A DNA stretch of 64,000 bases from Alteromonadales bacterium alter-6D02 (GTDB lineage: Bacteria > Pseudomonadota > Gammaproteobacteria > Enterobacterales > Psychrobiaceae). Below, in pieces: positions 1 through 64,000 of this stretch. The stretch covers positions 124,001 to 188,000 of the forward strand of contig PIZK01000014.1 in NCBI GenBank assembly GCA_002835545.1, given 5' to 3'. The notes under the pieces are model-generated. The model did no database searches and was not told the origin of the DNA. It worked only from the letters and a program-made list of their open reading frames with translations. How positions within the stretch are numbered: position 1 is the stretch's first letter; each line of letters begins with the position of its first letter. The translations under genes were made by a program, and so were the position numbers.

Positions 1-2
1 CT

Positions 3-719
3 GATGGTGAAGATCCAGATTCGATGATCCGCCAACTTGGCGAGCAAGAGTTTGTCGCCTTAGTCGATCAAGCGATGCCTCTGTCACAATTTTTATTTGA
101 TAACCTTATCAGTCAAGTGGAAATGGACTCAGAAGATGGTCGCTCAAAGCTTGCTAACCTTGCGCTGCCGATGGTCAACAGCATCAGTGATGGCGTTTTT
201 CAGCAGATGATGAAAGAAAAATTAGCCAAGTATTTAGGTATGGAAGCGAGCTCACTAGAGCGCTTTATTCAAGCGGAACCCGAATCACCAGTTAAAACAA
301 AACGAAAAAAAGCTAGTCGTGGATCGATCGTACGACAAGCTATCGGCATTTTAGTACAACACCCAAATTTGGCGATGACCTTAGATGGTATGCCACGTCT
401 TGATCAGATAAAACTCAAAGGCACTGAACTATTACAACAACTCATTGATGAAGTTCATCAACAGCCAACGATCAACGCCGCTCAATTACTAGAACGTTGG
501 CGTGGGAAAGATGAATATAACGCACTGCTTAAGCTTGCAAGTTGGCAACACGATGTCGTCGATGAGAACTTACAATCACATTTTGTCGATACTATTGTGC
601 AAATAATTAATAAGCACCTTGAATTACGTCTCGAGCAGTTAGCACATAAGTCTCGTGTCGAAGGCTTAACCAGTGAAGAGCGTCAAGAATATGCACAATT
701 AATCGCAAATGAGCAATAA
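3..719 (+). CDS. dnaG: DNA primase DnaG, C-terminal part (5' end outside window)
   Basis: Primase that makes RNA primers at the replication fork. Only the last 238 residues are present; the frame is already open at base 3, so the gene begins upstream of the window. The first residues (DGEDPDS, then a Q/E-rich helix) match the end of the TOPRIM catalytic core as known in DnaG. The remainder, after a basic linker near residue 95 (KTKRKK), is the helical C-terminal domain that binds the DnaB helicase. It lies 96 bp upstream of rpoD in the same direction, the classical dnaG-rpoD order of gammaproteobacteria. Identification rests on the domain end, the context and overall resemblance. I am confident of the gene; catalytic residues lie outside the window. 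Confidence 0.95.
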   Translation, partial: DGEDPDSMIRQLGEQEFVALVDQAMPLSQFLFDNLISQVEMDSEDGRSKLANLALPMVNSISDGVFQQMMKEKLAKYLGMEASSLERFIQAEPESPVKTKRKKASRGSIVRQAIGILVQHPNLAMTLDGMPRLDQIKLKGTELLQQLIDEVHQQPTINAAQLLERWRGKDEYNALLKLASWQHDVVDENLQSHFVDTIVQIINKHLELRLEQLAHKSRVEGLTSEERQEYAQLIANEQ

Positions 720-728
720 CTTGACTAG

Positions 729-790
729 CCGCTTTGCTACAAAGCGGTTATAATTAATCCCTTGCAACTTTTTGTTGCTATTATTTTTTT
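729..790 (+). terminator. Two hairpins between dnaG and rpoD (possible attenuator)
   Basis: Ten bases after the dnaG stop there is a perfect 8-bp stem, CCGCTTTG/CAAAGCGG, with a 3-base loop (729-747). A second 5-bp stem, GCAAC/GTTGC with a T5 loop (764-778), is followed by a T-rich run to about 790. Neither is a textbook strong terminator, but together they could reduce read-through from dnaG into rpoD. They argue that the rpoD start lies downstream, at 816, and not at the TTG at 762. Confidence 0.45.
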
Positions 791-815
791 GTCAGCATTT
801 AAGTGGATAAAATCT

Positions 816-2660
816 ATGGAGCAAACCTCACAGTCTCGTCTCAAACTTCTTGTCGCGAAAGGTAAAGAGCAAGGTTATTTAACCTATGCTGAAGTAAATG
901 ACCACTTGCCAGCGGACATGGTCGATTCCGATCAGATTGAAGATATTATCCAGATGATCAATGATATGGGTATTCAGGTGTTCGAATCAGCACCGGATCA
1001 AGATACCCTAATGATGTCTGAAAACAGTACTGATGAAGACGCGGCAGAAGCTGCGGCTCAAGTGCTTGCAACCGTTGAAGGTGAAATCGGTCGCACCACC
1101 GACCCTGTCCGTATGTATATGCGTGAAATGGGTACGGTAGAACTTCTTACCCGCGAAGGCGAAATCGTTATCGCTAAGCGTATCGAAGAAGGTATCAAAC
1201 AAGTACAAGTTGCGGTATCTGATTACCCAGCAGCGATTAGCTCATTACTTGATCAATACGATCGTTATGAAGCTGAAGAAATGCGTCTAAGTGATATCAT
1301 CACTAACTTCATCGATCCTAATGAAGAAGAGTTTGTGGCTAATACTGCTTCTCATATCGGGTCAGCTCTAACAGAAGAGCAACAAAAAGACGATAATGAT
1401 GATGACAGCTCTGATGATGACGATGAAGACGAAGAAGAAGTTGATACAGGTCCAGATCCTGAAGAAGCACGTGAGAAATTTACCGAGCTTCGTATTGCTT
1501 TCGAAAAAGTTAAAAACTTAGCTGACTCCAAAGGTCGTGATCACGCTGAAACTATTCAAGCAACATCAGATTTAGGTGAAGTATTCCGTCAATTCCGCTT
1601 AGTGCCTAAGCAGTTTGACCGCATGGTTAAAGACATGCGTGATGTGATGGATCGTATTCGTGTTCAAGAACGTCTTATTTTAAAGTTTGCTGTAACACGC
1701 TCTAAAATGCCAAAACGTGAATTTACTAAGGTTTTCCCTGGTAATGAAACAGACACAACTTGGCTAATGGACGCACTAAAATCTGGCGAACCTTATGTTC
1801 CTGTATTAGAAGATAACGAAAACGATATCTTACGTGCAGTCAACAAATTAAAAGATATCGAGAAAGAAACAGACCTAACCATTGCTTCTATCAAAGACAT
1901 CAACCGTCGTATGTCGATTGGTGAAGCCAAAGCACGTCGTGCTAAGAAAGAAATGGTTGAAGCAAACTTACGTCTAGTAATCTCGATTGCGAAAAAATAC
2001 ACCAACCGTGGTTTACAGTTCCTTGATTTAATTCAAGAAGGTAACATTGGTTTGATGAAAGCGGTTGATAAATTTGAATACCGTCGTGGTTACAAATTCT
2101 CAACTTATGCAACGTGGTGGATCCGTCAGGCAATCACTCGTTCTATCGCTGACCAAGCACGTACAATTCGTATCCCAGTTCACATGATTGAAACAATCAA
2201 TAAGTTGAACCGTATTTCTCGTCAAATGCTACAAGAAATGGGTCGCGAGCCACAGCCGGAAGAGTTAGCTGAACGCATGCAAATGCCAGAAGACAAAATC
2301 CGTAAAGTACTAAAGATTGCCAAAGAGCCAATCTCAATGGAAACGCCAATCGGTGATGATGACGATTCACACCTAGGTGATTTCATTGAAGATACCACAC
2401 TTGAGCTTCCATTACAGTCTGCAACTTCTGAAGGCTTAAAACTAGCGACTAATGATGTATTAGCAGGCTTAACCGCTCGTGAAGCTAAAGTACTGCGTAT
2501 GCGTTTTGGTATTGATATGAATACTGACCACACGCTAGAAGAGGTAGGCAAGCAGTTTGATGTAACCCGTGAACGTATTCGTCAAATCGAAGCGAAAGCA
2601 TTACGTAAACTACGTCACCCTTCTCGTTCTGAGCAACTAAAGAGCTTCTTAGACGAGTAA
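816..2660 (+). CDS. rpoD: RNA polymerase primary sigma factor RpoD (sigma70)
   Basis: Housekeeping sigma factor that directs RNA polymerase to -35/-10 promoters. At 614 residues it is nearly the E. coli length (613). Visible parts: region 1.1 at the N-terminus ([13 protein letters not shown]), region 1.2 around the [10 protein letters not shown] motif, a non-conserved insert with a long Asp/Glu run near residues 190-212, region 2 with [12 protein letters not shown] for -10 recognition and melting, and region 4.2 with [20 protein letters not shown] for -35 recognition. An in-frame TTG lies 54 bases upstream, but the ATG at 816 matches the known N-terminus and is used here. It lies downstream of dnaG and is closed by a strong bidirectional terminator. 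Confidence 0.98.
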
Positions 2661-2682
2661 GCTGTTATTACTTAATAACGTT

Positions 2683-2720
2683 AAAAAGCCGTTACCTCAT
2701 TGAGATAACGGCTTTTTATT
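2683..2720. terminator. Bidirectional intrinsic terminator after rpoD
   Basis: A 12-bp arm AAAAAGCCGTTA (2683-2694) pairs with TAACGGCTTTTT (2706-2717). It has T-runs on both strands, so it can end rpoD transcripts from the left and the DUF3472 gene from the right, whose stop codon is at 2736. Confidence 0.92.
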
Positions 2721-2735
2721 TATTAAAGCAATCGC

Positions 2736-4079
2736 TCAGGGGCTTTGTGGCAATGTAATTGATAACGCGTTATTACTAGGGCGTTCGAGTTGAGTTCCTA
2801 GCTCAGTATTGCCAGTAAAAAATCCGCCATTGCGTAAAAAGAACTCGTTACCAACAACCCCACCTTGATAATCTAAGCGAGAGCGTTTTCTTGCTGTCGC
2901 GTCATAAGTGAAAGTAGCCTTTGTCAATTCATGCCACTGACCCTCTGTATCCCTTAACCACTGATTTGTATACTGAGCAGCACGCTCTTGATTTCCCATC
3001 TCCGTTAAGAAATTTTCTAAAAAAGAGTGCGGGCGTTTAATATACGTCGATGTTTGAGGTCGTCTAAACTTCGCGATCAATTGCCATGCTTGGTCACTTT
3101 CCGCTTTAAAGAATGCGGTATAGTCTGTGTTAGTCCCGCTCACCGGGCTCACTTTCAACAGAAATTGATACCGAGTGTCCGCAAGCCAGTCGTAGACTAA
3201 ATAGCTCTGACCGCCGGACCCTTCATTACCAAACTTGCCGCTATACACTTCTTCTCCTTTATCCAACAGCTTAATCCGTTTGTCTTCAGGAATAGTACTA
3301 GGGTCGTCCGTTACATGTGGACTCCAAACAGAAAATAGCACCCGCCTTTCGGTCTCAGAGTTAACCTGAATACCAAAATACCCTTCAGCAAAGCCGTTGG
3401 CCATAAAATACGATCCGATAATATCTTGGCCACTTACCACTTCTAACTCACTATAGAACCACTGGTAATCTTTTGATGGATCCTCCACCTGATAGCCAAG
3501 GTGCACTGACGGACCTCGACGTCCCCAATAAAAATCCTCTTTAACATAAAACAGTTGACCCTTTGCCGCACTACCGCCAAGAAGGACATCGCTAATATTA
3601 GCAAAAGATTGTGCTTCAGAGCTTAACCCCTTAATCGTAATAGCATGGTAACCGACAGAGCCTACATTAAAATTCCCCGCATAAATCTGTTCGCTAGTGG
3701 TATTGTTGAACTCAACAATCTTAGACTCACTACCCAGTGTCACTTCAACCTCTGAGAGGCCTGACTCAACAAAACCTTGCAACCCAATAGCTAGCTCACC
3801 AACTTGGGTAAAGTAAACATAGGTTACAATCTCATCGTTACTATCACTCCAATTAGTGAGCCCTTTATCCCCGATAAGATTAGCTGTTTTTTCTGGAGAG
3901 TTAACTATCCAACTATTACCAGCGATAGCGACGTTAACTGATAGTTCATTGGGTACTACAACCGTTGTGGTTTGCTCAGAAACTGCCGGCTGGCTAGACT
4001 TTGCCTGCTTATTGTTTTCCGCACCACTACAACCCATAAGGCCAATGGCCAATAAAATACTTAATTGTTTTTTTAACAT
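2736..4079 (-). CDS. Secreted lipoprotein of the DUF5077/DUF3472 type
   Basis: A 447-residue exported protein. The N-terminus is a lipoprotein signal with lipobox LMGC near residue 17, followed by a Ser/Gln/Thr-rich linker. Residues about 45-170 look like the beta-rich DUF5077 module. The rest resembles DUF3472, with GRRGPSVHLGYQ in the middle and a Gly/Phe-rich end (FFLRNGGFFTG). These modules are found in predicted extracellular carbohydrate-associated proteins, but the exact activity is not known to me. It lies 70 bp downstream of the TonB receptor in the same direction, behind an intrinsic terminator, so it may be made at a lower level than the genes before it or from its own promoter. 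Context suggests a surface role in handling GalNAc-containing glycans. The function is inferred. Confidence 0.75.
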   Translation of the reverse strand: MLKKQLSILLAIGLMGCSGAENNKQAKSSQPAVSEQTTTVVVPNELSVNVAIAGNSWIVNSPEKTANLIGDKGLTNWSDSNDEIVTYVYFTQVGELAIGLQGFVESGLSEVEVTLGSESKIVEFNNTTSEQIYAGNFNVGSVGYHAITIKGLSSEAQSFANISDVLLGGSAAKGQLFYVKEDFYWGRRGPSVHLGYQVEDPSKDYQWFYSELEVVSGQDIIGSYFMANGFAEGYFGIQVNSETERRVLFSVWSPHVTDDPSTIPEDKRIKLLDKGEEVYSGKFGNEGSGGQSYLVYDWLADTRYQFLLKVSPVSGTNTDYTAFFKAESDQAWQLIAKFRRPQTSTYIKRPHSFLENFLTEMGNQERAAQYTNQWLRDTEGQWHELTKATFTYDATARKRSRLDYQGGVVGNEFFLRNGGFFTGNTELGTQLERPSNNALSITLPQSP

Positions 4080-4090
4080 TTTTTAATCCT

Positions 4091-4126
4091 AAAAAAAGTG
4101 TATCCGATAAACGGATACACTTTAGA
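4091..4126 (-). terminator. Intrinsic terminator between TonB receptor and DUF3472 gene
   Basis: Read leftward, a perfect 12-bp stem, AAAGTGTATCCG/CGGATACACTTT, with a 5-base loop is followed by an uninterrupted run of T (4097 down to 4091). It lies inside what would otherwise be one operon, so it should cause partial termination before the DUF3472 gene. Confidence 0.92.
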
Positions 4127-4149
4127 GGTTAACTAAATAGCAGACCGAG

Positions 4150-7005
4150 CTAGAATGACGCTGTTAAACCCAAGGTCGCAGTTCGACCATAGCGGCCTAA
4201 ATGACTCACTTGCTCTGGGCGCTTGATATAGCCCCAGCTACGTTCATTTGTTAAATTACTCACGGTAAAGTTAAGTGAGACCTTCTCAGAAATGTTATAA
4301 GAGCTGCTAAAGTCATATTGGCCATAATCCGACTGCCATTGCGGACCGCCCCAAGCATCTGGGTATAATAAATACTTACTACGCCAGTTATAAGCGATAC
4401 GAGCCTGAACATCATTTTTCTCATAATAAACAACCGCATTATATGAGTTTTTCGACATACCAGCGAATGGAAGTTTTTCTTCAACACGCTCAGGATCGTC
4501 ATAGCTACTATCAACATAGGTGTAATTAAACTGAACACCAAAACCATCAAAAGGCTCAGGCAATAACTCATCAAACGATTGCTGATACGCTATTTCAGCC
4601 CCTTTAATTGTCGCACCGTATTTATCGTTTCGAGGGCCGTGATGCTCAAACTCCTGACCTAAAATATCTACTTTTCCACGCGGTCCATTCTCAATAAATG
4701 ACTCAATGCCTTTGTAATAAATAGCAGCCGTTAATGCACCATACTCAGAGAAATACCACTCCATCGTCATATCCACCTGATCGGCCTCAAGTGGCTTTAA
4801 TCCAGGGTTTGAAGAATGGTACTCAAACTTGGTTAAGTCTAACGAGCTATATGGCGATAAGTAACCCAAGTTAGGACGGGTTAACACTTTTGCCGCACTC
4901 AAACGATAAACCACTTGATCGGTTAAGTTAAGCTTGAAGTTCATACTCGGTAAAATATTCGTATAGTCATCTTCAAAAGACTGCTGACCATAATGCTGTT
5001 GAATCCCACCTTTTACTCGCTGAACCCCCTCAAGTGTAGGGTGTGGCTCAAACTCAATCGACGCCATATCCAAGGCATAACCAGAGGTTTTAACAGTCGT
5101 TTGCACAGCCCTAACACCTAAATTTAATGTGTAAGGCAGCTCGCCAAACTCCCCTTCTAGGTTTGTCTGTATATACGCAGCTAATGTTGATTCAGTCAGT
5201 TCATACGAATCTTTTTCTTGCAGCGTTGGTTTGATCTTTGCAGCTGCGGCTTCAGCATTAATACTCTCGTAGAAGGCATACAACTTATCGTAATCAAAGC
5301 TTGCCCAAGGTGCAGGGTGAGCACCGGGTTCACCCGCCATGAAATTATCGAAGTTCGCAGGGACTAGTACATCACCCGGTAACCTAAATAAGTTAAGACC
5401 ACCCAGCTCTTCTACAGAAGAGTCGTCATAGTCACCATACTGCGGGAAATATTGAAAATAAGCACCACCATTACTAAACATTGATGGATCATCAGATCGA
5501 TACTGCTGACGGCCTTTAGTTTGTTTACCGTAGTTAAGACCAAACTCTACCTGTGAAAAGATTGAATCATCCAGAACATAAAGGCCATCGAGTCTTACCT
5601 CACTGACCTCATCTTTAACCGCTCGGCCATGGTTATAACTATAATGTGCACCAAACGGTTGCTCGCTGCTTAAAGCCGGTGACATTGTTACATCAGGTAA
5701 TAAATTATCGCCCGACTGATCAATTTTAATGGTGTCGACAAAGCCACGTGCTACAACATAGCGATTATCTCCCGCGTTCTTATTCTCAGATTCCGAGTGC
5801 GAAATATCCAACGCTAGATTTAAATTATCAGTCGCTTGCCAACTAGTATTGAGTGCAACTTGAAACGTTTCAGTGTTTCGTGGTGATGATACATTTAATA
5901 GCTCAGCCATAGCCCCATCAATTAACTCTAGCGAATTAACACGACCAGCATCATCAAAACTTAAATCACCAATACTCGGTATACCCGGCGTCCAATATTC
6001 ATCATAAGTCACAAATGAAATTTGGTACTGACTACCATCGGTATCATACGATGAATAAATACTGTCAAAGTTAACTTCTAAGTCATCAGATGGTCGCCAC
6101 TGCAACGCTAGACTAGCGCCTGTGCGCGTACGAATATCCTGCCAGTTAGAGTAACGAACATACCCCGGTATCATTGACTCGTAGCTTTTCTCGTCGCCCT
6201 CAATTTTTCCGTTACCATCGCTATCAACAGGGACAGTTACAAAGTTAATCCCCTCATCTTCATCATAAAACCCTTGCCCCTCATATGAATCAGAACGGAT
6301 AGTACGCTCTGAATAAACCGCCGTGAATAAAGCACCAAAGGTGTCATCATTAAAAGTATCACTAACTAAAAACGACGCAGACGGGTTATAGTCTTCCGTT
6401 AAATCACCATAAATGGCTTTAGCAGAACCAGATAATGTAAAACCGTCTAAGTCTAGTGGGCGACGTGTTTTAATATTAATAACAGAGCCAATTCCCCCTT
6501 CAACATTCTTACTTACAGGGGACTTATACACTTCAACTGAACCCAATAACTCAGAGGCAATTAAGTCATAATTAAAGTTTCGACTACTATGCTCCGATGC
6601 CATACGGCGACCATTGATAGTGGTCACGTTATAATCACCACCCAAGCCGCGTACCGTAACATTTTGCCCTTCACCACCATTTCGAGAAATGGTAATACCG
6701 GTCATACGTTGCAAGGCTTCGGCGATATTTTGATCAGGGAATTTACCGATATCTTCAGCAATAATTGCATCAACCACATTAATTGCATTTTGTTTTACAA
6801 ATAGAGACTCTTTAATACTACTGCGAACCCCTGTCACACTGATGCGCTCGACACTATCAGCATCTTTATCTTGTTCAGCACTTTTTTCTTGCTGCTGTGA
6901 TGATACTTTTTCTTTAGCTTTTTCAACGTCAGCCGCATAAGCGGTTCCCGTTAAAGCGGCACTAACTGCAAGACATAACAGCGAGATATTTGTTTTTATT
7001 TTCAC
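4150..7005 (-). CDS. TonB-dependent outer-membrane receptor, NagP-like, probably for GalNAc-containing sugars
   Basis: A 951-residue outer-membrane active transporter driven by TonB. It has a Sec signal peptide ending at TAYAA near residue 24, a low-complexity Glu/Lys/Gln stretch, a TonB-box-like segment (SVERISVTG, residues 51-59) and a plug domain with DIGKFPDQNIAEALQRM and the VRGLGGDYN motif. The barrel ends in the aromatic pattern GLTASF. The plug pattern is that of the large carbohydrate receptor group seen in Xanthomonas, Caulobacter and Shewanella. The start is a GTG at 7005 with AAGGA eight bases upstream. It lies 77 bp downstream of the GH109 gene and inside the GalNAc locus, which supports uptake of GalNAc or its oligosaccharides. 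The exact substrate is inferred from context. Confidence 0.93.
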   Translation of the reverse strand: MKIKTNISLLCLAVSAALTGTAYAADVEKAKEKVSSQQQEKSAEQDKDADSVERISVTGVRSSIKESLFVKQNAINVVDAIIAEDIGKFPDQNIAEALQRMTGITISRNGGEGQNVTVRGLGGDYNVTTINGRRMASEHSSRNFNYDLIASELLGSVEVYKSPVSKNVEGGIGSVINIKTRRPLDLDGFTLSGSAKAIYGDLTEDYNPSASFLVSDTFNDDTFGALFTAVYSERTIRSDSYEGQGFYDEDEGINFVTVPVDSDGNGKIEGDEKSYESMIPGYVRYSNWQDIRTRTGASLALQWRPSDDLEVNFDSIYSSYDTDGSQYQISFVTYDEYWTPGIPSIGDLSFDDAGRVNSLELIDGAMAELLNVSSPRNTETFQVALNTSWQATDNLNLALDISHSESENKNAGDNRYVVARGFVDTIKIDQSGDNLLPDVTMSPALSSEQPFGAHYSYNHGRAVKDEVSEVRLDGLYVLDDSIFSQVEFGLNYGKQTKGRQQYRSDDPSMFSNGGAYFQYFPQYGDYDDSSVEELGGLNLFRLPGDVLVPANFDNFMAGEPGAHPAPWASFDYDKLYAFYESINAEAAAAKIKPTLQEKDSYELTESTLAAYIQTNLEGEFGELPYTLNLGVRAVQTTVKTSGYALDMASIEFEPHPTLEGVQRVKGGIQQHYGQQSFEDDYTNILPSMNFKLNLTDQVVYRLSAAKVLTRPNLGYLSPYSSLDLTKFEYHSSNPGLKPLEADQVDMTMEWYFSEYGALTAAIYYKGIESFIENGPRGKVDILGQEFEHHGPRNDKYGATIKGAEIAYQQSFDELLPEPFDGFGVQFNYTYVDSSYDDPERVEEKLPFAGMSKNSYNAVVYYEKNDVQARIAYNWRSKYLLYPDAWGGPQWQSDYGQYDFSSSYNISEKVSLNFTVSNLTNERSWGYIKRPEQVSHLGRYGRTATLGLTASF

Positions 7006-7082
7006 GACATAATCCTTGTAAAGAGAGCATCGACAGCGTGGCTATTATTACTGTGCTGATGCAAGTTAATAACACGTACTAA

Positions 7083-8444
7083 TTAGCTAACAATGGCGAG
7101 TGGCTTTGCGGTTTTCCACACACCTCGGGTAAAATCAGGGAAGTTTTTGCTATTACTGCGATCGTTAACCGAATCAACAGAAAGTGGGAATACAGCAGAC
7201 CAAGAAGCAGCGTCATACACATCCTGATCAAGCGCTTCGCCATTGCGAAGACAATAGACCATGCGCCAAAACATTAAAAAGTCCATGCCGCCATGGCCAC
7301 CATTGCGCTCTGCTTCATCCCCCATTTTTCGCCATAATGGGTGATCATATTTGTCATACCAACTGCTCATATCGTGATCCCATTGGTGGTAGTTACCACT
7401 ACCTCCTTCTTCGAGTGCAATACGATTAGGGAAACCTGCAAATACGCCATTTGTTCCCTGAATTAAGTTATGACGAGAGTAAGGACGTGGCGTAGTCGTA
7501 TCATGCTGTACCATGATAGAGCGGCCTTGAACTGTTTTTATAATACTGGTATTCATATCACCAGCGATGTAATCGAGTTGATTACGTTGATGCCCTGCGG
7601 GAAATTCTTTTCGTGCATACGCGGCGCGGCCTAGCGCAGGACTGCTAACTGAGGTTAGATAATCAAAACGATCACCTCGGTTAATGTTCATATATTGCGA
7701 TACAGGACCTAAGCCGTGGGTTGGGTAAAGATTGCCATTTTGTTTAGCATGCCAACCTGTACGCCATGACCCTGTCTTGTGCTCAATTTCTTTCATTTGC
7801 CAGCGTAGCTCATGAATATAAGCCGCTTCACCGTGCAATAGCTCACCAAAGATACCTTGTCGAACCATGTTTAATACCATCAGCTCATCACGGCCATAAC
7901 ACACATTTTCCAGCATCATGCAGTTCTTTTGTGTCCGCTCAGCGGTATCAACTAACAGCCATGCCTCTTCGACGGTTGTTGCAGCAGGAACTTCAACCCC
8001 CACATGTTTACCGCTTACCATCGCATCAACGGCCATTGGCGTGTGCCAAATCCACGGCGTCGAGATGATAACTAAGTCAATATCATCGCGTGCTAATAAA
8101 TCGCGATACGCATAATCGCCTTTACCATAAGCCGCAGGCTTAGGAAGCCCTTTTTCTGTAACAATATTGACAGCCCTATCCAAGACCTTCTGATGGGTAT
8201 CACAAATGGCTTTGATCTCTACACCATCAATATGACAAAAATGCTTAACAGCACCAACACCGCGCTCTCCAACCCCAATGAATCCCACTCGTACAACATC
8301 TAGTTTATCTACCTCTAAACCCATCACTGATTTAGTACCGCCCCCCTGTAGTATGGGGGTGCCAGTGACACAGGCTGTGGCCATTCCAGCGGCGGCAACG
8401 CCCATAGCAGATTGAATAAATTGTCGTCGGTTTAGTGGCTTCAT
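7083..8444 (-). CDS. GH109 alpha-N-acetylgalactosaminidase (NAD-dependent, Tat-exported)
   Basis: A 453-residue Gfo/Idh/MocA-fold enzyme of glycoside hydrolase family 109, which removes terminal alpha-linked GalNAc by an NAD-dependent oxidation-elimination mechanism. Features: a twin-arginine signal (NRRQFIQSA, with a hydrophobic stretch after it), a Rossmann nucleotide site [12 protein letters not shown] at about residues 52-63, an [12 protein letters not shown] segment, and the C-terminal family patterns [11 protein letters not shown] and [17 protein letters not shown]. These last two set it apart from ordinary sugar dehydrogenases. A Cys in the signal (ATAC) might be lipidated, but the lipobox is poor. 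It is the first gene of the leftward arm, opposite agaR. The name agaO has been used for glycosidases in such loci. The family call is strong; periplasmic location is inferred from the Tat signal. Confidence 0.9.
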
Positions 8445-8527
8445 CTATACGCTCCAAAAGATATGAATCATGTCAGCACTTGTTAGTTGTAAGTAAAGGT
8501 TGTTAACAAGTTGAGTAGTGATGCTAA

Positions 8528-8556
8528 TTATTAACCAGTGAAAACGACAAAATCAA
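8528..8556 (-). promoter_or_regulatory. Predicted sigma70 promoter for the leftward GH109/TonB arm
   Basis: Read leftward: TTGATT (8556-8551), 17-bp spacer, TAATAA (8533-8528). It lies 84 bp before the GH109 start codon. A CTTTC half-site at 8575-8579 lies 18 bp upstream of the -35. Predicted from sequence only. Confidence 0.55.
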
Positions 8557-8574
8557 CAAAGAAACCTTCACAAA

Positions 8575-8703
8575 CTTTCGAATGAAAACACCGAAAACAT
8601 CAATAACAAAAACAAACAAACAAAATCAACAACTTAAAAACGAAAGACGTTTAACAAATAAACAACAAGCCACTATTGAAAGCAAACGAAAGCTTCGTAT
8701 AAT
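8575..8703 (+). promoter_or_regulatory. agaR promoter with overlapping AgaR-type half-sites
   Basis: TTGAAA (8676-8681), 16-bp spacer, TATAAT (8698-8703): a near-consensus sigma70 promoter 32 bp ahead of agaR. The AgaR recognition core known from proteobacterial GalNAc regulons is CTTTC, in several copies and either orientation. Here it occurs as CTTTC at 8575-8579 and as GAAAG at 8642-8646, 8678-8682 (on the -35) and 8688-8692 (in the spacer). The last two copies are 10 bp apart, one helical turn. Their position suggests repression by blocking polymerase, with autoregulation of agaR. Confidence 0.7.
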
Positions 8704-8735
8704 GTTATTTACTTGGTTAACGGGAGCGATTTTTC

Positions 8736-9497
8736 ATGAATACAATAAAAAGGCGACACGATATTGTTCAGTTAGCCCTTAGTGAAGGTAAGGTATTCGT
8801 CAACGATCTTGTCTCACGCTTTGGCTATTCCGCAGTCACTATTCGCTCAGACTTAAACTATCTACATAAAAAAGGGTTATTGATTAGAGCGCGAGGTGGA
8901 GCTATAGCGTCTAACCGTATAAGCCAAGAGTTGTCTGTTGATGAAAAGCTTCACAAAAATGTACATATCAAGAGAAGGCTAGCACAAAGCGTTTGTGAAC
9001 TGATTGATGAAGGCGATGCCATTATTCTGGATTCAGGAACGACAACCGAAGAGGTTGCAAAGTGTTTAGCTAGCTTTAGGCGACTAGTCGTTATGACCAA
9101 CGGATTAAATATCGCACAAAATCTACTTCATTCTGATGACTTTGAGGTCATGATGACAGGAGGCACATTAAGAAAAACATCAATGTCATTTTATGGACGT
9201 CAAGCAGAAGATAGCATCGAACGCTATTACTTCGATAAAGTGATTCTGGGCGTTGACGGTATCGATTTTAACTCAGGGATAACAACGCATTTCGAGTATG
9301 AGGCTATATTAAATCGCACCATGTGTGACGTAGCCAAAGAAGTTATTGTCGTGACTGACTCCTCTAAATTTAATCGTGCTGGTATTCACAAAATTTGTGG
9401 TTTTGATCAAATTGATACATTCGTTACCGACTCAAAGATTCCAGATGCATTCGCACAAACGCTCGAGAAGTCAGGCGTTAAGCTCATTATTGCGTAA
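8736..9497 (+). CDS. agaR: DeoR-family repressor AgaR (copy 1)
   Basis: A 253-residue transcriptional regulator. The N-terminal DeoR helix-turn-helix has the typical VTIRSDLNYLHKKGLLIRARG pattern at about residues 33-53. The C-terminal sugar-phosphate-sensing domain carries DSGTTTEEVA, the MTGGTLRK loop and VVTDSSKF, the usual effector-binding patterns. It is the first gene of the rightward GalNAc operon, just downstream of a strong promoter overlapped by AgaR-type half-sites, so it very probably represses both arms until an amino-sugar phosphate intermediate binds. A paralogue of similar length lies at the far end of the locus (15498-16262). The family call is firm; the assignment as GalNAc regulator rests on neighbours and sites. 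Confidence 0.9.
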   Translation: MNTIKRRHDIVQLALSEGKVFVNDLVSRFGYSAVTIRSDLNYLHKKGLLIRARGGAIASNRISQELSVDEKLHKNVHIKRRLAQSVCELIDEGDAIILDSGTTTEEVAKCLASFRRLVVMTNGLNIAQNLLHSDDFEVMMTGGTLRKTSMSFYGRQAEDSIERYYFDKVILGVDGIDFNSGITTHFEYEAILNRTMCDVAKEVIVVTDSSKFNRAGIHKICGFDQIDTFVTDSKIPDAFAQTLEKSGVKLIIA

Positions 9498-9523
9498 TAA
9501 ACACGACTATATAAGGTATTTTA

Positions 9524-10810
9524 ATGAATCACTTTCAACAACTGATGCAACACAATAGGCAAGGGAAACCAACAGGAATCTATGCCATTTGTTCAGCACA
9601 CCCTTTAGTTATAGAGGCAGCTTTAGAACAAGCTAAAACTGATAATACACCTATACTCATTGAAGCAACCGCTAACCAAGTCAACCAATTTGGCGGTTAT
9701 ACGGGCATGACCCCACAGGACTTCTATCAATATGTTGTTAATATTGCAAAGTCTGTCGAATTTCCCACTCAGGATATCTTTTTAGGTGGCGACCATTTAG
9801 GCCCGGTATGTTGGAAAAATGAAAGTGCTCGCAGCGCGATGGAAAAATCAGCAGAACTCATTAAACACTATATTGCTGCTGGCTTTAAAAAAATTCATTT
9901 AGACTGCAGTATGCCTTGTGCAGATGATACCGTCCCTCTCGCGAATGAAACCATTGCACAACGCGCCGCCGAGTTATGTGCAGTAGCAGAGCATACGGCT
10001 CAAGAAGTCTTCGGGCAGAGTGATATTGTGTACATTATTGGCACTGAAGTCCCGCCGCCCGGTGGTGCCGATCATCAAATAGAGAGCATTGAAGTCACCA
10101 GTCCAGATGATGCAAAGCAAACACTGCTGGAGCACCAACATGCGTTTCATGCACGAAGGTTATATTCCGCTTGGTCACGCGTGATAGGGTTAGTTGTTCA
10201 ACCAGGGGTAGAGTTTGATCATACGTCGATAATTGATTATCAACCACATAAAGCACAAGCACTTAAAGCGATTATCCCACAAGTAGACAACATCGTATTT
10301 GAAGCTCACTCTACTGACTATCAAACACCAGAAAGCTATCAGCAATTGATCCAAGATCACTTTGCGATCCTGAAGGTCGGTCCTCAATTAACCTTCGCCT
10401 TGCGCGAGGCCTTATTTGCATTAAGCAATATTGAAACATACCTTATCGAAGCACCATTCCAGTCTAACCTCAAAGCAGTTTGTGAAAAGCAAATGCTCGA
10501 ACAGCCGGGACATTGGCAACCTTTTTACCAAGTAGATAGTACATTACAACCCCTCTATCGACAATTTAGTTATAGTGACCGAATTCGTTATTACTGGCCA
10601 AATAAACAAATCAATCAGGCAACTGAGCGCTTATTTACTAATTTAGAAAACGTAACAATTCCCCTACCTTTAATCAGCCAATTCATGCCTGAGCAATATC
10701 AAGCAATACGTTCAGGCGTTATTACAAATTCACCTCGAGCATTAGTGAAGGCCAAAATTAAGCAGGTCACGCAAAGCTATGCTCAAGCCTGCTGGAAACA
10801 AAGCGCTTAG
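9524..10810 (+). CDS. agaZ: AgaZ/GatZ/KbaZ-family protein of tagatose-6-phosphate metabolism
   Basis: A 428-residue TIM-barrel protein of the GatZ/KbaZ/AgaZ family. Recognisable parts are GIYAICSAHPLVIEAAL near the start, GGDHLGP, LDCSMPCADD, IGTEVPPPGGA and FEAHSTDYQ. In E. coli these proteins are the non-catalytic partner of the class II aldolase KbaY/GatY. In comparative work on Shewanella GalNAc pathways AgaZ was proposed to act at the tagatose-6-phosphate kinase step. Neither a KbaY-type aldolase nor a PfkB-type kinase is present in this window, so the late steps must be completed by this protein alone or by genes elsewhere. It begins 26 bases after agaR and is followed by agaS after 15 bases, so it belongs to the same operon. 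Confidence 0.88.
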   Translation: MNHFQQLMQHNRQGKPTGIYAICSAHPLVIEAALEQAKTDNTPILIEATANQVNQFGGYTGMTPQDFYQYVVNIAKSVEFPTQDIFLGGDHLGPVCWKNESARSAMEKSAELIKHYIAAGFKKIHLDCSMPCADDTVPLANETIAQRAAELCAVAEHTAQEVFGQSDIVYIIGTEVPPPGGADHQIESIEVTSPDDAKQTLLEHQHAFHARRLYSAWSRVIGLVVQPGVEFDHTSIIDYQPHKAQALKAIIPQVDNIVFEAHSTDYQTPESYQQLIQDHFAILKVGPQLTFALREALFALSNIETYLIEAPFQSNLKAVCEKQMLEQPGHWQPFYQVDSTLQPLYRQFSYSDRIRYYWPNKQINQATERLFTNLENVTIPLPLISQFMPEQYQAIRSGVITNSPRALVKAKIKQVTQSYAQACWKQSA

Positions 10811-10825
10811 CGCTTAGGATAAAAC

Positions 10826-11947
10826 ATGAATACTTATTTAAACCATTCGATCAACGAATTAGACAAAAATAATGCCGTTTGGACAGCAAAAGAGATCCAA
10901 CAACAGCCAGACTCATGGCTAAAGGCCGTCGATATTATTAACACGCAACAAGCAACCATTGATGCATGGCTTAAGCCTTTATTGGCTCAAAGTAAGTTAC
11001 GTATTATCCTCACAGGCGCTGGCACATCAGCGTATGTTGGAGAAACAATTGCCCCTGCATTAACCCAGTCAATGGCTAGACAAGTTGAAGCCATTAGCAC
11101 AACAGATCTTGTTGGTAGCCCGCACCAATATCTGTTAAAAGATACGCCAACATTACTCGTTTCATTTGCACGTTCAGGTAATAGTCCAGAAAGCGTTGCT
11201 GCCGTGAGTATTGCCGATCAACTAGTAGACAACTGCTTTCACTTAATTATCACGTGTAATGAAGACGGGGCGTTAGCTAAGCAATCGGCTATTAAACAGA
11301 ATCAGCTTTGTCTATTAATGCCCGAAGAAACACTCGATAAAAGCTTTGCGATGACCAGTAGTTTTACCTCGATGATGTTAAGTACACTTTACATCTTCGC
11401 TCCTAATAAAGAGCAACTGGCCAACACTATCGCAGCGACTCGTTACTTATTAGAGCATCAACTAGACAATATTAAGCAACAAGCCCATATTCCATTTGAA
11501 CGAATCGCCTTTCTAGGCAGTGGCGCCCTTAAAGGCATAGCAACAGAAGCAGCCTTAAAAATGCTTGAGCTAACCGCAGGCCAAGTTAATTGTTATGCTG
11601 AATCACCACTGGGGTTCCGTCATGGCCCCAAGTCATTAGTCGATTCACACACCATGGTCATTTTATTAGGCAGCAATGACCCATACTGCCAACGATATGA
11701 CAGTGATCTGGCCATTGAATTAAACAATGATAAGAAAACAGAACACCTTTATTACCTAACTGCTCAACAATTACTAGGTGATCAACAGCTAGAAGATGTG
11801 TGGTTGGCATTTCCATTCATCGTTTATTGCCAAATATTGGCGTTTTATAAGTCATTAGTGTTAACTATTACGCCCGATAACCCGTGTCCGAGCGGTGAAG
11901 TTAATCGAGTAGTACAAGGTGTGGTAATACACCCATTGAAGGATTAA
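10826..11947 (+). CDS. agaS: Galactosamine-6-phosphate deaminase/isomerase AgaS (SIS domains)
   Basis: A 373-residue cytosolic enzyme of the AgaS group. It has tandem SIS sugar-phosphate isomerase domains, the first around ILTGAGTSAYVGE and SFARSGNSPES (residues about 60-115), the second around IAFLGSGALKGIATEAALKM and ESPLGFRHGPKS. The latter is the family's catalytic/substrate loop and resembles the isomerase half of GlmS. AgaS converts galactosamine-6-phosphate to tagatose-6-phosphate and ammonia. It has an AGGA ribosome site and overlaps neither neighbour, but only 3 bases separate it from the kinase gene, so the genes are probably translated together. Confidence 0.92.
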   Translation: MNTYLNHSINELDKNNAVWTAKEIQQQPDSWLKAVDIINTQQATIDAWLKPLLAQSKLRIILTGAGTSAYVGETIAPALTQSMARQVEAISTTDLVGSPHQYLLKDTPTLLVSFARSGNSPESVAAVSIADQLVDNCFHLIITCNEDGALAKQSAIKQNQLCLLMPEETLDKSFAMTSSFTSMMLSTLYIFAPNKEQLANTIAATRYLLEHQLDNIKQQAHIPFERIAFLGSGALKGIATEAALKMLELTAGQVNCYAESPLGFRHGPKSLVDSHTMVILLGSNDPYCQRYDSDLAIELNNDKKTEHLYYLTAQQLLGDQQLEDVWLAFPFIVYCQILAFYKSLVLTITPDNPCPSGEVNRVVQGVVIHPLKD

Positions 11948-11950
11948 TCA

Positions 11951-12862
11951 ATGATATATGGTTTAGACATTGGCGGTACAAAAATTGAAATCGCCATCTT
12001 TAATCAGCAGCTAGATCTTCAAGAGCGACGCCGAATTCCTACGCCAAAGATCAGCTATAGCGCATTTATCGACGCACTTGTGACCTTAGTGACTCAAGCT
12101 GATGAAAAATACTGCGTAAAGGGAATTATTGGCATTGGGATGCCCGGTATTATTGATGCTAATGGGCTATCATTATCGGCAAATATTCCTTGTGTTAACA
12201 ACAAGAATGTTGCGCATGATTTGGGTAAACGCTTAGACCGAAAAGTAGCGATTGAAAATGACTGCCGCTGCTTTGCATTATCTGAAGCCGTGGATGGTGC
12301 GGGTAAAAACTATAGCAACGTCTATGGCGCCATTATCGGCACTGGTGCTGCGGGCGGCTTTACAATTAATCAACAACTGTATACCAGCCGCCAAGGTATT
12401 GCTGGTGAGTATGGACATATGCAACTTCCAGCCTCGTTACAGCAGAAATATCAACTGCCAATCAAAGCCTGTGGCTGTGGTCTGCCTAATTGCTTTGAAG
12501 GTTATATCTCAGGCCCGGGCATTCTCTTTTTGCACCAACATTTCGGGGGAGATGCTGTCGATGTACCAACATTAGTGAAACGTTGGCATGAAGGCGATGC
12601 ATTAGCTACTATCACCTTTGAATGTTTTCTCGATATTTTGGGTGCAAGCTTTTCAACCATTGTTATGGCCTACGACCCTGACATCATTGTGATGGGAGGA
12701 GGCATTTCGTTGATAGAGCGAGTCATTGAGCGCCTACCCACTCATATAGAAGCCCATTTGTTCACTAACTTTAATAGCCCACAGGTCATTCAAGCACAGT
12801 TTGGCGATGCTAGTGGTGGCCGCGGCGCAGCGATACTAGCGAGGCAACTTCATGCAGTCTAA
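11951..12862 (+). CDS. agaK: ROK-family N-acetylgalactosamine kinase AgaK
   Basis: A 303-residue sugar kinase. It has the N-terminal phosphate loop YGLDIGGTKIE, the catalytic region IENDCRCFALSEA, and GTGAAGGF for ATP. The ROK zinc signature follows: GEYGHMQ, then CGCGLPNCFEGYISGPG (His plus three Cys). The length is normal for ROK kinases. E. coli brings in GalNAc by a phosphotransferase system, but this locus has a permease (agaP) instead, so a separate kinase is needed to make GalNAc-6-phosphate. This matches the experimentally supported Shewanella AgaK. The 3' end overlaps agaA by 11 bases, indicating translational coupling. ROK specificity cannot be read from sequence alone; context decides it. 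Confidence 0.88.
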   Translation: MIYGLDIGGTKIEIAIFNQQLDLQERRRIPTPKISYSAFIDALVTLVTQADEKYCVKGIIGIGMPGIIDANGLSLSANIPCVNNKNVAHDLGKRLDRKVAIENDCRCFALSEAVDGAGKNYSNVYGAIIGTGAAGGFTINQQLYTSRQGIAGEYGHMQLPASLQQKYQLPIKACGCGLPNCFEGYISGPGILFLHQHFGGDAVDVPTLVKRWHEGDALATITFECFLDILGASFSTIVMAYDPDIIVMGGGISLIERVIERLPTHIEAHLFTNFNSPQVIQAQFGDASGGRGAAILARQLHAV

Positions 12863-14045
12863 TCACTACGCGCTAAAAGCAGCCACAATCGTTGGTGAAG
12901 ATAACAATTACACTGACCATTATCTTGTCATCAAAGCAGGTGTAATTAACGCTATCACAGCATCACTCGATCCCGCGATCCCTTGTATCGATCTAGGTGA
13001 GACAACCCTTGTTCCTGGCTTAATTGATTTACATATTCACGGGCGGCAAGGGTGTGACGTTATGGATGCGACAATGACGTCGATGACAACCATTTCGAAC
13101 TCACTAGCCAGCCATGGAGTAACTGGCTTTTTAGCAACCACCGTGACGAGTTCGTGGCAAGAAACCCTGGATGCTATGAATAATATTGGCCAAGCTTCCC
13201 AGCAAACGATGTCTGGAGCACAGGTTCTTGGTGGTTATAGCGAAGGGTTATTTTTTACTAATGAGCATAAAGGAGCCCATAACGAGCAATACTTTCTTGA
13301 GCTAACCCACCAGCGAATAGACGATTTAATTAACGCTTCAAATCACCACTTGAAGGTGCTCGCTTTAGCGCCAGAGATAGCTAACGCGTGTGAAATGATT
13401 GAATACTTAAATGAAAAAAAAATCAAAGTAATGCTGGGGCATACCGATGCTACTTATGATGAAACACTTGATGCAATCAATGCTGGAGCATGTGGTGGGG
13501 TACATGTTTTTAATGGTATGCGAGGGATCCACCACCGTGAACCCGGTTGTACTGGTGCAGTATTAGTTCATAACACCAATGTTGAAGTCATCGCCGATGG
13601 TATTCATTTACACCCAGCTATCTTAAAAATGATCTGTCAGCTAAAAAAACAGCAACAAATTACACTAATCAGTGATTGTAGTAACGCTGGCGGTTTAGGC
13701 GATGGCCACTATCAACTTGGAAAAACGGCCATCGAAGTTAAAGACGGGGTCGCCCGTACCCAATCAGGCTCTCTTGCAGGCAGCACATTAACCTTAGAAA
13801 AGGCTGTATTTAACCTCTCCAACATGGCAGAAATTGAACTACGTGATGCAATCCATATGGCCAGTTTATCCCCAGCACAATTCTTAGGGATTGATAAAAC
13901 TGTCGGTAGCATCGCGCTTGGCAAGCAAGCGGATCTTGCAATACTCGATCCCCACGGCAAGGTCCAAGCCACCATTATTCAGGGACGCTGTATCTACAAT
14001 GCAGCACAGGAGTCACTTTCCGATCACCTTAACAACATCGCTTAG
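12852..14045 (+). CDS. agaA: N-acetylgalactosamine-6-phosphate deacetylase (NagA-like, AgaA type II)
   Basis: A 397-residue metal-dependent amidohydrolase related to NagA. It removes the acetyl group from GalNAc-6-phosphate. Metal and substrate motifs visible: DLHIHGRQGCDVMD near residue 60, the metal-binding Glu region in the middle (LALAPE), MLGHTDATYDE, HVFNGMRGIHHREPG, and the catalytic Asp in LISDCSNAGG. Length and motif order are those of the family. It overlaps the kinase gene by 11 bases. The substrate (galacto rather than gluco form) is inferred from the operon, which lacks nagB. Confidence 0.9.
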   Translation: MQSNHYALKAATIVGEDNNYTDHYLVIKAGVINAITASLDPAIPCIDLGETTLVPGLIDLHIHGRQGCDVMDATMTSMTTISNSLASHGVTGFLATTVTSSWQETLDAMNNIGQASQQTMSGAQVLGGYSEGLFFTNEHKGAHNEQYFLELTHQRIDDLINASNHHLKVLALAPEIANACEMIEYLNEKKIKVMLGHTDATYDETLDAINAGACGGVHVFNGMRGIHHREPGCTGAVLVHNTNVEVIADGIHLHPAILKMICQLKKQQQITLISDCSNAGGLGDGHYQLGKTAIEVKDGVARTQSGSLAGSTLTLEKAVFNLSNMAEIELRDAIHMASLSPAQFLGIDKTVGSIALGKQADLAILDPHGKVQATIIQGRCIYNAAQESLSDHLNNIA

Positions 14046-14082
14046 CTATATTCCTTCAACATAATAACGATAAGAGGACAAC

Positions 14083-14151
14083 ATGAGAAATTCACTCAAA
14101 CAGCAAGCTATTGCCAAAGCTCAAGGAGGTTATCAATGGAAACAACGTTAA
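14083..14151 (+). CDS. Possible 22-residue leader ORF overlapping agaP
   Basis: A short frame, MRNSLKQQAI through to WKQR, starts at an ATG with a good ribosome site (AGAGGA, 14073-14078) and ends at 14151, 13 bases inside agaP in another frame. The strong agaP ribosome site, AAGGAGG at 14123-14129, lies within it. It could couple translation of the permease to upstream ribosomes. Evidence is only the ribosome site and the overlap. I recognise no family and it may be chance. Confidence 0.35.
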   Translation: MRNSLKQQAIAKAQGGYQWKQR

Positions 14152-15440
14152 CACCTGAATACTCAAAAACATCAACAGTTTGGCCGATGACAATCATTGG
14201 CATATTGTTTTTTATTTTTGGCTTCGTCACTTGGTTAAACGGGTCACTAATCCCGTTTTTAAAAATTATCTGTGACTTATCTACCTTCCAAGCTCTATAT
14301 GTCACACTGGTTTTTTACATCGCCTATACCGTCATGGCACTACCTGCGTCTTGGCTATTATCCAAAATCGGTTATAAAAATGGCATGGCTGTCGGTTTAG
14401 CCATCATGGTAGTTGCCACACTGTTATTTTTACCCGCAGCTTATCAAGCCAACTATCTATTTTTTCTAACGGGCTTGTTCATTTTAGGCACTGGATTAAC
14501 CATATTGCAGACGGCCGCAAATCCGTATTTAGTCATTTTAGGACCCAAAGAAAGTGCAGCGATGCGCATTAGTATCATGGGAATTGTCAACAAAGGTGCT
14601 GGTGTTATTGTTCCATTAGTCTTTAGCGCAGTGATCTTATCAGACATTGGTGATGCCTCAGAGCAAGCACTTTTGGCATTAAACGAACAAGAACTTCAAG
14701 CATTATCAGAACGATTAATTATTCCTTACCTCTATATGGCGGCAGTCTTAACGTTTTTGATAGGCTTAGTGAAGTTTTCGCCGTTGCCTGAAATTACACC
14801 CGAACCGCAACAAGAAAGCGACAATAAATCAGGGATTTTACAATTTCCTCAAGTCATTTTAGGCGCGATTGCTTTATTTGCTTATGTCGGCGTGGAAGTA
14901 ATTGCTGGAGACACCATCGGTCTGTTTGGTTCAAGCTTAGGCGTGGATAACTTTGCGATTCTTACCTCTTATACCATGGCATTTATGGTATTGGGTTATA
15001 TCATAGGTGCAACGTGTATTCCTCGATACTTATCCCAAACGCATGCGTTAATTAGCTCGGCGATTGCGGGGGCGTTGTGTGCTATTGCCGCGGCGATTAG
15101 TGCTGTTGATTCTTCATCAATCAGCCAGTTGTTGTGGGGGTTCACTAGCATCCCAACCATTCCTAATCCGGTCTTTTTTGTCGCATTGATGGGGCTTGCC
15201 CACGCACTAGTTTGGCCATCGATTTGGCCGTTGGCACTCGATGGCCTGGGCCGCTTCACCGCTCAAGGTTCAGCATTGCTGATCATGGGAATTTCAGGAG
15301 GAGCTTTGCTACCGATGGTATATGGTGCACTCGCTGAAATAACAACTGAGCAAAGTGCTTATTGGGTTGCCCTACCCTGCTATTTGTTCATTTTATTCTA
15401 TGCGTTAAAAGGCCATAAAATGCGGCAATGGCGTGCTTAG
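14136..15440 (+). CDS. agaP: MFS sugar permease AgaP (GluP/FucP type)
   Basis: A 434-residue inner-membrane sugar:proton symporter with about twelve hydrophobic segments. The first segment ends in FGFVTWLNGSLIPFLK, the hallmark of the FucP/GluP/NagP group, and TAANPYLVILGP follows the fourth to fifth helices. It has a perfect ribosome site (AAGGAGG, 6 bases before ATG). As the last gene of the rightward operon it would bring free GalNAc (or galactosamine) across the inner membrane for AgaK. The general family is certain; substrate is inferred from the operon. It ends opposite the second agaR, with a hairpin between them. Confidence 0.9.
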   Translation: METTLTPEYSKTSTVWPMTIIGILFFIFGFVTWLNGSLIPFLKIICDLSTFQALYVTLVFYIAYTVMALPASWLLSKIGYKNGMAVGLAIMVVATLLFLPAAYQANYLFFLTGLFILGTGLTILQTAANPYLVILGPKESAAMRISIMGIVNKGAGVIVPLVFSAVILSDIGDASEQALLALNEQELQALSERLIIPYLYMAAVLTFLIGLVKFSPLPEITPEPQQESDNKSGILQFPQVILGAIALFAYVGVEVIAGDTIGLFGSSLGVDNFAILTSYTMAFMVLGYIIGATCIPRYLSQTHALISSAIAGALCAIAAAISAVDSSSISQLLWGFTSIPTIPNPVFFVALMGLAHALVWPSIWPLALDGLGRFTAQGSALLIMGISGGALLPMVYGALAEITTEQSAYWVALPCYLFILFYALKGHKMRQWRA

Positions 15441-15449
15441 AAACACCCG

Positions 15450-15472
15450 GCCACTGATATTCAATCAGTGGC
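15450..15472. terminator. Hairpin between convergent agaP and agaR2
   Basis: A perfect 9-bp stem, GCCACTGAT/ATCAGTGGC, with a 5-base loop. The T-tract is weak on either strand, so termination may be incomplete. It is the only hairpin between the two stop codons. Confidence 0.5.
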
Positions 15473-15497
15473 AATTTCTCTTGCTCACTCCCTGGTA

Positions 15498-16262
15498 TTA
15501 CTCTGCAATAATAATGCGTATACCATAGTTTAATAAGGTTTGAACAATATCATCAGGGATACCATCATCGGTTACTAGGGTGCTTACATCCTGCAAGTCT
15601 AATATTTTATGTACCCCCACAGCATTGAATTTCGATGAGTCAGTCACAACAATGACCTCACGTGCTGCACTACACATTTTGCGGTTAAGCACACATTCCG
15701 CCTCGAAATGGGTTGTAATACCGACATCTAAATCAATGCCATCAACACCTAAAATCACTTTGTTAAAATGATAACGTGATAAGCTCTCTTCAGCTTGACT
15801 ACCATAAAAAGACAGTGACTTTTTACGTAAGGTGCCACCTGTCATTAATACCTGAACACCAAGAGATTTAGTTAAGTTCTGCGCAACATTCAGTCCATTG
15901 GTCATCACAACGAGGTTTTTAAACTCGCCCAAACATAATGCAAGCTCAGCCGTTGTTGTTCCCGAGTCTAAAATGATTGCATCATCTTCCTCAATTAACT
16001 GGCTCGCAGCTAATGCTATTTTCTTTTTGATTTCAGCATGCTCATTATATTTATCATCAATGGATAACTCAGGGCTAATACGATTACATGCAATGGCACC
16101 GCCACGTGTACGTATCAGCAATCCCCGTTGATGTAAAAAATTAAGATCTGAACGGATAGTAACGGCAGACACATTATATTCCGTCACTAAATCACTGACC
16201 GCTACCTTTCCACTTCTGGCGACACTCTTAACAATATGCTGACGCCTTTCAATCGTATTCAT
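15498..16262 (-). CDS. agaR: DeoR-family repressor AgaR (copy 2)
   Basis: A 254-residue paralogue of the AgaR at 8736, with the same layout: helix-turn-helix VTIRSDLNFLHQRGLLIRTRG, then DSGTTTAELA, MTGGTLRKKSLSFYG and VVTDSSKF. Much of the effector domain is identical between the two. An upstream in-frame ATG at 16277 would add five residues, but the start at 16262 (MNTIERR) aligns with copy 1 (MNTIKRR) and is chosen. It is transcribed toward agaP from its own promoter region, 16263-16565, where I find no CTTTC half-site. It could split duties with copy 1, for example different effectors or different arms of the locus. Confidence 0.85.
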   Translation of the reverse strand: MNTIERRQHIVKSVARSGKVAVSDLVTEYNVSAVTIRSDLNFLHQRGLLIRTRGGAIACNRISPELSIDDKYNEHAEIKKKIALAASQLIEEDDAIILDSGTTTAELALCLGEFKNLVVMTNGLNVAQNLTKSLGVQVLMTGGTLRKKSLSFYGSQAEESLSRYHFNKVILGVDGIDLDVGITTHFEAECVLNRKMCSAAREVIVVTDSSKFNAVGVHKILDLQDVSTLVTDDGIPDDIVQTLLNYGIRIIIAE

Positions 16263-16565
16263 GGCCGTAACATCCATCCCTTATGTTTCTCTAACACTGT
16301 CAATTATTTACGGTATTTTACGTAACATGATAGCGCTTTGGTATCTCTTTGAGGTTAATTTTTTAATAGGCCAACACTTAAACATGCATTCTACGGGAAT
16401 GGAGAGAAGCAACGTGCACTTCAGTGCCTCTACAATACAAGAGATATAACGCCACCGCCTTAATAAACCTTAATTTCTCCCCTTCAAGGTCAACACAAAA
16501 CCCCCATCGACTGGGCTAAAATGAACAATTAATCACCATTTAGCTAAATTACTTGATTAATAAGG

Positions 16566-16594
16566 ATGACGAGCCGAAAAAAAATGCTTATACT
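16566..16594 (+). promoter_or_regulatory. Predicted promoter of the tRNA gene
   Basis: ATGACG (16566-16571), 17-bp spacer, TATACT (16589-16594), followed by a GC-rich discriminator (CGCCGC) typical of stable-RNA promoters under growth-rate control. The transcript start would be about 30 bases before the tRNA. The rest of 16263-16565 holds only the unmarked agaR2 promoter region. Confidence 0.6.
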
Positions 16595-16631
16595 TATCGC
16601 CGCTTAGACAGCTCTGTCTAAACACCTAAAT

Positions 16632-16708
16632 GGCCCCTTAGCTCAGTTGGTTAGAGCATACGACTCATAATCGTCAGGTCCCGTGTTCGAGTCACGGAGG
16701 GGCCACCA
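16632..16708 (+). tRNA. tRNA-Ile2 with CAU anticodon (reads AUA after lysidine modification)
   Basis: 77 bases including an encoded CCA. The cloverleaf is complete: acceptor GGCCCCT/AGGGGCC, D stem GCTC/GAGC, T stem CCGTG/CACGG with loop TTCGAGT. Anticodon CAT is at 16666-16668. A CAU anticodon could mean elongator Met, but the GGCCCCT acceptor stem and the nearby rpoD match E. coli ileX, so tRNA-Ile2 is preferred. The outermost pair of the anticodon stem (27-43) is a T-C mismatch, where E. coli has a G-U pair. Annotation pipelines may label it tRNA-Met. Confidence 0.9.
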
Positions 16709-17180
16709 TTTATCCCTACAAGTCTTTTACTATTAATACATTCAAAATTCTTTACACTCTCAAGGTTTATTATTGCTTATTTCACTTACCTGTAAGTTAG
16801 CTTAATACGTTCTTGTGTTAACTAAAGTAGCCCAAGCAATATAAGCATATTTTTGTTATAACACTTTTTGCTTTACGTCGGCTCATAAACTCGTTTAATA
16901 CCTGTCATGTTTCTACCCGCCACACCTTCCTGCGGTTCTAACATTTCATTAATCTCTCCTTTGAGAACATTAACTTTGTGCTGAATAAATAATTTTTCAT
17001 ACCATTTTATTTGTGTGATTTTAACTTTTTACATCAATGAGATTAGAGCAGTACGAGATACCTTTCCTATTGTAATATATACATAAAAACAAAAACTTGT
17101 AATATGAAAACGTATTACTTATATTGCTAGGTACTTCGATATAATCAGTTAATATTTTTCAATGTTCACAAGGATGCGGC
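16709..17180. other. AT-rich intergenic stretch with no recognised gene
   Basis: About 470 bases after the tRNA. I see no ORF with a credible ribosome site, no strong hairpin and no repeat shared with the rest of the window. It presumably contains the promoter for the gene at 17239. Confidence 0.5.
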
Positions 17181-17246
17181 ATGTTAGTTAGTTGGCAAAG
17201 AGTGTTTCAATCGTACGACTCCCACAGGGAGGAATGTCATGTCTAA
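17181..17246 (+). CDS. Possible 21-residue leader ORF overlapping the next gene
   Basis: ATG at 17181 has AAGGA eight to ten bases upstream and opens a short frame (MLVSWQRVF through ECHV). It stops at 17246, 8 bases inside the next gene. The next gene's own ribosome site, GGGAGGA, lies within it. This is the same arrangement as the short ORF ahead of agaP. There is no recognised family. Confidence 0.35.
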   Translation: MLVSWQRVFQSYDSHREECHV

Positions 17247-18402
17247 GTGGCTAGTTTCAATCATGGCATTCACCATCATTTGCATTACGTTACTCTTCAT
17301 TAATGATGAACAAAGCTCAGAAAAGACGACCAATGTTAGTGTGCAGCCCTTAGTGGTAACGAGTGAAACACTTCCCAAGATTGCTATTCAGGAGGTTGTA
17401 AAAAAATCAGCAGACGCAAAAATAATTGACAATCGCAGACCCCTTGAGATTGTTGAAGGTCAAGAGGAACACTACATTGTCGAATGTGAACCTGAACTTT
17501 TGCCTGAACTTTTACCTGAAACAAAGCAAGAAGGGCAAATACGTCAATCGTATGTACAGTCTTTGAGCAGCTCGTCACTGCCATCGAAACAGCTCGCCTA
17601 TGCCTTATTCTCAGTTCCACCAGATGATAAATCACGACTCGATCTGTTGTCATCGTTTAATGGTCGCTTCCCACACAATAGCATTGTACTCATGGAGATG
17701 ATCAATTTATGCACAGCTTCGTTAACACATCCTGCTTGCAACCAAACTTTACTTGAAAATGCGACTGATATTGACGGTAACAATGGTGCGCTATGGTATC
17801 AAATCGCTAATTATCATGCGGCAAGCGGAAATGAGTTGGCGACGTTAAATGCAATGCGTGAAGTCACAAAGTCAACTCACTTCAATGAACGCTTCTTTAG
17901 CGATATCGAAGTATATATGCAGGCACTAAAAGGAAGCGGAGTTGGAAACCACATTAGTAATCGAAGTACGGCAATCGGGATCAATGCGGCGAAGCCCATG
18001 AACGTTTCAGCTATTGTAAAATTTTGTCGTCAGAAAGAGAGTTACGATGATATAACAGCTAACCTTTGCTTAGAATTAGGTCAACTATTAGAAGTGCAAG
18101 CGAAAACATTATTCAACTCACACATCGGCATTGCCTTACAAGATTTTGTTCATTTGGCCGAACACAATGAAGATGCACTTAAGGACAATAAGCATAAAAA
18201 GGATAAGCTCCGCAAGGAGGCATTCACCAAGCAGTTTGACAAAGCGATGACATTGACCTGGCTTGATGAAAACCTTTACTGGTACTTGGTCAAGGTCCGT
18301 GAACGTTTCGGTGAAAAAGAAGCTGCAAATTTATTAGTCAAGGAAGCAATATCACGTTCACAAAGAGAAGATTATGACCCTTGCCCTACCACAAATCGCT
18401 AG
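17239..18402 (+). CDS. Hypothetical membrane-anchored periplasmic protein
   Basis: A 387-residue protein I do not recognise. One hydrophobic N-terminal segment (residues 4-21) without a clear cleavage site suggests an anchor, leaving the rest in the periplasm. A short tandem repeat, PELLPELLPE, occurs near residue 90. The rest is mostly helical; residues about 180-215 (ALWYQIANYHAASGNELATL) look like one tetratricopeptide-type helix pair. Paired Cys residues occur at several places. The ATG at 17239 has a strong ribosome site (GGGAGGA). A terminator follows at 18439, so it is probably a single-gene unit, with a convergent diguanylate cyclase downstream. No function is proposed. Confidence 0.75.
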   Translation: MSKWLVSIMAFTIICITLLFINDEQSSEKTTNVSVQPLVVTSETLPKIAIQEVVKKSADAKIIDNRRPLEIVEGQEEHYIVECEPELLPELLPETKQEGQIRQSYVQSLSSSSLPSKQLAYALFSVPPDDKSRLDLLSSFNGRFPHNSIVLMEMINLCTASLTHPACNQTLLENATDIDGNNGALWYQIANYHAASGNELATLNAMREVTKSTHFNERFFSDIEVYMQALKGSGVGNHISNRSTAIGINAAKPMNVSAIVKFCRQKESYDDITANLCLELGQLLEVQAKTLFNSHIGIALQDFVHLAEHNEDALKDNKHKKDKLRKEAFTKQFDKAMTLTWLDENLYWYLVKVRERFGEKEAANLLVKEAISRSQREDYDPCPTTNR

Positions 18403-18438
18403 AGTGAGTTGTTAAGGGTGATCAATGGTACTGGGCTA

Positions 18439-18462
18439 TCGGGGCTGTAGCTCCGACTTTTA
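18439..18462 (+). terminator. Intrinsic terminator after the hypothetical gene
   Basis: A 7-bp GC-rich stem, TCGGGGC/GCTCCGA (one G-T pair), with loop TGTA, followed by CTTTT. It lies 36 bases after the stop codon at 18402. Confidence 0.7.
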
Positions 18463-18534
18463 GTATAATACCTAACCTAAATGACTAGGTAAGCTAGATA
18501 CATTTTAAACATCTACTAATCCTAGTTTCAATTT

Positions 18535-19668
18535 TTACGCCATTGCCTTTTGGACTAAAAGCATATCAGATTTTTTATAAGCGACTCGATTTCTACCATT
18601 ATTTTTAGCAATATAAAGCTGCTGATCAGCATGCTGATATAAACTTTCAATTGATGCGTGCTTTTGGCATAGCTCAGAGATACCAATGCTGATGGTAATA
18701 TCCATTGAAAGCCCATCTTTAATAAAGCTCTTAGTCTCAATAGCATTACGAATATTTTCTGCAATATTAGCAGCTTCATCCAATGAGGTGCGATTGAGTA
18801 AAATAGTAAACTCCTCTCCACCAATTCGAGCAAACACATCACTTTCACGTAAGGTTTTACCGATACTGTTCGCTAATTCTTTTAAGATAAAGTCCCCTGC
18901 CTGATGCCCATAGTTATCGTTAATGCTTTTGAAAAAATCGATATCAAGCATTAAAAGCGAGACGCTCGTTTTCTCTCTGGTGGCCAGAGCAATTAACTTT
19001 TGAGATACTTCAAAAAAATAACGCCGATTGTGTACATTGGTTAGGTTATCAATCGTCGATAAGTGATGTAACTCCTCAACACTTCTTTTTAACTCATCAT
19101 GTGCTTGAATACTCGACAAGCGGCTATCATGTATCGCTTTAGACAATAAAATCGTCGCTGGGATGTAAATAATAGCTAAAACCACTAAGCCAGTATGTTG
19201 ATGCTGACCGTAATAAATCATAATGACAATTTGCGGTATGATCATGCAAAAGAAAAAGGTCAAATAAGCCCTATACAGCGATGACATCGATAAAGCTGCT
19301 GCTGTGATAATCCCTATGCTCATCACAAAACTGACTAATTCAAAAGGCTGTGGGGCATATATAATGGATAGTACTGATGATGCATTCCACATGAACGCTT
19401 GAAATACATTAGAAGCAATAAAATACTTCTCATTCCGTGTGAGATTATTTTGATCTTGTTGCGCTAAATAATAGGTAAACGATTTTGCATTATGTAAACG
19501 ATACGCCGCTAACAGCACCTGAAAAGCCAACCAAATAGTTAAGTATGCCAATGGTACGAATGGCATGAATATCCAAAAATAGGCACATGACACGATCAGC
19601 ATTGCCACCATCGCTCTGGGGGTTTGGTTAACTAAGCTTTCTATAAGTTTAGGATGAACAGATGACAT
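18535..19668 (-). CDS. Membrane diguanylate cyclase (GGDEF) with inhibitory site
   Basis: A 377-residue enzyme that makes cyclic di-GMP from GTP. The first half (residues about 15-190) has roughly six hydrophobic segments in close pairs, forming an integral sensor with no periplasmic domain. A short coiled linker leads to a GGDEF domain with the LTNVHNRRYF start, a metal site LMLDIDFFKSIND and the active loop ARIGGEEF. The sequence RESD lies exactly five residues before GGEEF, which is the canonical product-inhibition I-site (RxxD). The enzyme should therefore be active and feedback-limited. It stands alone, convergent with the gene to its left. The signal sensed is unknown. Confidence 0.92.
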   Translation of the reverse strand: MSSVHPKLIESLVNQTPRAMVAMLIVSCAYFWIFMPFVPLAYLTIWLAFQVLLAAYRLHNAKSFTYYLAQQDQNNLTRNEKYFIASNVFQAFMWNASSVLSIIYAPQPFELVSFVMSIGIITAAALSMSSLYRAYLTFFFCMIIPQIVIMIYYGQHQHTGLVVLAIIYIPATILLSKAIHDSRLSSIQAHDELKRSVEELHHLSTIDNLTNVHNRRYFFEVSQKLIALATREKTSVSLLMLDIDFFKSINDNYGHQAGDFILKELANSIGKTLRESDVFARIGGEEFTILLNRTSLDEAANIAENIRNAIETKSFIKDGLSMDITISIGISELCQKHASIESLYQHADQQLYIAKNNGRNRVAYKKSDMLLVQKAMA

Positions 19669-20114
19669 AATACTTCTTAGCGTTCTTTATTTTTTAAATA
19701 CTTCATTAAACTTTCAACTAAACCATTAAGGCAACGAAAGATTAATATTCAAATAACGGGCAACTTGGAATGAGTCAATGAAGTTGCTCTAGGTTATATA
19801 AGGTTTAAATACGTTGCTCTCCCATAAAAGAGCGATGGCTAAACTTACTGACTATTTTGAACGATCAAAGGGCATTTTTCTATGCGACTTCAGTGTCGAT
19901 TTGGGCCCGATTTAAAACACAGGTTCAGCTGAACCCTGACAATAAAAACAAAATCCGAGTGGCATGAAGCACTCATCTGTATGATTACGATATACCTATA
20001 CAATTAAATCAAAAAAATCACTTTATCAATCAAAAGAATAATTAAATATTCAGCTAAGTCTGCAATCTTTTTATAAGCTTAATATAAGTAATAATCTAAT
20101 TAGTGAGTGATTTA
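19669..20114. other. Divergent promoter region between two GGDEF genes
   Basis: 446 bases without an ORF. It contains a perfect 14-bp palindrome, GGTTCAGCTGAACC, at 19922-19935, and a hairpin, GCAACTT/AAGTTGC, with a 14-base loop at about 19761-19788. I looked for a GEMM cyclic-di-GMP riboswitch, which would make sense here, and did not find its conserved core. The palindrome is a plausible operator for one or both flanking cyclases. Confidence 0.45.
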
Positions 20115-21017
20115 ATGACAATAAAAATGAGGCCAGTGAGACTAAAGACCCTAATCATTAGCTATTCCATAGTTTTATTAGCATATGAAGCTTCTGTTGG
20201 AGCGATTACTCCGCCAAAAGAAATTATTGAAGTATTAACAGAATTCACAATGCTCATTGCTAGCCTAGTGATTATGTTTTATATCGATCGGTTAAAAGAA
20301 TCACGCAGTGTCTTTTGGATTATGAATATTGGTGCCTCGCTGCTTTACCTCGGCCTTTTTTTTGATTTTTTTGAGGAGTTTTTTATTCAGCCAAATATCT
20401 TAGATAATTCTTATGAAGATATTATTCAAACAGCTGGTTTTTTGATTATTTGTCTTGGAATACAGCGCTGGATTAGCTTACATTGCAATTTAGTCGCGCA
20501 ATTACATAAAACAGCTTCAACAGACCATATGACAGGACTGCTAAACCGGCGGGCATTTTATCAGCACGTTGAAAGCGACTCACCATTAACACCTATTCAT
20601 AGTTCTTTTCTTCTGATTGACATTGACCACTTTAAATCTATTAATGATCAATATGGACATGCTTTTGGCGATATTGTTATCAGCAAGGTCGCCACCATTA
20701 TTCGTTCTAATATCGGTGATAATCAACTAGCAGTTCGATGGGGTGGTGAAGAGTTTTTAATCTATTTCAAGCAATGCGACGGCTCACAAGCGAGCATTAT
20801 TGCAGAATCACTTCGAAGCACTATTGAGAAAGCAACCTTTACAGATCATACCAATAGTGTGAGCTGTACTGTTAGCATTGGCTTGTACACCACTCAAGAG
20901 CAAGTCAGCTACGATCACGGTATCGATCGAGCAGATATAGCACTATATCAAGCAAAGCATAATGGACGTAACAATGTCACTGTTTTTAAGACGGACGAAG
21001 TGCTAGATCCTCATTAA
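20115..21017 (+). CDS. Membrane diguanylate cyclase (GGDEF) without inhibitory site
   Basis: A 300-residue diguanylate cyclase. Four or so hydrophobic segments fill residues 8-125, with hardly any extracytosolic loops. The GGDEF domain begins at STDHMTGLLNRRAFYQH and contains LLIDIDHFKSINDQYGH and the active loop RWGGEEF. At the I-site position the sequence is GDNQ, so RxxD is absent and product inhibition is not expected, unlike the neighbour at 18535. A GTG at 20103 would add four residues; the ATG at 20115 is preferred, although its ribosome site is weak. The stop codon shares the palindrome TTAA with the stop of the convergent atpC-like gene, a 4-base overlap. Confidence 0.9.
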   Translation: MTIKMRPVRLKTLIISYSIVLLAYEASVGAITPPKEIIEVLTEFTMLIASLVIMFYIDRLKESRSVFWIMNIGASLLYLGLFFDFFEEFFIQPNILDNSYEDIIQTAGFLIICLGIQRWISLHCNLVAQLHKTASTDHMTGLLNRRAFYQHVESDSPLTPIHSSFLLIDIDHFKSINDQYGHAFGDIVISKVATIIRSNIGDNQLAVRWGGEEFLIYFKQCDGSQASIIAESLRSTIEKATFTDHTNSVSCTVSIGLYTTQEQVSYDHGIDRADIALYQAKHNGRNNVTVFKTDEVLDPH

Positions 21018-21451
21018 CGGCCTTTTTTCTTGCGTAACATAGCCAATACCCTAAGTTGTGCAATCGCATTCGTTAGTTCTGCGAGCGCTGCTGCATAGTC
21101 CATACTAGCACTCCCTTTAGGGTTCTCTCGAAGATAAGTTTCTGCCGCTTTTTTCGCGGCTAATGCCGCCTCTTGATCTAAGTCCTTGCCTCTAATAGCC
21201 ACATCAGCAAGGATATTAACGGTGCGAGGCTGAACCTCAATAATACCGCCAGACACATAAATCACTTGCTGGTCGCCTTTTGCCGTTTCTAAACTTACAA
21301 AGCCAGGTTCAATAGCGGTTAATAAAGGAACATGCCCTGGGTATATTCCCATTTCCCCTAATGACCCGCTCACTTGAAGTGATTTAACATCTCCTGAAAA
21401 TATAGCCTCTTGAGCATTCACCACCGCTAAGTGGAGTACTTTTTCTGTCAT
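21014..21451 (-). CDS. Orphan F1F0 ATP synthase epsilon subunit (AtpC-like)
   Basis: A 145-residue homologue of the epsilon subunit, which couples rotation and inhibits ATP hydrolysis in F1. The N-terminal beta-barrel carries LGEMGIYPGHVPLLTAI and YVSGGIIEVQPRTVNILAD, close to E. coli AtpC; the C-terminal helical hairpin ends in a basic tail (RKKKGR). AtpC normally ends the atpIBEFHAGDC operon, yet no other ATP-synthase gene is nearby. This is either a relocated atpC or a second, diverged copy. The ATG at 21451 has AAGGGA at the right distance; a GTG at 21457 is too close to it. It overlaps the stop codon of the convergent GGDEF gene by 4 bases. Confidence 0.88.
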   Translation of the reverse strand: MTEKVLHLAVVNAQEAIFSGDVKSLQVSGSLGEMGIYPGHVPLLTAIEPGFVSLETAKGDQQVIYVSGGIIEVQPRTVNILADVAIRGKDLDQEAALAAKKAAETYLRENPKGSASMDYAAALAELTNAIAQLRVLAMLRKKKGR

Positions 21452-21650
21452 TATCACGTCCCTTCAATCTTTAGTTATATTACTTTCAATAGGATATAAG
21501 CTAGCGCTAAAAAAAAACGTTCGTGTATTAAACATAGGTATATACTTAACAATGAAGCGCTCGTTTTTCAAGCACTTTACATTCTGTCAGAGTAATGTAA
21601 TTTCGAAGAAAAATTAAGCAGGGTTTTAGCAACGTAGAGAAGTATTTACC

Positions 21651-21833
21651 ATGACTGATAACCTCAAAGAGTCTCACCCAATACAGCATGCGATGGCACA
21701 GCTAGTTACTGGCTTACATGAACGTCCAGATAAAGAGTACATGCGCCGTAAACTTATAGCCGTTGAAAGAAAGGTTCACCAACAATTACGAGACCTATCT
21801 CGTGACGATCTTGAAGAGTATGAGATCTTTTAA
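21651..21833 (+). CDS. Small hypothetical cytosolic protein, 60 residues
   Basis: A soluble, highly charged peptide predicted to be almost all helix (AMAQLVTGLHERPDKEYMRRK, then a second amphipathic helix ending in EEYEIF). There are no membrane segments or cysteines. The start has a modest AGAG-type ribosome site. I do not recognise the family, but composition and codon usage look like a real gene rather than a chance frame. It precedes the periplasmic binding protein gene by about 120 bases, with a large hairpin between them. Confidence 0.6.
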   Translation: MTDNLKESHPIQHAMAQLVTGLHERPDKEYMRRKLIAVERKVHQQLRDLSRDDLEEYEIF

Positions 21834-21895
21834 TTAAATAAAATACAGGTGAGTGTCGCAAATGGATTGTAACAAGACCCCTTTTTATTCATCAC

Positions 21896-21931
21896 ATTTA
21901 TTGCGGTGTAAGCGATTACACCGCAATAAAT
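21896..21931 (+). repeat. Perfect 16-bp inverted repeat ahead of the binding-protein gene
   Basis: ATTTATTGCGGTGTAA (21896-21911), spacer GCGA, then its exact complement (21916-21931). No T-run follows on either strand, so it is not a typical terminator. It lies 24 bases before the ATG at 21955, so it may be an operator or an mRNA hairpin affecting translation. It argues against the upstream GTG (21853) as start. Confidence 0.8.
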
Positions 21932-21954
21932 CCCTTACGCTTCGAAATAAACAC

Positions 21955-23157
21955 ATGATAAAAATATTATCCTGCTCATTAATTTGTTGCTTTATTCTAT
22001 TCTTTAACCAGCAAGCTTTCGGTGAAACTAAACTAGTTAAAGCAGAACCAAAGCAATTTCATGTGATGATATTTTCCCCTTCAACGCAAGATAATAAATT
22101 TTGGCGTAACGTTATTTCTTTCGCGCAAGCAGCCGCTGATGACTTGCATATTCAACTTAGTATTAATTACAGCGATATTATTAACCGCAAGCTATACCTA
22201 CAGCGAGTTGAACAAGCACTGGCCGTTCCAGAAGAGCAGCGCCCTGACGCAATCATTGCTGTCTCTTATCGCAAAGTCACCAAGAAAATTTTGTCGTTAT
22301 CTCATTATTACAACGTGCCAGTGATTATGGTCAACAACTCACTTCCCGAAGAGGATAGCTCTTTTATAGGACCTCCTCGCAGCCGCTATAAGACTTACTT
22401 GGGGCATATTACTCCTAACGAACAAAACTCGGGCTATTTATTAGCTAACTACTTAATCAAGCAGGCTTCACTGTCCTCACCAGAGCAACGGGTCACAGTC
22501 GCTGGGATCGGTGGCTCAAGAGAAGCTCCTGAGTCGCTAAGCCGCTATAATGGTTTAATGATGGCAGTTAGCGAAAACAATTCGAGCCTGACTCAAATGG
22601 TGTTTTCTAACTGGGAAGGAGATATTGCTTATAAACAAGCCTCTTCTTTACTCAGACGTTATGACCCCCTCCATATCATATGGTGTGCCAGTGATTTGCT
22701 GGCTATTAACACCCAAAAAGCAATTAATGAGCATAGCCGTACCGTTATCACAGGGGGGATCGATTGGACAAAAGCAGGCGTACAAGCTGTTTTAGATGGT
22801 GAGCTATCCGCCAGTGTCGGAGGGCATTTCGCTAATACAGGGTTCGCAGTTATCTTATTGCACGATTATTTACACGGTAAAGATTTTGCTGATGTTATGC
22901 CATTAATGCTAATTACAGAAAGTAAGCTATTGACTCAAGACAATGCAAAGCAATATGCGAAGCATTTGCTAGCACAAGACTGGTCATCGATTGATTTTAA
23001 GTCGTACTCTAGGGTTTATAAGCCAGAAAATACCAGCTATGACTTTTCAATAAACTATCTATTTTCGTTATTAGAAAAAGAACAAAAGTTACCTCACAAC
23101 AAAAAGAAACAGAGCCATTATACTTATACTCACCTCTCAAAAACCACTCAACATTAA
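21955..23157 (+). CDS. Periplasmic substrate-binding protein (ribose/LuxP-like), probable sensory partner
   Basis: A 400-residue exported protein of the type I periplasmic binding superfamily (sugar/LuxP branch). The signal peptide runs to FNQQAFG near residue 23. Two-lobe fold motifs: MIFSPSTQDNKFWRNV at the start of the mature protein, PDAIIAVSYRKVTKKIL, PVIMVNNSLP, and HIIWCASDLLAI with GGIDWTKAGVQAVLDG in the second lobe. No permease or ATPase of an ABC importer is nearby. Instead a chemoreceptor follows 213 bases downstream, which suggests ligand presentation rather than transport. It is clearly paralogous to the protein at 43428 (shared YLGH, KDF and YSRVY..P patterns). The ligand is unknown. 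The long basic C-terminal tail is unusual. Confidence 0.83.
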   Translation: MIKILSCSLICCFILFFNQQAFGETKLVKAEPKQFHVMIFSPSTQDNKFWRNVISFAQAAADDLHIQLSINYSDIINRKLYLQRVEQALAVPEEQRPDAIIAVSYRKVTKKILSLSHYYNVPVIMVNNSLPEEDSSFIGPPRSRYKTYLGHITPNEQNSGYLLANYLIKQASLSSPEQRVTVAGIGGSREAPESLSRYNGLMMAVSENNSSLTQMVFSNWEGDIAYKQASSLLRRYDPLHIIWCASDLLAINTQKAINEHSRTVITGGIDWTKAGVQAVLDGELSASVGGHFANTGFAVILLHDYLHGKDFADVMPLMLITESKLLTQDNAKQYAKHLLAQDWSSIDFKSYSRVYKPENTSYDFSINYLFSLLEKEQKLPHNKKKQSHYTYTHLSKTTQH

Positions 23158-23370
23158 CAATAAAAACATTAGAAAAAACTACTAAACTGCTCACAAAACC
23201 CGCTCCAACACAGCTTATTCCAAATAAACCTACCATATAACCAAATCAAAATTCATTAATCGTAATCGAACATTGCGAATAAGAATAATTACGGTTAGCA
23301 TGGATGCGAAGACATAATATGACACGGGTCTTTTAACAGACTTGCTGACTCCTACTTAAAAGGAATTACT

Positions 23371-25323
23371 ATGCTCAATAATCTCAGGTTAAGAACAAAA
23401 ATAGCACTCTCATTTGCGTTGGTTATGTTAATTTTAACCTGCGCTTCAGTTGCAGGTTTTATCGGGCTAAAAAACTCTGAGCAAGGGTTTATAGACTATC
23501 GAGGGTTAGCACGGGATAGTAATCTGGCCAGTGAGCTTCAAGCCAATATCTCAACGTTAAGAGTTGGCAATAAAGAATATATTGTCTCTTCAAACCCAAG
23601 CTGGATAAACCAGTTTGAGCGTCATACTCAACAAACTAATCAATTGCTCGAGAAAGCCAAGGTTGAAATACAGAAACCACAGCGCGCGCAATTAGTTTTA
23701 ACCATTTCAGCACACCTTGATGAATATAAAACAACGTTTAGCAATGTCGCTCTCCTAAGTAAACAAAGAGAACAGGTAAGGGTCGAGCAGCTCGACCCCA
23801 ATGGACGCAGTATGCGTAAAGCAATGACCGAAGTTATTGCATCAGCCTTCAGTGACAAAGATACAACCGCATCCTATTACGCCGCCCAAGTGCAAGAAAG
23901 CTTATTATTGGGCCGTCTTTATGTGAGTAAGTACCTCAACAGTGGATTAATCAGCGACTATGAGTTTGCCTTGTCTCAACTACATGAGCTCAAAGATACT
24001 CACTTTAATAAACTACAGCAAAACATTGAAAACCCGACTCGAATTGAGTTACTAGCAAGCTTTGAGCAAAGCCGTATCGCGTATATGCAAGCATTAAAGT
24101 CAGTGTTCGAATTGACTCAGCAACGCCATCAATATGTTGAAGAGCACTTAAATCGAATTGGTGGTTTATTGACTCAAGAAATTGAACACCTTAAGCAGTC
24201 AATCATTGCAGATCAGGATACATTAGGCCCAGAATTACAAAGAAGTAATGACATGAGTGTGACTTGGGTTGCGCTATTTACTATTGGTGCAGTTACTTTA
24301 GGCGCGTTAATCGCCTACACAATAGGCCGTACAATTACCAAACCCATCCTTCAAGCAGTTTCAGCAGCGCAGCAATTGGCAAAAGGCGATTTAATGAGTG
24401 ATATTCCTCGCGCTGGGCGTAATGAAGCAGGACAACTACTGGATGCTCAGCGCAATACTGCCGCGAGCCTCAAAGTGATTATCGGTGAAATTACCGATGT
24501 AAGTAATGAAATGAATGACTCAGCTAACCGCCTATCAGTGGTGAGTGAACAAGCCAGCCAAGGCGCCGCACAGCAACAATCAGAAACAGATCAAGTGGCG
24601 ACAGCAATGACAGAGATGGTGGCCTCAGTACAGGAAGTATCAAGCAATGCCATGATGGCCTCTGATATTTCTAGTAAAGCAGATCAAGACGTTACCAAGG
24701 GCTATCAATTAGTTGTTGAAACACAAGACAGCATTAGCATGCTTGCTTCAAACATCCAAGATACGTCACTGAAATTAAATCTTGTCGAACGTGAAAGTAA
24801 GAATATTGGTCATATTATGGATGTGATAAAAAACATTGCAGAACAGACCAATTTATTAGCCCTTAATGCGGCGATCGAAGCTGCGCGAGCGGGCGAACAC
24901 GGACGAGGCTTTGCTGTAGTAGCAGATGAAGTACGTACACTCGCACAAAAAACACAAAACTCAATTCAAGAGATCCAAACACTTATTGAGCGTCTACAAA
25001 CGGGGACTAATGAGGCCGTATCAGCGATGGCTAAAGGAATTGAAGACACTGAAGAGAGTGTTGGAAAAATAAATTTAACCGGGCAGGTGCTTGATGATAT
25101 TCGTAAGGCAGTCACTGCAATCAATGATATGAACATGCAAATAGCAACTGCCGTTGAAGAGCAAAGCACCGTTGCAGAAAGTATTAACGAAAATATTTTA
25201 AATGTCAGAACGGTCTGTGATGAAAGCACACAAACAACAGGTGAAACCGCCGATTCAAGTGCTCAACTGCTCGTTATCTCTGACAAGCTACAAACCATGG
25301 TGACTCAGTTTAAAATTGCATAA
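23371..25323 (+). CDS. Methyl-accepting chemotaxis protein with helical periplasmic sensor
   Basis: A 650-residue chemoreceptor. Transmembrane segments are at about 12-32 and 289-310. The roughly 255-residue region between them is all helical, like the HBM type of ligand-binding domain. HAMP (about 312-365) follows, starting [16 protein letters not shown]. The signalling tip holds [18 protein letters not shown] and [13 protein letters not shown], which contact CheA/CheW. No CheR-tethering pentapeptide is present at the C-terminus. It is the next gene after a periplasmic binding protein, so a working model is indirect ligand sensing through that protein, as for ribose or galactose with Trg. 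The binding partner is inferred. A long hairpin follows the stop. Confidence 0.95.
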
Positions 25324-25327
25324 CTCG

Positions 25328-25375
25328 GTGAAGGTTTGGTTGTATCGTCATTCAACAGAACAATCAAACCTTCAC
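25328..25375 (+). terminator. Long hairpin after the chemoreceptor gene
   Basis: A 16-base arm at 25328-25343 (GTGAAGGTTTGGTTGT) pairs fully with 25360-25375, with one G-U pair and a 16-base loop. There is no T-run, so it may stabilise the mRNA end or terminate weakly. It begins four bases after the stop codon. Confidence 0.6.
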
Positions 25376-25453
25376 TACCGATTGTGGCTAGAGTTTTTCA
25401 CTGCCTAGGCTATAGTAGATCGACTGACTCAATCGTTATGACCGAACTATTTA

Positions 25454-26821
25454 ATGCTTTTAGACCCGACAACATGCCACAAAGCCCGTTTATCTCGCGA
25501 TCCACGATTCGATGGACGATTTTTCACTGCCGTTAAAACCACGGGGATCTATTGCCGGAGTATTTGTCCAGCTTCACCCCCTAAAGAATGCAATGTCACT
25601 TATTACGCTAGTGCAACAGAAGCAGCCAATGCAGGCTTTAGACCCTGCTTACGCTGTCGTCCAGACAGTGCGCCAGATTCACCAGCATGGCAAGGGGTAA
25701 ATACAACATTAAACCGAGCAATAAGGCTCATCAACCAAGGGGCATTGCAGCAAAACTCATTACCTGAATTGGCTCTAAGGCTTGGCATTGGCGATAGATA
25801 TCTCCGTCAATTGTTTAAACAGCACTTAGGTATGTCTCCAAAAGCTTACGCCTTATATCAACAATGTTTATTCGCCAAACAGTTGTTGCACCAAAGCAGT
25901 TTATCTATTACAGATATTGCCCTAGCCAGCGGTTTTAATAGTGTCCGTCGATTTAACGACTGTTTTAAAGCACAACTCGCGTTAACCCCATCTCAAGTAC
26001 GAAAGTCGACTCAGCAGACAACGTCAACGATTGAGCTCATCGTGCCCTATCGTCCACCTTATCATTGGCCATTGTTACGTGATTTATTAAGTAGTAGAGC
26101 CATTAATGGCCTTGAATGGTGCAATGAAAATAGTTACGGCCGCAGTTTTAGCTGGCTTGAGAGTACTGGGAAGTTTACCGCTTTTCATCAGAATGGGAAT
26201 CACAGCTTCCGCCTTGAAATTGAACTTGATGAGCTTAGCCAGTTGCAGCCAATCATTTATAATATTAAACGTCTACTTGATCTCGATGCCGACACACAAG
26301 CTATCGAACATGACCTAGGCAGTGTCATCAATAACGCATTTGAATTAAAACAAGGGCTACGCTTGCCAGGTATTTGGAATATGTTTGAAGCGGGCATTCG
26401 GGCAATTTTGGGCCAACAAATATCGGTCACCGCAGCGCGGAACTTGGTCACTACACTAGTCCATGAATTAGGCACCCCTCAGGGAGATAAGATAGTGTTC
26501 CCTACTCCTCAAGCCATCGCTGACAACGAGTTAGTGTTCTTGAGAATACCCAGTTCACGTAAACAAACGTTACGAAATTTAGCCCAACATTACCTTGATT
26601 CAAACGAGCCTGATGAGCCACAAGCCTGGCTTAAATTAAAAGGAATTGGCCCATGGACCGTTGATTACGCTAAGATGCGTGGACTCAGTGACCCTGATGT
26701 TTACCTTGGTGGTGACTTAGGTGTCAAAAAAGCCGTAGCACAGACAGAGAAAACTTTCGATCCGCAGTTAGCCTCCCCTTGGCAAAGCTATCTAACGTTT
26801 CAATTATGGAGTCAATTATAA
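25454..26821 (+). CDS. Ada-type regulator fused to AlkA DNA glycosylase
   Basis: A 455-residue fusion protein of alkylation repair. Residues 4-75 are the Ada zinc domain, with Cys34, Cys38, Cys65 and Cys68 in YCRSIC and PCLRC; in Ada the first of these accepts methyl groups from phosphotriesters. Residues about 85-180 are an AraC-type double helix-turn-helix. From about 188 on is an AlkA 3-methyladenine glycosylase, with the HhH element LKGIGPWTVDYAKMRG and the presumed catalytic Asp421 (GGDLGVKKA). Such a protein would sense methylation, activate its own operon and excise methylated bases. The ATG at 25454 fits the conserved N-terminus. Its stop overlaps the start of ogt by one base. Confidence 0.93.
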   Translation: MLLDPTTCHKARLSRDPRFDGRFFTAVKTTGIYCRSICPASPPKECNVTYYASATEAANAGFRPCLRCRPDSAPDSPAWQGVNTTLNRAIRLINQGALQQNSLPELALRLGIGDRYLRQLFKQHLGMSPKAYALYQQCLFAKQLLHQSSLSITDIALASGFNSVRRFNDCFKAQLALTPSQVRKSTQQTTSTIELIVPYRPPYHWPLLRDLLSSRAINGLEWCNENSYGRSFSWLESTGKFTAFHQNGNHSFRLEIELDELSQLQPIIYNIKRLLDLDADTQAIEHDLGSVINNAFELKQGLRLPGIWNMFEAGIRAILGQQISVTAARNLVTTLVHELGTPQGDKIVFPTPQAIADNELVFLRIPSSRKQTLRNLAQHYLDSNEPDEPQAWLKLKGIGPWTVDYAKMRGLSDPDVYLGGDLGVKKAVAQTEKTFDPQLASPWQSYLTFQLWSQL

Positions 26822-27369
26822 TGTTTACAGACTACTTCGATAGCCCGTTAGGGTTAATGGAAATTAAAGCATCGTCACAGGGTATCACTCAAGTTATTTT
26901 CTGTGGCGAGCAATCAAGCCAAGTCAATGAAGCACAAAGCACCACAAATGATCTAACCAAGCGTTGTAAGCTGCAATTGGCTGAATACTTCACTAAACAA
27001 CGACAAACGTTTGATTTGCCATTAGCCCCACAGGGGACGCCATTTCAACAACAAATTTGGCATTGTTTAAGCCAAATCCCATTTGGGCAAACCTTATCTT
27101 ATGGCCAAATCGCTCAACAAATTAATAACCCTAAGTCAGTCAGGGCGGTGGGTGGCGCCAATGGCCGTAACCCAATCACTATCATTGTACCTTGTCATCG
27201 TGTCATTGGCGCTAATGGCTCATTAACAGGATATGCCGGAGGCACTGAACGCAAGTTATGGTTATTAGAACATGAAGGCATAGTCATAATACCACCAGAC
27301 AATAATAACCAGCGATCACTTAAGCAGGTCATTAAGACAAGGCAAGATAAGACACAATTTCTTAGCTAA
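26821..27369 (+). CDS. ogt: Methylated-DNA--protein-cysteine methyltransferase
   Basis: A 182-residue suicide repair protein that takes the methyl group from O6-methylguanine onto Cys125 in the motif IIVPCHRVIG. The DNA-binding part shows FGQTLSYGQIAQQI and the Arg finger region SVRAVGGANGRNP. The start is placed at the ATG of TAATG, where the stop of the Ada-AlkA gene and this start share a base, giving translational coupling; upstream in-frame ATGs would lie inside the previous gene. The C-terminus after VIGANG has about 50 residues including a polar tail (PDNNNQRS), slightly long for the family. It completes a two-gene alkylation response operon. Symbol ogt is used for the stand-alone type. 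Confidence 0.93.
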   Translation: MFTDYFDSPLGLMEIKASSQGITQVIFCGEQSSQVNEAQSTTNDLTKRCKLQLAEYFTKQRQTFDLPLAPQGTPFQQQIWHCLSQIPFGQTLSYGQIAQQINNPKSVRAVGGANGRNPITIIVPCHRVIGANGSLTGYAGGTERKLWLLEHEGIVIIPPDNNNQRSLKQVIKTRQDKTQFLS

Positions 27370-27402
27370 CCTATAACGACTATTTCAATTTACCATTAGC
27401 AT

Positions 27403-29130
27403 CTATGGCAAGATTGTAAGTGGCCATTCACTCTTATCTGCGGTAACTTTACCTTGCTTATTATGATACATTCGTTCATCAGCAAGAGTTAAACAAGCGG
27501 AAGTGCTGTCTGTCTCTATGCTGTCAGCAATACCATAGCTCACTCCTGCAAATGGCCATGTTTGTTGAAGCTCTCCTTCACATTGCTCAACCCATAGTTT
27601 TGTTTGACAAATTAAACGACGCAAGTCCTTTTTTGTCACCGTATTAAATAACCAAACAAACTCATCTCCACCCGTTCTAAAAACCTGACCGTATTCAGCG
27701 ACTCGTTGTGACATGACTTGGGATGTTTTTATTAAGAAAGCATCGCCTTGCGCATGGCCTAATTGATCATTAATTTGCTTCATGCCATCTAAATCAATAA
27801 ACACAATAGCATAATAGCGACTGAGCTTAGCCAGACTCTCATTGAGCGCATAACGGTTAGCGATTTGAGTCAACGAGTCTATTCGCGCAATAGAAAATTG
27901 GTGTTTGTAATCTAACTGTTGCAATCGGAGCCACTCAGATAACGACAGTAAAATACAAATACAATCAATCGCTAACGCAACCATAACGATCAGCTCTGGA
28001 TGGGTTAACCCTTCAATCAGGTTAGTATGGGATAACACATAATAGAGGAGTGATACGCAATAAAGGCTATTGCCGAATAAGAAATACTTTGCCCGAAAGT
28101 CACTCACATACAACATTTTAAAACCAATAAATATCGCCAGTGGAATCCAAAACATGGCAATGAGGTGCGATATAAGAAATACGCTCGAGAAGTCAAGCCA
28201 CAACATAATAAAGGCCAATATGCAGCACAATACTGCGAAGCTATCAAGCACTTGAGTCAATGTTTTGTGTAGACGTATAGGCCCATGACTAGACAATACC
28301 GTTGCCGTATCAGCGATAAATAACAACTTAGTAAACTGACATGCGCATGCAATCGCGACTGGGAACAGGTAAATTCCTAAATATGAAAAATTAAATGAAC
28401 TGGTTAATAGGATATCATCGATGAGACCTGACGCAGCAGCCCAACCTAAGCCGTGAAGCCCAATATAACCTGCACACGCTATAGTCACCGCTAAGCGAGT
28501 TCGAATAAACACTAATAATGCTATCAACGCTAAAGTTAGCATGACCGTAATGGCAGCTATCGTGACCGTATTTTCAACGAGCTGTAAACGATAGAAAGCA
28601 GGCTGATTATAAATAGTCAGGTGTAATGGGGTCGCGTAGTGCTTTGCATTAACATACAGCCAAAGCTCACCTGTTTCATAGGGCTCAATCGTAAAACCGA
28701 CGGCTTGATTGTGCATTAATACGGGAGTATTAATATCCTGAGTTTGAGAGAATCCATTTAACTTAATTAATGTATCATCATGTCTTTTCCAATAGGCTAC
28801 GCCAGCATCAATGAAGTTCGCACTAGGTGACGCGTACCAGCTGCGCGCTTGAGCATGACTGTTTTCAAGGGGTACACGAGCAATATAGGCACCTGACGAG
28901 CCAATGGTTAACTCGTTAAGAGGTTTTGATTGATAATAGGCTTGCTGGATTTGTTTAAACCCTGCTGGTTCAAGTAAGTTAACCGCTCGCCACACTTTGA
29001 AATCTGGAAGTTTAACCGTTGATTCTTGCGAGAAAGAGACCTGTGATTCTGCTCTCAACGGGATAACGATAGTGATAAAAAAGCCAATAGAAAATAAAAA
29101 CAACTTAACCAGTTGAGTATTTAACATCAT
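27403..29130 (-). CDS. Diguanylate cyclase with 7TM-DISM sensor
   Basis: A 575-residue cyclase. A signal peptide (cut near AES, residue 28) precedes an extracellular beta-rich domain of about 150 residues of the DISMED2 type, then seven hydrophobic helices (about 185-400) of the 7TMR-DISM type, a short linker and the GGDEF domain (start SLTQIANRYALN, metal site FIDLDGMKQIND, active loop RTGGDEF). The family's extracellular part is thought to bind carbohydrates. No RxxD is present five residues before GGDEF, so no I-site. It converges on ogt with 33 bases between stops. An AGAGG ribosome site precedes the two start ATGs. The signal is unknown; the activity is likely. Confidence 0.92.
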   Translation of the reverse strand: MMLNTQLVKLFLFSIGFFITIVIPLRAESQVSFSQESTVKLPDFKVWRAVNLLEPAGFKQIQQAYYQSKPLNELTIGSSGAYIARVPLENSHAQARSWYASPSANFIDAGVAYWKRHDDTLIKLNGFSQTQDINTPVLMHNQAVGFTIEPYETGELWLYVNAKHYATPLHLTIYNQPAFYRLQLVENTVTIAAITVMLTLALIALLVFIRTRLAVTIACAGYIGLHGLGWAAASGLIDDILLTSSFNFSYLGIYLFPVAIACACQFTKLLFIADTATVLSSHGPIRLHKTLTQVLDSFAVLCCILAFIMLWLDFSSVFLISHLIAMFWIPLAIFIGFKMLYVSDFRAKYFLFGNSLYCVSLLYYVLSHTNLIEGLTHPELIVMVALAIDCICILLSLSEWLRLQQLDYKHQFSIARIDSLTQIANRYALNESLAKLSRYYAIVFIDLDGMKQINDQLGHAQGDAFLIKTSQVMSQRVAEYGQVFRTGGDEFVWLFNTVTKKDLRRLICQTKLWVEQCEGELQQTWPFAGVSYGIADSIETDSTSACLTLADERMYHNKQGKVTADKSEWPLTILP

Positions 29131-29274
29131 TGTAGAATACCTCTTGAAGGCCTTTATACAGCCATCATAGCACTTATCAATGAAAATAATGTATCTGATA
29201 ACAACCTAATAGGAGAGAAATATACGCTAGATCAATCACCACTTATCTAACGTATATTTAACCATAATAAAAGC
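29131..29274. other. Upstream region of the 7TM cyclase
   Basis: 144 bases between the cyclase start and repeat copy 1. AT-rich; it must hold the leftward promoter. No distinct motif was recognised. Confidence 0.4.
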
Positions 29275-29483
29275 TATGTCTTAGTTAGCTATTGCGATTT
29301 GTTAATGCCAGCTGCTCTTTGATGTGCTAAGTAGAGTTGCTGATTAATGTGAAGCTTTCTTGAGCACACCAGTTACTTTTCTTTGCTTCGCTAAAGAAAA
29401 GTAACCAAAAGAAAGGCGACCCGTAATTTAATTGCTTACCTTTAAGTGAAAAGCTGTCTTAACGTCACCGATTTTAATGCGCA
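29275..29483. repeat. Dispersed intergenic repeat, copy 1 (short form)
   Basis: About 209 bases that recur, diverged, at 54711-55056. Shared blocks include TTGCGATTTGTTAATG, GAGCACACCAGTTACTTTTC, AAGGCGACCCGTAATTTAAT and AACGTCACCGATTTT. It contains a hairpin, GTTACTTTTCTTT/AAAGAAAAGTAAC, with an 8-base loop (29371-29404). The right end overlaps the last codons of prpF. It carries no ORF of its own, and is probably a member of a genome-wide family of non-coding elements. Confidence 0.85.
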
Positions 29484-30646
29484 GGCACCCTAACCCAGCC
29501 CTCCATTAAGACTCGAGCACTGCGGCTCATTCCCACTTTAAGCACTTGCCATTGTCCGTCTTGTTGCTGCGCTTGTGCGCCGACGGTTAACGTACCTGAC
29601 GGATGACCAAAGGTGACACTATCACGCTCACCGCTACCAGCAGCAAGGTTAACTAGCGTACCGGGTATCGCGGCAGCGGTACCGATGGCCACAGCAGCAG
29701 TACCCATCATCGCATGATGGAGTTTACCCATTGATAACGCACGGACATTAAGATCGATTTGCTGTGCCAATACTTGCTTACCACTTGACGAAAGGTAGTC
29801 TGTTCCCGGCGCAACAAAAGCGACTTTAGGTGTATGCTGGCGAGCCGCTGCTTCGTTGATATCGCTAATTAGTCCCATTTGAACTGCACCATAGGCACGA
29901 ATTGTTTCAAACCTTGCTAATGCAGCCTCATCATTATTGATCACATCCTGTAACTCTGTGCCGCTATAGCCAATCTCCGCAGCGTTTAAAAAAATAGTTG
30001 GAATACCCGCATTAATCATAGTCGCCTTAAACGTACCAACACCTGGCACCTCCAATTGATCGACTAAATTACCCGTTGGAAATATAGCGCCTTCACCATC
30101 GGCAGGATCAACAAACTCCACGGGAACCTCCGCTGCTGGGAAGGTCACGCCATCAAGCTCAAAATCACCCGTTTCTTGAACTTGACCGTTAGTCATCGGA
30201 ACATGCGCAATAATTGTCTTATTAATATTGGCTTGCCATATACGCACCGTACAAACACCATTCTCTGGAATACGGCTATCATCGACCAAGCCCGAGCTAA
30301 TCGCAAATGAACCTACCGCAGCGGTTAAATTACCGCAGTTGCCACTCCAATCAACAAATGGTTTATCGATAGCAACTTGTCCAAATAAGTAATCGACATC
30401 ATGATCCACTTGTGAGCTTTTCGCCAAAATCACCGTTTTACTGGTGCTTGACGTCGCTCCGCCCATCCCGTCAGTTTGCTTGCCGTAAGGATCTGGGCTA
30501 CCAATGACACGTAACAATAGTGCATCACGTGCCGCCCCTGCCACTTGAGCTGCTGGCGGTAAGTCAGTTAAATTGAAAAACACCCCTTTACTGGTGCCAC
30601 CACGCATATAAGTTGCGGGTATTTTTAGTTGCGCTAAATGTGCCAT
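29474..30646 (-). CDS. prpF: AcnD-accessory protein PrpF (aconitate isomerase-like)
   Basis: A 390-residue protein of the diaminopimelate-epimerase-like fold. Motifs: PATYMRGGTSKGVFF at the N-terminus, DGMGGATSSTSKT, VDWSGNCGNLTAAVG, and a MGKLHHAMMGTAAVAIG segment near the end. PrpF acts with AcnD in the methylcitrate cycle, isomerising the 2-methylaconitate made by AcnD. The upstream TTG (30661) is rejected in favour of ATG 30646, which has TAGGA seven bases before it. It is the last gene of the prp operon. The last residues and stop codon lie inside the dispersed repeat, so the natural C-terminus may have been replaced or trimmed by it. Confidence 0.95.
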   Translation of the reverse strand: MAHLAQLKIPATYMRGGTSKGVFFNLTDLPPAAQVAGAARDALLLRVIGSPDPYGKQTDGMGGATSSTSKTVILAKSSQVDHDVDYLFGQVAIDKPFVDWSGNCGNLTAAVGSFAISSGLVDDSRIPENGVCTVRIWQANINKTIIAHVPMTNGQVQETGDFELDGVTFPAAEVPVEFVDPADGEGAIFPTGNLVDQLEVPGVGTFKATMINAGIPTIFLNAAEIGYSGTELQDVINNDEAALARFETIRAYGAVQMGLISDINEAAARQHTPKVAFVAPGTDYLSSSGKQVLAQQIDLNVRALSMGKLHHAMMGTAAVAIGTAAAIPGTLVNLAAGSGERDSVTFGHPSGTLTVGAQAQQQDGQWQVLKVGMSRSARVLMEGWVRVPAH

Positions 30647-30741
30647 GAAAAATCCTATCAAATGACGGTTTGAACATGGGCAGCGAGCCCTACCTCACTA
30701 CCCATGATCTCACCTATAACTCTGTGCTGCGACTCGACAAA

Positions 30742-33333
30742 TTAAGCATTCGACTCTAAGAAGTCCTGCGCGAAGCGTTGTAGTACACCACCAGCAGAGT
30801 ACACAGACACTTCCTCTGCCGTATCGAGACGACATTTAACAATAATGATGATGACTTCACCATTACGCCGCGTCATTTCCACCTTCAATGAAGCCCCAGG
30901 AGCAGGCGTACCAATCACATCAAAGGTTTCAGAACCATCAATATCAAAAGTTTTACGGGTTTGCCCTTGAGAAAACTCAAGTGGTAATACACCCATACCA
31001 ACTAAATTAGTGCGATGAATACGTTCAAAACCTTCGGCTAAAATTACTTCAACACCTGCTAAGCGAACACCTTTAGCCGCCCAATCACGAGAGGAACCTT
31101 GACCATAGTCAGCACCAGCGACAATAATTAACGGCTGCGCACGGTCCATGTAGGTTTCAATAGCTTCCCACATTCTAGATTCTGTGCCTTCTGGCTCAAT
31201 GCGCGCCAGAGACCCTTGCTTGATCTCTCCTTGTTCATCACGACACATTTCATTAAGTAACTTCGGATTAGCAAAAGTCGCACGTTGAGCGGTTAAGTGA
31301 TCACCGCGATGCGTTGCATACGAGTTAAAGTCTTCTTCTGGCACGCCCATTTTATCAAGATAGGCACCAGCAGCGCTTTCAAGCATAATCGCATTAGAGG
31401 GTGATAAATGATCCGTGGTAATGTTATCGCCAAGTACCGCTAACGGCCGCATCCCTTTCATCGTCCGCTCACCCGCTAATGCACCTTCCCAGTATGGCGG
31501 TCGGCGAATGTAAGTACTTTGTGGACGCCAGTCATATAATGGATTGGTGTCTTGACCGTAATCCACTTTTAAATCAAACATTGGGCTATAGATTTGCTTG
31601 AATTGCTCCGGTTTTACACTTGAAGAAACAATTGCATCGATCTCTTCATCGCTTGGCCAAATATCTTTGAGGGTAATCGGATTCCCTTGCGAATCAGTCC
31701 CTAAAGCATCTTTTTCAATATCAAAGCGCATCGTACCGGCAATGGCATAAGCTACCACTAGCGGGGGCGAAGCCAAAAACGCTTGTTTCGCATAAGGATG
31801 AATTCGGCCATCGAAGTTCCGGTTGCCTGATAATACGGCTGTTGAGTATAAATCGCGGTCGATGATCTCTTGTTGGATCTTAGGATCCAGCGCGCCACTC
31901 ATGCCGTTACAGGTAGTACAAGCGAAACCAACAATACCAAAGCCAAGTTGCTCTAGTTCGGGTAATAAGCCTGACTCTTGTAAATATAACTGCGCGACTT
32001 TAGAACCTGGAGCGAAAGATGATTTCACCCAAGGCTTACGCACTAAGCCAAGTTCATTGGCTTTCTTGGCAATTAACCCTGCTGCGACAACATTGCGAGG
32101 ATTACTCGTATTGGTACAGCTGGTAATGGCTGCAATAATCACCGCGCCATCAGGCATCTCACCTGCTTGCTCTTGCCACTCTTTGGCAATACCGCGCTCA
32201 GCTAAATCAGCGGTAGGTAAACGACGATGTGGGTTAGATGGACCAGCCATATTACGACACACCGTTGATAAATCGAAAGTTAATACACGTTCGTATTCGG
32301 CAGTCTCTAAACTATCACCCCATAAACCCGTTTCTTTGGCATAGTTTTCAACTAAGGCTACTTGCTCAGGCTCACGTCCAGTTAATTTCAAATAATCGAT
32401 GGTTTGCTCATCGATATAGAACATCGCGGCGGTTGCGCCAAACTCTGGCGTCATGTTTGAAATGGTCGCGCGATCGCCAATGGTTAAATCTGTTACGCCA
32501 TCTCCGAAGAACTCTAAGTAACTAGAAACAACACGCTCTTGGCGTAAAAACTCGGTGATCGCTAATACTATATCCGTTGCCGTAATACCCGGCTGACGTT
32601 TGCCCGTTAACTTCACACCGACAATATCCGGTAAGCGCATCATTGACGCACGGCCTAACATCACATTCTCAGCCTCTAAGCCGCCGACACCGATGGCAAT
32701 GACCCCTAAGGCATCGACATGAGGCGTATGACTATCAGTACCAACACAGGTATCAGGGAACGCTACGCCGTCACGCGATTGAATCACTGGTGACATTTTT
32801 TCTAAGTTAATTTGGTGCATGATGCCGTTCCCAGCTGGGATCACATCAATATTTTCAAAGGCGGTTTTAGTCCACTCAATAAAGTGAAAACGGTCTTCAT
32901 TACGGCGATCTTCAATCGCGCGGTTTTTATCAAAGGCGTCTGGGTCAAAGCCACCATGTTCAACAGCTAACGAATGGTCGATAATTAGTTGGGTTGGTAC
33001 CACCGGATTAACTTTTGCTGGATCGCCGCCCTGTTCGCTAATCGCATCACGTAAGCCAGCTAGATCAACCAAGGCCGTTTGACCTAAAATATCATGACAA
33101 ACCACACGAGCGGGATACCACGGGAAATCTAAATCTTGTTTGCGGTTAATTAATTGTGCCAACGATGGGGTCAATGACTGTGGGTCACAGCGCCTGACTA
33201 GCTGTTCTGCTAGTACGCGTGAGGTGTAAGGAAGTTTTTCATAAGCGCCAGGTGTAATGTCATTGATCGCCGCTCGTGTATCAAAGTAGTCAAGCTCACT
33301 ATTAGCGAGCCGTTTTCGGTAATTGCTATTCAT
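30742..33333 (-). CDS. acnD: 2-methylcitrate dehydratase AcnD (Fe-S dependent)
   Basis: An 863-residue member of the aconitase family that dehydrates 2-methylcitrate to 2-methylaconitate. The three iron-sulfur ligand regions are visible: AITSCTNTSNPRN (first Cys) and FACTTCNGMSG (the other two). The swivel domain contains YGQGSSRDWAAKG, which binds substrate carboxylates. FPDTCVGTDSHTPHVDALG and the length match the AcnD subgroup rather than AcnA or AcnB. The ATG at 33333 replaces an upstream TTG. It lies 95 bases ahead of prpF and 67 bases after prpC. AcnD-type cycles need PrpF, present here, in place of PrpD, which is absent. Confidence 0.95.
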   Translation of the reverse strand: MNSNYRKRLANSELDYFDTRAAINDITPGAYEKLPYTSRVLAEQLVRRCDPQSLTPSLAQLINRKQDLDFPWYPARVVCHDILGQTALVDLAGLRDAISEQGGDPAKVNPVVPTQLIIDHSLAVEHGGFDPDAFDKNRAIEDRRNEDRFHFIEWTKTAFENIDVIPAGNGIMHQINLEKMSPVIQSRDGVAFPDTCVGTDSHTPHVDALGVIAIGVGGLEAENVMLGRASMMRLPDIVGVKLTGKRQPGITATDIVLAITEFLRQERVVSSYLEFFGDGVTDLTIGDRATISNMTPEFGATAAMFYIDEQTIDYLKLTGREPEQVALVENYAKETGLWGDSLETAEYERVLTFDLSTVCRNMAGPSNPHRRLPTADLAERGIAKEWQEQAGEMPDGAVIIAAITSCTNTSNPRNVVAAGLIAKKANELGLVRKPWVKSSFAPGSKVAQLYLQESGLLPELEQLGFGIVGFACTTCNGMSGALDPKIQQEIIDRDLYSTAVLSGNRNFDGRIHPYAKQAFLASPPLVVAYAIAGTMRFDIEKDALGTDSQGNPITLKDIWPSDEEIDAIVSSSVKPEQFKQIYSPMFDLKVDYGQDTNPLYDWRPQSTYIRRPPYWEGALAGERTMKGMRPLAVLGDNITTDHLSPSNAIMLESAAGAYLDKMGVPEEDFNSYATHRGDHLTAQRATFANPKLLNEMCRDEQGEIKQGSLARIEPEGTESRMWEAIETYMDRAQPLIIVAGADYGQGSSRDWAAKGVRLAGVEVILAEGFERIHRTNLVGMGVLPLEFSQGQTRKTFDIDGSETFDVIGTPAPGASLKVEMTRRNGEVIIIIVKCRLDTAEEVSVYSAGGVLQRFAQDFLESNA

Positions 33334-33400
33334 AGGATATTCCAAGAGATCGACTTATTGAGCCAAGCCGTTTGGCTCAATAAGTAATTTAAAACGAAGA

Positions 33401-34525
33401 TTAACGCGCGCTAATTGGCACAACCTTTCTTGGCTCACTACCAGTGTAATCTGCACTTGGGCGGATAATGCGGTTATTTGAGCGTTGCTCCATAACATGG
33501 GCTGCCCAGCCCGTTAAACGTGAACAGACAAAGATAGGTGTAAATAATTTGGTTGGGATTCCCATATAGTTATAGGTTGATGCATGAAAGAAGTCAGCGT
33601 TACAAAAGAGTTTTTTGGTGTCCCACATAAACTCTTCACAAGCTACTGAAATATCGTAAAGTGAGGTATCACCATTTTCTTGTGCCAGTTTTTGTGACCA
33701 CTCTTTAATGATGACATTACGCGGATCAGAAGTACGATAAATCGCATGACCAAAGCCCATAATTTTTTCTTTTCGCTCAAGCATACCAGCCATTTGCTCT
33801 TTGGCATCAGTTGGTGATTTAAAGCGCTCAATCATATCCATGGCCGCTTCATTAGCACCACCGTGTAATGGACCGCGCAATGTACCGATAGCACCGGTAA
33901 TACATGAAAACATATCAGATAAAGTCGAGGCACAAACACGTGCAGTAAAGGTCGATGCATTAAATTCATGCTCAGCGTATAAGATAAGCGACACATCCAT
34001 CACGCGACGGTGTTGTTCAGATGGCGTTGTACCATTAAGTAAGCGTAAGAAGTGACCCCCTAGTGAGTCTTCATCTGAAGTACATTCAATCTCTACACCG
34101 TCATGTGAGAATTTATACCAGTAACACATAATGGCAGGAAATGCGGCTAATAGACGATTTGAAGCACGTTGTTGCTGTGAAAAGTCTTCTTCTGGTTCAA
34201 GATTACCTAAGAATGAACAACCTGTGCGCATCACATCCATTGGGTGAGCATCTTTAGGAATACGTTGTAAGACTTCTTTTAGTGCTTGTGGTAAATCACG
34301 TAGGTCATTAAGCTCTGCTTTATAAGCAGCCAGTTGTGACTCTGTTGGCATTTCGCCATTAAACAGCAGGTAAGCAACTTCTTCAAAGGTTGCGTTTTCA
34401 GCAAGGTCTGCCACATCATAACCACAATAGGTTAATCCGCTCCCCGACTTCCCGACTGTACATAACGCTGTTTCACCAGCACTTTGACCACGTAAACCTG
34501 CACCACCTAATTTCTTATCAACCAT
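33401..34525 (-). CDS. prpC: 2-methylcitrate synthase PrpC
   Basis: A 374-residue citrate-synthase-fold enzyme that condenses propionyl-CoA with oxaloacetate. Catalytic motifs: LYAEHEFNASTFTARV, GPLHGGANEAAM (His) and MGFGHAIYRTSDPRN (His), plus a C-terminal Asp region DFFHASTYNYMGIP. The length of about 375 and the N-terminus GGAGLRGQSAGETALC are those of PrpC, not of the longer GltA. It is the third gene of the gntR-prpB-prpC-acnD-prpF operon. The 152-base gap before it contains no evident terminator. Confidence 0.96.
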   Translation of the reverse strand: MVDKKLGGAGLRGQSAGETALCTVGKSGSGLTYCGYDVADLAENATFEEVAYLLFNGEMPTESQLAAYKAELNDLRDLPQALKEVLQRIPKDAHPMDVMRTGCSFLGNLEPEEDFSQQQRASNRLLAAFPAIMCYWYKFSHDGVEIECTSDEDSLGGHFLRLLNGTTPSEQHRRVMDVSLILYAEHEFNASTFTARVCASTLSDMFSCITGAIGTLRGPLHGGANEAAMDMIERFKSPTDAKEQMAGMLERKEKIMGFGHAIYRTSDPRNVIIKEWSQKLAQENGDTSLYDISVACEEFMWDTKKLFCNADFFHASTYNYMGIPTKLFTPIFVCSRLTGWAAHVMEQRSNNRIIRPSADYTGSEPRKVVPISAR

Positions 34526-34677
34526 TGCAATTTTCCTCTGTCACTATTGTTTAATTACACCTAAGAGTCGCTCATCAGGTGCAGTTTTATTTATAATTGT
34601 TTTACTTATTCTCAGCTTTGCTGTTATTACTTATTGCCATCAAAGTCCCATATAAAGGCACTACTGGCTTGTTTTTA

Positions 34678-35556
34678 TTATTTGTTTTTACCTTCGGAGA
34701 ACAACTTATCCAGCTTTTGCTCGTAGTCGTGATAGCCTAAGTAATCGTATAAATCCATCCGGGTTTGCATCGTATCAACCACCGCCTTTTGATCGCCCTC
34801 ATTAAGGATAGATTGATAAACGCGTTCTGCAGCTTTGTTCATCGCTCTAAAGGCCGATAAGGGATAAAGCACCATCGCTGCGCCCCATTCGCCCAGCTGC
34901 TCTTTATTCCACAACTCAGTCTGACCGAACTCAGTAATATTCGCTAAAATTGGTACATCTAATGCTTCTGAGAATGCACGATAATGCTCTTCTGTTTTTA
35001 CCGCTTCAGCAAAAATTCCGTCAGCGCCCGCGGCCACATAGGCTTTAGCGCGCTCGATTGCTGCCTCTAAGCCTTCTTGAGCAAAAGCATCGGTACGCGC
35101 CATAATGAAAAAGTCAGGGTCCGTACGCGCATCAACTGCCGCTTTAATGCGATCAACCATTTCTTCTGTCGAAACAATTTCTTTATTAGGACGATGACCA
35201 CAGCGTTTTTGTGCTACTTGATCTTCCATATGCACTGCAGCAGCGCCCGCCTTTTCCATATCACGAACTGTTTTCGCGATATTAAATGCACCACCCCAAC
35301 CGGTATCAATATCAACCAACAATGGCAAATCGCAAGCAGCGGTAATACGTTGAACATCAACAATCACATCATTAAGTGACGTCATACCTAAATCCGGTAG
35401 ACCATAAGAGGCATTCGCGACACCGCCACCCGATAAATAAATGGCTTGATGGCCAATTTGCTTAGCCATCATGGCGGAATAGGCATTTATTGTACCGACG
35501 ATTTGAAGTGGTTTATTGTCAGCTAATGCTTGACGAAACTTTTTACCTGCACTCAT
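34678..35556 (-). CDS. prpB: 2-methylisocitrate lyase PrpB
   Basis: A 292-residue TIM-barrel lyase that splits 2-methylisocitrate into pyruvate and succinate, the final step of the methylcitrate cycle. Signature motifs: VDIDTGWGG (metal and substrate site), the active-site loop [11 protein letters not shown] with catalytic Cys, and FIMARTDA. The length fits PrpB rather than isocitrate lyase AceA (about 430). It lies 41 bases downstream of the regulator gene and ahead of prpC. There are no unusual features. Confidence 0.97.
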
Positions 35557-35597
35557 GCGATTCTCTCTCTTAACGTTATTAATTTGTCGTTCTCTAG

Positions 35598-36272
35598 TTA
35601 CGTATCGTTATTTGGTTTTAGTAATTTTTGTTCAATATTATTTTTGGAATATAAAATATGACGACGCATTAACATTTCAGCTAGTTCTGGGTCACGATTA
35701 GTGATCGCCTGAACAATATGTTTATGCTCATCAAAAGCCGTACTCACTCGCTCACCCGCCATACCTAATTGCACGCGATACATTCTCACAAGATGATAGG
35801 TCCCTTCTAATAGCATCGAAATAAGATGGTTATTCTTGCTGCCAAGAATAATACGATAGTGAAAATCAACATCACCTGCTTCTTGGTAATAATTAGCACT
35901 GGTTTTCACTTTGTCTGAATGTGAATCTAAAAGTAATTGAAGCTCAGCAATTTCATGCTCTGTCATATTGGTTGCGGCAAGGCGAGCAGCCATCCCTTCA
36001 AGCGACTCACGAACTTGATAAAGCTCGATTAACCCTTCAGGCGTTAATGCGACAACGCGAGCACCAACATTGGCTTTTCGTTCAACTAAATGACACGACT
36101 CTAAGCGGTTAATTGCTTCACGGACCACCGCTCGACTCACCGCATGCTTTGTCGACAATTCAGTTTCACTAAGCTTAGCACCTGCGGTTATATCACCTTC
36201 AACAATGTCCTTACGAAGTTGATAGAAGGTTTTATCTGCGGCGGTAACAGGGTTTTCATTAAAAAATGTCAT
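35598..36272 (-). CDS. GntR/FadR-family regulator of the prp operon
   Basis: A 224-residue transcription factor. The winged helix (residues about 12-75) has [23 protein letters not shown] with VGARVV at the wing. The C-terminal FCD domain carries the metal/ligand His residues (DVDFHYRII and [10 protein letters not shown]). The first gene of the operon, it probably represses it until methylcitrate or a related acid binds, as known for GntR-type PrpR-like regulators of this group. The start is the ATG at 36272, with GGAA just ahead; the TTG at 36287 is rejected. Two matching palindromes flank the predicted promoter immediately upstream. Confidence 0.92.
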
Positions 36273-36301
36273 CGTTTCCAAATTCAAATGTTTTAAGCAA
36301 C

Positions 36302-36362
36302 TGTCGACAATATAGTCACGATAATGTAATCCGTCAACTTTAAAGGCTCAGATTGTCGACAA
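36302..36362 (-). promoter_or_regulatory. prp promoter flanked by two palindromic operators
   Basis: Leftward promoter: TTGACG (36337-36332), 17-bp spacer, TATATT (36314-36309). Operator 1, TGTCGACA (36302-36309), touches the -10; operator 2, TTGTCGACAA (36353-36362), lies above the -35. Centres are 52 bp apart, about five helical turns, so two repressor dimers would sit on the same DNA face. Probably bound by the GntR protein next door. Confidence 0.75.
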
Positions 36363-36440
36363 AGTGAGTGTAATTTAGACTAATGAACTAGAAGAGGTAA
36401 AAGGAATGAGGGGGCAAAGTCAATCAAGGTGATTGGTCAA

Positions 36441-36716
36441 TTAATCTTTAAAGCGGGCGATAAAGGTCATCATAAAATCTGCTTCTTCAGCACTAAGACT
36501 TAAGCTTTCAAGTGAACCAAGAAATTCAAAAAATCGGTCTAACTCTGGGAAGTGCTGGCTTTCTGTGATGACCTGCATTTGCCGCCAGTCATGAAATAAT
36601 CGTTGTTTGTTCAATATGCTTAAGCTGTGCCCCTAGCTCACTCTCTGGAATTTGAGAATGGCTGACATATACCAGAGCAACAAGTACTTCTTGATTTAGA
36701 TAGGTAATATTAGGTA
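36441..36716 (-). pseudogene. Possible frameshifted remnant of a small gene
   Basis: Leftward, one frame reads on from the end of the next gene through NITYLNQEVLVALVYVS to a stop (TGA) near 36590. Another frame then continues as 45 residues from an ATG at 36578 (MQVITESQHFPELDRFFEFL and on to ARFKD) to a stop at 36441. Both pieces look protein-like, but neither has a good ribosome site, so a single former gene broken by a frameshift is one reading. The 45-residue ORF alone might instead be a real small protein. I recognise no family. Confidence 0.3.
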
Positions 36717-38642
36717 TTAACTTGCTGTTCTCTTATTGTGGTACATATCTTCATCAGACTTCCTAATCAACTCCTCTATCGTCGAGCCATCGTAAGGGTA
36801 TGTCGCTATACCGATACTAACCCCAATTTCTAGCGCTTGAAAGTCAATGACCATCGGTTTAGCTACATTCGCTTTAATTTTATTGACCAAACTTAATGTA
36901 TCGAACCTCGTATCGATATCTTCAGCTAATACAATAAACTCATCTCCCCCAAAACGTGTAACGGTATCAACGTCACGGACGGTATTTTTCAGTCGCTCAG
37001 CCACAGTAATTAACACCGTATCACCAATAGAATGCCCGTGATCATCATTAATTCTTTTAAAGTTATCTAAATCTAAGAACAAAATAACAAATGAAGTCTC
37101 TTTCCTATTAGCCCGGCTTATCGCCACTTCCATCCTTTCATGGAGTAAGCGGCGTGTCGGCAAACTAGTTAACGCGTCGTGTAATGCTAAACGCTTAAGT
37201 TCTTTTTCTCGCTTGAATGTTTCAGTGACATCCTTGATGACAGCAACACATTGAATGCTTTGTTCAAGCGTTATTGAAGTCACCGTTATATTGGCTAAAA
37301 ATAAACTGCCGTCTTTGCGTTTCACTTCCACTTCACGTCCCAATAAATCTTGCCATTGCAAAGCTTCATTATCGGGTAAAGCCTTAGACTGCGCTGATAG
37401 TAAAAAGCTGTTCAGTCTCTGACCTAATAAACCAAACTCATCATCACCAAACATGGCTGCGGCGGCTTTATTAGCAAAAATAATAACGCCTTCAGGGTTT
37501 GTAATTACTACAGCTTCAGTTAAATAATTCAAGATATCTTGCTGCTTTAACTGCTCAAGAGTCATTAATGCACTCAATTTATTGCCAATTTGGTTTAAGG
37601 AAGTCGCTAGTATTTTAAATTCATCATTACTATCGACTTCAGCTTTCACGTTAACATTGCCAAGCGACAGTGCCTCACTAGAATGAACGAGTGTCGTCAC
37701 GGGCTGCATCATCTTTTCAATGAAGTGATGAAAGACCGTACTGACAATGATAAATAGGATAAGAGCCGTCACTATCAGCACCAATGAATAGCTGTAGATT
37801 AAACCAAATACTTGTTCCTGAAGTAGAGTCACAACCACTGTGATATCAAATGGTTTAAGCAGTTTAGCTTTGGCATATAACACATTGTTGTTTTGATCTT
37901 GAGTCGTTATTAATTTTGCAGATGAGTTCACTATTAATTGATAAGGTGACAGAGCCAGTGCTTTGATCTGCTGTTGCTCAGAGGAAACCGCAATCGGAAC
38001 GAATGTATCCACATGAGCAAAATACACATCGATAGGAAAGTAGCTGTGATCCACGACTTTTTCAGCAACCATCTCATTCAAAGAGGCCAAAGGTCGAAGA
38101 AAAGTAACGACACCAAGCTCGTTATTCGCAAAGGTAATAGCATGAATGAAATGAATAAGGTAAGCATCATCACTTTCTGAATAAAGCAGTTCAATGTGAG
38201 GTTTATTAATGGCTGCCTGAGCCATCATCTGTTGTTGGTTTATAAAATTGACGGGATAGTTCTGTTGAGAAATAGCGACACCGCTATGGTCAAAAATAGC
38301 AACTGATGGCGTGTATTTAGATTGAATGTCGGTCTTATTAACTGATTGTTGTGCAAGCCAGGTTTTAAACACATGAGGAGTGTAGCGAGGCTCAGCAGCA
38401 GAGACTGCATTGACGAATTGTTTTTGGGACATTAACTGGCGACTCAGAAAATGATTAATCGTCCATTGACTATCATGAACTAAATTATTTAAATGATTAT
38501 TGATTAACTGTTCAGTCGCGCGATTGACTTGCCACAGGCTTAAACTACAGATAATAAGCCCAAAGCAAACCACTGCAGTGATCAATGTCACCATTAATTT
38601 ACTTTTGATGCTGAGGTTTGTTCTTATATTTATTAATGGCAC
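36717..38642 (-). CDS. Membrane HAMP-PAS-GGDEF diguanylate cyclase
   Basis: A 641-residue cyclase. It has a transmembrane helix at about 15-37, a periplasmic sensor of about 240 residues (Cache-like), a second helix at about 278-302, HAMP (about 305-355), PAS (about 365-480) and a GGDEF domain: start DALTSLPTRRLLHE, metal site FLDLDNFKRIND, active loop RFGGDEF. RDVD lies five residues before GGDEF, a proper I-site. No EAL follows. The start is a GTG without a clear ribosome site, so the true start could be a few codons inside (next ATG, residue 17). It is the last gene of the minus-strand signalling block. Confidence 0.9.
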   Translation of the reverse strand: MPLINIRTNLSIKSKLMVTLITAVVCFGLIICSLSLWQVNRATEQLINNHLNNLVHDSQWTINHFLSRQLMSQKQFVNAVSAAEPRYTPHVFKTWLAQQSVNKTDIQSKYTPSVAIFDHSGVAISQQNYPVNFINQQQMMAQAAINKPHIELLYSESDDAYLIHFIHAITFANNELGVVTFLRPLASLNEMVAEKVVDHSYFPIDVYFAHVDTFVPIAVSSEQQQIKALALSPYQLIVNSSAKLITTQDQNNNVLYAKAKLLKPFDITVVVTLLQEQVFGLIYSYSLVLIVTALILFIIVSTVFHHFIEKMMQPVTTLVHSSEALSLGNVNVKAEVDSNDEFKILATSLNQIGNKLSALMTLEQLKQQDILNYLTEAVVITNPEGVIIFANKAAAAMFGDDEFGLLGQRLNSFLLSAQSKALPDNEALQWQDLLGREVEVKRKDGSLFLANITVTSITLEQSIQCVAVIKDVTETFKREKELKRLALHDALTSLPTRRLLHERMEVAISRANRKETSFVILFLDLDNFKRINDDHGHSIGDTVLITVAERLKNTVRDVDTVTRFGGDEFIVLAEDIDTRFDTLSLVNKIKANVAKPMVIDFQALEIGVSIGIATYPYDGSTIEELIRKSDEDMYHNKRTAS

Positions 38643-38727
38643 AGAACACTTTTATCAATCATTCTTGGTATTGATAAGTATAGGTGTCTTTTCAAGTTCA
38701 GTGCGTGGTTATGCCACTAGAAACAAC

Positions 38728-38753
38728 AAAGGCGTAACCTAAGTTACGCCTTT
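38728..38753. terminator. Hairpin between cyclase gene and small ORF
   Basis: A perfect 11-bp stem, AAAGGCGTAAC/GTTACGCCTTT, with loop CTAA. On the minus strand it is followed by TGTTGTTT, a modest T-tract, so it could end leftward transcripts from the upstream signalling operon before the GGDEF gene starts at 38642. Confidence 0.65.
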
Positions 38754-38830
38754 CGTTATTATCAATCCATTGATATAGGTTAATCCGTTTAACCCAGTAT
38801 TAAGTCATGTAATACTCTAAGCAAGCCCTG

Positions 38831-39046
38831 CTATCTATCCATAGCCCTTATTCCATTGCTGCCTTCTTGGCGGCGGTCTTTTATCCGTTCCTTGACCAGA
38901 AGAGACATTCCGTATGTCCCCGTGCTTCCTACGAGATAAATAATAGGTGATTTAGATAATTCGATCGAGGTAGTCAAAAAATAAAAATAGCCCACAGCGA
39001 TTACCCTTAACATCCCTAAATAAATAAAAATATAACTATCAACCAC
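38831..39046 (-). CDS. Possible small membrane protein, 71 residues
   Basis: GTG-started frame with a hydrophobic N-terminal half (YLGMLRVIAVGYFYFL), a second weaker hydrophobic stretch (SPIIYLVGSTGTYGM) and a strongly charged end (KERIKDRRQEGSN). That pattern is plausible for a real small membrane protein, but the ribosome site is poor and no family is recognised. The remainder of 38643-39166 holds the hairpin at 38728 and a 20-bp near-palindrome around 39104-39118 (GAGATCTC core). Confidence 0.35.
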   Translation of the reverse strand: MVDSYIFIYLGMLRVIAVGYFYFLTTSIELSKSPIIYLVGSTGTYGMSLLVKERIKDRRQEGSNGIRAMDR

Positions 39047-39166
39047 TTAAAGTTTGAGTCATCAAAATCATGCTATCTTAAAATACAAAGTCTTACTTGT
39101 TTGTGAGAGATCTCGCACAACCCCACTAAACAATAGCTATTCTCATTTAGATTTGAATTAAGCGAA

Positions 39167-41380
39167 TTAACAAGCATTAACTAATATTTCATCAATCGAC
39201 ATCGGTTTAAAATAATAAAAGCCTTGCGCAATATCGACTCCTTGTTGAGTGAGTAAATCGACTTGCTCTAATGTCTCCACCCCCTCAACCACCACCGTTT
39301 TATTCAAATCGTAACAAATTTGTAGCATCCCCTTTAAAACAAACATTGCATTTGAATCATCAGAAATATAGTTAACAAATGAGCGGTCTATTTTTATCAC
39401 ATCCAGTGGCAATTTTAATAAATAAGACAATGATGAATAACCTGCACCAAAATCATCTAAACACAATACAAAGCCAAGTGCTTTAAGTTCATTTAAGTGT
39501 TGAATTGCCATATCACTTCGTACCAAAGCATTTTCAGTGATTTCTAATTCAATTTTATTAATATCAAAGGGGTGAGTGTTCATTACTGCCTTTAACTCTT
39601 CAATAAACTCACTGTGATGTAATGAGTTAGCCGAGATGTTTACAGAAATAGGTTTGGTGATATTAGGATGTTTCTCTAAAATTTCTAATGACTTTCTAAA
39701 GACATACATATCGATATCAAAGTACATTCCTGACTGCTCGGCAACTGGAATAAAAGCATTGGGTGGAATAATACCCTTTTGTGGATGTTCCCAGCGTACT
39801 AACGCTTCATAGCCCACCACTTCACCAGTCCCCATCGACACCTTAGGTTGAAGAACTAAAAAAAGTTCTTCTTGATCAAGGCCGTTACGCAGGTCAGCTA
39901 AAATACCTAATCGACTTCTTGCTTCATCTTCAAAATGAGGCTCAAACTCTTGTCCAGCTCCGCGCTTACTCTCTTTAGCCACACGAAGAGCTATCTTGGC
40001 GTGACGTAAAACCGTTTCTACATTAAAATTAGCCTCAGCTGATTCATGATGAGCTTCTCCAATTGACACTCCTAAACGAATAGAGCTTCCTTCGACGATA
40101 AAGGGTTTAGAACATTCTTTAACAACGTCTTTAACCGTCATATCAGTATCAGCTAGTAGTACAGCAAATACATCAGAGTGAAGACGTGAAATTACACTAT
40201 GCGCGGAAAAGGTTCGTTTTAAGTTTGACGTCATCGCCTTCAATACTTTATTGCCAAACTCAAAACCTAAACTCTCAACAATGTCATGAAAGTAATCGAT
40301 ATCAATGACAAAAAGCGTCACCCTTTCATTCGCTTGTTGAATCACTTTTTTTGCACTTTCGATAAACCCTGTATTATTGAAAAGAGATGTCACTCCATCA
40401 TAATAAGCAGCCTTATTTAATCGAGTAAAAAATTTAGCATTTTCGAGCCCTAGTGCTACATTTAAGCAAAAAACTTGCAAGAGCTCTTCATCAATTCGAG
40501 ATAAACTAACCTGCCCTTCAAGCACCACAACCCCTGTCCAGTCTGAAGGCGTTGATAAAAAGAGCGCTGTCATCGACTCATTAAACACGTGTTTTTTGGT
40601 TGATAATGCTAGCTGTGCAATTTCTCTTGCTTCTAGTTGACTAATCTCATCAATTTTTACACCATAAATCTCACTAAACTTCTTTGATGTTGCCACAACA
40701 AGGTAAGACTCTTTGACCAAGTGGCCGTTATTATCAGCCTCCAGCAGCGGCCTTTGAGAAACACAGAAAATTCCTGGAGTTGAAATTTTTAATAAGGCGT
40801 TGATTTGCTGTAGCACACCCGATGCAAAGTCATGGACTGAATGCTCTTTCATTAAATTGGCAGACGCATCTATCACATTACGTAGACCTTTCTTGCTTTC
40901 TGAAATTGCGCTTAAGTGGCCAAACGATCGAATCGCAGTAGCTAATGCCGTATAGAGTTTATTTCTGGTTAGTTCATTTTTAGTCTTATAATCATTAATT
41001 TCATAGCGCTTGATAATATCCTCTTCAGGTGCGTAGCCCGGTTGACCAGTCCTGAGGATAATCTGCACCATTTCCATGTGCAATTCATGCCTAATTCGCT
41101 CGGCTAATTCAAGTCCGGCTTCAGAGCTTTCCATCACCACATCGAGTAAAATAACAGCACAGTCCCGATGCTGCCCCAACAAATCAAAGCCCTCTTTAGC
41201 CGAGTACGCGCTATAAAACTCCAAGCGTTTATCTTGAATAACAATGTCGCTTAATGCGAGTTTTGTTACATCATGTACGGACTGCTCATCATCAATAATA
41301 ACGACTTTCCATGAATCAAGTGGTAACTTCGGTTGCTCACAATCATTATCTTCAATTATCACCAAAGGAATATCAGACAT
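39167..41380 (-). CDS. Response regulator with degenerate GGDEF and EAL phosphodiesterase domains
   Basis: A 737-residue output protein. REC domain (about 24-145) with VVIIDDE and phospho-acceptor Asp80 (VILLDVVME); a GAF-like DUF3369 region (about 170-330); a GGDEF-like domain whose active loop reads RLHSDVFAV instead of GGDEF, so it should not make cyclic di-GMP; and an intact EAL domain with YEALVRWEHP, EITENALV, DDFGAGYSSL and VEGVET. It is therefore predicted to degrade cyclic di-GMP when phosphorylated. The ATG at 41380 has AAGGAGG six bases upstream and overlaps the kinase gene by 8 bases, so the two are translationally coupled. An upstream frame extension to 41410 is rejected. Confidence 0.93.
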   Translation of the reverse strand: MSDIPLVIIEDNDCEQPKLPLDSWKVVIIDDEQSVHDVTKLALSDIVIQDKRLEFYSAYSAKEGFDLLGQHRDCAVILLDVVMESSEAGLELAERIRHELHMEMVQIILRTGQPGYAPEEDIIKRYEINDYKTKNELTRNKLYTALATAIRSFGHLSAISESKKGLRNVIDASANLMKEHSVHDFASGVLQQINALLKISTPGIFCVSQRPLLEADNNGHLVKESYLVVATSKKFSEIYGVKIDEISQLEAREIAQLALSTKKHVFNESMTALFLSTPSDWTGVVVLEGQVSLSRIDEELLQVFCLNVALGLENAKFFTRLNKAAYYDGVTSLFNNTGFIESAKKVIQQANERVTLFVIDIDYFHDIVESLGFEFGNKVLKAMTSNLKRTFSAHSVISRLHSDVFAVLLADTDMTVKDVVKECSKPFIVEGSSIRLGVSIGEAHHESAEANFNVETVLRHAKIALRVAKESKRGAGQEFEPHFEDEARSRLGILADLRNGLDQEELFLVLQPKVSMGTGEVVGYEALVRWEHPQKGIIPPNAFIPVAEQSGMYFDIDMYVFRKSLEILEKHPNITKPISVNISANSLHHSEFIEELKAVMNTHPFDINKIELEITENALVRSDMAIQHLNELKALGFVLCLDDFGAGYSSLSYLLKLPLDVIKIDRSFVNYISDDSNAMFVLKGMLQICYDLNKTVVVEGVETLEQVDLLTQQGVDIAQGFYYFKPMSIDEILVNAC

Positions 41381-43403
41381 TAGAAGCCTCCTTACTGCTC
41401 GGTGCAACAATAGGGATCATCATCTCAAATGTAGTCCCAACATGACTTTCAACATTAATACTGCCTCCCAAAACATGAGAAACAATATTATGAACGATAT
41501 TAAGACCTAGCCCTGAGCCCCCCTCACCAAGCTTAGTCGTATAAAAAGGATCAAAAATTTGATTTAAGTTGGACTCTGCTATGCCTAATCCATTGTCAGA
41601 GAATAAGAATCTGACCTTATCACCCACCAATGAAAATCTAATATTTATTTCCCCTTCTTCTCTACCGTCAAACGCATGTAGCATCGCATTGTTAAATAAA
41701 TTCGTAATCACCTGCCCTAATGGCCCTGGATAGCTATCCATGACAATATCATTATCACCTTCTGTCACAAAGTTAATATTTGTTCGAGTTATTTGGTGGT
41801 GTAACGTTGAAGTAATTTCATCAACTGTTTCTGCTAAATTAAAGCTCCGTCTTTTAGAGCTTGTTTGATCCACAGCGACTTGTTTAAAGTTATGAATTAA
41901 ATGAGAAGCTTGTTCTAGCGAACGATCAAGAATTGTTAACGCCTCTTGAGTCTTCACCTCAAAATTATCTAACGAAGAACGTTTAAGAGCCCCCGATTTA
42001 ACTTGCTCTAAAAAGCCTTTCATATTTTCTGCAATAGTCGTCGATACAGTTACGCTGACACCTAATGGCGTATTCACTTCATGAGCAACCCCAGCCACTA
42101 GGTTACCCAAAGATGCCATCTTTTCATTTGAGACTAACTTCTCTTGGGTATTCTTTAACTGCGACAGAGCCGTTGTTGCTGTATCTCGCTCTTTCATTAA
42201 GTCTTTCTGCATTCGCTCTTTCCGTTCGCGCAAGTCATCCAATTCACACAACTCTAATTTAAGTTGTTGTAAGCTCACTAAAACGTCACTGAGTTCATCA
42301 TTGCGATCTGCCACCTCTAATTCAAAATCTCGCTCGCCTACCCTTAATTTATCAATAGATTTGGTAATGGTTTTCAGTGGGATAAAAACCATTTTTCTTG
42401 TATAAATTGTCATGGCGAAAGTCAATGTAACAATCAATACGGTAGCACTGACTAAAACAATCACAAGATGGTTAGCAACATTGCCCAGCCCAACCATCGA
42501 GCGATTAACATTTTCACGAGCTTCAGAAGATAGAGCATCTAATAACTTCTCTGCCTCAGTGAAGCTTTGATGCTCTAAATCATCTATGGCTTGCATTGCA
42601 TTCTTTTTAGTTTGCGTTGAGTAGCTAACGAACACCTTTTCCCCACCCGATTTTAATTCATTAAATAAACGTTCAATTTCATTAATTCTAATAATCTCTT
42701 GAGGCTTCAATTCTAGTGGTTTTAGCTGTTCTAAAAATGACGCAAACTGAAGTGCGTTAGCAAAGAACGATCCTCTAGCATCAAGGTTTCCCATAACAAA
42801 GCGATCCAAATCAGACAGCATATCCCCTGCTTCGTCAGTAAGTTCCAAGTAAAAGCGTACTCCAGGAAGATCATCATTAATCACATCATTGAGATCTTTG
42901 ACAGAACCAACATCGGCAATTTCTTCTTCTTTTAATTCATCAAGTAAACGCTCTAATGGCTCGCCAACATTAGTGATTAGATGCTGAATTTGCTCAGCGG
43001 CTAAGGCTTCACTGTAAGGGCTATAAACAGCAAAAACACGGCTTTGTGCTTGCTCTTTATGAGCATTAACAATTCGAGTTACCCGTTTAATATCATTATA
43101 TTGTGCGATTTCTGTAGGAATTAGCTCTTTGAATCGATTGAATTCGTCATAGTTCCCAAAGTACTCTTGTTTCTCTTCTGGCTCTCCTAAAACATATTCC
43201 AGTAAATTAGAATTCATATCGCCAAGTTCTTCTAACATAGCAAGGGTATTCAGCGCTGCAGGCATGTCATGGGTTGTCACTTCCTTTGTCGCGTTTTTGA
43301 TTTGATTGACCAGCACAATCACGGTTAAAGAAAAAATTAAAACCGACACAGAGATCAATACAAGTACAATATTTATCCGTGAAGAAATGGATTGGCGCTT
43401 CAT
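41373..43403 (-). CDS. Sensor histidine kinase paired with the EAL response regulator
   Basis: A 676-residue membrane kinase. Helices at about 12-34 and 313-335 enclose a roughly 275-residue periplasmic, helix-rich sensor. HAMP (about 337-390) leads into a coiled coil. The phospho-acceptor is His441 in GVAHEVNTPLG, a variant H-box seen in kinases of this group. The ATPase domain has LFNNAMLHA (N box), DNGLGI and GEGGSGLGLNIV. No receiver domain is attached; the partner is the next gene, overlapping by 8 bases. The gene upstream, 24 bases away, encodes a periplasmic binding protein. Start ATG 43403 has GGAGAG at good distance; a TTG at 43415 is rejected. Confidence 0.94.
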   Translation of the reverse strand: MKRQSISSRINIVLVLISVSVLIFSLTVIVLVNQIKNATKEVTTHDMPAALNTLAMLEELGDMNSNLLEYVLGEPEEKQEYFGNYDEFNRFKELIPTEIAQYNDIKRVTRIVNAHKEQAQSRVFAVYSPYSEALAAEQIQHLITNVGEPLERLLDELKEEEIADVGSVKDLNDVINDDLPGVRFYLELTDEAGDMLSDLDRFVMGNLDARGSFFANALQFASFLEQLKPLELKPQEIIRINEIERLFNELKSGGEKVFVSYSTQTKKNAMQAIDDLEHQSFTEAEKLLDALSSEARENVNRSMVGLGNVANHLVIVLVSATVLIVTLTFAMTIYTRKMVFIPLKTITKSIDKLRVGERDFELEVADRNDELSDVLVSLQQLKLELCELDDLRERKERMQKDLMKERDTATTALSQLKNTQEKLVSNEKMASLGNLVAGVAHEVNTPLGVSVTVSTTIAENMKGFLEQVKSGALKRSSLDNFEVKTQEALTILDRSLEQASHLIHNFKQVAVDQTSSKRRSFNLAETVDEITSTLHHQITRTNINFVTEGDNDIVMDSYPGPLGQVITNLFNNAMLHAFDGREEGEINIRFSLVGDKVRFLFSDNGLGIAESNLNQIFDPFYTTKLGEGGSGLGLNIVHNIVSHVLGGSINVESHVGTTFEMMIPIVAPSSKEASNV

Positions 43404-43427
43404 CGTTCTCTCCAAAAAGAATAGTAG

Positions 43428-44558
43428 CTAGTCATTTAATAAGCGTTCAATTGAAAAATCATAACTCGGCTGGGAAGGGTAATAGACTCGAGAGTATTTT
43501 TTAAAATCAATACCATCCCAATCTTTGTTAACTAACAGTTCATAATATTTATCAACGTTAGCACGGTGTATAACCCCACCGGAAGAAAAGCTGACTAATG
43601 GAAAAACTTCCGCAAAGTCTTTGCCATGAAAATAATCATGAAGTAGTACGACGGCAAAACCCGCATCGGTAAAATGACCACCCGCGGTAGCATCTAACTT
43701 GCCCTGTTTAATTGCTGCTATCGCCTCTTTAGTCCAATCAAAACCACCACTAACTACGTGTTTTTCGAGTGGTGAGTTCCATGCCTTAGCACTATGTAAA
43801 GCCATCAAATCACTCGCATACCAAGCAACATGAATATTCTTATAACGTTTAATTAAAGCAGTCGTTTTTCGTAACGCTTCCGCGCCTTGCCAATCGGCAT
43901 GAACCACCTGAAATAGTCGTGCCATCGGATCTTGTTCTATGACTCCTCTGAGCCCCATATTACGATTAAATGTCTCGGGGGCATCACGAGAGCCACTGAT
44001 GCCAACAACGTTCACAACTTGAGTTGGAAGATCCTTTTTTGCTTGTGCGACTAACACCTTGGTGAGTTGTTTACTTAAATCGTAATCGTTGGCACTCATA
44101 TGACCTAAATAAGTAGGGTAATTTACACGCGGTAAACCAATTGCCTCTCTTGATTCATGAGGCAAGCTATTATTAATTAAGAAGATAGGAATCTTATATT
44201 TAACGGATAAGGCAAGTATTTTTTTAGTTCTTCGACGATAGGATACCGCTAGGATAGCATCAGGGCGCTTAGGTGAACGTAATAGAGCTTCCATTATTTC
44301 AAGGTAAGTCAACCCATGGTGAGAGGCATTATAAACAACGCTAAAATCAACGTCTAAGTCATTGGCGCTCGCCCGAGCAAAGTTATGAACGTCTCCCCAA
44401 AAACCTTCATCATTACTGGTGGGAGAGACAAGCACAAAACTAAGTTTTTTTGCAGGCTTTTGTTTTACAGTGTTGGTTTCAAGTGTGCCAGTAGCCATTG
44501 CCACATGACTCGTCACTGTGAAAATTAATGAAACGACTATTCCAACCCAATACCTCAT
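43428..44558 (-). CDS. Periplasmic substrate-binding protein (LuxP/ribose-type) in a kinase operon
   Basis: A 376-residue exported protein. The signal peptide ends near VAMATG (residue 23). The type I binding-protein fold shows LVSPTSNDEGFWGDV, PDAILAVSYRRRTKKIL, PIFLINNSLPHE, VVGISGSRDAPE and GGFDWTKEAI. It is paralogous to the protein at 21955, sharing most of these blocks. No ABC transporter genes accompany it. It is followed after 24 bases by the histidine kinase, so it most likely reports ligand to that kinase, in the way LuxP serves LuxQ. The ligand is unknown; a small sugar or a signal such as AI-2 is possible. ATG 44558 (GGGG ribosome site) is preferred over GTG 44564. Confidence 0.87.
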   Translation of the reverse strand: MRYWVGIVVSLIFTVTSHVAMATGTLETNTVKQKPAKKLSFVLVSPTSNDEGFWGDVHNFARASANDLDVDFSVVYNASHHGLTYLEIMEALLRSPKRPDAILAVSYRRRTKKILALSVKYKIPIFLINNSLPHESREAIGLPRVNYPTYLGHMSANDYDLSKQLTKVLVAQAKKDLPTQVVNVVGISGSRDAPETFNRNMGLRGVIEQDPMARLFQVVHADWQGAEALRKTTALIKRYKNIHVAWYASDLMALHSAKAWNSPLEKHVVSGGFDWTKEAIAAIKQGKLDATAGGHFTDAGFAVVLLHDYFHGKDFAEVFPLVSFSSGGVIHRANVDKYYELLVNKDWDGIDFKKYSRVYYPSQPSYDFSIERLLND

Positions 44559-44674
44559 CAACACCCCAACAAATTGTTATTATGCTTCTAAAATATAATA
44601 CATCCTTCACGTATTAGCTCAATGTATTTGTCAACACACTTCATTCAAACTACCCGCTAAAATCGATCCACTCA

Positions 44675-47527
44675 TTAACGTTCGCTTGTCGAACCAGTCA
44701 TAGCAAGCTTTTGTAATTCAGCCAATAATTCTATCGTCAGCCCTTTGATACTTTGATACTGCTTGTCATTAATCTGCCTTTCAAGGTTAATCGCTAAACT
44801 CGCAATATCAGAAAAACCAAACATTAATGCCGCACCAGCTAAACGATGGGATATTACTGCCACTTTTCTGTAATCAAACTGCTTAAGCGCTAACGTCAAT
44901 TGTTGATGCTCCGTATCTAAACCAGCGATAAAACTACGGGTCAAATCTGAAGTATCAACCTCATCGACAGAGCTCAGATCGGAAGGCGCTATTACCTGAC
45001 CAAGATAAGTCCCCACTTTATTGATAAAAGAAAGCCTCGAAATTGGCTTGCTAATAAAGTCATCAAAGCCGACACTCAAATATTGTTCCACTTCATGCGA
45101 CATAGCATTAGCGGTTAAGGCAATCACAGGTTGTTTAACACCGCGTTGGCGTAGCTCTTTTAACGCATCGATGCCATCCATCTCAGGCATTTGAATATCA
45201 AGTAAATACAAATCAGGGTTATGTAATTCTGCTTGGGTCAGCACCTCTAGTCCATTCATAGCCTCAACAACCGTTAGTCCAACGGAGGACAATAGTCGGC
45301 TGACCAACCTCAAATTATCGGCATGGTCATCGGCCACCAGCACTGTTCCTGTTAATGCCGTTATTGGCTCTTGATGATCGGCTTGCATTAGCTGCTGTTT
45401 AGATGCTTCGTTGACAGAATCACAAATGATGTAAGGTATTTTTAACGAAAATAAGCTCCCCTTACCCTGTAAACTTTGTACGGCAATAACGCCTTGCATC
45501 ATTGTCGCCAGCTGTTGCGATAAACATAGCCCTAGCCCTGAACCACCAAAACGGCGACTGATCGAGCTATCTCCTTGGGTAAAATTTTGGAATAACAGAG
45601 GAATTTGCTCCGCAGCAAGGCCAATTCCTGTATCAATCACATTAAACGTTAAATCACTACCGTCAATAACCACAACCAGATCAACACGCCCTTTATGGGT
45701 AAACTTAATCGCATTAGAGCAAAGGTTGATTAGAATTTGTAATAACCTAATTCTATCCACTTCAATAAACATTGGTTGTGGGATATCTCGAACAATTTTA
45801 AAGTGAAGGCCTTTTTTAACCGCTTGTTCAGTAAACAAGTCCACCAACTCATCGAGCAAAGCGTGTAAGTCATGCGGCTTAATTTCCAGCTCAAGTTTAT
45901 CGGCCTCAATTCGACTAAGATCTAAAATATCATTAATCAAATTCAGTAAGTGGTTACTATTGTTAAAGATGATTTCAACTTCTTTATTAATGTATGCTTC
46001 ATCCACATCACCGCAGATAATTGCTTCAGCCTGACCGATAACGGCTGTTAATGGAGTTCGTATTTCGTGGCTCATATTGGCAAGAAATTTACTCTTAATC
46101 TCATTCGCCCGATGAAGGTCATCCATCAACAGTTCTAACTCTTGAGTTCGTTGTTTGACTTGCAACGAAAGCTGGCGCTTTAAATCACGCTCGATATTAC
46201 GGCGATAGATAAAGAAACCAATACATAGGATCAGAAACAACGCCAGTAAAATAAAGTAACGCTCTTGCTCTGCCTTATCGAGTTTTAATTGCTGTATTGC
46301 TCTTTTTTGTGTTAATTCAGAAACCTCTTTTTGCAGCTGCTCCGACTCAAGTAATGCCCTATATTGAGCAAGTTCTATCTCTAACCCTTTATTCGATTGC
46401 TCTTCTTGTTTGCCCTTAAATTGATAAAACCCTTTGACCGCCTCAGCTCGTTCATCAATTGACGATCTAAACAACGCAAGAACCATTTGGCTGGCATTAA
46501 CCTTTTGAATTTCATTGAGCTCTTTCGATTTAGCAATAGATAAATTAACATTTTTAATCGCATTCTCAGTATCACCAATAACGAACTGCGCAACAGCTAA
46601 ATTTGTTAGCCCAGCGGCATAAACCGTATAATGCTCCCACCGAAGTCCCAGAGTCACAGCTTGTTCTGCATGTTGCATGGCTTCAACATGGCGACCTTGC
46701 ATATTATAAAGCTCTGCGAAATTATTATGCTGTGAGCCCATAAAATATTTATTATCAGTTTTTTTGTAATAGTTAAATGACTTCTTTAAATAGTATTCTG
46801 ATTGTTCAAACTTTTTAGCGCTGCGGTAAGAGTTCCCGATGTCGCCGTAAGTTAATGCAAGTCCTTCTTCGTCGTTCAATTCGCGATAACCCGCAATCAC
46901 TTCGTTGTATATATCAATTGCAGTATCGTAACGAGAGGTGCGAAAAAATAACCCACCCACATTCATTTTTAGGTCGACTAAATCAACAGCACTGCCATGT
47001 ATTTTATAAAGGGATTCAGCTTGTTGATAGCTTAACAGTGCATCTTTCATTTCATACATAGCAGCCTGCACTAGACCTATATTGTTATACATATGAGCCA
47101 ATGCTAGAGGCTGTTCTGATGTTTGATAATATTCTTTTACTTTGTCATAAAAAATTAGCGCTTGTGGGTAGTTACTCTTGTAATAATAAACCACGCCAAT
47201 GGCTTTATTTATTTTAGACTCAATGTTATCTAAGCCCTGCCCATTAATTCGAAGGCTGGCCTCTTGCAACACCTTTAAAGCGACTGTTAACTCTTTGAGT
47301 TCAACATAAATTCGAGCTTGAGTGAGTGCTATTTCAGCACGTACACTTGGGGTAAGGCGGTGGGATTGTAATAACTGTTCTAAACTTAAAAGCGCTCGCT
47401 GTTTGTCTTCAAGAGCAACAATTTCGTTTAGCTTTTGTTGCAAGTTTTCTGATATTGCAGCAGGCGCAGAAATACTCCAGATGGTTAACCAGCTAAAAAT
47501 AATGATTAGCTTTACAAAATATCGCAC
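44675..47527 (-). CDS. Hybrid sensor kinase: TPR sensor, kinase, receiver, HPt
   Basis: A 950-residue multi-step phosphorelay protein. A signal peptide (to about residue 24) precedes some 350 residues of tetratricopeptide repeats in the periplasm, then a coiled coil, one transmembrane helix (424-441), a kinase core with His487 (NMSHEIRTPL) and ATP motifs NLCSNAIKF, DTGIGL and GGSGLGL. The receiver domain has phospho-Asp777 (LLDIQMPEMDG) and the C-terminal HPt domain has His894 (ISHRLAGAA). The start is GTG with GAGG six bases upstream. It lies 116 bases before the binding-protein gene, same strand, with no clear terminator between, so it may share a transcript. The output regulator is not evident and might be REC proteins elsewhere. 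Confidence 0.93.
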   Translation of the reverse strand: MRYFVKLIIIFSWLTIWSISAPAAISENLQQKLNEIVALEDKQRALLSLEQLLQSHRLTPSVRAEIALTQARIYVELKELTVALKVLQEASLRINGQGLDNIESKINKAIGVVYYYKSNYPQALIFYDKVKEYYQTSEQPLALAHMYNNIGLVQAAMYEMKDALLSYQQAESLYKIHGSAVDLVDLKMNVGGLFFRTSRYDTAIDIYNEVIAGYRELNDEEGLALTYGDIGNSYRSAKKFEQSEYYLKKSFNYYKKTDNKYFMGSQHNNFAELYNMQGRHVEAMQHAEQAVTLGLRWEHYTVYAAGLTNLAVAQFVIGDTENAIKNVNLSIAKSKELNEIQKVNASQMVLALFRSSIDERAEAVKGFYQFKGKQEEQSNKGLEIELAQYRALLESEQLQKEVSELTQKRAIQQLKLDKAEQERYFILLALFLILCIGFFIYRRNIERDLKRQLSLQVKQRTQELELLMDDLHRANEIKSKFLANMSHEIRTPLTAVIGQAEAIICGDVDEAYINKEVEIIFNNSNHLLNLINDILDLSRIEADKLELEIKPHDLHALLDELVDLFTEQAVKKGLHFKIVRDIPQPMFIEVDRIRLLQILINLCSNAIKFTHKGRVDLVVVIDGSDLTFNVIDTGIGLAAEQIPLLFQNFTQGDSSISRRFGGSGLGLCLSQQLATMMQGVIAVQSLQGKGSLFSLKIPYIICDSVNEASKQQLMQADHQEPITALTGTVLVADDHADNLRLVSRLLSSVGLTVVEAMNGLEVLTQAELHNPDLYLLDIQMPEMDGIDALKELRQRGVKQPVIALTANAMSHEVEQYLSVGFDDFISKPISRLSFINKVGTYLGQVIAPSDLSSVDEVDTSDLTRSFIAGLDTEHQQLTLALKQFDYRKVAVISHRLAGAALMFGFSDIASLAINLERQINDKQYQSIKGLTIELLAELQKLAMTGSTSER

Positions 47528-47640
47528 TGGGCACCTCAGGCTCTGATCTGCTGATTACTGGAGTTTTAAGGGGAAATAACACTATAACTCATACTAAAAG
47601 ATAATTACTTAAATAGCTATTATCTCTTGAATACAAATAT

Positions 47641-49245
47641 TTACGAGCTACACGACAGCATTGAACATCCCGGTTTGTCCCTCGCCCAATCAGGGCGTTT
47701 TTGTGCATAGCGCTCAAATTCAGGCTGCTCATCATAAGGAAATTGTAACAGTGTTTGCAGCGTTGCTATTTCACTAAAATCCCCTTGTTCGGCGGCGGTA
47801 ATTGCTTGCTGAGCAAGATAATTTCGCAGAACATATTTAGGGTTAACTTTATTCATTGCCGCAGAACGGCGTTCGTCCGAAATGTTTTGTGTGCTAATTC
47901 GCTCTAAATAGGCGGTTAGCCATTGGGCTAGTTGCGTTAAATAAAGTTCATCAACCTGCTCTAAATTATAGTAACAAGGTGTAAAACATTGTAATAATTG
48001 TTGTGGTTCATCTACAGGCTGTTGCTGCTTTAACGTTGCCAGAGTACGGAAAAATATCGTCATATCCGTTTCTATCGCCATCAAGAGCGTTTCAAGTTGC
48101 TCAATTAATGGCAAATCTGCTGCTGAATACTGCACTAAACCTAGCTTACTCGCCATCATATGTGTCCATTGTTGTTGATAGTCAGTAGCAAACTCAGCTA
48201 AAAGTGCTTCTAACGGCTCAGCTTCATCAACTAACGGGTAAATGGCATTAGCCAGTTGAAATAAATTCCACTGCGCAATCTCACCTTGGCGACCAAAACA
48301 ATAACGCTTGCCTTGAGCATCAGTAGTATTAGGTGTCCACCCCAAATCAAAGTTATCCACCCAACCATAAGGTCCATAATCTATCGTCTCACCAATAATC
48401 GACATATTGTCAGTATTCATTACGCCATGAACAAAGCCTACACATTGCCACGCAATTACTAATTCGCAAGTCCGTTGGCAAACCTCTTTAAACCAGGCGA
48501 TGTAAACATCTGGGCCGATTAATGTAGAGTCTGATAATAAATGGGGAAAATCATGCTTAATGGTAAAATCAGCTAAGCTTTTTAACAACGCCATATCCTG
48601 ACGCTTCGCAGCCAGCTGGAAGTTACCAAAACGCATAAACGATGATGAGACACGACACACCACAGCACCAGGTTCGGCTGCGGCTCGGCCATCATAGAAC
48701 ATGTCTCGAACTACCTCATCCCCAGTCAAACAAAGACTTAAGGCTCGAGTCGTTGGAATACCTAAATGAAACATCGCCTCAGAGCACAGAAACTCCCTCA
48801 CCGAGCTTCGCAATACTGCACGGCCATCGGCGGTACGTGAATAAGGTGTCGGTCCAGCACCTTTTAGCTGTAAAGTTTGATGCCCCGTCGGGGTGACGAC
48901 CTCTCCAAGGTTAATCGCCCGTCCATCACCAAGCTGACCAGCCCAGTGACCAAACTGATGTCCGCCATAACACATCGCATAAGGTGTCATGCCATCAAGT
49001 AAGCCATTACCACTAAATACTTTACTAAATAATGGCTGTGCCAAATCATCACAGTCAAAACCACAAGCAATTGCAACATCATAAGATACAGCGACTAGCT
49101 GCGGCGCTGCCGTCGGGGTGGGCATCGCTAAAGAATAGGCGGCATCAAATACCTGACGCACAAAATTTTCAGGCTCAAGATCAGCCGTTAACTGTGTGAC
49201 AAAGCGGTTATCAAAGGTGAGTTTATGCTGTAGTGATGAAGTCAT
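47641..49245 (-). CDS. selO: Protein AMPylator SelO (YdiU family)
   Basis: A 534-residue pseudokinase-fold enzyme that transfers AMP from ATP to Ser/Thr/Tyr of target proteins in redox stress. Motifs: YGGHQFGHWAGQLGDGRAI near residue 100, GAGPTPYSRTADGRAVLRSS (ATP site), GVMNTDNMSIIGETIDYGP (metal-binding Asn and Asp, inverted nucleotide geometry). The protein ends in LSCSS, the conserved Cys-Ser-Ser tail that holds selenocysteine in some eukaryotes. It is longer than E. coli SelO (about 478) because of inserts near the middle (for example around EQLETLLMAIE). Stand-alone gene; 113 bases separate its stop from the TPR kinase start. Confidence 0.95.
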   Translation of the reverse strand: MTSSLQHKLTFDNRFVTQLTADLEPENFVRQVFDAAYSLAMPTPTAAPQLVAVSYDVAIACGFDCDDLAQPLFSKVFSGNGLLDGMTPYAMCYGGHQFGHWAGQLGDGRAINLGEVVTPTGHQTLQLKGAGPTPYSRTADGRAVLRSSVREFLCSEAMFHLGIPTTRALSLCLTGDEVVRDMFYDGRAAAEPGAVVCRVSSSFMRFGNFQLAAKRQDMALLKSLADFTIKHDFPHLLSDSTLIGPDVYIAWFKEVCQRTCELVIAWQCVGFVHGVMNTDNMSIIGETIDYGPYGWVDNFDLGWTPNTTDAQGKRYCFGRQGEIAQWNLFQLANAIYPLVDEAEPLEALLAEFATDYQQQWTHMMASKLGLVQYSAADLPLIEQLETLLMAIETDMTIFFRTLATLKQQQPVDEPQQLLQCFTPCYYNLEQVDELYLTQLAQWLTAYLERISTQNISDERRSAAMNKVNPKYVLRNYLAQQAITAAEQGDFSEIATLQTLLQFPYDEQPEFERYAQKRPDWARDKPGCSMLSCSS

Positions 49246-49384
49246 TAGTAATCTGTGAAAACGTGTATTTTCCCTATCATAACAACCCCCCTGAAATTAA
49301 CTAACAAAAATTAAATTATTAGTTGACTTAACTTTCAGCAAACCGCAGTATCGATAGTCTGTTTAATCAAAAAGTAAACAATTA

Positions 49385-49474
49385 ATGCTTAATCTAATTT
49401 GCCATACACAAATTGCTTGGATGCGCTGGTTGCGAGTCAATCACCTGCGTAGCTCGGGACCGTGGCAAAGATAA
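49385..49474 (+). CDS. Candidate Trp-rich leader peptide, 29 residues
   Basis: A short ORF: MLNLICHTQIAWMRWLRV, then NHLRSSGPWQR. Trp occurs at residues 12, 15 and 27, far above average, with Arg at 14, 17, 22 and 29. It ends 27 bases before a strong intrinsic terminator that precedes a transporter gene, the arrangement expected for transcription attenuation. The segment CTGCG (49445-49449) inside it is complementary to CGCAG (49507-49511) in the terminator's left arm, a possible antiterminator pairing. The ribosome site is weak. The alternative is a small non-coding RNA ending at the same terminator. Confidence 0.45.
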   Translation: MLNLICHTQIAWMRWLRVNHLRSSGPWQR

Positions 49475-49501
49475 ATTAACCTTAATATTCATCTTAGTTT
49501 T

Positions 49502-49533
49502 AAAGCCGCAGCCTTCACCCTGCGGCTTTTTTT
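49502..49533 (+). terminator. Intrinsic terminator upstream of the EamA gene
   Basis: A 10-bp stem, AAAGCCGCAG/CTGCGGCTTT, with an 8-base loop followed by T-run to 49533. It lies 66 bases before the EamA start, downstream of the Trp-rich short ORF, and has no other obvious gene to terminate on this strand. Upstream, 49246-49384 shows no clear promoter beyond a TTGACT at 49323. Confidence 0.9.
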
Positions 49534-49598
49534 GTCCTAGCCCAGAGAGTTTCAGCTGCTCATATAACTACAGAAGTAACAAGCAAGGAGTGAATGAA

Positions 49599-50501
49599 AT
49601 GAAAGTGCCTATCGCCTTTTTGAGCGTTATTTTAATTTGGTCAACAACACCACTCGCCATCATTTGGAGCAGCGAGAGTGTCCACCCAACCATGGCCGTA
49701 TTATTACGCATGCTTATTGCTGCTGTTTTAGGTAGTTTTCTGTTAGTGTTAATGCGCATCAAATTACCGATGTCGACAACGGCATTGCGCCTTTACGCTT
49801 ATTCTGCCCTAGGTATTTATGGTGGCATGATGTGCGGTTACTTTGCTGCCGCTCATGTCAGTTCCGGCATGATGTCATTAGTCTTTGGCTTATCTCCTGT
49901 AGTCGCCGGATTATTGGCCCCGAAAATTTTAAATGAAGCAAAACTAAGTCCGGTTAAATTACTTGCTTTAGTGGTTTCATTTTTAGGCTTAGCTATTGTC
50001 TGTTGGGATAAGTTAAGTACAGGACAAACCAACCTTTTTGGCATGTCTCTGGTGATTATTGCGATGTGTTTTTTCAGCCTCAGTTCGGTCTTGGTAAAAA
50101 GTGTCACTATTAGTATTCACCCACTAGCGACAACCATTGGCGCACTGTATTGCTCGCTGCCATTTTTTGCCTTAACCTGGTTAATTACCGATGGCAGTTT
50201 CAACACTGAGCAATGGACGAGTCAGTCAATCGCAGCCATTGTCTACCTGGGTATCTTTGGTTCTCTAATTGGTTTTATCGCTTACTTTTTTGTCTTGCAA
50301 AAACTCGATACCAGCACCGTTGCTTTGATCACGTTAATCGCGCCAGTATTCGCTGTCACATTAGGCGTCTTGCTTAATGGTGAGAGTATCAGTTACAGCT
50401 TACTCATTGGTGCTGGGTGCATTATGTTAGGACTTAGCATATATAATTGGGGAGAAAAGCTCTTTAAAAAGCGAACTGTGAGTGTGCTAAGCAGTAAATA
50501 A
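49599..50501 (+). CDS. EamA/DMT-family transporter
   Basis: A 300-residue inner-membrane protein with ten hydrophobic helices in two EamA repeats, the usual drug/metabolite transporter plan. The first repeat starts FLSVILIWSTTPLAIIW; the second contains LGIFGSLIGFIAYFFVLQKLD and TLIAPVFAVTLGVLLNGE, the conserved family end. The start is ATG 49599 with AAGGAG nine bases upstream; the frame extends further up but that part contains the terminator and is not coding. Members export amino acids and other metabolites. The upstream Trp-rich leader hints at aromatic amino acid export, which is inference. A hairpin separates it from the convergent TonB receptor. Confidence 0.88.
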   Translation: MKVPIAFLSVILIWSTTPLAIIWSSESVHPTMAVLLRMLIAAVLGSFLLVLMRIKLPMSTTALRLYAYSALGIYGGMMCGYFAAAHVSSGMMSLVFGLSPVVAGLLAPKILNEAKLSPVKLLALVVSFLGLAIVCWDKLSTGQTNLFGMSLVIIAMCFFSLSSVLVKSVTISIHPLATTIGALYCSLPFFALTWLITDGSFNTEQWTSQSIAAIVYLGIFGSLIGFIAYFFVLQKLDTSTVALITLIAPVFAVTLGVLLNGESISYSLLIGAGCIMLGLSIYNWGEKLFKKRTVSVLSSK

Positions 50502-50507
50502 GGTATG

Positions 50508-50533
50508 GGGCTACTGACGAAACTCAGTAGCCC
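50508..50533. terminator. Hairpin between convergent EamA and TonB receptor genes
   Basis: A perfect 10-bp stem, GGGCTACTGA/TCAGTAGCCC, with a 6-base loop. There is no T-run; it probably ends transcripts from both sides imperfectly. Confidence 0.6.
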
Positions 50534-50539
50534 GTAAGA

Positions 50540-52459
50540 TTAAATCTTATAATCAATAGCAAAAGCCACTTGCCGGCCATGATTCATAAAACCAACCGAT
50601 TGTTCAAATTGTTTATCAAACAGGTTATCAATCGAAAGAGATAAACGCAGCTGCTGGCTCAACTGCCAACCACCACTCACATGCCACTGCAAATAACTCG
50701 GAAGCGTTAGCTCTCCTGTCGCAATCGAACTATCGAAAAATTCGCTGCGATAGTCACTTCGTATATTGGCATTGAATTGCTGCCACTGCATATTGATAGC
50801 CGCACCCCCAGACCATTGAGGTCTGCGGCGTAAGTTTACCTGACTGCGTTTGATCTCGCTGTCTGTATAGGTAACATTAAAGGCAATATCAAGCCACGAA
50901 TTAACCGCGTGGTTCACACGCCACTCCCCTCCTGTCGCATCGACAGCGCCACGATTAACTGCTTTAAACATGACTGGGTCAAAATCAACTAGGTTAGTAT
51001 AGCGATTATCAAAAATGACTAAGTCCATTGTCAACGATTCATCATTGGTATAGTGCCAGCCTAATTCGTAATTTTCGCTTGATTCAGGCTTTAACTCGCT
51101 ATTACCTATTAACGGATGTGCAAGGGAGAAAAAACTCGGTAGTTTATAACCTTCACTATAATTAAACGAAACCTGATGCGCTGGAAGAAACTGCCAAGAA
51201 AGCCCAACTTGATTTGCTAAATCAGCAGAGAATTCAGAAGGGTTTTCATAGCGTAGTCCAACGCTCAAGCTTAATTTTCGCCACTGTTTTTGTGTTTCAA
51301 TGAAAACGGATGATACTTGCTGTTCCAATCTAAAGTTAACTGGAACCAACATCCCAAAATCTAAGTTGCCTTGATTTTCACCAACCGCATCACGGTGACT
51401 AACCCCTGTGACAACTTGCCAGTCAGCGTTGGCCAACCAGTGAGCGTATACTTGCGCTTCGGCACGTCGATAGGTCGATTCAATTAAGCTCGCTGGTACT
51501 CCAGAATACACACCATTACTAATCCCCGGATGGTTTGAAGTTTCTTGCTGTCGTTGCCACGATAAAGCAAAATGTAATGACTCATATAAGCTCTCTGAGT
51601 CCCCCAATAGCTCACTACTTAAACCCGCCATGACAAAATCACTGCTACGCAATTCTGGTGTGCGCTTTTGAGCATACAACTCGCCGCCACTATCTTCTGC
51701 CAGCGAAGCCGCTTCTCGATCCCCGACTAGCAAAGAGAATCGATGGTTAAGCCGCTCTCCTAAACTATTAAGTGTTATTAATGCTTGCTTATCCTTTGCC
51801 TTTGACCAGGTATAATATTCAACCTCTGAAGAAGAGACATTTACCAAAGCCGTTACTTTTTCTGTTAAGTTTCCTGTTAAGGTCACATCCATTTGACGGT
51901 AATCGTCACTGCCTAATTTGGCCTGCAATATAGCTTGCGAGGCGCTAGGCTGCTTTGTAATAAAGTGAATCACACCACTAATCGCTTCACTACCATAAAT
52001 GGCAGCCACCCCACCTCGATAAACTTCAACACGCTCAATGGCTGCAACACTTAAGCGATTAAAGTCAAATCCTCCACCACGACTGTTGGTCGAGTCATTG
52101 ACCACCACATTATCAATCATGATTAACGTAAAGTTTGATTCGCCACCACGAATTGAAATATATGATTGCCCAGTACCAGCACTCGTTTGCGAAAGACTGA
52201 CATTGGGTAATAGCTGAAGTAAGTCGGTCGTGGATGCCGGATTGAGGTTGTCAATTTGTTCGCGAGAGATCACAGAATGACTGCTCAGGGGGGGCTTAGC
52301 TAAACGTGTACCAACGATTGATAGCTGCTCTACCACTCCATCATCTATTGTAGTTTTACTTTGAGTATTCGCCCCCACTGTTTCAGCAGCAGATGCACCA
52401 CTTGGTAGAAAAGAAAGAATCAAGGATGATGCTAGGGTGTAACGCATTAGGTCTTTCAC
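50540..52459 (-). CDS. BtuB-sized TonB-dependent receptor
   Basis: A 639-residue outer-membrane receptor. The signal peptide ends near SGASAAE (residue 25). A TonB-box-like VEQLSIVGTRL follows, then a plug with LLQLLPNVSLSQT, IRGGESNFTLIMIDNV and VEVYRGGVAAIYGSEAISGVI. The barrel ends in the typical aromatic pattern (VAFAIDYKI). The short length and plug motifs are those of the BtuB group, which take small cofactors or metal complexes. No btuCDF genes or cobalamin riboswitch are present. It is divergent from a gene for a PQQ-dependent dehydrogenase, 127 bases away, so PQQ (as for E. coli PqqU) is a possible substrate. GTG start with AAGGAG. The substrate is inference. Confidence 0.9.
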   Translation of the reverse strand: MKDLMRYTLASSLILSFLPSGASAAETVGANTQSKTTIDDGVVEQLSIVGTRLAKPPLSSHSVISREQIDNLNPASTTDLLQLLPNVSLSQTSAGTGQSYISIRGGESNFTLIMIDNVVVNDSTNSRGGGFDFNRLSVAAIERVEVYRGGVAAIYGSEAISGVIHFITKQPSASQAILQAKLGSDDYRQMDVTLTGNLTEKVTALVNVSSSEVEYYTWSKAKDKQALITLNSLGERLNHRFSLLVGDREAASLAEDSGGELYAQKRTPELRSSDFVMAGLSSELLGDSESLYESLHFALSWQRQQETSNHPGISNGVYSGVPASLIESTYRRAEAQVYAHWLANADWQVVTGVSHRDAVGENQGNLDFGMLVPVNFRLEQQVSSVFIETQKQWRKLSLSVGLRYENPSEFSADLANQVGLSWQFLPAHQVSFNYSEGYKLPSFFSLAHPLIGNSELKPESSENYELGWHYTNDESLTMDLVIFDNRYTNLVDFDPVMFKAVNRGAVDATGGEWRVNHAVNSWLDIAFNVTYTDSEIKRSQVNLRRRPQWSGGAAINMQWQQFNANIRSDYRSEFFDSSIATGELTLPSYLQWHVSGGWQLSQQLRLSLSIDNLFDKQFEQSVGFMNHGRQVAFAIDYKI

Positions 52460-52586
52460 ATAAAGCTCCTTGTAAAATAAAAATAACCGACTTTGTTCTA
52501 AGTAAAATGATCATGCCTGTATAAAAAGTCTACACTCTAAATAAAACATTGCTAATTATTAGTAACTCTTTGATAAGGATAATTTA

Positions 52587-54701
52587 GTGGATAGACAGCA
52601 GATAAAGATTTCAGGGATCGTTTTTGTTGGCCAAATGGTATTAATGATTCTCGCTATACTAAGCGCCTATTACTACACTCGTAGCCATGATTTAATTCCC
52701 AAATCGATACTCAAAGTGCCTAGTGTGCATGTCAGTCGAGACGATTTATGGCACATAGCTAAGATTTTTGCCGGTTGTTACTTCATCCAAATTAGTTTGA
52801 GCCTCTTGCACCTGCGCAGCCATGCCTTTGCTTCAACAGCGCGTTTTGCCACAGAGTATATTTATTATTTATGGGCGTATACCACAGCATCGTTATATAT
52901 TTTTATTGCAACAACGATTAATTACGATGCTCAACTAGTAGCAGCAATCGGGCTATTTTCAACCATTCTCTATGCATTAAGCTTGTTAAGCTGGCAGATA
53001 ATATGGTTACAGCAACCGTTTTTTAAAACATTAACACAGGCGATAATCAGTTTATTTAAACGCTTCGCTACGCTCTCAGGCATCCTTGCACTAGCCTATT
53101 TCATTACCCCGTTATTATTAGGTAAAGCCTTTACCTCTGATCGAGACGTCGCTAATAAGATTACCCAATGGCGCATTTGGTTTAACCCCGTTGACTCCAC
53201 GCCTTGGGGGTTTAAAAATGTCGTCCCCCAATTTAAGTTTCATCAACCTGTCATTGCAAAGCCAGCAAACCCATTTAATAACACTCTTTATGTACTCGAA
53301 CGCTTTGGTGGTGTTTACAAAGTCGCGATCGAACACACCAAACAGCCAGAAAAAATATTAGACATTTCGTCATTACTTGGTGAAGTAGAAATTGAAAACG
53401 GCGCTGTCGGGCTCGCTTTTAACCCATTAGATGTTACTAGTGATAATCAGCCCACTCGCGCTTATCTTTATTACACTGACACTCGTAGTGCTAATACACA
53501 GTTTAATCGTTTATCGGTATTTGACTTAACCTTATCGACACAGGATGAGCGCTTAGCCTCTGAGAAAATTATTCTACAACTCGAACGGGTTAATGACGGT
53601 TTTCATAATGGGGGGTCGGTTGAATTCGGTCCTGACGGTTACCTGTACCTAGGATTAGGCGAAGGAGTTCACCCAAAAAAAATCCTCTCCCTTGCTGATA
53701 CTCTGCGCTCGGGGGTAATTCGCATCGATGTCAATCAGCAGTCATCAAACATTGAGCTTGCCACCGAACAACCCAATCATATAATCGCGCAGCATTATCG
53801 TATTCCTGTTGATAATCCGTTCATTGGCAACTCTAAGGTTCGTGATGAATATTGGGCCGTTGGATTGCGCAATCCATTTAGGTTTAGTTTTGACTCAACA
53901 ACCTCACAGTTATGGCTTGGCGACGTAGGTTCTACAGTATGGGAAGAGATTAATCGCATCGAAAAAGGAATGCACTATCAGTTTCCGCATGTTGAAGGCC
54001 TACCTCATGCCGATAGTGAAAGAAATAATCTCGGCTTAGTTGAGCAAAAACCTTTCTACACTTATCAACATACCGCCTACGATCGAGCGGTAATTGGTGG
54101 AGTCATTTATCGAGGGCAGCAATTAAAAACACTAGTAGGACAATATATTTTTGCTGATAATTACTCGGCAAAAATGTTTTCACTCGACCCCAACAACCAG
54201 CAGAGTGAAGTAAGGTTTATTGCCCGCGCCAATCAATATGCTCAACGTGGCATTAGTTCTGTGACTCAATTAAATAATGGCGAAATCCTGATCACTACCC
54301 TTGGTGCCGCTTCTGAACCTTCAGGGCAAGTACTCCAGCTAGTGCCTATAGAACAAGCCAATGTGATTGAAGATACCCCTGATGACACCCCACCAGCAGG
54401 TTACGATGAAAAGATTGTTGCTAGCTTATTTGCGGTAAATTGCGCGCGTTGTCATGGCGTAAAAGGCGATGGTGATGGCCCTGATGCCAAGGCGCTGGGG
54501 GTACCGTTACCGGATTTCACCTCACCGTTGTATCACTTTAAAACCTCGGCTGAAGATATCGAATTAATTATCAATAAAGGTGGTCCAGCGGTCGGCAAGA
54601 GCCCGTTAATGCCACCTTGGGGAGGCTTTTTAAAGCCCCATGAAGTTGAATACTTAGCCATTTATATACAGTCGCTACCGAGTAAGCATCACCACCATTA
54701 G
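52587..54701 (+). CDS. Membrane-anchored PQQ-type sugar dehydrogenase fused to cytochrome c
   Basis: A 704-residue three-part protein. Residues about 8-180 hold five hydrophobic helices. Residues about 220-590 form a six-bladed glucose/sorbosone dehydrogenase propeller (VGLAFNPLD, NDGFHNGGSVEFGPDGYLYL with the family's HNGG, WAVGLRNPFRFSFD, WLGDVGSTVWEEIN). Residues about 605-700 are a cytochrome c with CARCH at 619-623 and likely axial Met675 (LMPPWGG). It should oxidise a sugar or alcohol and pass electrons through its own haem toward the quinone pool or oxidases. Ends in SKHHHH, a natural His run that may bind metal. GTG start with AAGGAT. Substrate unknown; PQQ dependence is inferred from the family. 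Confidence 0.88.
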   Translation: MDRQQIKISGIVFVGQMVLMILAILSAYYYTRSHDLIPKSILKVPSVHVSRDDLWHIAKIFAGCYFIQISLSLLHLRSHAFASTARFATEYIYYLWAYTTASLYIFIATTINYDAQLVAAIGLFSTILYALSLLSWQIIWLQQPFFKTLTQAIISLFKRFATLSGILALAYFITPLLLGKAFTSDRDVANKITQWRIWFNPVDSTPWGFKNVVPQFKFHQPVIAKPANPFNNTLYVLERFGGVYKVAIEHTKQPEKILDISSLLGEVEIENGAVGLAFNPLDVTSDNQPTRAYLYYTDTRSANTQFNRLSVFDLTLSTQDERLASEKIILQLERVNDGFHNGGSVEFGPDGYLYLGLGEGVHPKKILSLADTLRSGVIRIDVNQQSSNIELATEQPNHIIAQHYRIPVDNPFIGNSKVRDEYWAVGLRNPFRFSFDSTTSQLWLGDVGSTVWEEINRIEKGMHYQFPHVEGLPHADSERNNLGLVEQKPFYTYQHTAYDRAVIGGVIYRGQQLKTLVGQYIFADNYSAKMFSLDPNNQQSEVRFIARANQYAQRGISSVTQLNNGEILITTLGAASEPSGQVLQLVPIEQANVIEDTPDDTPPAGYDEKIVASLFAVNCARCHGVKGDGDGPDAKALGVPLPDFTSPLYHFKTSAEDIELIINKGGPAVGKSPLMPPWGGFLKPHEVEYLAIYIQSLPSKHHHH

Positions 54702-54710
54702 CGCTAAAGG

Positions 54711-55056
54711 TATGTCACTGTTAATTATTGCGATTTGTTAATGGCAGCGGATCTTTGATGTGCTAAGGCGAGTTACTGACTAATGTGAGGCTTGCTTGAG
54801 CACACCAGTTACTTTTCTTTTATGAAATACATCCATGTATTTCCCCCTTGGGCAGCTTTGCTGTACAAAATTGTTCCAGACAATTTTGTGCTTCGCCAAA
54901 AAAAGTAATAAAAGATTAAATTGCAGGGAGCAATTTAAGACAGCTTTAGCTGGTCCGTAGGACAAATAACAAGGATGTTATTTGCAAAGGCGACCCGTAA
55001 TTTAATTGCTGATCTTTAAGTGAAAAGCTGTCTTAACGTCACCGATTTTGATGCGC
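54711..55056. repeat. Dispersed intergenic repeat, copy 2 (long form with palindrome chain)
   Basis: Matches copy 1 (29275-29483) at both ends but carries about 140 extra bases in the middle. That insert is a chain of short perfect inverted repeats: AAATACAT/ATGTATTT (54825-54842), ACAAAATTGT/ACAATTTTGT (54865-54889), TAAATTGC/GCAATTTA (54917-54937) and AAATAAC/GTTATTT (54964-54983), plus a GCAGC/GCTG element. It lies 10 bases after the stop of the dehydrogenase gene. The layout resembles mosaic REP/BIME-type elements. No transposase is adjacent. Confidence 0.85.
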
Positions 55057-55352
55057 ATCCATACGCCAAAATCTAAAAATTCGTCCCTGAATTTTTCTCC
55101 TAACAGCTCTCCCCTTAAAGGCAATTAATACCGGGGCATACCTCATACCAAAGAGTAACCCACCATGCTTAACACATTGAATTTGAATCAATAAACACAT
55201 GTGAAACAGTTGACTGCGATAAAGCCGCGCTAAAGGGGTAATGCAATAACACAATTAATAGCAAAACGACAAACTGACTAAGACGTTTTGCTATTGTATC
55301 TGCCTGATAATTTTAATAATCTGTTTGGTCGGCTAATTATCTAGTACTGTGT
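55057..55352. other. Intergenic region upstream of azlC
   Basis: About 296 bases. A leftward 71-codon frame crosses it and ends inside the repeat, but it lacks a ribosome site and family resemblance, so I leave it uncalled. The azlC promoter must lie here; no clear motif was identified. Confidence 0.4.
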
Positions 55353-56054
55353 ATGAAAGACTCACCCAAACAGCTATTTTTTAAAGGCGTATTCGATGCG
55401 CTGCCACTGATTGTTGGCGGCGTTCCTTTTGGAATCATTTTTGGCACCCTAGCACTCAATGCTGGACTTGATGGTTGGCAAACAATGGGGTTATCAAGTA
55501 TCGTCTTTGCTGGCTCAGCCCAATTTGTCGCGGTAGGAATGCTAGCAGCGGGTACGTCGATCGGTTTTATTGTTGGCGCGACTCTGATTGTTAATTTACG
55601 TCACCTTATCTATGCGGCCAGCATGCTGCCTTACGTCAAGCATCTGCCACAGCGCTGGCGTATTCCATTGGGCTTTTTACTCATTGACGAAGTGTTTGCC
55701 GCCACTTACCCTCGCCATCTTGATAACCCTGACTCGGCGAATAATCATTGGCATTATTTAGGTGTTGGTGTGGCTTTTTATGTCAGCTGGAATCTGGCGA
55801 CCTTAGTGGGCTTATTCTTTGGCAGTAACATTGAAGGCATTGGTGAGTGGGGCCTAGACTTTGCAATGTCCGCAACCTTTATCGGTATGGTGATGCCTCA
55901 CTTAATTAATCGACCAATGATTATCGCGGTGTTGGTCAGTGGAGCATTAGCCGTCGTATGTTATGACTTACCGCATAAACTCGGTCTGGTTATCGCTTCA
56001 GTCGTTGGCATGGCTACTGGCTATATACTTGAACAACAAATGAAGGAACAGTAA
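55353..56054 (+). CDS. azlC: Branched-chain amino acid exporter, large subunit AzlC
   Basis: A 233-residue inner-membrane protein of the AzlC/YgaZ family. With AzlD it exports valine and related branched-chain amino acids. The N-terminal motif PLIVGGVPFGIIFGTLALNAGL and the following SIVFAGSAQFVAVGML are the family signature; further helices include LIVNLRHLIYAASMLPY. The length is typical. The stop and the azlD start share a base (TAATG), so translation is coupled. There is no Lrp-type regulator gene next to it. Confidence 0.93.
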   Translation: MKDSPKQLFFKGVFDALPLIVGGVPFGIIFGTLALNAGLDGWQTMGLSSIVFAGSAQFVAVGMLAAGTSIGFIVGATLIVNLRHLIYAASMLPYVKHLPQRWRIPLGFLLIDEVFAATYPRHLDNPDSANNHWHYLGVGVAFYVSWNLATLVGLFFGSNIEGIGEWGLDFAMSATFIGMVMPHLINRPMIIAVLVSGALAVVCYDLPHKLGLVIASVVGMATGYILEQQMKEQ

Positions 56055-56371
56055 TGAATATTTGGCTACTCATTGCGTTAATGGCACTAGTGACTTTCAG
56101 CATCCGTTATGCGTTATATGCCAGAGCGAACGCGATTAGCTTACCACCCAAGTTAGAGCGAGCACTAAAATTTAGCGCCCCCTGCGTGTTAACCGCAATT
56201 TGGGTTCCTGCGGTCTTAATGCCACAAGGCGAGCTGGCGTTATCACTAGATAACCCTTATTTAATTGGTGGCGCTGTTGCCGTTGTCATTGGCTTATGGA
56301 AAAAAAATATTCTCTTGACCATTGTGCTCAGTATGCTGACCTTCTTCAGCTATAAAGCACTAATGTTGTAA
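56054..56371 (+). CDS. azlD: Branched-chain amino acid exporter, small subunit AzlD
   Basis: A 105-residue membrane protein with about three to four hydrophobic helices, the AzlD/YgaH partner of AzlC. Family features: TFSIRYALYARANAISLPPKL near the N-terminus and a following FSAPCVLTAIWVPAVLMP segment. Its start overlaps the azlC stop by one base. Both proteins are needed for transport. A weak hairpin follows. Confidence 0.92.
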   Translation: MNIWLLIALMALVTFSIRYALYARANAISLPPKLERALKFSAPCVLTAIWVPAVLMPQGELALSLDNPYLIGGAVAVVIGLWKKNILLTIVLSMLTFFSYKALML

Positions 56372-56383
56372 AAATACATAATT

Positions 56384-56417
56384 AATACCGCAAGATAACA
56401 ACAAGCTGGTATTTTTT
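56384..56417 (+). terminator. Weak terminator after azlD
   Basis: AATACC/GGTATT stem with additional GC/GC pairing and a long loop, followed by a T-run. The stem is short, so read-through into purH is possible. Confidence 0.45.
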
Positions 56418-56438
56418 CGTCATAAATACGAATTTTTT

Positions 56439-56454
56439 TGCCACTTAGATCACA
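56439..56454 (+). promoter_or_regulatory. CRP-like site upstream of purH
   Basis: TGCCA-N6-TCACA inside TTTTTGCCACTTAGATCACATTTT-like context; eight of ten core positions fit the TGTGA-N6-TCACA consensus and the right half is perfect. It lies about 145 bases before purH, near a TAAAAT -10-like element (56463-56468). No convincing PurR box was found here. Low confidence. Confidence 0.3.
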
Positions 56455-56598
56455 TTTTCTTGTAAAATAGACACCGATTTTTTTGGCGTTTAGCCAGAAA
56501 CACACTATTCCTAAAAATTATTACCTAATCCAATTCTTTAATGATTTGAATTTATTAATAATTTTTAACTTACTTTGACTAATGAGGCTTCATAAAAC

Positions 56599-58185
56599 AT
56601 GTCAGCATCAAGACCTATCAAACGCGCTTTATTAAGCGTTTCAGATAAAAACGGTATCGTAGAGTTCGCTCAAGCATTAAGCGCAAAAGGTGTAGAAATT
56701 CTTTCTACTGGCGGTACTGCCAAATTGCTGGAAGCTAATGGCATTAAAACCATCGAAGTTTCAGATTACACTGGCCACCCAGAAATCATGGACGGTCGTG
56801 TAAAAACATTACACCCTAAAGTACATGGCGGCATCTTAGCTCGTCGCGGTGTTGATGAAGCAGTAATGAGCGAAAACAACATCAACCCTATCGATATGGT
56901 TGTTGTTAATTTATATCCATTTGCTGACACTGTAGCAAAAGAAGGTTGTTCATTAGAAGATGCGATTGAAAACATCGATATCGGTGGCCCAACCATGGTT
57001 CGTTCTACAGCGAAAAACCATAAAGACACCACCATCATCGTTAACGCATCAGATTACGATCGTGTTATCGCTGAAATGAATGAAAATGACGGTGCAACAA
57101 CGTACCAAACACGTTTTGATTTAGCGATTGCCGCCTTTGAGCACACAGCCGCTTACGATGGCATGATTGCAAACTACTTCGGTACTATGGTGCCTTCACA
57201 CCGTGAAGAAAGCAGCGAAGAGTCAAAATTCGCTCGTACATTCAACACGCAGTTAGTTAAACAACAAGATTTACGCTACGGTGAAAACAGCCACCAGCAA
57301 GCGGCGTTTTATGTTGAAGCGAACCCAGGTGAAGCATCTGTTTCTACTGCTAAGCAACTTCAAGGTAAAGCCTTATCATTTAACAACATCGCTGACACGG
57401 ATGCGGCACTTGAATGTGTTAAAGAGTTCGCAGAACCAGCTTGTGTTATCGTTAAACACGCTAACCCATGTGGCGTTGCAATCGACGACAACATTCTTGG
57501 GGCTTACGATCGCGCCTTTAAAACTGACCCAACGTCAGCTTTCGGTGGCATCATTGCCTTTAACCGCGAATTAGACGCAACGACTGCTGAAGCTATCGTT
57601 TCTCGTCAATTTGTTGAAGTTATCATTGCGCCAAGCATCACTGACGAAGCACAGAAGATCGTTGCAGAAAAGAAAAACGTTCGCCTTTTAGAGTGTGGTG
57701 AGTTCTCAGACAAAGCGGCTGGTTACGACTACAAACGCGTTAACGGCGGCATGTTAGTTCAGGATAAAGATTTAGGCATGGTTGGTTTGGACGACCTAAA
57801 AATCGTTTCTAAACGTCAACCAAGCGAGCAAGAGCTAAAAGACTTAATGTTCTGCTGGAAAGTGGCTAAGTTCGTTAAATCAAACGCTATCGTTTATGCA
57901 CGTGACGGTATGACTGTGGGTGTTGGTGCAGGCCAAATGAGCCGTGTTTACTCGGCTAAAATTGCAGGTATCAAAGCAGCAGATGAAGGGTTAGTGGTTC
58001 CAGGTAGCGTTATGGCTTCTGATGCGTTCTTCCCATTCCGTGACGGTATCGACGCAGCCGCGGCCGCTGGCATTAGCTGTGTCATTCAACCAGGTGGTTC
58101 GATTCGTGATGAAGAAATCATCGCGGCAGCGGATGAGCACAACATGACAATGATCTTCACTGGCATGCGTCACTTCAAACACTAA
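56599..58185 (+). CDS. purH: Bifunctional AICAR transformylase/IMP cyclohydrolase PurH
   Basis: A 528-residue enzyme for the last two steps of IMP synthesis. The N-terminal cyclohydrolase (MGS-like, residues 1-200) has [24 protein letters not shown] and [13 protein letters not shown]. The C-terminal transformylase has [28 protein letters not shown] (catalytic Lys-His) and [11 protein letters not shown]. The length matches E. coli PurH (529). It is followed by purD on the same strand as in most gammaproteobacteria, but a strong terminator lies between them. Codon usage is that of a highly expressed gene. Confidence 0.98.
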
Positions 58186-58209
58186 TTTAACGTTATCGAT
58201 TAGTTAAAG

Positions 58210-58256
58210 CTGGTGCTTAGTTAACTCACTGTTGAGTAACTAAGCATCAGTTTTTT
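58210..58256 (+). terminator. Strong intrinsic terminator between purH and purD
   Basis: The left arm 58210-58228 pairs with 58233-58250 over about 17 bp with one G-T pair and one bulged A, loop CTGT, then six T. It implies that purD is made at a reduced level from the purH promoter or has its own promoter in the remaining 37 bases. Confidence 0.9.
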
Positions 58257-58293
58257 GCCAATTGATGCCACTTAATTTTATTAAGGATTTCCC

Positions 58294-59577
58294 ATGAATG
58301 TATTAATTATTGGTAGCGGCGGTCGTGAGCATGCATTGGCATGGAAAGTAGCCCAAGCTGAAAAAGTAGCTAAAGTATTTGTAGCTCCTGGCAATGCAGG
58401 CACGACTTTAGAAGACAAGCTAGAAAATGTTGCTATTGATGTTAACGACATCGAAGGCTTAATCGCTTTTGCTAAAGCTAATGACGTTAGCATGACGATT
58501 GTTGGCCCAGAAGCACCATTAGTGATCGGTGTGGTTGACGCTTTTGAAGCCGCTGGCCTTAACTGTTTTGGCCCTCGCCAAGCAGCAGCGCAATTAGAAG
58601 GCTCAAAAGCCTTCACTAAAGATTTCTTAGATCGTCAAAACATTCCAACAGCTTGGTACCAAAACTTCACTGAAATTGAGCCAGCATTAGCTTACGTTCG
58701 TGAAAAAGGTGCACCAATCGTGGTTAAAGCTGACGGCTTAGCGGCTGGTAAAGGCGTTATCGTTGCGATGACCCTTGAAGAGGCGGAAGATGCGATTAAG
58801 GACATGCTAGCTGGCAACGCATTTGGCGAAGCGGGCAGCCGTGTCGTTATCGAAGAGTTCTTAGACGGTGAAGAAGCTTCATTTATCGTGATGGTTGATG
58901 GCGACAACGTCTTACCAATGGCAACGAGCCAAGATCATAAACGTGTAGGTAACGGCGATACAGGCCCTAATACAGGTGGTATGGGTGCATATTCACCAGC
59001 GCCAGTAGTGACTCAAGAAATTCATGATCGCATCATGAACGAAGTCATTTACCCAACGGTAAACGGCATGAAAGCAGAAGGTAACACCTACACTGGTTTC
59101 CTATACGCTGGTCTTATGATCATGAGCGATGGCACACCGAAGGTTATCGAATTCAACTGTCGTTTCGGTGATCCTGAAACACAACCTATCATGATGCGTT
59201 TACAATCTGATTTAGTTGAATTAGTTGAAGCCTCTTTTGCTAAGAAACTAGACACGGTTGAAGCGAAGTTTGACTCTCGTGCCGCTGTAGGGGTAGTACT
59301 TGCGGCTGGCGGTTACCCAGCAAGTTACCCGAAAGGTGATGTGATCACAGGAATTGCACCAGCCACGAGCGACGCTAAAGTATTCCACGCCGGCACTAAG
59401 ATGCAAGGTGATGATATCGTGACTGCTGGTGGTCGTGTGCTATGTGCTACAGCTTTAGGCGAAACAGTGACAGCGGCTCAAGAGCGCGCTTATGAACTAA
59501 CTAAACAAATTAGCTGGGATAAAGCGTTCTACCGTACAGATATCGCTTACCGTGCGATTGAGCGCGAACAAAGCTAA
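58294..59577 (+). CDS. purD: Phosphoribosylamine--glycine ligase PurD
   Basis: A 427-residue ATP-grasp ligase that makes glycinamide ribonucleotide, step two of purine synthesis. Motifs: MNVLIIGSGGREHALAWK at the N-terminus, PIVVKADGLAAGKGVIVA (ATP-binding loop), QDHKRVGNGDTGPNTGGMGAY, and the metal/ATP site VIEFNCRFGDPETQ. The length and start are those of the family. It is downstream of purH behind a terminator and is closed by its own terminator at 59629. Confidence 0.98.
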   Translation: MNVLIIGSGGREHALAWKVAQAEKVAKVFVAPGNAGTTLEDKLENVAIDVNDIEGLIAFAKANDVSMTIVGPEAPLVIGVVDAFEAAGLNCFGPRQAAAQLEGSKAFTKDFLDRQNIPTAWYQNFTEIEPALAYVREKGAPIVVKADGLAAGKGVIVAMTLEEAEDAIKDMLAGNAFGEAGSRVVIEEFLDGEEASFIVMVDGDNVLPMATSQDHKRVGNGDTGPNTGGMGAYSPAPVVTQEIHDRIMNEVIYPTVNGMKAEGNTYTGFLYAGLMIMSDGTPKVIEFNCRFGDPETQPIMMRLQSDLVELVEASFAKKLDTVEAKFDSRAAVGVVLAAGGYPASYPKGDVITGIAPATSDAKVFHAGTKMQGDDIVTAGGRVLCATALGETVTAAQERAYELTKQISWDKAFYRTDIAYRAIEREQS

Positions 59578-59628
59578 CTTAAACTCTTTACATAGCTCTG
59601 CGATGCAGAGTGCAGTATCTGGTTATGC

Positions 59629-59685
59629 AAAAGCCACTAAACTTAAGCAACGTAAAGTACTTGGTTTAGTGGCTTTTTTGTTTTA
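59629..59685 (+). terminator. Intrinsic terminator after purD
   Basis: AAAAGCCACTAAAC (59629-59642) pairs with 59664-59677 in a perfect 14-bp stem with a 21-base loop, then a T-rich run. It ends the pur transcript. Confidence 0.92.
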
Positions 59686-59766
59686 ACCCCTATTAGATTA
59701 CTCAAGATACGTATACATAATAACGCCCTCTAGACCGTCATACCGGCATGCCTTTAGTCGGTATAT

Positions 59767-60870
59767 TTATTTCGCACTCAATCTAATGATCTCACCATCA
59801 TCAGTCGCAATAATTAATCGCCCTCGAGGATCACTAATCACATTGCGAATACGCTGCTCTTGTGCAAGTAAGTAACGGCGCTCTTTAGATATTCGGCCAT
59901 TTTTAATTTTAATATGGTTTAGGTGCGTTAGCTTAAGTGCCCCAGCAAATAAATCCCCTTGCCATTGCTTGAACTCTTCACCTTGATAAAGTAGTAAGCT
60001 CGAAGGGGCAATGGATGGGGAATACACTTTAAGCGGAGTTTCAATACCCGTTCTGACCTTGCTTTCTCCAACGCGTAATGGCCCCCAATATTCTTTACCG
60101 TGAGACGTCACTGGCCAGCCGTAGTTTTTCCCAGGGTTAATCAAATTAATTTCATCCCCCCCTCGCGGACCATGCTCAATAGCCCATAGCCGATTCGTGT
60201 TAACATCAAAGGCAAGCCCCTGAGGGTTACGGTGTCCATAACTATAAATCTCTGGCAGTACATCCTCACGCCCGATAAAAGGATTATCTTGCGGCACGCT
60301 ACCGTCGAGGGTTAATCGTAATATACTGCCAGCATGAGTCATTAAGTCCTGCCCATTAGGACGAACACCTCGGTCACCAACAGAGAAAAAAACATGCCCT
60401 TTATTATCAAAAGTAATCCGCGAGCCATAATGTCTGGATGTGTCACTGCGCGATTGAGTAACTAATATATCTTGCCACTGTGACAAAGCCGAACCTGTAA
60501 GCTTCGCTCTTGCCAACGTTGTTGCACCTTGGTTATTCACTGGCTTTGAATAAGTAAAGTAAAGCCAGCCACTCTGCTGATAATCAGGTGAAAGCTTCAC
60601 ATCAAGCAAACCGCCCTGCCCCCTTGCCATCACTTCTGGCAATCCAGTTACAGGTTGTTGCACACCGGTATTTACATTAACGATGACTGCGTTTCCTTGA
60701 CGCAACGTTACTAAGAGCTGTCTTTCATTAAGCAGCACCATCCCCCAGGGAATAGCATTAACATCAGTTATCACGTCAGTTTTGATCTGATCTTTTGGCT
60801 CTGCAGAGAGCGATAAACTCGTTAGTACCTGACTAGCTATTAACCACAAGATTATATGACTCAACTTCAT
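59767..60870 (-). CDS. Soluble PQQ-dependent aldose sugar dehydrogenase (YliI-like)
   Basis: A 367-residue exported propeller enzyme of the glucose/sorbosone dehydrogenase family, closest in layout to E. coli YliI. The signal peptide ends near SLSAE (residue 23). Motifs: IPWGMVLLNERQLLVTLRQG in the first blade, RGQGGLLDVKLSPDY, the catalytic His region SRHYGSRITFD, SYGHRNPQGLAFD and EHGPRGGDEINLI, which bind PQQ and calcium in the family. It oxidises aldoses in the periplasm. This is the second PQQ-type dehydrogenase in the window, the other being the cytochrome c fusion at 52587. No pqq biosynthesis genes are seen, so PQQ may be scavenged. The gene is isolated and convergent with purD. Confidence 0.92.
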   Translation of the reverse strand: MKLSHIILWLIASQVLTSLSLSAEPKDQIKTDVITDVNAIPWGMVLLNERQLLVTLRQGNAVIVNVNTGVQQPVTGLPEVMARGQGGLLDVKLSPDYQQSGWLYFTYSKPVNNQGATTLARAKLTGSALSQWQDILVTQSRSDTSRHYGSRITFDNKGHVFFSVGDRGVRPNGQDLMTHAGSILRLTLDGSVPQDNPFIGREDVLPEIYSYGHRNPQGLAFDVNTNRLWAIEHGPRGGDEINLINPGKNYGWPVTSHGKEYWGPLRVGESKVRTGIETPLKVYSPSIAPSSLLLYQGEEFKQWQGDLFAGALKLTHLNHIKIKNGRISKERRYLLAQEQRIRNVISDPRGRLIIATDDGEIIRLSAK

Positions 60871-61056
60871 TGTTTATCCTTAAAATAGTTGCGAATAAGT
60901 AGGCCTAAGTATGAATTGATTGCTTCTTTAGTTGGCCTCTCTCTCTACTTTACTCTTAATCTGTTTAAGATCAAAAAATCAGCAGCAAGATATTGCTAGT
61001 GTTGTTTAATTAAGCATGTCAATTAATCACTTTTTTGCAAGTAAAAGGACGACTCA

Positions 61057-61794
61057 TTGGGCGATACATTAAAAAAATTACTCACCTTTTTAATTGGTAG
61101 CATTCGAGATTTAGCCCCGATTATAGCGGTGGTATTGTTTTTCCAATTAGTGGTGTTGCAACAGCCGTTACCCAATGTGGGTCAGCTATTGTTAGGCGTA
61201 GTTTTCGTGCTACTTGGCTTAACTTTTTTTATTCATGGACTTGAGCAAGGTCTCTTCCCCATTGGCGAGTCGATGGCTCATGCCTTTGCCAAAAAAGGCA
61301 GCGTACCTTGGTTGTTGACCTTTGCATTTGCTTTAGGTTTTGGCACAACTGTCGCTGAACCTGCATTAATAGCAGTTGCAGCGGAGGCCGCTAAGGTCGC
61401 TGCCGATGGTCAACTCATTGGCTCAAGTGAAGAGGCGATGGCAAGTTATGCCAATGGTTTACGTATGAGTGTTGCGCTTAGTGTTGGTATTGCGATCTTG
61501 CTAGGCGTATTAAGGATCCTCAAAGGTTGGCCATTACAGTGGTTTATCATTGGGGGCTATATCTTAGTAGTTATTATGACGGGCTTTGCACCTGAAGCGA
61601 TCATTGGCATTGCCTATGACTCTGGCGGTGTCACCACATCAACTATCACGGTCCCTTTAGTGACAGCTCTAGGCGTTGGCTTAGCATCATCGATTAAAGG
61701 ACGCAATCCAATGATTGATGGCTTTGGTTTAATCGCATTTGCATCACTCACACCAATGATTTTTGTAATGGCGTACGGGATGATCACTTTATGA
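61057..61794 (+). CDS. DUF1538 membrane protein, first subunit (UmpA-like)
   Basis: A 245-residue integral membrane protein with about seven hydrophobic helices. Two strongly conserved blocks stand out: [15 protein letters not shown] in the third helix region and [15 protein letters not shown], followed by [16 protein letters not shown]. Both recur in the next gene, so the two are paralogous halves of one transporter. A DUF1538 pair from Halomonas (UmpA/UmpB) has, to my knowledge, been reported as a two-subunit sodium (potassium)/proton antiporter. The start is TTG at 61057 with AAAAGGA eight bases upstream. It overlaps the next gene by 4 bases (ATGA), indicating a fixed subunit ratio. Confidence 0.88.
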
Positions 61795-62603
61795 GTTTAG
61801 TAGAAATATTTAGCCAAATTGGCAACACTGTACTAGCTACATTACGTGATGTGTTACCAATTGCAGCAATCCTATTTGGTTTTCAATTTGCTGTTATTCG
61901 TAAACCTTTGCCAAACTTCACTAAAGTGATTGTCGGTTTTATCTGGGTACTTATTGGTTTGTCATTATTTTTAATCGGACTTGAATGGGCATTATTTCCA
62001 TTAGGTCGCTTGATGGCACAACAGTTAACCGACCCGAGCTTTTTAACCGGAGTGACTGACGCCGCTGCGGCCGCTGCCGTTGCTTTAGATTGGCATGACT
62101 ATTACTGGGTTTACTTATTCGCTTTTTTAATTGGTTTTGCCACGACAATCGCTGAGCCGTCTTTAATTGCCGTGGCAATAAAAGCCAATGAAGTTTCTGG
62201 TGGTGCTATTGGTATCTGGGGGTTACGACTATCAGTTGCGCTAGGTGTTGCTATCGGTATTTCTCTAGGCTGTTACCGGATTGTGGTCGGCGACCCAATT
62301 CATTGGTACATCATGGCAGGCTATGTTGTTGTCGTGTTGCAAACCTTAGTCGCCCCAAAACTCATTATTCCACTGGCGTATGACTCCGGTGGTGTTACAA
62401 CCTCAACAGTCACTGTACCACTAGTTGCGGCGCTCGGCCTTGGTCTAGCAGAAACAGTGCCCGGGCGTAATCCATTAATTGATGGGTTTGGATTAATCGC
62501 ATTTGCCAGCTTATTTCCAATTATGTCTGTAATGGCTTATGCACAATTAACACAGTGGCGCAGCCGTAAAGCTGCACCAGATGCTGAATTAAATGAAGAA
62601 TAG
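61791..62603 (+). CDS. DUF1538 membrane protein, second subunit (UmpB-like)
   Basis: A 270-residue paralogue of the preceding protein with the same two blocks, [15 protein letters not shown] and [15 protein letters not shown], then [16 protein letters not shown]. It has a longer loop rich in Ala after the second helix (about residues 78-103) and a charged cytosolic C-terminus ([12 protein letters not shown]). Start ATG lies in ATGA with the previous stop. The acidic Glu in AEP and the Asp in YDSGG lie in otherwise hydrophobic surroundings and are candidates for ion binding. It is followed after 8 bases by the PII-like gene, as amtB is paired with glnK. Confidence 0.88.
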
Positions 62604-62611
62604 GACAGATT

Positions 62612-62962
62612 ATGCACTTTAAGTTAATCATCGCATTTAGCGAAGACAGCCGCACCGATAAGATCATGGATGCCGCACGAAAGGCTGGCGCCACCGGTGC
62701 AACAATCATCAATAATGCTCGAGGGGAAGGCCTCAACCAATCAAAGACATTCTTTGGTTTAACTTTAGATACGCAACGTGATGTGTTGCTATTCATTGTT
62801 GAGGAGCACTTAAGTCGGCATATTCTTGAACATATCAACGAGGTGGGAAAGTTCGACAAAAAGCCAGGCTCGGGCATGGCATTTCAAATCGATGTCGAAG
62901 ACGCTGTTGGCGTTAGCCATCAAATAAATCAATTAAAATCTGCGGTGGAGGATGAATTGTGA
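62612..62962 (+). CDS. PII-like signal protein of the DUF1538 operon
   Basis: A 116-residue protein of the GlnB/PII superfamily. The ferredoxin-like start HFKLIIAFSEDSRTDKIMDA and the end GMAFQIDVEDAVGV (matching the PII segment before the last strand) define the fold. The T-loop region (GLNQSKTFFGLTLDT) lacks the Tyr uridylylated in GlnB, and the GxGK ATP-binding pattern is altered to GKFDKKPGSG, so nucleotide binding and modification may differ from classic PII. PII proteins plug or gate membrane transporters, as GlnK does AmtB, which suggests it regulates the two DUF1538 subunits. Its stop overlaps the start of the CBS gene (GTGA). Confidence 0.85.
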   Translation: MHFKLIIAFSEDSRTDKIMDAARKAGATGATIINNARGEGLNQSKTFFGLTLDTQRDVLLFIVEEHLSRHILEHINEVGKFDKKPGSGMAFQIDVEDAVGVSHQINQLKSAVEDEL

Positions 62963-63360
62963 ACAAGACAACTCACATAAAAGCTCAAGATGTAATGTCT
63001 GATCAGTATATCTCTCTCGATGGTATGAAAACCGTCAGGGATGCGATCGAAGCGATGAAAAAGCATAATACTGACATTATTATCGTTAATAAGCGCAATG
63101 AACACGATGCTCATGGCATTCTTTTGCTCTCCGATATTGCAAAGAAGGTTTTAGCCAAAGATCGCTCACCGGACCGAGTCAATATTTATGAAATCATGAC
63201 CAAGCCTGTAGTATCAGTGCCGCCATTAATGGATGTACGCTACTGTGCACGTTTATTTGAACGCTTTGGACTAGCTTACGCGCCTGTTATTGGCAATGAA
63301 GAGGTACTTGGTATCGTCGGTTATCGAGAGCTGGTTCTGCATGAATTAGAAACACTCTAA
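62959..63360 (+). CDS. Tandem CBS-domain protein of the DUF1538 operon
   Basis: A 133-residue protein that is essentially one pair of CBS domains (first: KAQDVMSDQYISLDGMKTV; second: YEIMTKPVVSVPPLMDV, ending EVLGIVGYRELV). CBS pairs bind adenosine nucleotides (AMP, ATP, SAM, c-di-AMP in different families) and gate transporters or enzymes. There are no other domains. The start is GTG with GGAGG at good distance, overlapping the PII-like stop. As the last gene of the operon it gives the transporter a second cytosolic regulator. The ligand cannot be told from the sequence. Confidence 0.9.
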   Translation: MNKTTHIKAQDVMSDQYISLDGMKTVRDAIEAMKKHNTDIIIVNKRNEHDAHGILLLSDIAKKVLAKDRSPDRVNIYEIMTKPVVSVPPLMDVRYCARLFERFGLAYAPVIGNEEVLGIVGYRELVLHELETL

Positions 63361-63368
63361 GTCAAAAT

Positions 63369-63404
63369 AAGGTGACGATGGTCAATTTATTGTCACCTTT
63401 TTTT
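63369..63404 (+). terminator. Intrinsic terminator of the DUF1538-PII-CBS operon
   Basis: An 8-bp stem, AAGGTGAC/GTCACCTT, with a 15-base loop, followed by a T-run to 63404. It lies 8 bases after the CBS stop and marks the four genes as one unit. Confidence 0.88.
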
Positions 63405-63700
63405 GCTTATATTATCCACACCGTAAGCAATACACCTTCATAAACTACCACCACAACTCCACTTCAAAAATAACAGTAACAAGCTGATTTTAAATTATTT
63501 AAACCATTCCTCCGCTCTCAAGCACGATACTTTAGAATGAGTCACCTACACCTTTAGTATAACATTTGATTTATTCATATAACTAAAAAGTAACAGCCAT
63601 AGTGTAACAAAAACGTTAGAGTACCCATCGTTTTTGTATATAAAATGTTACAAAAAACCATCTAATAATAATATTAAGTATTAATAGTCGAGACAATCAT
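63405..63700. other. Upstream region of the right-edge gene
   Basis: 296 AT-rich bases without an ORF. It contains a hairpin, AAAAACG/CGTTTTT (about 63607-63636), and TGTAACA and TGTTACA, each followed by A-runs (around 63602 and 63646), which look like a diverged pair of operator half-sites. The promoter for the secreted protein must lie here. Confidence 0.4.
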
Positions 63701-64000
63701 ATGTTGAAAAAAATTGTAACAGGAGTTTCTTTAGCTCTTGCAACAGGAAGCGTCGCTGCTCAGGCCGAGCTTAATGTCGTCAATAATGACAGCGCTATTC
63801 AGAACCTAAAACCTGAAATTAAAACAGGTCACACGGGTCACATTCAAGCAAATGGCGAATATAAAGGCGGTAGCGAAGAAGTTGCTCGTAAGCTTCACGT
63901 AGGTAACTTATTAAATGTTGCACGTGGCGCAGAAAGTGGTTCAGGCGAAGACTCTTCAGCGCCTGGCGTTGCTACAGGTCGTGAATGGACAGGCCCTGTA
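63701..64000 (+). CDS. Secreted protein, N-terminal part (3' end outside window)
   Basis: The first 100 residues of an exported protein. The signal peptide (MLKKIVTGVSLALATG) cuts near VAAQAE, residue 22. The mature part is hydrophilic, Gly- and Glu-rich (LHVGNLLNVARGAESGSGE), with no recognised motif, and may be a propeptide. A large secreted enzyme such as a metalloprotease is possible but not shown. The frame is open to the last base. Confidence 0.7.
   Translation, partial: MLKKIVTGVSLALATGSVAAQAELNVVNNDSAIQNLKPEIKTGHTGHIQANGEYKGGSEEVARKLHVGNLLNVARGAESGSGEDSSAPGVATGREWTGPV

Follow-up and report, generated by a model that had tools for sequence, protein, structure and literature searches.

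Three genes follow one another on the minus strand of the 64,000-nucleotide stretch of DNA analysed here (the window): as read from the coordinates of the open reading frames (ORFs), a binding-protein gene comes first, a histidine kinase gene second and a response regulator gene third (Table 1). The stop codon of the binding-protein gene and the ATG of the kinase gene are separated by 24 bases, and the last 8 bases of the kinase gene (ATGTCTGA) cover the start of the regulator gene at 41380. This arrangement, already described in the initial annotation, was confirmed in all its parts from coordinates and domains. The range given there, 41373-44558, holds the binding protein and the kinase but leaves out the regulator, since the latter runs to 39167. 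The reported lack of ABC permease and ATPase genes was also borne out, as phmmer searches with segments of the E. coli proteins RbsA and RbsC gave no match among the 45 window ORFs; the four CUT2 permease matches of the genome lie on contigs C16 and C41, not on the contig of the window.

Table 1. Features of the locus and of the related gene pair in the same window.
Feature	Position	Strand	Basis or remark
Binding-protein paralogue, 42-45% identical	21955..23157	+	chosen start 21955; listed ORF from 21853
Methyl-accepting chemotaxis protein	23371..25323	+	weak sensor matches to the HBM and 4HB models, under their cut-offs
Terminator-like hairpin 3' of regulator	38728..38753	-	
Response regulator REC-DUF3369-degenerate GGDEF-EAL, predicted c-di-GMP phosphodiesterase	39167..41380	-	domain search and aligned orthologues
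Transmembrane histidine kinase, P0002	41373..43403	-	ATG at 43403, end at 41373
Kinase sensor repeat 2, residues 172-303	42495..42890	-	repeat comparison and AlphaFold2 model
Kinase sensor repeat 1, residues 40-168	42900..43286	-	repeat comparison and AlphaFold2 model
Binding protein (Peripla_BP_4; relative of PDB 3h75), putative co-receptor, P0001	43428..44558	-	ATG at 44558, stop at 43428
Promoter-like site before binding protein, TTGAGC-16-TATTAT, weak	44595..44622	-	sites of this kind no more numerous here than expected by chance
TPR hybrid kinase, TPR-TM-HisKA-HATPase-REC-Hpt (TM by eye), neighbour	44675..47527	-	domain search

Residues 43-305 of the binding protein match Peripla_BP_4 (1.8e-17), and its N-terminus resembles, by eye, a signal peptide with no lipobox. 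Used alone as a query against genome contigs, this protein found no relative in a first scan, and its structure model, built from two sequences, reached a pLDDT of 43 and was left out of the analysis. It matched TorT in hhalign (97.3%, E 2.4e-11), a pairwise comparison that any protein of the superfamily might pass, and LuxP did not appear among the 60 listed of the 119 PDB entries that matched the profile of the family. A sugar-like ligand had been suggested initially; in its ribose-like form this suggestion is unsupported, since most residues at what we take to be the ribose-contact positions are changed in the alignment with ribose-binding protein.

The kinase carries an HEVNTP box and a HATPase_c domain above cut-off, with HisKA and HAMP below it. 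No REC or Hpt domain was found in the domain search, which makes it a simple rather than a hybrid kinase. The sensor consists of a tandemly duplicated helical unit of 130 residues, which no Pfam model matched above cut-off; the duplicated sensor occurs in kinases, hybrid kinases and chemoreceptors. The AlphaFold2 model of this sensor (pLDDT 90.9) is all-helical. In Foldseek, PilJ was its best match (1.7e-5) and the sole one below E 0.001, while the TorS-TorT structures 3o1h, 3o1i and 3o1j were matched with a probability of 1.00 at E about 2e-3, for a moderate likeness to TorS (TM 0.43-0.45 by query, 0.50-0.53 by target). The model thus supports a PilJ/TorS-like helical fold class, which includes TorS. 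A link to TorS by sequence, which the NCBIfam TorS model had suggested, was rejected: the score of this model was far under its cut-off, and probably came mainly from the kinase part, and the sensor profile showed no sequence similarity to the TorS sensor (hhalign 0.5%), so that the fold link is that of Foldseek alone. The chemoreceptor sensor 20 kb away was also compared with the kinase sensor, and no similarity was found.

The regulator was initially described as a REC-degenerate GGDEF-EAL protein, and its GGDEF motif (LHSDVF) is indeed degenerate. REC scored just under the Pfam cut-off (29.2 versus 30.2 bits), and the Asp and Lys of the receiver domain as well as the motifs of the EAL domain, at the residues that we presume to matter in REC, EAL and GGDEF domains, are present and common to all 11 aligned orthologues (12/12 with the window, GGDEF being degenerate in these 12), so that "degenerate" fits GGDEF only. 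The protein is therefore predicted to be a c-di-GMP phosphodiesterase of the response-regulator type. Judged from these sequences, kinase and regulator form a conserved unit.

The binding protein does not share this conservation. No member of its family lay in the flanks read at 77 and 20 loci with related kinase sensors, the 11 aligned orthologous kinase-regulator pairs among them. Conserved adjacency of the three protein families, which the initial annotation had offered as a check, was accordingly seen at none of these 97 kinase-sensor loci, some of which are the same places. In order-wide searches, 6 of 8 pair-bearing genomes were devoid of any family member at 1e-30. A different binding protein upstream of the orthologous kinases was considered and rejected, as other genes occupy the loci tested: an RluA-type synthase (L109), AhpC/TSA-like proteins (L123, L124, L126) and AAA-T2SSB proteins (L129, L135). 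Since orthologous pairs occur without a binding protein, the kinase works without one elsewhere.

At none of the 46 places of the binding-protein family (34 genomes) was a CUT2 sugar permease gene closer than 8 kb, the nearest being at 8,033 bases and a few places being close to contig ends; permeases of other types were probed solely by phmmer with the RbsC piece. The adjacency to ABC permease genes that would have spoken for transport was thus not seen for CUT2 permeases. CUT2 permeases are present in 24 of the 34 genomes, and 10 have none at 1e-10. By contrast, 8 of the 46 family ORFs are fused to a signalling gene or lie directly before one (same strand, within 250 bases upstream), versus 15 of 699 other ORFs at the same loci (Fisher 2.8e-5, the loci being related to one another); without the window, the count is 6/44. 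Beyond these eight, Pfam identified a CHASE5 protein as the partner of a family member at L047, with the same gene arrangement at L051 and L054, and a DesK-type kinase beside the member at L031. The latter kinase seems, by eye, to be without a large periplasmic domain, so that adjacency need not mean docking. Plasmid-borne members adjoin a kinase in Cupriavidus and, together with a REC-GGDEF-EAL protein, in Azoarcus, where the set is analogous, not orthologous, to the three genes of the window. Single-chain fusions join the family to a cyclase (L058, Peripla_BP_4-SBP_bac_3-GGDEF) and to a hybrid kinase (L219, Peripla_BP_4-SBP_bac_3 x2-PAS-HK-REC x2-Hpt). On the tree, all 15 rows labelled by hand with a signalling partner fall in one set of 31 rows (support 92/81), to which the window protein also belongs, and none of the 20 rows outside it is so labelled. 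Within the same genus, all three family members found precede a chemoreceptor or kinase gene, and the window paralogue lies 213 bases before its chemoreceptor gene; among 59 other places matching that chemoreceptor's sensor, compared by eye, none had a family member on the contig. Enrichment of the family beside, and sometimes in fusion with, signalling proteins, and not beside CUT2 permeases, is supported in these genomes.

From a mechanistic point of view, we propose that the binding protein is a co-receptor recruited, in the style of TorT-TorS, to a self-sufficient kinase-phosphodiesterase switch, a reading in which we place about as much belief as doubt. Kinase and REC-DUF3369-GGDEF-EAL protein would constitute a self-contained two-component switch, with the duplicated helical periplasmic domain as its sensing part; the kinase would phosphorylate the regulator, whose EAL domain would break down c-di-GMP. 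The transporter-less binding protein would have been recruited directly upstream of the kinase in the host genome, on the same transcript. Loaded with ligand, it would dock on the helical domain of the kinase in the way that TorT docks on TorS, which would tune kinase activity and, through it, c-di-GMP breakdown. The link between binding protein and kinase is plausible rather than shown, because the relatives of the kinase manage without such a partner. The path from ligand-bound sensor through kinase to c-di-GMP, as first put forward, is thus in line with the family context, the helical sensor and the conserved pair, but not with the three-gene adjacency, which is not conserved.

The model initially cited, LuxP-LuxQ, resembles the locus in combining a binding protein and a kinase with no transporter. 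LuxQ has a PAS-like sensor and is a hybrid kinase, whereas the window kinase is simple and its sensor all-helical in the model. Because of this helical sensor, TorT-TorS fits better: a binding protein of the same superfamily stands beside a kinase, the sensor folds are similar, and torT and torS likewise lie side by side in E. coli K-12. Differences are nevertheless clear, since TorS is a hybrid kinase, its sensor shares no sequence similarity with that of the window, the output here is a predicted phosphodiesterase regulator, and the adjacency in the window is not conserved.

The main competing explanation, a real though tentative possibility, is that the kinase senses alone via its duplicated helical domain, the binding protein being merely co-transcribed and serving another receptor or acting alone. 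The chemoreceptor 20 kb away is an example of another receptor. The orthologous pairs without a binding protein agree with this, as do the 38 of 46 family members that are neither fused to a signalling gene nor followed directly by one, and PilJ- and HBM-type sensors are described, in the part of the source available, as binding small ligands directly (PMC6381276). The 24-base spacing, the family-wide enrichment with its two fusions, and the three same-genus members argue instead for the co-receptor. It is improbable that the protein is an ordinary solute-binding protein feeding an ABC transporter whose genes lie at another site of the genome: Peripla_BP_4 is indeed the family given for binders of xylose, rhamnose and ribose (PMC9602780), and the genome has its four CUT2 permease matches, but the distance of all 46 family places from such permeases, the ten genomes without them and the two fusions to signalling outputs stand against it. 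The TPR hybrid kinase, which the initial annotation rightly placed just upstream (44675) but also tentatively drew into the same pathway, is a very improbable target of the binding protein. It is adjacent on the same strand, and its TPR part, flanked by eye by a signal-like N-terminus on one side and a transmembrane helix on the other, may be periplasmic, but a 116-base gap with a weak promoter-like site separates the two genes. Eight of the nine genomes of the genus (its own included) have homologues of this kinase at 1e-100, and the binding protein was absent from the six same-genus neighbourhoods that were read, one of which stops at the kinase.

Periplasmic binding proteins that govern c-di-GMP turnover have precedents. 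As proposed for the window, such a protein controls turnover in the polyamine system NspS-MbaA, according to the excerpts available. In this system, and likewise in ScrB-ScrC, the receptor on which the binding protein acts is a single GGDEF-EAL protein of the membrane. In the window, by contrast, a kinase and a receiver-type regulator intervene, and the EAL protein is of the REC type. Activation of receptors by solute-binding proteins is called general and widespread in the parts available of two papers (PMC11113362, PMC9602780); the adjoining binding-protein and kinase genes recall the systems presented there, from which the window differs in its c-di-GMP phosphodiesterase regulator output and duplicated helical sensor. 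Among the 27 Pfam families of the binding-protein clan, only SBP_bac_3 has been studied in c-di-GMP networks, according to the available portion of a review (PMC8846402). Our literature searches found no paper joining CHASE5 with "periplasmic binding protein", and none for a five-term combination that included TorT, EAL and c-di-GMP, and we do not claim that the exact triad is absent from print. The one paper found to join Peripla_BP_4 with GGDEF concerns AI-2.

A Peripla_BP_4 clade whose members adjoin cyclases, kinases and a chemoreceptor, or form one chain with such proteins, offers a tractable route to an external c-di-GMP signal. More speculatively, and on balance doubtfully, this transporter-less clade may be an exchangeable periplasmic co-receptor, taken up in one genome or another by kinases, chemoreceptors, diguanylate cyclases and fusions, with two copies acting here on two helical-sensor receptors. 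If so, one receptor would lead to c-di-GMP breakdown and the other to chemotaxis, and the same ligand class could govern attachment to surfaces as well as swimming.

Three genes lie in the order binding protein, kinase and response regulator on one strand (see the table), with a gap of 24 bases between the first two and with the start of the regulator overlapping the last 8 bases of the kinase gene. The gene coordinates and spacings of the initial annotation were correct and the operon observation is confirmed, although the range first assigned to it (41373-44558) held the binding protein and the kinase and ended before the regulator, which extends down to 39167. It had noted no ABC permease or ATPase gene; phmmer queries taken from parts of E. 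coli RbsA and RbsC matched none of the 45 window ORFs. The regulator has a degenerate GGDEF motif; the receiver and EAL motifs are intact in 12 of 12 aligned orthologues (window counted). Four more GGDEF genes occur in the same 64 kb (18535-19668, 20103-21017, 27403-29130 and 36717-38642), and signalling-domain queries match 8 of the 45 window ORFs.

Genes of the binding protein-kinase-regulator set in the window
Feature	Start	End	Strand	Evidence
Peripla_BP_4 binding protein	44558	43428	minus	ORF and domain search
Transmembrane histidine kinase	43403	41373	minus	ORF and domain search
Response regulator, REC-DUF3369-GGDEF-EAL	41380	39167	minus	ORF and domain search

Among solved structures, the binding protein is closest to 3h75, described as a 'periplasmic sugar-binding domain protein' (1.1e-34; family profile, 1.7e-97). 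Relatives were found order-wide in 28 of 394 genomes, at 40 places (1e-30, the own genome's two counted), class-wide in 7 of 369 genomes (family profile, 1e-40, own genome counted) and in 2 of the 9 genomes of the genus (1e-20); the order and class scans together gave a family sample of 46 places in 34 genomes. The initial annotation had named homologues placed mostly beside ABC permease genes as the finding that would speak against it. No such pattern emerged: permeases of the CUT2 class of sugar transporters were present in 24/34 family-bearing genomes (PF02653, 1e-10), and none was closer than 8,033 bases to a family member at the 46 places, a few of which lie near contig ends.

Sensor-type partners of the family were found. 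A signalling gene was fused to, or on the same strand within 250 bases downstream of, 8 of the 46 family ORFs, compared with 15 of the 699 remaining ORFs of these loci (Fisher, 2.8e-5, a value only indicative because the loci are related); by the same count, 38/46 members have no fused or directly downstream signalling gene. Two loci encode single chains, namely a family binding protein-SBP_bac_3-GGDEF diguanylate cyclase (L058, 9529-11994) and a hybrid kinase composed of family binding protein, two SBP_bac_3, PAS, kinase, two REC and Hpt (L219, 4040-9379). A cyclase follows the binding protein with an overlap or a 4-base gap in L052, L053, L062 and L217, and with zero gap in L072, a Salinivibrio plasmid record. 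According to Pfam, the partner in L047, the one locus tested of three arranged alike (the others being L051 and L054), is a CHASE5 protein. Further partners are a DesK-type kinase accompanied by a LuxR-type regulator in the same-genus locus L031, where the kinase has by eye no large periplasmic domain, a kinase in a Cupriavidus plasmid record, and a kinase with a REC-GGDEF-EAL protein in an Azoarcus plasmid record. The Azoarcus set resembles that of the window; its kinase, however, is a non-orthologous hybrid whose sensor is weakly CHASE5-like.

In a maximum-likelihood tree of 51 family rows, whose deepest splits are weak, all 15 rows to which we assigned a partner label fell inside a single set of 31 rows (support 92/81); the other 20 carry no such label. 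A well-supported clade (100/100) unites the window binding protein, its paralogue (21955..23157, +) and their relative from the same genus, and each member precedes a different gene: the window kinase, a chemoreceptor and the DesK-type kinase, respectively. The paralogue lies 213 bases upstream of the chemoreceptor (both within window 21853-25323, +), whose sensor gave weak HBM and 4HB matches and no detected sequence similarity to the window kinase sensor; none of the 59 other places matching this chemoreceptor sensor shares a contig with a family member (by eye). When the family profile was aligned to 2ioy, a ribose-binding-type protein, most of what we take to be the ribose contacts were replaced, an Asp and stacking aromatics being kept; ribose is not supported as the ligand. 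Peripla_BP_4 is assigned to xylose, rhamnose and ribose in PMC9602780.

The periplasmic sensor of the kinase (42495-43286, minus strand) is a tandem repeat of a helical unit of about 130 residues, with a repeat signal of 18 standard deviations over 200 shuffles in the window protein and of 5 to 22 across 12 rows tested; hhalign of the two halves gave 99.8%, and no Pfam model scored above cut-off over the sensor. Its AlphaFold2 model is all-helical (mean pLDDT 90.9, 45-row alignment). The top PDB matches of this model, and the sole ones under E 0.001, were two PilJ structures (1.7e-5 and 3.6e-5), followed by TorS-TorT complexes (E about 2e-3, probability 1.00, TM 0.43-0.45 by query and 0.50-0.53 by target). 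Judged by predicted fold, TorT-TorS is the nearest precedent for the window system.

Matches to the kinase sensor occurred in 32 of 394 genomes of the order and, within the genus, in 1 of 9, the window's own (both 1e-6). In named genomes, the best 80 of 98 matches gave 77 loci, from Colwellia, Motilimonas, Psychromonas, Pseudoalteromonas, Vibrio, Shewanella, Okeania and others. The 81 sensor ORFs tallied there comprise 58 chemoreceptors, 15 hybrid kinases and 7 kinases, with one ORF of another kind. Order-wide matches spanning only about half of the sensor lie in ORFs of about 540 residues. In Vibrio and Pseudoalteromonas (L142, 4736-9511, and many of L146-L171), the same sensor type is found in chemoreceptors; the tested neighbours in L142 are CheA- and CheW-like, and many other loci have similar-sized genes in the same places (by size alone).

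Window-like kinase-regulator pairs were present in 11 aligned loci, and one further pair, with a broken kinase frame, in L130. The conserved adjacency of all three families, proposed as a check, was not found: no family binding protein was detected (HMM, 1e-5) in the flanks of the 77 loci or of a second set of 20, in part the same places, and the genes upstream of orthologous pairs, where tested, were unrelated. The four loci L123-L126, each from a genome of another family, have a gene upstream of the orthologous pair; in the three on which Pfam was run (L123, L124 and L126) it encodes an AhpC/TSA-like thiol protein. Since the kinase-sensor loci lack a binding protein of this family in their flanks, kinase and regulator appear to form the ancestral unit, to which the binding protein seems to have been added, within this sample only in the window. 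The orthologues give good support to the chief rival explanation, less likely than not in our judgment, that the kinase senses alone, the binding protein being a passenger or serving another receptor.

The sensing interpretation, in which the binding protein provides input to the kinase, is partly supported. According to PMC9602780, it is widespread for binding proteins to activate kinases, chemoreceptors and cyclases, and many kinases activated in this way are encoded beside their binding-protein genes, according to PMC11113362. Apart from the order of the genes, their motifs and the modelled fold, we infer every step of the mechanism: the binding protein would be produced from the same transcript as the kinase and would most likely dock on the helical sensor, supplying ligand input; the kinase would sense through this duplicated helical domain and would phosphorylate the receiver of the regulator, which may in turn alter EAL activity.
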